DNA of 22,011 nt. Source: a virus. The stretch spans positions 1 to 22,011 of the IMG/VR virus record IMGVR_UViG_3300047550_005292, one strand, 5' to 3'. Positions 1-22,011 of this stretch are shown piece by piece; positions within the stretch are counted from its first letter, which is position 1, and the number at the start of each line of letters is the position of its first letter. The notes beneath the pieces are model-generated. The model did not search any database, was not told the DNA's origin, and worked only from the letters and a program-made list of their open reading frames with translations. The position numbers were made by a program, and so were the translations under genes.

Positions 1-21
1 TATTAACATTTTTCATAATTT

Positions 22-180
22 ATGGCAAATTTAAGAAAAGATAACATCAATTTAGATAGATCATGGGATTTTGATGAGTGTGTAGGTGCTATTGTGTTTG
101 GGGTTCCCACGGCTCTTTGTTGCTATGAGGCTGGGGTAATTACAGTAGAAATTATACATATGTTAGTCAACCTTATATAA
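22..180 (+). CDS. small hypothetical membrane protein, 52 aa
   Basis: An open frame from ATG 22 to TAA 178-180 encodes 52 residues. The first 18 are polar and charged. The rest is mostly hydrophobic (GAIVFGVPTALCCYEAGVIT and then IIHMLVNLI), which suggests one or two membrane segments. I see no Shine-Dalgarno sequence before ATG 22, so the start is uncertain; only 21 bases precede it in the window. The next gene starts 35 bases downstream on the same strand and is also a membrane protein, so the two may be co-expressed. I do not recognise the family. It could be a small accessory membrane protein of the neighbouring holin-like gene, or a chance frame. Confidence 0.45.
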   Translation: MANLRKDNINLDRSWDFDECVGAIVFGVPTALCCYEAGVITVEIIHMLVNLI

Positions 181-215
181 GATGTTTTGGTATAACTTAC
201 TATAAGGAAATATGG

Positions 216-545
216 ATGCAAGATCAGTCAAATAATTCAAACTTCGGAATAGATTTCGGACTCATACTAGCAGGATTTTTTGGTGCATTGATTCTTGCAT
301 TGAGTACAAAAAATCAAACACCCGGAAAAGCAATCACCTCAATTTTAGCAGGAGCGATTTGTGCGAATTATTTGACACCAATTGCGCTGAACTTTATGCC
401 AGAGGCAATACAAAATAATGGTAGATATGGAACTGCATTTATAATGGGATTCATTGGATTGAAATCATTAGAATTGATATATGATCTTGTTTCAAAAAAA
501 ATCAAATCAAAAAAAGGTAAAATCAATATTGATGTTAATATCTAA
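216..545 (+). CDS. holin-like multi-pass membrane protein, 109 aa
   Basis: This 109-residue protein has about three hydrophobic segments: residues 12-30 (FGLILAGFFGALILALS), 40-60 (ITSILAGAICANYLTPIAL) and 72-90 (TAFIMGFIGLKSLELIYDLV). A strongly basic tail follows (KKIKSKKGK). Size, three-segment topology and charged C-terminus resemble phage holin-like proteins, but no specific family was confirmed. AAGGA at 204-208 lies 7 bases before ATG 216; the earlier ATG at 212 runs into a stop after seven codons. An extended -10-like TGGTATAAC lies at 188-196 but lacks a good -35. A second holin candidate sits at 11665-12099, so the role here is open. It lies just before the C-terminal half of the DNA polymerase, an unusual place for a lysis gene. 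Confidence 0.72.
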   Translation: MQDQSNNSNFGIDFGLILAGFFGALILALSTKNQTPGKAITSILAGAICANYLTPIALNFMPEAIQNNGRYGTAFIMGFIGLKSLELIYDLVSKKIKSKKGKINIDVNI

Positions 546-551
546 AAAATA

Positions 552-580
552 TTGATTTCAAAGGAGAGATATGATATAAT
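552..580 (+). promoter_or_regulatory. sigma70-type promoter (TTGATT, 17 bp, TATAAT)
   Basis: TTGATT at 552-557 and a perfect TATAAT at 575-580 are separated by 17 bases, the optimal spacing for host sigma70 RNA polymerase. The predicted start is near 587, which is the ATG of the next gene. The -10 box sits in the gap between two genes and overlaps a hairpin. This suggests early transcription of the 587-778 gene and the replication block below it. Based on sequence match only. Confidence 0.6.
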
Positions 581-604
581 AAGCCCATGAAATATGGGCT
601 TTTT
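581..604 (+). terminator. hairpin with short T-run, possible weak terminator
   Basis: AAGCCCAT (581-588) is an exact inverted repeat of ATGGGCTT (594-601) with a 5-base loop, followed by TTTATT. It could end transcripts from the 216-545 gene. The left arm contains the ATG of the next ORF, so on read-through RNA the hairpin would bury that start codon. A transcript starting near 587 could not form it. The T-run is short, so terminator strength is doubtful. Confidence 0.4.
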
Positions 605-778
605 ATTATAGACTCAGAAGATTGGCTTAGAGAAGCAGATAAAACAATCGCTATTTGGGAAACATCAGAAGATGCTGAAAAGTGGAGAAAAAATCAAACT
701 GTTTTTCCTAACAAGTATTCTGTGAAGAAAGTAACCCCAAAAATAATTAAAGAAGATCAGGATAGTCTCCATAAATAG
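587..778 (+). CDS. small conserved-looking hypothetical protein, 63 aa
   Basis: A 63-residue soluble protein, starting MKYGLFIIDSEDWLREADKT and rich in Lys, Glu and Asp, with two Trp-containing helices likely in its centre. No membrane segment and no known motif is visible. The nearest Shine-Dalgarno-like stretch (AAAGGAGAG, 560-568) is 18 bases upstream and better placed for ATG 571, which reads only Met-Ile-stop. ATG 587 coincides with the predicted start site of the 552-580 promoter, so translation may be leaderless. The coding-like composition and neat fit before the polymerase gene support a real gene. Function unknown. Confidence 0.65.
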   Translation: MKYGLFIIDSEDWLREADKTIAIWETSEDAEKWRKNQTVFPNKYSVKKVTPKIIKEDQDSLHK

Positions 779-790
779 AATGAATACATT

Positions 791-1906
791 ATGAAAAATT
801 TATCGAATCTTAGTAATGATGAATTGATTAATCTTAAAAATAAAATTGAATTTGATATATCTAAATATCATAATTTCCAACTAGTACGCAAAATTCAATT
901 GAATTCTGCTTATGGTGCTGTAGGAAACGAATTTTTCCGATTTTATAGTACAGAACTTGCGGAGGCTGTCACTTTAAGTGGTCAGCTCATTATTCAATAT
1001 ATTGGCAATCAAATTAATGATTTTCTCAATGATGCTGTTGGTACAAAGAAAGTTGATTATGTAATCTATTCAGATACAGATTCTGTATATCTGAATATGG
1101 AAGCCATTGTCAATAAATTTGGTTCTAATAAAACCAAAGATGAAATTATTAATTACATTAATAATGTTTGTGTAAAAATTATTACTCCTTTCATAGAAAA
1201 ACAATTTGATAAATTCGCAAAAACTTTAAATGCCTATGAAAATAGAATTAGCATGGAGCGCGAAGTAATAGCCGATAAGGGTATCTGGACTGCAAAGAAA
1301 AAGTATATGTTGAATGTATGGGATTCTGAAGGTATCAAATACGCAGAACCAAAACAAAAAATAATGGGTATTGAAACTGCAAGATCATCAACCCCAGAAA
1401 TTGTGAGAAAGAAACTAAAGGAATGCATTTCCATCATTCTTAATAAGACGGAAAATGATCTCATTACATTTGTTTCTGACTTCAGAGAAGAGTTTTTTAC
1501 TACAGATCCATCAAAAATTGCATTTCCTCGCAGTGTAAATAAACTAAAAGAATATACAGATAAAGATCAAATCTACAAAAAAGGAACTCCTATTCAAGTA
1601 AAGGGTGCTTTACTCTACAATCATTATTTAAAGAAACTTGGTCTGACTAAAAAATATTCTAAGATTTCTGATGGAGAAAAGATCAAATTCATCTATCTCA
1701 AAAAACCAAATCCTATGGGTGGATTTAAAGGTGATGATTGCGTTATTGCATTTACAAATAAATTACCGAAAGAATTTGGACTTGATGGATATATCGACTA
1801 TAATACACAATTCGAGAAAACATTCTTGGATCCTCTAATGATTATTTTGAATGTCATTGGATGGAAGCATGAAGAAACAAATACGTTAGAATCACTTTTT
1901 ATATGA
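791..1906 (+). CDS. 43: DNA polymerase (family B, T4 gp43-type), C-terminal half of a split gene
   Basis: This 371-residue protein is the fingers, palm and thumb part of a family B replicative polymerase. Motif B is seen as K-x3-NSAYG near residues 35-43 and motif C as YSDTDSVY near residues 93-100, with the catalytic Asp pair. The C-terminus ends in ESLFI, like the sliding-clamp-binding tail of T4 gp43. The exonuclease domain, the N-terminal domain and motif A are absent. The reading frame is closed by a stop at 776-778 just upstream, so this is not a continuation from upstream. The first 30 residues match the helical fingers tip preceding motif B, so the break lies in the fingers. Bipartite gp43 is known in some T4-related Aeromonas phages. 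The other half must lie outside this window. There is no strong ribosome-binding site. Confidence 0.93.
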   Translation: MKNLSNLSNDELINLKNKIEFDISKYHNFQLVRKIQLNSAYGAVGNEFFRFYSTELAEAVTLSGQLIIQYIGNQINDFLNDAVGTKKVDYVIYSDTDSVYLNMEAIVNKFGSNKTKDEIINYINNVCVKIITPFIEKQFDKFAKTLNAYENRISMEREVIADKGIWTAKKKYMLNVWDSEGIKYAEPKQKIMGIETARSSTPEIVRKKLKECISIILNKTENDLITFVSDFREEFFTTDPSKIAFPRSVNKLKEYTDKDQIYKKGTPIQVKGALLYNHYLKKLGLTKKYSKISDGEKIKFIYLKKPNPMGGFKGDDCVIAFTNKLPKEFGLDGYIDYNTQFEKTFLDPLMIILNVIGWKHEETNTLESLFI

Positions 1907-1914
1907 GGTAAAAC

Positions 1915-2943
1915 ATGACTGACTTTTTAAGCAAAATGATTAAATCTTCTGGTAATAAATTCGCATCTATCGTTGATGATGGTCTTGATGGAAGTGATGT
2001 TACTGGTTTCACTGATACTGGTAGTATGATGCTAAATGCACTTCTATCAGGATCACTTTATGGTGGTATGGCAAATAATAAGATCGTAGCACTAGCAGGA
2101 GAAGCCGCCACTGGTAAAACTTACTTTACTATTGGTATTCTATCCAAGTTCCTTCAGGATAATCCTGAAGGGGTTGTGATTTACTTTGATACTGAGCAAG
2201 CAGTAACATCTGATATGTTCAAGAGTCGTGGTGTAGATCCGAAGCGTGTTGCTGTATTTCCAGTAGCAACAATCGAAGAATTTAGATTTCAATCAATTAA
2301 AATCGTAGATGATTACCTGACAGAAGAAGAATCTGACAGGAAGCCAATGATGATTGTTCTTGATTCTCTTGGTATGTTGTCTACTTCAAAGGAAATCAAT
2401 GATACTACTGAAGGTAAGGAAGTTCGTGATATGACTCGCGCACAGGTTATCAAATCTACTTTCCGAGTCTTAACTCTTAAGCTTGGAAAGGCAAAGATTC
2501 CAATGATCATGACCAATCACACATACTCCATCGTTGGTGCTTATGTTCCTACTTCTGAAATGGGTGGTGGTACTGGTCTTAAGTACGCGGCATCAACAAT
2601 CGTATATCTGAGTAAGAAGAAGGACAAGGATAGCGAAGGTGATGTTGTGGGTAATATCATCAACTGTAAGTTGTATAAATCACGCTTCACGAAAGAAAAC
2701 AAAACTGTTTCGGTTAAACTTAATTACGAAACTGGGCTTGATCGTTACTATGGTCTAGTTGACCTTGCTCTTGAATCTGGTGTATTTACAAAGACGAGCA
2801 CTCGTATTACACTACCAGATGGAAGTTCTGCTTTTGAAAAGAACATCTATGAAAATCCTGAGAAGTATTTTACAAAGGAAGTTCTAGAGAAGTTGGAAAA
2901 GGCAGCACAGAAAGAGTTTAAATACGGTTCAAATGAACATTGA
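1915..2943 (+). CDS. uvsX: UvsX-type RecA-like recombinase
   Basis: A 342-residue RecA-fold ATPase that would form filaments on single-stranded DNA and catalyse strand exchange for recombination-dependent replication and repair. The Walker A motif GEAATGKT is at residues 62-69 and the Walker B strand MMIVLD at 145-150, followed by SLGML. A TNH stretch after the second core strand fits the RecA loop region. Its length suits the T4 UvsX/RecA range. GAGG at about 1904-1907 serves ATG 1915, 8 bases after the polymerase stop. The gene overlaps the helicase start by 11 bases, so they are translationally linked. UvsX next to 41 and 61 matches the T4 recombination and replication machinery. Confidence 0.93.
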
Positions 2944-4300
2944 AAAAATCATACTTCAGAATCTAGCAAGGAATGATTCATATGCTAGAAAAGTTGTACC
3001 ATTCCTGAAAAAAGAATATTTTCATGATCGTAATGAGAATATTGTATTCGATTCCATTCATAAGTTTATTATCGAATACAATTCATTACCAACTAAGGAT
3101 GTTCTTTATATTTCTCTGGAAAAGACCAAATCAATCTCTCAAGATGATTTTCAGAACTCTATTGAAATAGTTGATGAACTCTATTCTGATTATGAAGAGA
3201 GTTCTATTGATTGGCTCATGAATGAGACTGAAAACTTCTGTAAAGAAAAAGCAGTCTACAACGCGATCATGAATTCAATCAATATCATTGACGGCAAGGA
3301 TACAACACCAACTACTGCCATTCCTGATATCTTGTCAAAGGCATTGGCTGTATCGTTTGACACTCATATCGGACACGATTATATTGAAGATTATGAAAAG
3401 CGATATGAGTTTTATCATAAGGTAGAGCAAAAGATACCATTTGACCTTGACGTATTCAATGAGATTACAAGTGGTGGTATCGTACCAAAGACTCTATCGA
3501 TTTGTATGGCTGGTACTGGTGTTGGTAAATCATTGTTCTTATGCCATTTTGCTGCTGCTTGCTTAAAGCAGCATAAGAATGTTCTTTACATCACATGCGA
3601 AATGTCAGAAGAAAAAATTGCTGAAAGAATAGATGCAAATATTCTTGATGTTGCAATCAATGATCTTAAAGCTCTTCCTCTTTCGGTTTATGAAAAGAAA
3701 CTAAAGAACTCATGTGCTGATGTGAGAGGTAAATTGATTATCAAGGAATATCCAACATCCACGGCTAATTCAAATCATTTCAGATTTCTATTGGATGAGT
3801 TGAGTCTTAAGAAGAAATTCAAGCCAGATATTATTTTCATTGACTACTTGAATATCTGCGCTTCTGCAAGAATCAAGGGTGGTAAAGTAAATTCCTTTGA
3901 GTATATTAAAGCAATCTCTGAGGAATTAAGAGGTCTTGCCGTTGAATACAATGTACCACTGGTTACAGCAACACAAACGAATAGAGAAGGATTTGCAAAT
4001 AGTGATCCTGAACTTACTCACACATCAGAATCATTCGGTCTACCAATGACTGCTGATTTTATGTTTGCGTTGATCAGTACAGATGAGTTAGAACAATCTG
4101 GCCACATTCTAGTCAAACAGCTAAAAAATCGTTATAATGAACGTCTTGGTAATAAAAAGTTCTTGTTGAAAATTAATCGTGGTAAGATGAAACTGTATTC
4201 AGCAGAATCATCAGTTCCTCTACCGGAACCAAAACCACAAGGACCAGATAATTTCTTTGGGAGAAAGAAGCAAAATAATTTTAATGATTGGAAGATGTGA
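2933..4300 (+). CDS. 41: replicative DNA helicase, DnaB/T4 gp41 type
   Basis: A 455-residue hexameric helicase of the DnaB family that would unwind the fork and pair with the primase encoded next. The N-terminal 120 residues are a helical primase-interacting domain. The RecA-like motor domain carries the P-loop MAGTGVGKS at residues 192-200 and Walker B IIFID at 300-304, then TATQTN near 345-350 (motif H4). A basic RYNERLG stretch near 410 may hold the arginine finger. The proline- and asparagine-rich tail ([15 protein letters not shown]) may be flexible. ATG 2933 lies inside the end of uvsX, and TGA at 4298-4300 shares its last base with the primase ATG, so coupling is tight on both sides. 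Confidence 0.93.
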
Positions 4301-5313
4301 TGGCTCTTTACATAGATAAAAAGTATATCAATTTAGTTTCTTCAATGCTTCCTAAGTTTAAATGGAAGAAAGAAACACTTGCCAATTGTCGTTGTGTAAT
4401 CTGTGGAGATTCTACAAAAAGTAAAGGCAAAGCCAGAGGATATTTCTTTGTTAAGAATAATAACTTTTTTTATAAATGCCATAACTGTGGTGCTGGACTT
4501 AGCGTATATAATTTCTTGCAGCACGTTTCCCCGTCTTTGTGTAAAGATTATTCGATGGAAAGATTCTGTGCAGGAGAAAATCGTGGTAACTTTAAAAAGC
4601 CTACGCAGGAAGATCTATATCCGATCACTGCAATTAGGCCAAAATCTTACAATTTTCAATATCTTGTAGATTTACCAGAAGACCATAAAGCAGTTCAATA
4701 TGTGATTGAGCGTAAAATCCCGAAGGAGAAATGGGATGATATTGGATATACAGATGATATGGGTAAACTAGCGGAGGAATTCGATGAATCGTATAAAGAT
4801 AAGTTTTCTAAAGAGGATAGGCTTGTGGTTGTCATTCGCAATAGCAGTGGCATTTGCGGATTTCAATGTCGAACCTTCTCAAAGAAAACAAAAAAAGGAA
4901 TGAAGTATTTCACCCTCAAAAGAGAAAAAGAATTATGCTATTACGGATTGCATAATGTTGATTTGACTAAAAAATTCTATATTCTAGAAGGGCCAATCAA
5001 CTCAATGTTTATTCCAAATGCAATAGCAACATTGGGATCTAGTAATTTTATTCAAGTGGACGAAAAGATAGATGATACAAATGCAGTATATGTTTTAGAC
5101 AATGAACCATATAAGAAAGAAACTGTTCAACTTCTAGAAAAGTTAATAGAAATGAAAAAAACAGTTTGTATTTTTCCTGAAAATATCACCGAAAAAGATA
5201 TCAATGATATGGTATCTGCGGGACTAGATGCTAAAAAATTAATAGATCAAAACACATATTCAGATTTAAAAGCTAAATTGGTATTAACAAAATGGAAGAA
5301 AACGATAACATAA
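4300..5313 (+). CDS. 61: DNA primase, T4 gp61 type
   Basis: A 337-residue primase that would make RNA primers for lagging-strand synthesis with the gp41 helicase. The N-terminal zinc ribbon is visible as CVIC (Cys32, Cys35) and CHNC (Cys60, Cys63). A TOPRIM-like core follows, with Glu230 in ILEGPINS and Asp267 with Glu269 in VLDNE. I take ATG 4300 as start: GGAAG at 4290-4294 is 5 bases away and the ATG overlaps the helicase TGA. A TTG at 4288 in the same frame is less likely. The last 22 bases overlap the next gene. Order and overlap indicate a primosome operon. Confidence 0.9.
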   Translation: MALYIDKKYINLVSSMLPKFKWKKETLANCRCVICGDSTKSKGKARGYFFVKNNNFFYKCHNCGAGLSVYNFLQHVSPSLCKDYSMERFCAGENRGNFKKPTQEDLYPITAIRPKSYNFQYLVDLPEDHKAVQYVIERKIPKEKWDDIGYTDDMGKLAEEFDESYKDKFSKEDRLVVVIRNSSGICGFQCRTFSKKTKKGMKYFTLKREKELCYYGLHNVDLTKKFYILEGPINSMFIPNAIATLGSSNFIQVDEKIDDTNAVYVLDNEPYKKETVQLLEKLIEMKKTVCIFPENITEKDINDMVSAGLDAKKLIDQNTYSDLKAKLVLTKWKKTIT

Positions 5314-5567
5314 ATGATGAATTTTTTGATGACGATAATGATGAGAATATATCAGACGATGAGCAATCATATTTGTTACAAAAAATGTTAGATACATTAA
5401 TGGTATTTAATTCACACTTCGCACAATATATTCGAGAATCTAATCCAGAACTATTTAAAAAGGCTGTAGATTATGCAAAAACCTTTACAGAAGAAGATGT
5501 TCCTGGTATAATGCTACACTATTCTATAGAGGATGAGGAAGATAAAAAAGATGACAAAAAAGATTGA
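5292..5567 (+). CDS. small acidic hypothetical protein, 91 aa
   Basis: A 91-residue protein with a very acidic N-terminus (residues 1-25 almost all Asp, Glu and Asn), a helical centre (SYLLQKMLDTLMVFNSHFAQ) and a charged tail with repeated KKDDKK. No membrane segment or catalytic motif is seen. It overlaps the end of the primase by 22 bases and its own end overlaps thyX, so it is a link in the replication operon. The extreme charge could suit a DNA mimic or a partner-binding adaptor, but nothing in the sequence proves a role. Its ribosome-binding site is poor, and translation is probably coupled to the primase. Confidence 0.75.
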   Translation: MEENDNINDEFFDDDNDENISDDEQSYLLQKMLDTLMVFNSHFAQYIRESNPELFKKAVDYAKTFTEEDVPGIMLHYSIEDEEDKKDDKKD

Positions 5568-6249
5568 TGTTTTAGATAAAGGTCACGTTGAATTAATTTC
5601 ATACATGGGCGATGACTTAACCGTTGTTAACGCAGCGCGTGTTTCGTTTAATAAGCAAAGTGAATGGGACCATCCAGATAGTCATGTTCCTGCCAATATT
5701 TTACCAGAAAAAGATAAGAAGTTGATTAAGTATCTTGCTGATCATAAACACTGGACTCCATTCGCACACCCACAAATAACCTTACGAATCAAAGCACCAA
5801 TTTTTGTTCGCGCACAATTAGGTAAGCACCAAATTGGTTTGGTTATGAATGAGGTTTCTCGTAGATATGTGACCTATGAACCAGATATTTACAAGCCAAA
5901 ATGGAGAAAGGCTCCCACTGATGGGGCCAAGCAAGGTAGTTCTGGGTTTATGGTCCCGAATCCATATGTTTTGGACATGTATGATAATGCTTGCCAAGAT
6001 GCTTTGGATGCCTATGAGGAATTGCTGAAGCAGGGTGTAGCCCCCGAACAAGCCCGTGGGATTTTACCCCAGGCTACCTACACTGAATGGTGGTGGACAG
6101 GCTCTCTAGCCGCCTACAGCCGCGTATATGCCCAAAGAATTGATGCCCATGCCCAATGGGAGGTCCAGGAATATGCCAAGGCCATGGGGGAATTAATTGA
6201 GCCATTATTCCCGGTATCTTGGAAAGCATTGACAGGAACAGCTAAATAA
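5551..6249 (+). CDS. thyX: flavin-dependent thymidylate synthase ThyX
   Basis: A 232-residue ThyX that makes dTMP from dUMP using FAD, NADPH and methylene-tetrahydrofolate. HWTPFAH at residues 67-73 matches the family's N-terminal histidine motif. The signature region, normally RHRx7S, reads KHQ (92-94) followed by NEVSRRY (100-106), a variant I recall from T4-like phages. The C-terminal RIDAHAQWEVQEYA (196-209) holds the conserved Arg and Gln of the substrate site. I prefer ATG 5551, with GAGGAAG 9 bases upstream; ATG 5533 in frame has its purine run touching the codon. The 3' half is much more GC-rich than the 5' half. It is paired with nrdJ downstream for dNTP supply. Confidence 0.92.
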   Translation: MTKKIDVLDKGHVELISYMGDDLTVVNAARVSFNKQSEWDHPDSHVPANILPEKDKKLIKYLADHKHWTPFAHPQITLRIKAPIFVRAQLGKHQIGLVMNEVSRRYVTYEPDIYKPKWRKAPTDGAKQGSSGFMVPNPYVLDMYDNACQDALDAYEELLKQGVAPEQARGILPQATYTEWWWTGSLAAYSRVYAQRIDAHAQWEVQEYAKAMGELIEPLFPVSWKALTGTAK

Positions 6250-6269
6250 GAAGCATTTAAGGAGTATGC

Positions 6270-8195
6270 ATGAATAATTTACCAAGTCAGTATCAAGAAT
6301 TTATTTACAAGTCACGTTATTCTCGCTGGATTGAGACTGAAAATCGCAGAGAAAACTGGCCCGAGACAGTTAAGCGTTATTTTGATTTTTTCGTTGAACA
6401 TCTGGCAGAAAATCAATCTTATAAGGTATCAGATGAATTACGAAATGAGTTAGAGAGTGCAGTCCTTAATCTGGAAGTAATGCCATCAATGCGAGCTTTA
6501 ATGACCGCAGGGGAGGCTTTACAGAGAGATAACGTCGCAGGATACAATTGCTCTTATGTGGCCGTAAATAATATTCGCGCCTTTGATGAGATTCTTTATA
6601 TTTTAATGTGTGGTACAGGCGTTGGATTTAGTGTGGAGAGACAATATGTTGAAAAACTTCCTACGATTGCTGAACATTTTACTAATTCAGATACCACTAT
6701 TATCGTACAGGACAGTAAGGCTGGTTGGGCTAAAGCATATCGGGAACTCGTATCCCTACTTATTGGAGGTCAGATTCCAAAATGGGATGTGTCTAAAGTA
6801 CGCCCTGCTGGTGCAAGACTCAAAACATTTGGTGGTCGAGCTTCGGGGCCAAGACCCCTCATTGATCTCTTTCACTTCACCACTGATACTTTTAAGAGAG
6901 CGGCAGGAAGAAAGCTTACTTCCATCGAATGTCACGATATTGTTTGCAAGATCGCAGAAATTGTCGTTGTCGGAGGCGTTAGACGCTCTGCGCTTATTTC
7001 TCTGTCCAATCTCACGGACGAAAGAATGCGAGATGCTAAAAGCGGTGCTTGGTGGGAACAAAACCCTCAACGTGCCTTGGCAAATAATTCAGTTGCCTAT
7101 AAGGAGAAGCCAGAAATTGGAATTTTCATGGAAGAATGGATCTCTCTCTATAAGTCCAAAAGTGGTGAAAGAGGTATCTTCAATAGAGAAGCGGCAAAGA
7201 AAACTGTTGCAAAACTAGGTGATCGCCGTGATCCGAACTATGATTTCGGTACGAATCCATGCTCAGAAATTATTCTTCGTGATCGTGAATTCTGCAATCT
7301 TACTGAGGTTGTGATTCGCGCAGAGGATACCCAAGATAGCATTGCACGTAAGGTACGCATTGCTAGTATTTTAGGAACTTGGCAAGCATCTCTTACACAT
7401 TTCCCATATCTATCCTCTGGGTGGAAGAAGAATTGTGAGGAAGAAGCGTTACTTGGTGTTTCTCTTACAGGTATTCTCGACAATCCACTAATGGGAAGTA
7501 AAGATCATAAACTGCTTTCAGCAGCATTAGAAGATCTTAAAAAGGTTTCTGTAGAAACAAATAAGGAATGGGCAGAGAAACTTGGCATCAATCCTGCTGC
7601 TGCTATTACTTGTATCAAACCATCTGGTACAGTTTCTCAACTCACGGATGCTGCTTCAGGTATACATGCTCGTCATAGTGAGTACTACATTCGTACCGTT
7701 CGTGCGGATCGCAAGGATCCACTATGTCAGATGATGATTGACATGGGATTCCCCGCAGAGCCTTGTGTGATGAAACCAGACCATACGATGGTATTCTCAT
7801 TCCCAATGTCTGCTGTTGGATCTGTAACTCGTAATGATATGACAGCAATTGAACATTTAGAATTGTGGTTGACATATCAACGTCATTGGTGTGAGCATAA
7901 ACCATCAATCACAGTAACTGTTAAGGAGCATGAATGGATGGAAGTTGGTGCTTGGGTATATAAGCACTTCGATGAGATCAGTGGTATTTCCTTCTTACCA
8001 CACTCCGATCACTCATATCGTCAAGCACCATATCAAGAATGTACAAAGATTGCTTATACTGCTTTGTCTGTAGAAATGCCTAAAAATGTAGATTGGTCGC
8101 TTCTAAAGAACTATGAGAAGGAAGATAAGACTGTAGGCACACAAACATTCGCATGTAGTGGCGACAAATGCGAATTAGTTGATCTTACAACTTGA
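6270..8195 (+). CDS. nrdJ: ribonucleoside-triphosphate reductase, class II, adenosylcobalamin-dependent
   Basis: A 641-residue monomeric class II reductase that turns NTPs into dNTPs using a coenzyme B12-derived radical. The redox pair is Cys94 (YNCSY) and Cys342 (FCNL). The radical cysteine is Cys331 with Glu333 in NPCSEI, 11 residues before Cys342, the same spacing as Cys408/Cys419 of the Lactobacillus enzyme. GGVRRSALI (235-243) and the C-terminal shuttle pair Cys629 and Cys634 (CSGDKC) are also present. AAGGAG (6259-6264) lies 5 bases before ATG 6270; the nearby ATG at 6266 stops after three codons. It needs no oxygen and no small subunit but needs B12 from the host. No intein or split is seen. 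Confidence 0.94.
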   Translation: MNNLPSQYQEFIYKSRYSRWIETENRRENWPETVKRYFDFFVEHLAENQSYKVSDELRNELESAVLNLEVMPSMRALMTAGEALQRDNVAGYNCSYVAVNNIRAFDEILYILMCGTGVGFSVERQYVEKLPTIAEHFTNSDTTIIVQDSKAGWAKAYRELVSLLIGGQIPKWDVSKVRPAGARLKTFGGRASGPRPLIDLFHFTTDTFKRAAGRKLTSIECHDIVCKIAEIVVVGGVRRSALISLSNLTDERMRDAKSGAWWEQNPQRALANNSVAYKEKPEIGIFMEEWISLYKSKSGERGIFNREAAKKTVAKLGDRRDPNYDFGTNPCSEIILRDREFCNLTEVVIRAEDTQDSIARKVRIASILGTWQASLTHFPYLSSGWKKNCEEEALLGVSLTGILDNPLMGSKDHKLLSAALEDLKKVSVETNKEWAEKLGINPAAAITCIKPSGTVSQLTDAASGIHARHSEYYIRTVRADRKDPLCQMMIDMGFPAEPCVMKPDHTMVFSFPMSAVGSVTRNDMTAIEHLELWLTYQRHWCEHKPSITVTVKEHEWMEVGAWVYKHFDEISGISFLPHSDHSYRQAPYQECTKIAYTALSVEMPKNVDWSLLKNYEKEDKTVGTQTFACSGDKCELVDLTT

Positions 8196-8219
8196 CAATA
8201 AATATAATTATGGTATAAT
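8192..8219 (+). promoter_or_regulatory. near-consensus sigma70 promoter with extended -10
   Basis: Perfect TTGACA at 8192-8197 and perfect TATAAT at 8214-8219 with a 16-base spacer; TGG before the -10 makes an extended -10. The -35 overlaps the stop codon of nrdJ (8193-8195). The expected start is near 8226, so the transcript serves the PEP-CTERM-like gene at 8259. This is the strongest host-type promoter in the window and points to early, high expression. Confidence 0.8.
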
Positions 8220-8228
8220 ACTAAAAAC

Positions 8229-8245
8229 TCCCCCTCGTTGGGGGA
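8229..8245 (+). other. 5'-leader stem-loop
   Basis: TCCCCC (8229-8234) pairs with GGGGGA (8240-8245) around the loop TCGTT. It lies about 3 bases from the predicted transcript start and 4 bases before the GGAG ribosome-binding site. No T-run follows, so it is not an intrinsic terminator. A hairpin at the extreme 5' end is the type that stabilises mRNA, as known for ompA. Confidence 0.6.
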
Positions 8246-8258
8246 TCATGGAGAAAAT

Positions 8259-8927
8259 ATGATTAAGAATGTAATGGCAAGTATCGTAGCAACCGTGATG
8301 TTTGGTGCTGAGGCAATGGCAGATTTTATTGTTGTTAATAATCCAGTAGTTGATACTGTTGGATTCTACTCTGATGCATTTGATTCGAAGGGTGCATATT
8401 CATACGCACAGAGTGGTGCTCAGAGATTTGAACTTGAAGATTCATATGCTACATCATCTATTAAGTGGTGGGGTTCTATGAATGGTTTCAATAATCAAGG
8501 TCTTTCGAATGTGGATTCTTTCCAGATTATTGTTTGGAATTCTGGGTTTGGAACGCAAGTAACAAATCAGACAATTGATATTGTAAATATCACGGCAACT
8601 GCGACAGGAGAAACTAATTTCTTTGGCGAAGCAATCTATGAGTTTTATGTTCCGATTTCATTCCAGATTACTTCAGGTTCATATTTTATGAATATTGGAG
8701 CAAAGTTGAATGACGCTGCTGGTGATCAATTTATTTGGTCGCAGGGTCAAAATGTTCAAGATTTCTGGTTTACGGATGTAAATGGTCAGTATAAGTGGGG
8801 TGATTGGCGACCACTTCCAACATTCATCGGTAATACAGCAGGGGGTGCATTTGTACTATCCGCTCCAACTCCAGGGGCAATTGCTCTTATCGGTATGGCT
8901 GGTCTTATCAGTCGTCGTCGTCGCTAA
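8259..8927 (+). CDS. secreted protein with PEP-CTERM-like sorting tail
   Basis: A 222-residue protein with an N-terminal signal peptide (MIKNVMASIVATVMFGAEAM, likely cut after AMA at 19-21). A middle domain of about 175 residues looks all-beta (many alternating hydrophobic, Thr, Ser and Asn residues, WWGS near 66). A short C-terminal tail follows: SAPTPGAIAL, a hydrophobic stretch IGMAGLIS, then RRRR. This Pro-x-Pro, transmembrane helix, Arg-cluster layout is that of PEP-CTERM domains recognised by exosortase. The PxPGAxAL form resembles tails I recall from Planctomycetes-like hosts. I take ATG 8259, with GGAG 8250-8253 at 5 bases; the in-frame TTG 8238 falls inside the leader hairpin. A strong early-type promoter precedes it. 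It may be a host-derived surface or extracellular protein; role unknown. Confidence 0.8.
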   Translation: MIKNVMASIVATVMFGAEAMADFIVVNNPVVDTVGFYSDAFDSKGAYSYAQSGAQRFELEDSYATSSIKWWGSMNGFNNQGLSNVDSFQIIVWNSGFGTQVTNQTIDIVNITATATGETNFFGEAIYEFYVPISFQITSGSYFMNIGAKLNDAAGDQFIWSQGQNVQDFWFTDVNGQYKWGDWRPLPTFIGNTAGGAFVLSAPTPGAIALIGMAGLISRRRR

Positions 8928-8935
8928 TATAAATA
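8928..8935 (+). promoter_or_regulatory. T4-type late promoter octamer TATAAATA
   Basis: Exact TATAAATA directly after the stop codon of the 8259-8927 gene. With the T4 late geometry (octamer at -13 to -6) transcription would begin at about 8941. The only thing between there and the terminator at 8973-9000 is a short hairpin, so its product would be a small RNA. Confidence 0.5.
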
Positions 8936-8940
8936 TATAA

Positions 8941-9000
8941 GATACCCCACTTGAGATAGCATCTCAGGTCCGACAACCCCCTTTCGGGGGTTGTTTCTTT
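8941..9000 (+). ncRNA. candidate small late RNA, about 55-60 nt
   Basis: This stretch lies between a TATAAATA box (8928-8935) and an intrinsic terminator. It contains a first stem-loop, CTTGAGAT (8950-8957) pairing with ATCTCAGG (8961-8968, one G-T wobble) around AGC, and then the terminator hairpin. No ORF is present. Promoter, hairpin and terminator in this order and spacing is the layout of a small non-coding RNA. The alternative is a simple 3' end of the upstream mRNA with two hairpins. No target is known. Confidence 0.4.
8973..9000 (+). terminator. intrinsic terminator
   Basis: ACAACCCCC (8973-8981) pairs perfectly with GGGGGTTGT (8986-8994) around TTTC, followed by TTCTTT. It ends + strand transcripts from the PEP-CTERM-like gene and the candidate small RNA, and separates them from the 9025-9150 gene. 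Confidence 0.85.
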
Positions 9001-9007
9001 ATAAATA
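9000..9007 (+). promoter_or_regulatory. T4-type late promoter octamer TATAAATA
   Basis: Exact TATAAATA starting on the last T of the preceding terminator tail. The predicted start near 9013 gives a leader of about 12 bases that is almost entirely the ribosome-binding site AAGGAGG (9014-9020) of the 9025 gene. Octamer, minimal leader and gene form a compact late unit. Confidence 0.65.
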
Positions 9008-9024
9008 CTATAAAGGAGGTTCCT

Positions 9025-9150
9025 ATGGAACTTTTAATGTCAAGCACTTTAGGTACTGTTTTTTATACTGTCGTTGTCTTTGTAGCAGGAGCACTTATTG
9101 GCGGTCCACTTTGGAAATGGATTGATTCCAAACTACCTTGGAATAAGTAA
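9025..9150 (+). CDS. small single-pass membrane protein, 41 aa
   Basis: ATG 9025 to TAA 9150 encodes 41 residues: a short polar N-terminus, one hydrophobic segment (residues about 9-29, LGTVFYTVVVFVAGALIGGP) and a C-terminal amphipathic tail KWIDSKLPWNK. The ribosome-binding site AAAGGAGGT is ideal and a late-promoter octamer lies just upstream, with a terminator directly after the stop. It is therefore a self-contained late gene. Similar tiny membrane proteins occur in T4-like marine phages in my memory, without known function. A lysis or membrane-stress role is possible but not shown. Confidence 0.82.
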   Translation: MELLMSSTLGTVFYTVVVFVAGALIGGPLWKWIDSKLPWNK

Positions 9151-9178
9151 AAAAAGGGGGTCTTTCGACCCCCTTTTT
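9151..9178. terminator. bidirectional intrinsic terminator between convergent genes
   Basis: AAAAAGGGGGTC (9151-9162) is an exact inverted repeat of GACCCCCTTTTT (9167-9178) with loop TTTC. The A-run on one side and T-run on the other let it stop transcription in both directions: rightward from the 9025-9150 gene and leftward from the 9189-10577 gene, which ends 10 bases beyond. Confidence 0.88.
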
Positions 9179-9188
9179 CTTTTATTAA

Positions 9189-10577
9189 TTATGATTTTCT
9201 TAAATAGTAAGGTATTTTTCCTAGATCTTTAATTGGATTCATTCGACCCATTAATTGATCTTTAGCTGATGGTTTTTGCGCGAAACTCATATCAGTAGTA
9301 GCTCTAGGAGCTATAGCTCTAGTACCCTGGGGTAATTTTCTGGCTTTTGCTTCTTCTTCTTTTGCCATTCTATTTGCTAAAATCTCTAATTGATCTTTAG
9401 CTCTTGGTCCTAATGGTGCTGGTGAACCAGATCTCATATTATCTGGATTCATTCGACCCATTAATTGATCTTTAGCTGATGGTCTTGGTGGGAAACTCAT
9501 ATCACCAGTAGCTCTAGGATATTGTTTGTCAAACTCATTCTGGGGTAATGCTCTGGCTTTTGCTTCTTCTTCTGACATTCTTTTTGCGAAAATATCTCCT
9601 ATTTCTTTTCCAAGTTGCTCTCTAGTTTTACCAGCTGTCTTAATATCATAACCAGCATCTTTCAATGCTTTATCCGCAGCAGCATCCCCAGCAGCTCGAT
9701 TTTCTGCCTCAAGATCCATTGGTAGTTTACCACCACGAACTCCCTGGCCTGGTATTATTCTTCCAGCAGAGTCTCTTTCCCAAATATCAGGCATTGTTCC
9801 TGCTTTTATTTGTGCTTCTATACGACCTTCTGGACTATTTGGATTTATATATGGCTTTCTGGGAGCCGATGGTCTTGATTGTGCTTGTTGATTTTCATTA
9901 TCATATTGTGCCTGTAATTCTTTTCTTAATTTTAATTCTGCTGCTTCGACATCAGCATCAGACATTTTATCAACACCAGTAATACCTTTACTTCTTAGAG
10001 TTCTCCTCTTGATATCAAGAACTCCTCTTTTTAGTATTTCTTTATCTAAATCTGTAGATTCAAGTGCATCAATTTCTGTTTGACTCATCCCAAGGTCTAG
10101 TGCTCTTTGTTTTTTTGCTGTATTATATCCCTTTTCATCATCATATTGATAACCGAATCTACCACTACCTTTACCCACACCAAATCCATATTGAGTGGCT
10201 TTTGCCATAAAATCTTTATCATTACGCATTGCTTCAACAGCTGCTTTTCTTTGTGCAAATTTATCAGTTGGGTGGGTTCTAGCAGCATCTCTCATAGCCT
10301 GATTGAATCTATTTTGCAATTCTTGCGTAGTTTTTCTTTTTGCTATATTTTCTTGTTTTCTTTCTTCTCTTCGTTGATCCATTTTTGATCCACCAACTGA
10401 CGCTGACTGATTAAATCCACTAAAATTTGGTTGTGTATTTGCTGTTGATGGGGTGAAAAAATTACCAACGGTCTGAGCAACGGTCTTTAATCCATCCAGC
10501 CATGTACTCGGGTTAAGGATATCGAATTGCTCATTCAAAATGATATAATATTTTTCCGTTAATTGTTTTTTATTCAT
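9189..10577 (-). CDS. probable head-internal protein with capsid-targeting-like leader, 462 aa
   Basis: A 462-residue hydrophilic protein rich in Lys, Arg, Glu, Ala and Gln. The leader MNKKQLTEKYYIILNE ends in L-N-E, fitting a T4 capsid-targeting sequence cut after Glu16 by gp21-type prohead protease. The leader is nearly identical to that of the 16157-16591 gene. Residues 17-50 (FDILNPSTWLDGLKTVAQTV) are amphipathic. The C-terminal part holds a direct repeat of about 70 residues, each ending PSAKDQLMGRMNP. No enzymatic motif is seen. A TATAAATA box lies 21 bases upstream and the ribosome-binding site is AGGAA. It ends at a bidirectional terminator. Likely late, head-packaged and possibly ejected; the exact function is unknown. 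Confidence 0.82.
   Translation of the reverse strand: MNKKQLTEKYYIILNEQFDILNPSTWLDGLKTVAQTVGNFFTPSTANTQPNFSGFNQSASVGGSKMDQRREERKQENIAKRKTTQELQNRFNQAMRDAARTHPTDKFAQRKAAVEAMRNDKDFMAKATQYGFGVGKGSGRFGYQYDDEKGYNTAKKQRALDLGMSQTEIDALESTDLDKEILKRGVLDIKRRTLRSKGITGVDKMSDADVEAAELKLRKELQAQYDNENQQAQSRPSAPRKPYINPNSPEGRIEAQIKAGTMPDIWERDSAGRIIPGQGVRGGKLPMDLEAENRAAGDAAADKALKDAGYDIKTAGKTREQLGKEIGDIFAKRMSEEEAKARALPQNEFDKQYPRATGDMSFPPRPSAKDQLMGRMNPDNMRSGSPAPLGPRAKDQLEILANRMAKEEEAKARKLPQGTRAIAPRATTDMSFAQKPSAKDQLMGRMNPIKDLGKIPYYLRKS
9234..9483 (-). repeat. 40-bp direct repeat, 210-bp period, in the 9189-10577 gene
   Basis: Positions 9234-9273 and 9444-9483 are identical over 40 bases. The period of 210 bases equals 70 codons. 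At the protein level the repeat unit runs from EEEAKAR-x-LPQ through PRAT-x-DMSF to PSAKDQLMGRMNP. The second copy lacks several residues in its linker. It reads as a tandem duplication inside the gene. Confidence 0.85.
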
Positions 10578-10597
10578 ATATTATTCCTATAACTATA

Positions 10598-10605
10598 TAT
10601 TTATA
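10598..10605 (-). promoter_or_regulatory. T4-type late promoter octamer (minus strand TATAAATA)
   Basis: Minus-strand TATAAATA upstream of the 10577 gene. Its start site would be near 10592, giving a 15-base leader with AGGAA before the ATG. The octamer's last base (10605) is the first base of the ATG of the divergent RuvC-like gene, so the promoter and that start overlap. Confidence 0.65.
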
Positions 10606-11156
10606 TGATTATTGCTGGAATTGATTATAGTTTAAATGGACCAGCTATTTGTGTCTTCAAAGGTGATATATTTAATTTTGATAACTGTCAATTTTATTTT
10701 TTAACTGATATAAAGAAATATGCCTGTACCTTTTTTCGTAATATTCATGGTAAATTATTTGAAGACTACAAGGAAGAATGCGAAAGGTACGATACCATAT
10801 CAGAATGGGTAATGAAATCAATATTAGGCTGTGAACAGGTGGCTATGGAGGGCTATGCATATGGCGCACAGGGCAGAGTTTTCCATATAGCCGAAAATAC
10901 TGGAATCCTTAAATATAAGCTCTATCAGGCTTCTATGCCAGTAGAAATTGTTACCCCATCTCATATCAAAAAGATGGCAACTGGTAAAGGAAACGCCGAT
11001 AAGACTCAAATGTATCAGGCTTTTTTAAAGGAAACTGGGATTCCTTTACAGGGAATAATTACCCCTAATAAGAAAGATGTCGGAAATCCAGTTTCCGACA
11101 TCATAGATTCTTATTATATTTGCAAGTATTTATTTCAGCAAATTAAGATTTCTTAG
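10605..11156 (+). CDS. RuvC-like Holliday junction resolvase
   Basis: A 183-residue RNase H-fold nuclease of the RuvC type, expected to resolve branched DNA before packaging. The acidic catalytic residues are visible: Asp7 (GIDYS), Glu82 (AMEGYA), and Asp165 with Asp168 (SDIID). TPSHIKKMATGKGNADK (117-133) matches the RuvC region before the last acidic pair. It is the only + strand gene in the right-hand part. It is divergent from the 10577 gene across 27 bases and overlaps the end of the 11153-11668 gene by 4 bases. No ribosome-binding site is visible before ATG 10605, so translation is weak, leaderless or coupled in an unknown way. A perfect 11-bp inverted repeat lies near its 3' end. Confidence 0.85.
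   Translation: MIIAGIDYSLNGPAICVFKGDIFNFDNCQFYFLTDIKKYACTFFRNIHGKLFEDYKEECERYDTISEWVMKSILGCEQVAMEGYAYGAQGRVFHIAENTGILKYKLYQASMPVEIVTPSHIKKMATGKGNADKTQMYQAFLKETGIPLQGIITPNKKDVGNPVSDIIDSYYICKYLFQQIKIS
11076..11102. repeat. perfect 11-bp inverted repeat inside the RuvC-like gene
   Basis: GATGTCGGAAA (11076-11086) and TTTCCGACATC (11092-11102) pair perfectly around TCCAG. The repeat covers the codons for DVGNPVSDI, which include catalytic Asp165. No T-run follows on either strand. It may be a structure in the mRNA, or a brake between the convergent transcription units that meet at 11153-11156. Confidence 0.75.
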
Positions 11157-11668
11157 TCTTTCTTGTCATCTACAAAACCATCACCATTTTTATCCTCATT
11201 TTTACCTTGCATATAATACCATGCAATACCAAAAATAAGAGTTAGATAGAATAAAATTGCGTACCAATTTATTCTACTCATTTTGATCTCTGTTCCTGGA
11301 GGTAAAACCACTTCTGTCTTGGCATCAATTTTAACTTTAGCTGGATCTGATGTTTGGAGATAGGTATTTTGTGGTAATATTACTTGTGTATTTTTTGGTA
11401 ATATTACTTCCTGTGGTTTTTCTTCTAATATGGTTTTATTTTCTTCTTTTACTATTGCAACAGTATCTTCTTCTAAGGTAACTTCTAATTTTTCATCTGG
11501 ATCTGTTTTGACCCAGGTTCCTTTTGGAATCTCTGCTATAGTATCTTTGGCAACAACAGTGTCTGTATTTTTACTTAAAACATCTGGAGTTGTTTGCATC
11601 ATACTTGTGGTACAAACTGATTTACAAGATGCTAGACAACAAAGTAATAGAATTAATAGTTTTTTCAT
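11153..11668 (-). CDS. candidate unimolecular spanin (lipoprotein with C-terminal membrane segment)
   Basis: A 171-residue protein with a lipoprotein signal (hydrophobic 4-12, lipobox LASC with Cys15). A periplasmic part of about 115 residues follows, with beta-like repeats (VILPKNTQ VILPQNTY, VLPPGTEI). Then come one membrane segment at 134-153 and a charged tail containing DKNGDGFVDD, like an EF-hand loop. A lipid anchor at the N-terminus and a membrane helix at the C-terminus is the topology of u-spanins such as phage T1 gp11, which join outer and inner membranes in the last step of lysis. The gene overlaps the stop of the upstream holin-like gene (ATG 11668, stop at 11665), with AGGAAA before the ATG. 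The function is inferred from topology and position. Confidence 0.72.
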   Translation of the reverse strand: MKKLLILLLCCLASCKSVCTTSMMQTTPDVLSKNTDTVVAKDTIAEIPKGTWVKTDPDEKLEVTLEEDTVAIVKEENKTILEEKPQEVILPKNTQVILPQNTYLQTSDPAKVKIDAKTEVVLPPGTEIKMSRINWYAILFYLTLIFGIAWYYMQGKNEDKNGDGFVDDKKD

Positions 11669-12099
11669 GTTTTATTTCCTGCGGTAGCACTACCAAAATA
11701 GAACCCAACAATCGCTAATAAAATTTGACGATTCTCTTGGGTAAACAAATATCCACTCACTGATTGAAATATTGTCTCTTGAGTTTCTGGAATAAGACCA
11801 AATAAAATTTCTGGATGTGTTTGAACAACTTCAACTACAGTAGGAATTCCAAAAAATGGAAGAACAAATGGAGCAACTATGGTTCCAAATAATATAGCAA
11901 GAACAATTATTTGTCTTACTGCTTTACCAGCATCAACAGAAACTCTTTGAACTGCTTTGTCTTGATTTTCTGTGGTTTGTTTGTTCGCATCTAATAGTCT
12001 TTTAAAGTTTTCTTGTTCTGCTTGGCGTTTTTCTGCCATGTAACGAAAAAGAAATCCCGTTGCTGAACCACCAATTAATGAGATCAATTCTGTCGGCAT
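11665..12099 (-). CDS. holin-like membrane protein, 144 aa
   Basis: A 144-residue protein with three hydrophobic segments: about 4-19 (ELISLIGGSATGFLFR), 62-84 (RQIIVLAILFGTIVAPFVLP) and 125-139 (QILLAIVGFYFGSA). A charged coil-like stretch lies between the first two. The topology resembles three-segment holins that set lysis timing, and the candidate spanin follows directly with a 4-base overlap. AAGGAG lies 7 bases before ATG 12099, within the end of the upstream gene. No endolysin is in the window. An alternative is an unrelated structural membrane protein. Confidence 0.68.
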   Translation of the reverse strand: MPTELISLIGGSATGFLFRYMAEKRQAEQENFKRLLDANKQTTENQDKAVQRVSVDAGKAVRQIIVLAILFGTIVAPFVLPFFGIPTVVEVVQTHPEILFGLIPETQETIFQSVSGYLFTQENRQILLAIVGFYFGSATAGNKT

Positions 12100-12287
12100 T
12101 TTTTTGCTCCTTGTAAAACGATATAATCATCAGGAATATCTTCTGGATTCATTTCTGCTCTTTTGACAGCAAGATCGAATTCTCTTTTAGTCAGCAACAA
12201 TTCAAATTGATATCCATCAGAATTGACATGAGTGCAGAAATAATATTCATCAGATTCGTTGCCTTTTTTGATTTTATTTTTACTCAT
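12084..12287 (-). CDS. small hypothetical protein, 67 aa
   Basis: A 67-residue soluble protein with a Lys-rich start and a compact alpha/beta-like core (YYFCTHVNSDGYQFELLLTK, then REFDLAVKRAEMNPEDIPDDY). No known motif is seen. AGGAA lies 5 bases before ATG 12287, and its last 16 bases overlap the start of the holin-like gene, so it belongs to the same transcript. Function unknown. Confidence 0.7.
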   Translation of the reverse strand: MSKNKIKKGNESDEYYFCTHVNSDGYQFELLLTKREFDLAVKRAEMNPEDIPDDYIVLQGAKKCRQN

Positions 12288-12326
12288 TGTATTCCTATTA
12301 TGAATGTGTAAAGAGTAATGTATATT

Positions 12327-12878
12327 TTAATAAGGGTCATTTGATGTTCCTATTCTTAGATAAATTGGATTTTTTCTTCGTTTTAATTTTTTCATTCTTT
12401 TCAGATGTGCTATTTGATTTACAATGGTTTCATCTGGATTTCCACGAGCACCAACAATACCACCACCAGAAACAGAATTTGCAATCATATCCTCATTTAG
12501 AGAATTTAATGCTTCATCTATATTCAATCCATTTTCTATTAAAAATTCTGAAATATCATTGAATACTATGTCTGGATTTGCTCCATACTGTTCTGTTTCT
12601 TCAACAAAAAGAACAATGGCTGAAGTTAAATATTTCAGCCTTGCTTTGATCATTGGATCTGGAATTTTACCTAAAAGTTTTTTGAGATTAATTATCAATC
12701 TATCATATGGATTTATTTTTTTAGGATCTATTATGAAGTTTCCTTTTTTATCAATTTCGCCACGATCAAATGATTTTAATTCTGTAAATGGTGTGGTTAT
12801 ATCTTTGATAAATTTATATACTGTAAATGAAGTAACTACTTTGCTTAATTCTCTTGTAGTTGTTCTTCGTTTCTTCAT
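12327..12878 (-). CDS. conserved hypothetical phage protein, 183 aa
   Basis: A 183-residue protein. The N-terminal part (residues 20-50, VYKFIKDITTPFTELKSFDRG, then EIDKKGNFI) and the helical centre (LIINLKKLLGKIP) resemble a family of unknown function I recall from T4-like marine phages. The C-terminal part has a glycine-rich SGGGIVGARGNP loop followed by a basic RMKKLKRRK stretch. No catalytic motif is seen. AAAGGAG lies just upstream of ATG 12878, which overlaps the previous gene's TGA in an ATGA arrangement. A virion role is plausible from context only. Confidence 0.78.
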   Translation of the reverse strand: MKKRRTTTRELSKVVTSFTVYKFIKDITTPFTELKSFDRGEIDKKGNFIIDPKKINPYDRLIINLKKLLGKIPDPMIKARLKYLTSAIVLFVEETEQYGANPDIVFNDISEFLIENGLNIDEALNSLNEDMIANSVSGGGIVGARGNPDETIVNQIAHLKRMKKLKRRKNPIYLRIGTSNDPY

Positions 12879-13252
12879 TTTATCTCCTTTAATTTTCTCA
12901 AGATATTTTCATCAAGTTTAATTTCATTCAATTGAACTTCTGGTATAGAATTTGGTAAGTAATTCAAATATACAAAAATAGATTTCAAATAAGAGTGTAG
13001 TTCTTTTGGTATCTTATAAAAAAGAATTCTAACACAAGCTTCTGCCCCAAACATATTTTGCATTACTATGATATGGTTTAGTAAAAGTCTTGTCTTTAGA
13101 ATTCTTGTTTTTTTATATTTTAACAGAAGTCTTTTGATATATTTTATCCGAGATATATCTTCCTGAAATTCTTCAATCCCAGTACAATAGGGATTGCTAT
13201 ACATTTTCATTGCATAAACCAAAAAGGTATTGTTTGTTAAACAATCTTTCAC
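12875..13252 (-). CDS. conserved hypothetical phage protein, 125 aa
   Basis: A 125-residue mostly helical protein. The block FLVYAMKMYSNPYCTGIEEF, then KYIKRLL...LLLNHIIVMQNMFG, is like a conserved T4-like marine phage protein of unknown function. The start is uncertain: GTG 13252 keeps the conserved N-terminal block complete but has no ribosome-binding site, and ATG 13210 would cut it. An AATAAATA box (13268-13275) would give a leader of about 10 bases to GTG 13252. It overlaps the next gene by 4 bases. Confidence 0.72.
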   Translation of the reverse strand: MKDCLTNNTFLVYAMKMYSNPYCTGIEEFQEDISRIKYIKRLLLKYKKTRILKTRLLLNHIIVMQNMFGAEACVRILFYKIPKELHSYLKSIFVYLNYLPNSIPEVQLNEIKLDENILRKLKEIK

Positions 13253-13266
13253 AAGTTAATTTTTAA

Positions 13267-14214
13267 TTATTTATTCTTACCCTTGAGTTTTCTTACTTCT
13301 TGTCTTAATTGAGCTAATCTTGCGGCTCTTCTTTCTTTTACTGATTTACCACCTCTACCAGCAGCCTTAGCCATCTTATCAATTCTACTTACATCAGATT
13401 GACCCTCTTGACCAGTTAAAGCTTCTGCTTCTAATATTTGTCTTGCTAAACCTTCGGCTAGTATTGCTTTATCGTTTTGAGAAAATTCTACACCCAATCT
13501 TTTGGATGCTCTTTCAACTACGAAATTTACTTTCTGATCAAATTCTTCTTCTGTGATTTGATTGTTTTCCATTTTTTCATAAAGATTTAGTGCAATTGGT
13601 TTTAAAACATTTTCAGAGAAATCTTCATCCGAAGCCATAAAATTAAAGACGCTTTCTGCTGTCATTTTTTGATTTACTGGTGTCATAACTGTTACTCGCA
13701 TTGTTGAATCTGGAACTAAATTAATACCATCGAAATAAAATCTTCCTGATTGATCTTGTTGTAGATTCATTGTCAAAGAAACATTGGTGTAATCTTGACC
13801 ACGATCAAAACCATCTTTCATTAAATTTGTTGTCGGTGTAGTACCAAATTTTTGACCAAAACGGGTAAGTTTAAATTCTAATGGACCAACACTTAATTCA
13901 ATATTTCTATTAAATTCAAAATCAAGACCAAGATGATTTAAACGAACTTTAAGACCATAAAGAATCTGTCTAGGATCTTCATGAATTCCAGAAAGATAAG
14001 TGTAGATCATTGAGTGAATCTGATCTAATTCATGAGACTGAATACTCTTTGTTGATTTGAAATCTGATCTATTTTGATGAACAGTTCCAAATGAACCATG
14101 TTTGGTTGGATCTGTTATACCTTTACCTGTAAAAATTGGAATCTTTTCAGCATCTGACATTTTACCGATAGTATCTTCAGCTGTTTCATTGATTCTAGTT
14201 TTAAATGTTTTCAT
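13267..14214 (-). CDS. probable head-internal protein with capsid-targeting-like leader, 315 aa
   Basis: A 315-residue protein. The leader MKTFKTRINE ends in I-N-E after ten residues, very like the ten-residue T4 IPIII capsid-targeting sequence that ends F-I-A-E. The middle (about 70-200) has alternating beta-like strands (LDFEFNRNIELSVGPLEFKL), and the last 60 residues are strongly basic (GRGGKSVKERRAARLAQLRQ). No enzyme motif is seen. AGGAG lies 6 bases before ATG 14214 and an AATAAATA box sits upstream, giving a compact late unit. It probably is a head-packaged, DNA-binding virion protein; the family is unknown to me. Confidence 0.8.
   Translation of the reverse strand: MKTFKTRINETAEDTIGKMSDAEKIPIFTGKGITDPTKHGSFGTVHQNRSDFKSTKSIQSHELDQIHSMIYTYLSGIHEDPRQILYGLKVRLNHLGLDFEFNRNIELSVGPLEFKLTRFGQKFGTTPTTNLMKDGFDRGQDYTNVSLTMNLQQDQSGRFYFDGINLVPDSTMRVTVMTPVNQKMTAESVFNFMASDEDFSENVLKPIALNLYEKMENNQITEEEFDQKVNFVVERASKRLGVEFSQNDKAILAEGLARQILEAEALTGQEGQSDVSRIDKMAKAAGRGGKSVKERRAARLAQLRQEVRKLKGKNK
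13268..13275 (-). promoter_or_regulatory. late-promoter-like AATAAATA
   Basis: Minus-strand AATAAATA, one base from TATAAATA, located just at the 3' end of the 13267-14214 gene and upstream of GTG 13252. A start near 13262 is predicted. It shares its form with the boxes before the 14214 and 19797 genes, which raises its credibility. Confidence 0.4.
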
Positions 14215-14228
14215 ATATTCTCCTGATG

Positions 14229-14236
14229 TATTTATT
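14229..14236 (-). promoter_or_regulatory. late-promoter-like AATAAATA
   Basis: Minus-strand AATAAATA followed 14 bases later by ATG 14214. The predicted start near 14223 leaves a leader that begins at the ribosome-binding site AGGAG, the same geometry as the exact TATAAATA box at 9000-9007. It overlaps the last codons of the 14235-15299 gene. Confidence 0.5.
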
Positions 14237-15299
14237 ATTGTTTTTCGCTTCTTTGGCGATCTATCTTTGATAAGGCTGAACGAATACTCTTTTGTCTTGC
14301 TTCTTTATCTGATTTACTCTTTGCTAATCTTGCCTCTCTCTTTTGGGTTGCTTTGCTCTTGTCCTTTTTCTTTTTACTACGAACGCTAGAAACACCGTCA
14401 AGAGTAAGTTTTGTCGCTGTGGCCCATATCATCTCTTCTACTGTTTTGGCTGGATCACCAGGTGATGGATCAGATAAACTAAATCCTCTTTTTTTATAGG
14501 ATTTTATAAGTTTCTGTCCAAGTTTTCTTTTTGTTGCCATTTGTGCTTTAGTCAAATAGCTTCTATTTGGATGGTTTCTCGGAATTCTTTTTCTTTCACT
14601 ATGTGGATTTTTATTTCTTGTTTCTTTATCAATAAACCATGGAGATCCACGCTTTTTCTTTCCTTCTTTTTCTAGAATAACTTCATCTTCGCATGGGCAT
14701 CTATCTTCCATTGCTAATTTTTTAGTATAACCGTAATATATTTCTTCACCACGATCTTTTCCATATTGCTTGATAAATGGTGCTTTTGATATTTTTTTAT
14801 GAAGTTTTTTCTCTTCACTTTTTTCACCAGGCAACATTTTTCTTTCAGATATTCTAATTTTTTTCGCTCTATCCTTTGCTGCTTGAACCCTAGCACTATA
14901 TCTTCTTAAAAAACCAGCATCCGCATCTGGAGTATTTTCTGCGGCTTGTAATTCTTGAGATGAAGGTACTGACCCTGTTTGTGATGATGGTTTTCCTACT
15001 TCGGCTCCAATTGAACCCGAAGTATTCATAGCATCTATAACAGGATCTAATGTCCCAAAAGTGCTAGATGGTACTTTATTGTTTTCTTCTCTAGCATCGG
15101 CAAACGAAGAAAGTTGTTTGATTACTGTTCCATAATCTTTTTCGATATCTTCAGACTCTTTATTTTTTCTTTGTAGCATTGTATCATAACGCCTGTCTTG
15201 CATAGCAATATATTCCTCTGCATCTCTTCTCAATCGTTCAATGTCATCATTTTCACCAGGCAACATTTTTCTTTCAAATATTTTGATTAGATTTTTCAT
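14235..15299 (-). CDS. probable head-internal basic protein with repeated leader motif, 354 aa
   Basis: A 354-residue, highly basic protein. The leader MKNLIKIFE ends in I-F-E. The block ERKMLPGE at residues 9-16 recurs at 152-159, again after an (I)-x-E site (ISE, 150-152). A third such site is ILE at 208-210, before a KEGKKKRG segment. These sites split the chain into an acidic and mixed first part, a short linker and a very basic C-terminal part (SVRSKKKKDKSKATQKREAR), which suggests processing by the prohead protease. No catalytic motif is seen. AAGGA precedes ATG 15299. Likely a late packaged protein. Confidence 0.8.
   Translation of the reverse strand: MKNLIKIFERKMLPGENDDIERLRRDAEEYIAMQDRRYDTMLQRKNKESEDIEKDYGTVIKQLSSFADAREENNKVPSSTFGTLDPVIDAMNTSGSIGAEVGKPSSQTGSVPSSQELQAAENTPDADAGFLRRYSARVQAAKDRAKKIRISERKMLPGEKSEEKKLHKKISKAPFIKQYGKDRGEEIYYGYTKKLAMEDRCPCEDEVILEKEGKKKRGSPWFIDKETRNKNPHSERKRIPRNHPNRSYLTKAQMATKRKLGQKLIKSYKKRGFSLSDPSPGDPAKTVEEMIWATATKLTLDGVSSVRSKKKKDKSKATQKREARLAKSKSDKEARQKSIRSALSKIDRQRSEKQ
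14821..15276 (-). repeat. 27-bp direct repeat, 429-bp period, in the 14235-15299 gene
   Basis: Positions 14821-14847 and 15250-15276 are identical over 27 bases and encode the two ERKMLPGE motifs. The bases on either side diverge quickly, so only the protease-site-like module is duplicated. Confidence 0.88.
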
Positions 15300-15308
15300 G
15301 GTTGTTCC

Positions 15309-16151
15309 TTAATCTATTTTTTCCCAGGTTCCACCGTGCTTTTTGTACCATTTTGATGCCCAAGCATTCGCGTAGGCACTTGGATATACATCAAACTTTG
15401 CCTTGGCAGCTGCTATTGCTCTTCCCCATAATTCTGGATCAGATGCTTTGTTTTTATATTTTTTTCTTCTTCTTCGTTTTTCTAATAATAAACTAGCTAA
15501 ACTATATTTAGTATTTTCTTTGCATACTCTTCCAGCTGGACACGGGGCGGTTGAACCTTTTGGTCCTGCCCATAATTTCTTACATGCCCAATACTGTGCT
15601 GATAATTTAGATTTCTTTTCACCACACTTATGTCTGGCTCTGAATGATTTTCTGGCAGCTGCTGAATAATTATGACCATAACCTTTAGCACCAAAGTGTA
15701 CTAATTTTTCAGCACCACCTTCACAGGCTTTGACCATCATTTTTTTACCTGGTCTTGTTGATCTTCTTGGTTTATTACAAGGCATCGATGCTTTTGCTAC
15801 TGCCTCTGCAATCAACGAGTGAATTTTATTTTCTTTCAATTCAGTAACTCCTGTTTTGACAAAAACTGGTTTCATTCCTTTACCACCAGCACCTTTTTCT
15901 CCACGACCAGATTCTTTTTGTGCTGCTCTTTTTCTCTTTACAAATGATGCTATTTTTTTCTTACCTAAACGTCTTGCTTTTTGCTTTGATAAACAGGCTG
16001 AATAAGAACTTCCTTCTTTTGCATCACCACATTTACCAACTCTTTTACCTTCAGAGTTATAACGATCCCAACCTGGTTTCTTGGTTGCTGTTTCCCCGTG
16101 AAACCATCTACCTAATCCAGACTTTCGATAAACTTCATTTATAAATTTCAT
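15309..16151 (-). CDS. three-domain basic head-associated protein (DUF5872/DUF6321-like)
   Basis: A 280-residue, very basic protein with a six-residue leader MKFINE. Domain 1 (about 11-95) starts GLGRWFHGE and has Cys41 and Cys53, like DUF5872. Domain 2 (about 120-210) includes KACEGGAEKLVHFGAKGYGH and RKSFRARHKC, like DUF6321. Domain 3 (236-278) has DPELWGRAIAAAKAKFDVYP and YKKHGGTW, a tail found in many phage proteins. Family names are from memory. (L/I)-x-E sites lie exactly between domains: LIAE at 113-116 and LLLE at 221-224. I take ATG 16151; a TTG at 16160 is in frame. It follows the 16157-16591 gene by 5 bases. Probably packaged in the head and cut into parts. Confidence 0.82.
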   Translation of the reverse strand: MKFINEVYRKSGLGRWFHGETATKKPGWDRYNSEGKRVGKCGDAKEGSSYSACLSKQKARRLGKKKIASFVKRKRAAQKESGRGEKGAGGKGMKPVFVKTGVTELKENKIHSLIAEAVAKASMPCNKPRRSTRPGKKMMVKACEGGAEKLVHFGAKGYGHNYSAAARKSFRARHKCGEKKSKLSAQYWACKKLWAGPKGSTAPCPAGRVCKENTKYSLASLLLEKRRRRKKYKNKASDPELWGRAIAAAKAKFDVYPSAYANAWASKWYKKHGGTWEKID

Positions 16152-16156
16152 TTTGA

Positions 16157-16591
16157 TCAATTACTTTTTAATCCTTGTCTTATTGTATCTAAATCTTGAG
16201 GATTTAAATAACTTTTACTTGCGACTCTTGCCTTTGGTATATTAGAAGCTGTTTTTAATAAATTTGTTACGAGTGGATTTGTTGCAATTTTAGATACAGT
16301 TGGATTTGTTGCAATTTTTCCTATTTTTGATCCATATATTCCTGCTTTAGCAAAATCACCAAATACTGGCAATACACCAAGTGCTCTTAAAGATGCATTT
16401 ACTAATTGTTCTTTTCTTTCTGCTTCATCATCAGAGGTAAAATATCTACCTAAAGAAATTGCTGTATTAATTCCAGAGGTAATTGGAGTTGGGTCTGCTA
16501 AATCAGCAACATCAAGAACAGTTTGAGCTGTATCAAGAAAACTTTCATTTAGAATCTTATAATATTTTTCTGTTAATTGTTTTTTATTCAT
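16157..16591 (-). CDS. probable head-internal protein sharing the MNKKQLTEKYY leader, 144 aa
   Basis: A 144-residue protein with leader MNKKQLTEKYYKILNE (cut expected after Glu16), nearly identical to the leader of the 9189-10577 protein. The mature part is helical and fairly hydrophobic, with glycine- and alanine-rich stretches (VLDVADLADPTPITSGINTA, ALGVLPVFGDFAKAGIYGSK). A short tandem repeat follows (KIATNPTVS KIATNPLVT). The composition recalls membrane-active or pore-like proteins, and injection into the envelope would be possible, but this is inference. The gene starts one base after the stop of the 16593-18650 gene and is co-transcribed with it. Confidence 0.78.
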   Translation of the reverse strand: MNKKQLTEKYYKILNESFLDTAQTVLDVADLADPTPITSGINTAISLGRYFTSDDEAERKEQLVNASLRALGVLPVFGDFAKAGIYGSKIGKIATNPTVSKIATNPLVTNLLKTASNIPKARVASKSYLNPQDLDTIRQGLKSN

Positions 16592-16592
16592 T

Positions 16593-18650
16593 TTAATGCT
16601 TGCCTCTATTATGAGATTTATCTACTGCTTTTAGATTATCAACTGAATTATTTTGTGGATTGCCATCTTTATGATCAACATCCTTACCATCACCCTTTCG
16701 CACTTTACCGAGTCGCATCATCTTTCTTCGGGCCAAAACTCTTTTTGAACGATTTGATCTTTGCTCTGGCTTTGAGTGATATTCATCATATTCTTTACGA
16801 TAATTTCTTTTTCTTCTTTCTAATAAAGTTTTCATGAAAGAAAATGATTCAGTCATATCTTCCAAATCATTTGGTGGAAGCTGATCAATCTGAACTGGTA
16901 TTTGGAACATTTTTCCGTTTACTTTAATGAAATTCTTTTCTGAAGAATAATCAATCGCTGCTGCACCAAATAAATCTATTGGTGTTATAGTAATTTGATT
17001 TGGTGTAAGTGAGAAGATATTCATTAAATCTTGAATAGTTTCTGCTGACTCTAAGATCTGCATGAAATCACCTTGAACAGTTCCAGGATCTTCTTGCTCA
17101 AAAAGATATCTTAATGGAGAGTGTGTAAATTTGCTTTCGTTTAAGAAAGAGGATATCAACATACGAATGGCATATTTCTTTGGTGTTGATGCTTTAGGAC
17201 ATTTTCCACCAAATCTGGCTTTGCATATTTCAAGATCTGTTTTTTCGTCTGGAGATTCAAATAGATTTGATTTTAAATTGAATGTTATTTTATTATTGTC
17301 ATCGTCTGTGATTTTTCTTACAAAATCTAAATCAAGACCACGCATAGCCACATCATATGAGTTCGGAGTGACAGCTATTATTCCAGAAGCAAATCCAGGA
17401 GAACCAGGACTGAACTTTACATATCCAGTAAGAGATTCAAATAGGTAATATTCTTTATACAGAATGTTTGAATTTATTACTCTTTCTATTTGTCTGGAGA
17501 TATCATCTACTATTTTTTCTATTTCTTTTATTGGGTTTTGATTTTTTTGTGGGAATTGATTTGGTCTAAGAATTTTTTCATCTATCTTTTGTATTGCTAT
17601 TTTTTTGATGAATTTAATATCATTTTGTAATTTTTCAACAGCATTTAATTCTTTCTCATCAAATTCTTGTTCTAGACCAACTGGTTTATTTAAAATTAAT
17701 TGATCTATTAAATTAATCGTAGAATAAAATGTTGTCTCTGTGTCATTATTTAATTTACCATTAATTATAGATGATGGGCCATATTTAATTGTGAATGAAT
17801 ATGAAGTCTCTGATGGAGAAACACCAGCTTTTATACACTCACAATTTTCTTTTTGGCATTTTTCATTCTTACCAGAAGCTTCTACACAGATATGTCTGAA
17901 TACTATATTTGCTTTTGGGGTGGAATCATATCCACCCATTTTCTTCCAGAGATCTGTGGTCTGGAATGGTTGCTCATCAATCATTACAGGAACATATTCA
18001 GATATATCACGACCTATAACATTTTTAAAATAGAATTTTATTTGAGAAGCAATCTTATTTGAAACTTCTTGAATTTCCATTGAGGAGTTATATTCTTCAA
18101 GTTGCTCTGGAGTTACTCCCATTTTCTGTAACTGAGCACCCTGCATACCAGCCATCATACCAAGTGCTATTACTGGCCCAGATACTTTATTATTTTTTGT
18201 GAATGGAATTTCTTTTTTGGGTGGTGGTGTTGAACCAGATAGAGGTCTTTGTGCTTCTTCTCCACCCTGTTTTGATCCAGATTCCTGGGGAGGTGCTTGT
18301 TTTTCTTCTTTTTCTTGTTTTGGTTGATTTGCTTTCACATCACCGAATAGTCTTTTAGAAGTCTCAGTCTGTACAAACTTTGGATCTTTTAAAATACCAG
18401 AAATTGTAGATTGATTAATTTCTTCTGGTGAAATTAATATTTCATGGTATCTGGGATCGTATGATTCTTTATCAATAATTAATATTTCACCGTTTGATTT
18501 ATTTTTAACAACCAAAATCATATCAAATGGATTGGTTTGACGAGTAACATTCTCGCGTTCTCGTTGTCTTCTTTTGCGTAAACGAGCACCCAATCTTTTG
18601 TCTTGTGGGGATGCTTCTGTTATATTTAATAGTTGTTTAAAATATTTCAT
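16593..18650 (-). CDS. large head-associated protein with C-terminal HNH nuclease domain, 685 aa
   Basis: A 685-residue protein. The leader MKYFKQLLNITE ends in I-T-E. A basic region (23-35) and a Pro/Gln/Glu-rich linker (105-150) precede a large domain (about 150-600) of unknown fold with a cysteine cluster (CQKENCEC near 265). The last 80 residues (606-685) begin MKTLLE and hold a basic segment and an HNH motif: DVDHKDGNPQNN with His660, Asn668 and NL at 672-673, then H-x-R at 680-682. The LLE site sits exactly before the HNH domain, so protease cleavage could release it. A TATAAATA box and a terminator lie directly upstream, so the gene has its own late promoter, perhaps leaderless. Confidence 0.85.
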   Translation of the reverse strand: MKYFKQLLNITEASPQDKRLGARLRKRRQRERENVTRQTNPFDMILVVKNKSNGEILIIDKESYDPRYHEILISPEEINQSTISGILKDPKFVQTETSKRLFGDVKANQPKQEKEEKQAPPQESGSKQGGEEAQRPLSGSTPPPKKEIPFTKNNKVSGPVIALGMMAGMQGAQLQKMGVTPEQLEEYNSSMEIQEVSNKIASQIKFYFKNVIGRDISEYVPVMIDEQPFQTTDLWKKMGGYDSTPKANIVFRHICVEASGKNEKCQKENCECIKAGVSPSETSYSFTIKYGPSSIINGKLNNDTETTFYSTINLIDQLILNKPVGLEQEFDEKELNAVEKLQNDIKFIKKIAIQKIDEKILRPNQFPQKNQNPIKEIEKIVDDISRQIERVINSNILYKEYYLFESLTGYVKFSPGSPGFASGIIAVTPNSYDVAMRGLDLDFVRKITDDDNNKITFNLKSNLFESPDEKTDLEICKARFGGKCPKASTPKKYAIRMLISSFLNESKFTHSPLRYLFEQEDPGTVQGDFMQILESAETIQDLMNIFSLTPNQITITPIDLFGAAAIDYSSEKNFIKVNGKMFQIPVQIDQLPPNDLEDMTESFSFMKTLLERRKRNYRKEYDEYHSKPEQRSNRSKRVLARRKMMRLGKVRKGDGKDVDHKDGNPQNNSVDNLKAVDKSHNRGKH

Positions 18651-18655
18651 ATTAT

Positions 18656-18663
18656 TATTTATA
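18656..18663 (-). promoter_or_regulatory. T4-type late promoter octamer, likely leaderless start
   Basis: Minus-strand TATAAATA is followed by five bases (ATAAT) and then ATG 18650. With the T4 late geometry the first transcribed base would be the A of the ATG. No ribosome-binding site fits in between. The terminator just upstream means this gene needs its own promoter. Confidence 0.65.
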
Positions 18664-18667
18664 AAAA

Positions 18668-18691
18668 AACCCCCTCCAATCGGAGGGGGTT
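18668..18691 (-). terminator. intrinsic terminator for the 18706-19797 gene
   Basis: AACCCCCTCC (18668-18677) pairs with GGAGGGGGTT (18682-18691) around AATC. Read on the minus strand the hairpin is followed by a run of T (complement of the A-run at 18663-18669). It lies 15 bases after the stop of the 18706-19797 gene and just before the late promoter of the next gene. Confidence 0.88.
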
Positions 18692-18705
18692 CTTCCGATC
18701 AATTA

Positions 18706-19797
18706 TTAGGCCAACGGATCATTTGGATACGCTGTAATGTCATAATTTCCATATAATTTAATATTTGGTGTATCTGTTCCTACAGAATTTCTAATTGTAA
18801 GTGTTGCTATTTCAAGATTATTATTTGATGTTGTGGCTAGTATTGCTTTATCTGGATAAAAACTACCACTAGTTATTACTGAAGTAGTGCTTGGATCATT
18901 AAAATTAATTGTTCCATTTTGTATGGATAAAGTTTCTATAAATGTTTCGTGGTATGAGTTTACAATATTTGAATTGGAATTTCCTCCACCCTGTATCCCA
19001 ATATTTAAATTATTAAATAATGTATATGGGAGATCTACAGGATTTGAACCAGAAACACCAGTTTCTAATAAATTCATATTCAAGGCATTTCCTGATAAAA
19101 ATATGATATGTTCTCCCTGAAAGCCTTGGGAAATATTTATTGTCGGAGATCCAAAAAAGTATGCAGTAGAAATGTTAGTAATATCCTCACCATTTTCTGC
19201 AAAATTTCTCGGTGTTACTGTTGTATGATTGAAATAGAATTCATCATTTGAATTACCATTTAGACATGCATAATAAGCGTTTGAATCATACCCATATATT
19301 TTTGCATATGTTGTATATGCTACCTGTGGTACTTGAATTTGCCACGCAGTACCTTTGAAATAATACTTAACTCCTGTTGCTTTTGCTTTTACATTAACAA
19401 ATGCATTTCCATCAGCACCACAAATACCAGCAGGATCTGAAACTATATCAATATATGCTAGTGTATATCCAGAAGAATTTCTATTTAAATCTATTTCTTT
19501 GGCATAGAATTTAAAATAATTTGAAGAAGTTCCAATATCTTTATTGAAATCTTCTCTCACTTGTAATGTAGCCAATTGAACGGCTAGAGTTCCACCAGAA
19601 GTCCCCGATAGAAATCCTTGAGGTCCAAATATAGGAAATGTTGAAGGATATTTTGCTAAAATTACATCAGAACCATCTACTGGCTTTGAAGCAGCTGATG
19701 CTGGTAGTGTTACACCTGAACTTGGACCCCATAAAGACCAGTTATTTGCATCTTGAACATTAGAGCTTACTTTACCTGTCCAGTAATATGTTGCCAT
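18706..19797 (-). CDS. beta-rich virion or fibre-like protein, 363 aa
   Basis: A 363-residue protein starting MATYYWTGKVSSNVQDANNW, a WTG...NW opening common at the start of phage and adhesin beta-structure proteins. The rest is rich in Asn, Ser, Thr and Gly with short alternating hydrophobic strands (ISQGFQGEHIIFLSGNALNM, IETLSIQNGTINF), as in beta-helix fibres or decoration proteins. No leader of the (L/I)-x-E kind is present. GGAG before ATG 19797 and an AATAAATA box give a late unit, closed by its own terminator, so it is monocistronic. A host-binding or capsid surface role is inferred; a catalytic motif is not seen. Confidence 0.75.
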   Translation of the reverse strand: MATYYWTGKVSSNVQDANNWSLWGPSSGVTLPASAASKPVDGSDVILAKYPSTFPIFGPQGFLSGTSGGTLAVQLATLQVREDFNKDIGTSSNYFKFYAKEIDLNRNSSGYTLAYIDIVSDPAGICGADGNAFVNVKAKATGVKYYFKGTAWQIQVPQVAYTTYAKIYGYDSNAYYACLNGNSNDEFYFNHTTVTPRNFAENGEDITNISTAYFFGSPTINISQGFQGEHIIFLSGNALNMNLLETGVSGSNPVDLPYTLFNNLNIGIQGGGNSNSNIVNSYHETFIETLSIQNGTINFNDPSTTSVITSGSFYPDKAILATTSNNNLEIATLTIRNSVGTDTPNIKLYGNYDITAYPNDPLA

Positions 19798-19816
19798 TTA
19801 ATTCTCCGTTTAGTAT

Positions 19817-19824
19817 TATTTATT
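19817..19824 (-). promoter_or_regulatory. late-promoter-like AATAAATA
   Basis: Minus-strand AATAAATA overlapping the stop of the 19820-20233 gene. The start is expected near 19811, leaving a leader of about 14 bases with GGAG before ATG 19797. One base differs from the T4 consensus. Confidence 0.45.
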
Positions 19825-20233
19825 TTCTTTTATTTTTTCTACTGGACAGATTTTGCAATCTCTTAGATTCCCCACGAATCACAGCTGGCATGATTCTTTT
19901 TACCATCCTATTCAGGGCTGGTTTTCTCTTTTGTATTACAGCATCAATTCTGGCTCTGGAAGAGTATGATAATTTTTTCCAATTACCCTTGAATAATTTT
20001 TTTCTAAATGCAGCCTTTACTTCGTTATAGGCTCTCTTTTTAAGGGCTGGCGTTTGTTTTCTTCTTCGTTCTCTTAGTTTTCTAAGAAATGCTCTTCTTT
20101 TTGCGGTTCTTCTGGCTGCTCTGGCTAATTTCATACGGGTCTTAGCCTCAACCACCTCAAAAAGATATTCTTTAGAGGAATTTAAAAATTCCTTCATTTC
20201 TTCTTCGGAAAACCAATTTTCATTTAAAAACAT
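19820..20233 (-). CDS. very basic head-associated protein, 137 aa
   Basis: A 137-residue protein. The short leader MFLNE ends in L-N-E, and a second site YLFE lies at 23-26 before VVEAKTRM. From residue 30 it is dominated by Arg and Lys (RAARRTAKRRAFLRKLRERR), then KRAYNEVKAAF and a tail MPAVIRGESKRLQNLSSRKN. This matches a conserved DNA-binding-like virion protein I recall from T4-like marine phages, with no known activity. Removing the first 26 residues would strip the acidic part and leave a pure polycation, as expected for a protein that binds packaged DNA. A TATAAATA box sits five bases before ATG 20233. Confidence 0.82.
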   Translation of the reverse strand: MFLNENWFSEEEMKEFLNSSKEYLFEVVEAKTRMKLARAARRTAKRRAFLRKLRERRRKQTPALKKRAYNEVKAAFRKKLFKGNWKKLSYSSRARIDAVIQKRKPALNRMVKRIMPAVIRGESKRLQNLSSRKNKRK

Positions 20234-20238
20234 ACTAT

Positions 20239-20246
20239 TATTTATA
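20239..20246 (-). promoter_or_regulatory. T4-type late promoter octamer, likely leaderless start
   Basis: Minus-strand TATAAATA, then ATAGT, then ATG 20233: the same five-base spacing as at 18656-18663. The predicted first base is the A of the ATG. It overlaps the stop codon of the 20242-20592 gene. Confidence 0.65.
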
Positions 20247-20592
20247 ATTGCCAGGGTATTTCCCCGATAAATTTATATTTCTTATATTGTTTTCTCTTAC
20301 CAGCAATCATTTCATACATTGCGGCTCGTTTCAGATCACGCTTTTTGCAGAAATCATACATGTTATCGACAAAGTGAATTCTACCTTCTGGGTCTTCAAA
20401 TATGAATTTTCTTCTTACCGTAGTTGGTTTTGGTATTTCTCTCCATGTAAATTCTCTTTTCTCAGAAATAAATTCACCACCAAATTGTTCTATAAACTTG
20501 GTTCTAAAGAATTTACTCTGAGCATCATCATTACATTTAACCCATGTTTGTGAATATCTCTTATTTACATCTTCAAGCTTCAATCGAATCAT
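20242..20592 (-). CDS. hypothetical protein with NUMOD-like DNA-binding tail, 116 aa
   Basis: A 116-residue basic protein. The C-terminal 45 residues (FVDNMYDFCKKRDLKRAAMY, then EMIAGKRKQYKKYKF) have the spacing of the short helix-turn-helix modules (NUMOD type) found beside HNH and GIY-YIG homing nucleases. No nuclease domain is present here, so it may be a free DNA-binding remnant or regulator. The N-terminal half (RYSQTWVKCNDDAQSKFFR) is unknown. GAGGTGA precedes ATG 20592, which lies 20 bases inside the end of the exonuclease gene, so they are coupled. Function unproven. Confidence 0.72.
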   Translation of the reverse strand: MIRLKLEDVNKRYSQTWVKCNDDAQSKFFRTKFIEQFGGEFISEKREFTWREIPKPTTVRRKFIFEDPEGRIHFVDNMYDFCKKRDLKRAAMYEMIAGKRKQYKKYKFIGEIPWQL

Positions 20593-21265
20593 TACTCACC
20601 TCTTTGAATTTTTCAATAGTTCTTTTCAAATCTCCTACAAAATTAACCGTCTTTTCTGAAAAGACTTGCATTATTCCTTCTTCAGAAGCCAGGAATATAG
20701 AGAAGTCGTTTATTTTTTCACCAGTTCTTTCCTGCCACATCAAACAATAAGCAGTTGCCTGTAGAAAGTAATTCTGAATATCTCTGGCATCTTTTGGTCT
20801 TGTACTTCCTTTAAAGTCGATGACTTTGATTTTACCTTCATGTAAACCAATACAATCTACTCTACCAGCAAGACCTAATTTAGTACTCCATAATGGAGTT
20901 TCTAGTGCGTAGATTTCATCTAACTCATCAACCTTTGGTTTCATCAAATAAAATAAATCTTGAGTTTTATGATCTAGTTCTTTTATTTTTAAATCTTTAC
21001 CTAAGATATAATCCTCTACAAGAGAATGTAATTGAGTTCCCCTTTTACATACTCTATCGGATTCTTTTTTATTTTGAATTCTCCAAGACTCAAAAAATAA
21101 TCTTTTCTCCCAACCAACAACGGTGGTTACAGATGGAAAAATACCGTCAGGTGTGGAATAGATTCTTATATTTTTCTCTTCCACACTTCTGACGGTATTA
21201 TCAGATTCTATTAATTTTAATTTAAACTTTTTTCGGTCCACGCATTTTACCTTTAATAATTTCAC
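20573..21265 (-). CDS. PD-(D/E)XK exonuclease, MGME1/RecB-like
   Basis: A 230-residue nuclease of the PD-(D/E)XK fold, like the MGME1/Cas4-RecB single-strand exonucleases carried by T4-like marine phages. Visible are SVTTVVGW (45-52), the conserved His80 in RGTQLHSLVE, Asp137 in GRVDCIG, Asp150 and Lys152 in VIDFKGS, and QATAYCLMW (169-177). There is no Cys cluster for an iron-sulphur centre. The start is uncertain: GTG 21265 has AAGG close by, and GTG 21241 has AAAGG eight bases upstream; neither is ATG. It overlaps the end of the 21222-21551 gene. A long inverted repeat lies within the first third of the gene. Role: trimming DNA ends in recombination or repair. Confidence 0.85.
   Translation of the reverse strand: MKLLKVKCVDRKKFKLKLIESDNTVRSVEEKNIRIYSTPDGIFPSVTTVVGWEKRLFFESWRIQNKKESDRVCKRGTQLHSLVEDYILGKDLKIKELDHKTQDLFYLMKPKVDELDEIYALETPLWSTKLGLAGRVDCIGLHEGKIKVIDFKGSTRPKDARDIQNYFLQATAYCLMWQERTGEKINDFSIFLASEEGIMQVFSEKTVNFVGDLKRTIEKFKEVSNDSIEA
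21140..21199. repeat. long inverted repeat inside the exonuclease gene
   Basis: Left arm 21140-21158 (AATACCGTCAG then GTGTGGAA) and right arm 21179-21199 (TTCCACAC, two unpaired T, CTGACGGTATT) give a 19-base-pair stem with a two-base bulge and a 20-base loop. In the minus-strand mRNA it lies 66-126 bases downstream of GTG 21265. Such a stem is unusual in an AT-rich coding region. Confidence 0.8.
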
Positions 21266-21551
21266 TGACCTTGGTTTTTAGAGAAAAACCTTCTGGTGTT
21301 TTCATATATTTAGACACTTCTCTTGATGCGTGTTTTCTGAGTTTTTCACCAATAGATTCTTTAATTAAATTTGATATATCATGTTGTACTGAATCTGGAA
21401 GAGTATGTAATCCAGGAATAGTTTCTAATGGATCAAATGGTCTTTCTTCTTTGAATACTCTACCAAGTCCTCCGAATTTATTTCTATAATATCCTAAAAG
21501 AGATGATCTGAATCTATTTCTACTTCGAATTTTTCTTGGTTTTATATTCAT
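21222..21551 (-). CDS. basic hypothetical protein, 109 aa
   Basis: A 109-residue protein with a very basic N-terminus (KPRKIRSRNRFRSS), a middle part (PFDPLETIPGLHTLPDSVQH) and a helical basic C-terminus ending KGKMRGPKKV. No leader of the (L/I)-x-E type and no catalytic motif is visible. It starts at ATG 21551, two bases after the stop of the upstream gene, with only a weak purine stretch as ribosome-binding site, and overlaps the exonuclease start. DNA binding is suggested by charge only. Confidence 0.7.
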   Translation of the reverse strand: MNIKPRKIRSRNRFRSSLLGYYRNKFGGLGRVFKEERPFDPLETIPGLHTLPDSVQHDISNLIKESIGEKLRKHASREVSKYMKTPEGFSLKTKVSEIIKGKMRGPKKV

Positions 21552-21553
21552 AA

Positions 21554-22011
21554 TTATCTTTCTCTTCTGTTTCCTGGATTAGTTAATAAATTATAGCCAT
21601 AACCAATTAAATCTTCTCTAGATTTACCAGAGGCAGAACTACCAAATTCTTGATTACCTAGTGCAGCTAAGTTACTTTTAACACTAATAAAATATGGATT
21701 TAGATTGAAATGATGTGGATCTGTTTGTGGTGTAGATACTGAACCTAATACTGGGATTGGTATCAATGGTATAATTGGTTTAATTGGTTTAATTGGTTTA
21801 ATTGGTTTTGGTGGTTGTGGTTTTGGTGGTTTTGGTGGTTTTGGTGCTGGAGGTGGGGGGGGTGGAGGAGATACTGGAGCTGGAGCTGGTGATGGTGCTG
21901 GTGATGGTGCTGGTGATGGTGCTGGTGATGGTGCTGGTGATGGTGATGGTGCTGGAGCTGGTGATGGAGCTGGTGATGGTGCTGGAGCTGGAGCTGGTGA
22001 TGGTGCTGGTG
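21554..22011 (-). CDS. partial protein with long proline-rich tract (5' end beyond window)
   Basis: The frame that ends at the stop at 21554 is open without interruption to the window edge, so at least 152 codons are present and the start lies beyond 22011. A TTG at 21766 is only an internal codon. Reading from the edge, about 50 residues alternate Pro with Ala or Ser (PAPS units). Then come a poly-Pro patch, PPK units, four KPI units, and a globular-looking tail of about 70 residues (IPVLGSVSTPQTDPHHFNLN, LIGYGYNLLTNPGNRRER). Proline-rich stretches of this kind act as stiff spacers in surface and TonB-like proteins. The tail is not recognised. It could be a virion structural protein. Confidence 0.75.
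   Translation of the reverse strand, partial: PAPSPAPAPAPSPAPSPAPAPSPSPAPSPAPSPAPSPAPSPAPAPVSPPPPPPPAPKPPKPPKPQPPKPIKPIKPIKPIIPLIPIPVLGSVSTPQTDPHHFNLNPYFISVKSNLAALGNQEFGSSASGKSREDLIGYGYNLLTNPGNRRER
21773..22011. repeat. in-frame tandem microrepeats encoding Pro-rich spacer
   Basis: Four perfect copies of the 9-mer AATTGGTTT (21773-21808) are followed by GGT-rich triplets. Irregular arrays of GGTGATGGTGCT and GGAGCT-type units then run to the window end. All units are multiples of 3 and keep the minus-strand frame (KPI, then PAPS and PAPA). Copy number is likely variable by slippage. The array may continue past 22011. Confidence 0.9.

Follow-up and report, generated by a model that had tools for sequence, protein, structure and literature searches.

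Predicted capsid-targeting leaders and modular polyprotein cargo in an apparently T4-like marine phage fragment

In a viral DNA fragment of 22,011 nucleotides (the window), six of seven minus-strand genes open with a short leader, some 6-20 residues long, that closes with (L/I)-x-E; sites of this kind also separate the modules of longer proteins, which are for that reason read as polyproteins. We consider it probable that these leaders are capsid-targeting sequences (CTS) of the T4 type, extended here to modular polyproteins that would be cut by the prohead protease and act as internal head proteins; for the window's own proteins we infer cleavage, packaging, ejection and functions. The fragment appears to come from a T4-like marine phage, and the leader genes appear to form a late cluster. 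A sequence-only reading had proposed a battery of T4-type CTS proteins whose leaders are removed by a gp21-like protease. The proposal is strengthened by conservation of the site despite changing leaders, late-promoter-like boxes, exchange of cargo at the Glu codon, the S77 protease and the coat LxE site of a relative, and same-locus, leader-bearing cyanophage proteins detected in virions by mass spectrometry; no support was obtained for a leader role of MFLNE, for a surplus of the bare motif or for its absence from non-virion genes.

Features of the cassette and its surroundings (genes are named in the text by their first coordinate; Glu codons precede the predicted cuts)
Feature	Coordinates	Strand	Glu codon	Remark
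Cargo gene	9189-10577	-	10532-10530	adjoins RuvC
Cargo gene	13267-14214	-	14187-14185	315 aa
Cargo gene	14235-15299	-	15275-15273; 14846-14844	two parts
Cargo gene	15309-16151	-	starting at 16136, 15806, 15482	three modules
Cargo gene	16157-16591	-	16546-16544	copied leader
Large cargo gene	16593-18650	-	18617-18615	C-terminal HNH module
Leaderless gene	18706-19797	-		within cassette
M1 gene	19820-20233	-		basic module
Exonuclease	20573-21265			outside the seven leader genes
TATAAATA box	18656-18663	-		upstream of 16593; T4-type late-promoter-like
TATAAATA box	5' end 20246	-		upstream of 19820
TATAAATA box	5' end 10605	-		upstream of 9189
AATAAATA box	5' end 14236	-		late-promoter-like

Leaders and late-promoter-like boxes

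All seven minus-strand ORFs with the N termini quoted in the sequence-only reading are present in the window. The leaders are MNKKQLTEKYYIILNE (16 residues, nt 10577-10530) in the 9189 gene, MKTFKTRINE in 13267, MKNLIKIFE in 14235, MKFINE in 15309 (for which the ATG at 16151 was chosen over the TTG at 16160), MNKKQLTEKYYKILNE in 16157 and MKYFKQLLNITE in 16593; their lengths range from 6 to 16 residues, with 26 in the 19820 gene. Six of the seven proposed leaders held up; the seventh, MFLNE of the 19820 gene, is not conserved, G005 having MYIDKN and L210 MENRW in its place. In the 19820 family it is LFE at residue 26 that is conserved, behind which lies the module M1 (111 aa, net charge +37). 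The seven proteins had also been called unrelated, which does not apply to the 9189/16157 pair: their leaders are identical at 42 of 48 nt, compared with 5 of 30 in the 30 nt upstream, and the proteins share weak similarity reaching approximately residue 76.

The bare [LI]xE motif alone is no proof, and significance arises only through conservation. Approximately 20% of 16-20-residue stretches hold the motif by chance. The proposed enrichment test, counting [LI]xE in residues 1-20, showed no signal: 9/29 genes of the window have it, while two control stretches gave 3/29 and 11/28; among the relatives, whose ORFs came from a simple gene caller and may in some cases have wrong start codons, 16-33% of genes per relative carry it, near the control-stretch level. 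Non-virion genes had been said not to open this way, yet the exonuclease has LIE at residues 18-20. In the 13267 family, by comparison, [LI]xE lies within residues 3-25 in 28 of the 31 distinct homologues, against 4/31 and 7/31 (13-23%) at control offsets, and the site stays while the leader sequence varies (alignment A1). N-terminal [LI]xE was found in 3/45 RuvC, 2/42 primase-like and 6/45 ThyX proteins, which served as control families. At the conserved sites, with conservation judged by eye, the position two before the Glu is hydrophobic and most often L or I. In the leaderless 18706 gene LxE is absent from the first 25 residues in all three homologues (3/3), and a family search gave no match; its product is probably not cargo but a protein of the virion surface or of a fibre.

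The raw count of the TATAAATA box in the window (5, with 2.8 expected) is not significant, and the placement of the boxes relative to gene families is the sole informative signal. WATAAATA occurs at most 60 nt upstream of 7/7 genes in the 9189 family and of 16/31, 15/32 and 9/16 in three further leader families, compared with UvsX 0/21, helicase 0/29, primase 0/46, ThyX 0/47 and 8% across all genes. Homologues of sigma-55 and gp33 are present in relatives. On this sequence evidence, the leader families are predicted to be expressed late, from TATAAATA-type promoters. A terminator-like hairpin directly precedes the 18663 box.

Exchange of cargo at the predicted cut site

The closest relative is 89% identical in DNA; its homology to the 9189 gene ends at the predicted P1 Glu codon, beyond which the cargo differs. 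DNA homology to the relative L129, at 86.7% across 4.3 kb, breaks off at 10531, within that codon, and in L129 the 9189-type leader precedes an unrelated protein of 288 aa; homology restarts exactly at the Glu codon at 16136 in the 15309 gene. The 16157 gene is absent from L129, and its 49-nt leader matches the L129 leader at the 9189 locus at 92%. The 14235 gene has a first site MKNLIKIFE/RKMLPGE and a second site IRISE/RKMLPGE (slashes mark predicted cuts), with site and flank duplicated; its L129 orthologue of 210 aa has one copy and lacks the stretch between the duplicated sites. The window and L129 differ by an exchange of cargo, a gain of a gene through a copied leader and an insertion at a duplicated site.

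Among the 45 collapsed break points of swaps in the relatives, 14 fall within 6 nt of the end of an LxE, whereas shuffling gave a mean of 5.5 and reached 14 in 3 of 5000 shuffles; one best break per gene was taken and clusters were then collapsed. Scoring by the nearest of many alignment ends was discarded as biased, since it also gave 0 for RecA and other control genes. Relatives exchange cargo exactly at the predicted cut point, which gives the locus the look of a delivery kit with interchangeable contents.

Sites at module joints and the prohead protease

The 15309 gene comprises three modules, MKFINE/RWF (M2), LIAE/CNKP (M3) and LLLE/DPELW...YPSAYAN (M4), of which M3 has a match at E 5.6e-15 to phrog_220, a family annotated as minor head protein and DNA pilot. 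The 16593 protein has a main part of 599 aa with several LxE (YLFE405, FLNE505, YLFE518), not all of which need be cut, and a C-terminal joint MKTLLE611 in front of the HNH module M5 (HNH_3, Pfam E 1.9e-07). A site lies at most 14 aa upstream of the module in 19/19 distinct contexts of M1, 7/7 of M2, 13/13 of M3, 14/18 of M4 and 21/28 of M5, in all 74 of 85 contexts, against a null rate of 15-26%; the search took only hydrophobic-x-E motifs. Joints of M4 and M5 do not universally have the site. Inside the modules, sites are rarer than composition predicts in M3 (0 vs 3.3) and M5 (1 vs 9.9), and not depleted beyond composition in M1, M2 and M4. The internal sites, which give the long proteins their polyprotein look, had been missed by the sequence-only reading.

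The AlphaFold model of the 13267 protein (pLDDT 71) had no convincing PDB match, its profile matches to designed helical proteins were taken as composition noise, and a query against phage records matched nothing. For 16593 (model pLDDT 76) the best PDB match, the restriction enzyme MspI (E 1.4e-3), has TM 0.16/0.35 and rmsd 12.9 and is taken as no more than a lead to a nuclease-like core. The body behind the 9189 leader has 446 aa and a net charge of +16.

A search for an S77 protease in the 22-kb fragment found none. A single contig of a relative with the cassette, G001, holds an S77 prohead protease (E 1.2e-35), a coat protein with QYISE/A, a sigma-55 homologue and the cassette itself; coat and protease N termini in relatives include QYISE/A, FLSE/A and MKLITE. 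Methylophilales phage Melnitz and Pelagibacter phage HTVC008M are cultured phages that bear the cassette. In cyanophages, ORFs 89-93 and 97 of S-SCSM1 are annotated as virion proteins, ORF91 opening with MKSFLQFLKE; S-CREM2 virions contain ORF154 (MKNFSSFLTE), ORF156 (MKKLISE) and ORF160; and the S-SM1 cytidylyltransferase (MKKFSAFLNE) was detected in virions by mass spectrometry. The published virion lists give no cut ends, and those who compiled them caution that CsCl preparations may include carried-over protein. The C-terminal module of S-CREM2 ORF160 is common to the window's clade.

Known systems and competing explanations

In T4, IPI, IPII, IPIII and Alt have a short (L/I)-x-E leader cut by gp21; the CTS has 10-20 residues, and Alt is cut at ITE-6, which parallels the short leaders here (PMC5694885). 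Late-type promoters and variable cargo are further likenesses, and the relative G001 has an S77 protease. The window differs from T4 in having more proteins, several of them multi-module with internal sites, and in leader-cargo exchange at the Glu codon. Pfam and PHROGs scans detected no homology between the cargo and IPI, IPII, IPIII or Alt; because the internal proteins of T4 vary greatly among themselves, with cargo varying behind a conserved leader (PMC3012670), a missing sequence relationship is a weak criterion, and the relation we suggest is one of working alike, not of common cargo descent. Polyvalent proteins are multidomain and predicted to enter the host alongside the DNA (Iyer et al. 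2017, PMC5512222). They resemble the cassette proteins in joining disparate domains in one polypeptide, as in the three modules of 15309, the main part and HNH of 16593, and L168, in which cytidylyltransferase, SET and HNH are joined. Their processing, however, was proposed to occur mainly through built-in zincin-like peptidases, and in some through an assemblin-like one (PMC5512222), whereas Pfam scans of the scanned window and relative cassette proteins detected no peptidase domain. The ejection proteins of SPN3US and phiKZ are likewise many, packaged and matured by the prohead protease, several at multiple sites, and the paralogues gp53 and gp54 have an identical N terminus (PMC5694885); theirs are A-x-E or S-x-E sites with several propeptides of more than 100 residues, in contrast to L/I-x-E and mostly 6-16 residues here. 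The T4-GC190 cytidylyltransferase/NMNAT proteins and their neighbours in the T4-like cyanophages S-SM1 and S-SCSM1 have a T4-type leader, were detected in virions by mass spectrometry and occupy the same locus, with UvsX and helicase before and primase and ribonucleotide reductase after; the passages cited take up neither a leader nor internal processing. The cytidylyltransferase module is absent from the window.

Could only the N-terminal leaders be capsid-targeting, the internal LxE being uncut flexible linkers between domains? T4 internal proteins carry a single N-terminal leader each (PMC5694885, PMC3012670), the motif is frequent by chance, and some M4 and M5 joints lack it. We nevertheless regard this as unlikely, as internal sites precede M1 in 10/10, M2 in 4/4 and M3 in 10/10 internal contexts, M3 and M5 occur in podoviruses as free-standing, leaderless genes starting at the module end that the predicted cut would release, and in T4 a further cut in Alt lies close to the C terminus, at LTE-619 (PMC5694885). 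That the leaders are docking peptides for a tail, membrane or host target, with the Glu motif an uncut part of an amphipathic helix, would suit their shortness and inferred amphipathicity, and leader cleavage in the clade is a prediction. No result of the analysis favours this reading, and it is very improbable given that the motif fits the T4 cleavage rule and the coat and protease N termini of relatives, recurs internally and coincides with homology breaks at the Glu codon, and that no Pfam or PHROG match to tail families was obtained. An eye-picked chance pattern of a common motif, to which the background rate, the non-conserved MFLNE (1/7) and the control stretch with 11/28 might point, has hardly any credence beside the 13267 family, the near-absence in control families, and the module-joint and break-point tests that contradict it.

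According to the CTS-polyprotein model, the cassette would encode internal head proteins expressed late. The short N-terminal leader would draw them into the prohead, where an S77 (gp21-type) protease would cut after the leader Glu and split the polyproteins into small, mostly basic DNA-binding or enzymatic pieces (M1, M2, M3, M4 and HNH); these would remain with the DNA and would probably be ejected together with it. Separability of leader and cargo would let lineages replace, add and fuse cargo through recombination at the cut site. With somewhat less assurance, we favour polyprotein delivery as a trait of marine T4-like phages, in which modules (basic DNA-binding, HNH, cytidylyltransferase, SET and others) would be cut apart in the head, ejected with the genome and traded at protease-site codons. 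If this is true, the T4 capsid-targeting leader serves multi-part cargo as well as single proteins, and natural leader-cargo exchange points are revealed. The recurrent cytidylyltransferases and unnamed proteins in cyanophage virions would be explained, and L/I-x-E at a module joint would delimit many 'hypothetical' head-loaded proteins of abundant ocean phages, making the exact mature ends predictable for each protein.

N-terminal leaders, promoters and protease

The UvsX protein of the window, an uncultivated virus record of 22,011 bases, is 60% identical to that of Methylophilales phage Melnitz and 58% identical to that of Pelagibacter phage HTVC008M; since both carry Kyanoviridae annotation, we place the window broadly among T4-like phages of this type. 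In seven proteins of its minus-strand cassette, the sequence-only reading had seen short leaders ending in (L/I)-x-E, which would target them to the capsid and be cut after the Glu as in T4. All seven N-termini that it quoted were found in place. The bare motif, however, was not enriched: [LI]xE occurs in residues 1-20 of 9/29 window genes vs 3/29 and 11/28 in control stretches, and over the relatives in the first 20 residues of 16-33% of genes, near the control stretches. By itself, the motif means little. The exonuclease, supposedly motif-free, carries LIE at residues 18-20, and MFLNE of gene 19820 (genes are named by left coordinate) is replaced by MYIDKN in contig G005 and MENRW in L210; the feature kept in this family is LFE, LTE or LNE immediately ahead of a basic domain.

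Conservation was assessed by calling genes in 256 related contigs and comparing families. In the 13267 family, [LI]xE lies within residues 3-25 in 28 of 31 distinct homologues, whereas two control offsets gave 4/31 and 7/31; in control families it was found in 3/45 (RuvC), 2/42 (primase-like) and 6/45 (ThyX). Leaders of the 13267 family differ (MKTFKTRINE, MKFNLKQYLAE, MSLFKKLLSRLVE, MKNLTE), with a constant hydrophobic-x-Glu end, and all 7 listed members of the 9189 family have hydrophobic-x-Glu inside the first 27 residues.

Four leader families have the late-promoter-like box WATAAATA at most 60 nt upstream in 7/7, 16/31, 15/32 and 9/16 of their members, vs 0/21, 0/29, 0/46 and 0/47 in replication families and 8% of all genes. 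No such box lies within 60 nt upstream in the families of 14235 and 15309, which are probably transcribed from upstream. A single related contig of 153,850 bases (G001) encodes an S77 protease (N-terminus MKLITETSQDVKFLTE), a coat protein with QYISE-A, predicted to be cut after the Glu, ahead of its conserved part, homologues of sigma-55 and gp33, and the cassette. T4 leaders comprise 10-20 residues (PMC5694885), and the targeting sequence is the sole part that T4 internal proteins share (PMC3012670). The cassette leaders are best read as a T4-type capsid targeting sequence with a predicted cut.

Features of the window and of related contigs
Feature	Source	Coordinates	Strand	Remarks
Replication and nucleotide genes	window	up to 8195	+	
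Secreted-looking protein, 222 aa	window	8259-8927	+	PEP-CTERM-like tail APTPGAIALIGMAGLISRRRR; downstream of ribonucleotide reductase; L129 and G019 have homologues
Cassette	window	22011 down to 9189	-	
RuvC	window	10605-11156	+	
Small membrane or lipoprotein genes	window	11153-12287	-	Lipoprotein-like gene (11153-11668), membrane protein phrog_38283 (11665-12099), small gene (12084-12287); relatives keep the trio together; may be lysis or spanin-like
Three-module protein	window	15309-16151	-	MKFINE then RWF module; LIAE then CNKP module; LLLE then YPSAYAN module
HNH-ended protein	window	16593-18650	-	C-terminal MKTLLE then HNH module; central TPK-x-D/N-I...S-x-K-x-G-like pattern, judged by eye, that recalls Melnitz gene 15 and L168
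Exonuclease	window	20573-21265	-	
Proline/alanine-rich repeat protein	window	21554-22009	-	Cut off by record end
Cargo protein	G009 (locus L119)	8284-10035		YPSAYAN module apparently split by intein-like insert (VYPC...ITGNSAYANGWAA)
Fusion, 1543 aa	L168	15058-19689	-	Cytidylyltransferase-like, basic-module, SET and HNH domains
Mini-polyprotein, 124 aa	G001	118335-118709	-	MKSFREYLKE then ACWTGYKAVGTKRKGKRQVPNCVPVNE then TAAWTRKEGKNPEGG..., predicted cuts between them

Cargo exchange at the predicted cut codon

The closest relative, L129, is ~89% identical to the window, and three differences between them are located at predicted sites. At the 9189 locus DNA homology ends at window position 10531, within the Glu codon 10532-10530; L129 retains the leader and has, in place of the 446-aa body, one of 272 aa that is not convincingly similar to it (best E 0.02). 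Gene 16157 is missing from L129, and on the 15309 side homology restarts where the Glu codon begins, at 16136. The 16157 leader matches that of 9189 at 42/48 nt, with only 5/30 identical in the 30 nt upstream, so it was probably copied. At 14235, a stretch is flanked by two copies of the site plus flank GAAAGAAAAATGTTGCCTGGTGAAAA, of which L129 has one. Over all contigs, 35/87 swap breaks fall at most 6 nt from an LxE end (shuffled mean 12.9; 0/2000 shuffles as high). With related events collapsed, 14/45 breaks lie near an LxE end vs 5.5 shuffled (3/5000). Some listed members, small membrane proteins, may have matched by coincidence.

Related proteins in cyanophage virions

In the T4-like cyanophages S-SM1 and S-SCSM1, a cytidylyltransferase and its neighbours occupy the genomic place of the cassette. 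According to the portions of the publications consulted, SSM1_190 of S-SM1 (MKKFSAFLNE) belongs to T4-GC190, detected in virions (PMC3037559), S-SCSM1 ORFs 89-93 and 97 carry virion-protein annotation (PMC9602691), ORFs 154, 155, 156 and 160 were detected in S-CREM2 virions, with neighbours 157-159 missing from the table (PMC10665884), and the S-SZBM1 cytidylyltransferase was detected in virions (PMC9146016). The last opens MRFRQFIIE in its genome record; S-SCSM1 ORF91 begins MKSFLQFLKE, and S-CREM2 ORF154 and ORF156 begin MKNFSSFLTE and MKKLISE. ORF160 has a mosaic make-up, and its C-terminal module has homologues among the modules of the window's clade (best E 1e-21). Authors of the virion lists state, in the same portions, that CsCl preparations may hold carry-over; cut ends of these proteins were not found reported there.

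Internal sites in proposed multi-module cargo

The [LI]xE-type motif also occurs inside long cassette proteins, at the joints of variably combined modules. Counting distinct contexts with a site at most 14 residues upstream of one of five modules, we found sites in 19/19 (basic), 7/7 (RWF), 13/13 (CNKP), 14/18 (YPSAYAN) and 21/28 (HNH), in total 74/85, against a background of 15-26% in stretches elsewhere within the same proteins; for internal contexts only, the joint site was present in 10/10 for both the basic and the CNKP module. Within the CNKP module the motif was observed 0 times vs 3.3 predicted from composition, and within the HNH module once vs 9.9; depletion relative to composition inside the other three was not convincing. 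Predicted pieces of the three-module and HNH-ended proteins have net charges of +19, +19, +11 and +14, and the basic module +37. The CNKP module also matches the profile phrog_220, 'minor head protein and DNA pilot'. The HNH module of 16593 is recognisable; the predicted core of this protein weakly resembles the restriction enzyme MspI, and also HinP1I, in structure, and the MspI resemblance may be taken only as a lead.

The main rival explanation is that the N-terminal leaders alone are processed and the internal sites stay uncut. Two observations bear on this choice. The CNKP and HNH modules are free-standing genes in podoviruses, and such genes (MADKSNMKCNK..., MAKKRNYRQEYDKYQGTPEQ..., MRDYKSEYANYHSKPKQ...) begin at the point at which cleavage would free the module; HTVC204P gp42, one such gene, adjoins a gene annotated as a putative internal virion protein. 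In T4, Alt is cut at ITE-6 and LTE-619, and several core proteins end up as fragments after cleavage by gp21 (PMC5694885). If the internal sites are used, multi-module cargo would be cut into pieces inside the prohead, extending the principle of the capsid targeting sequence. That sequence combined with a prohead protease is a known principle; what would be new here is putative polyprotein cargo with predicted internal sites, exchange at the predicted cut codon, and the large battery of proteins predicted to be cut, packaged and ejected.
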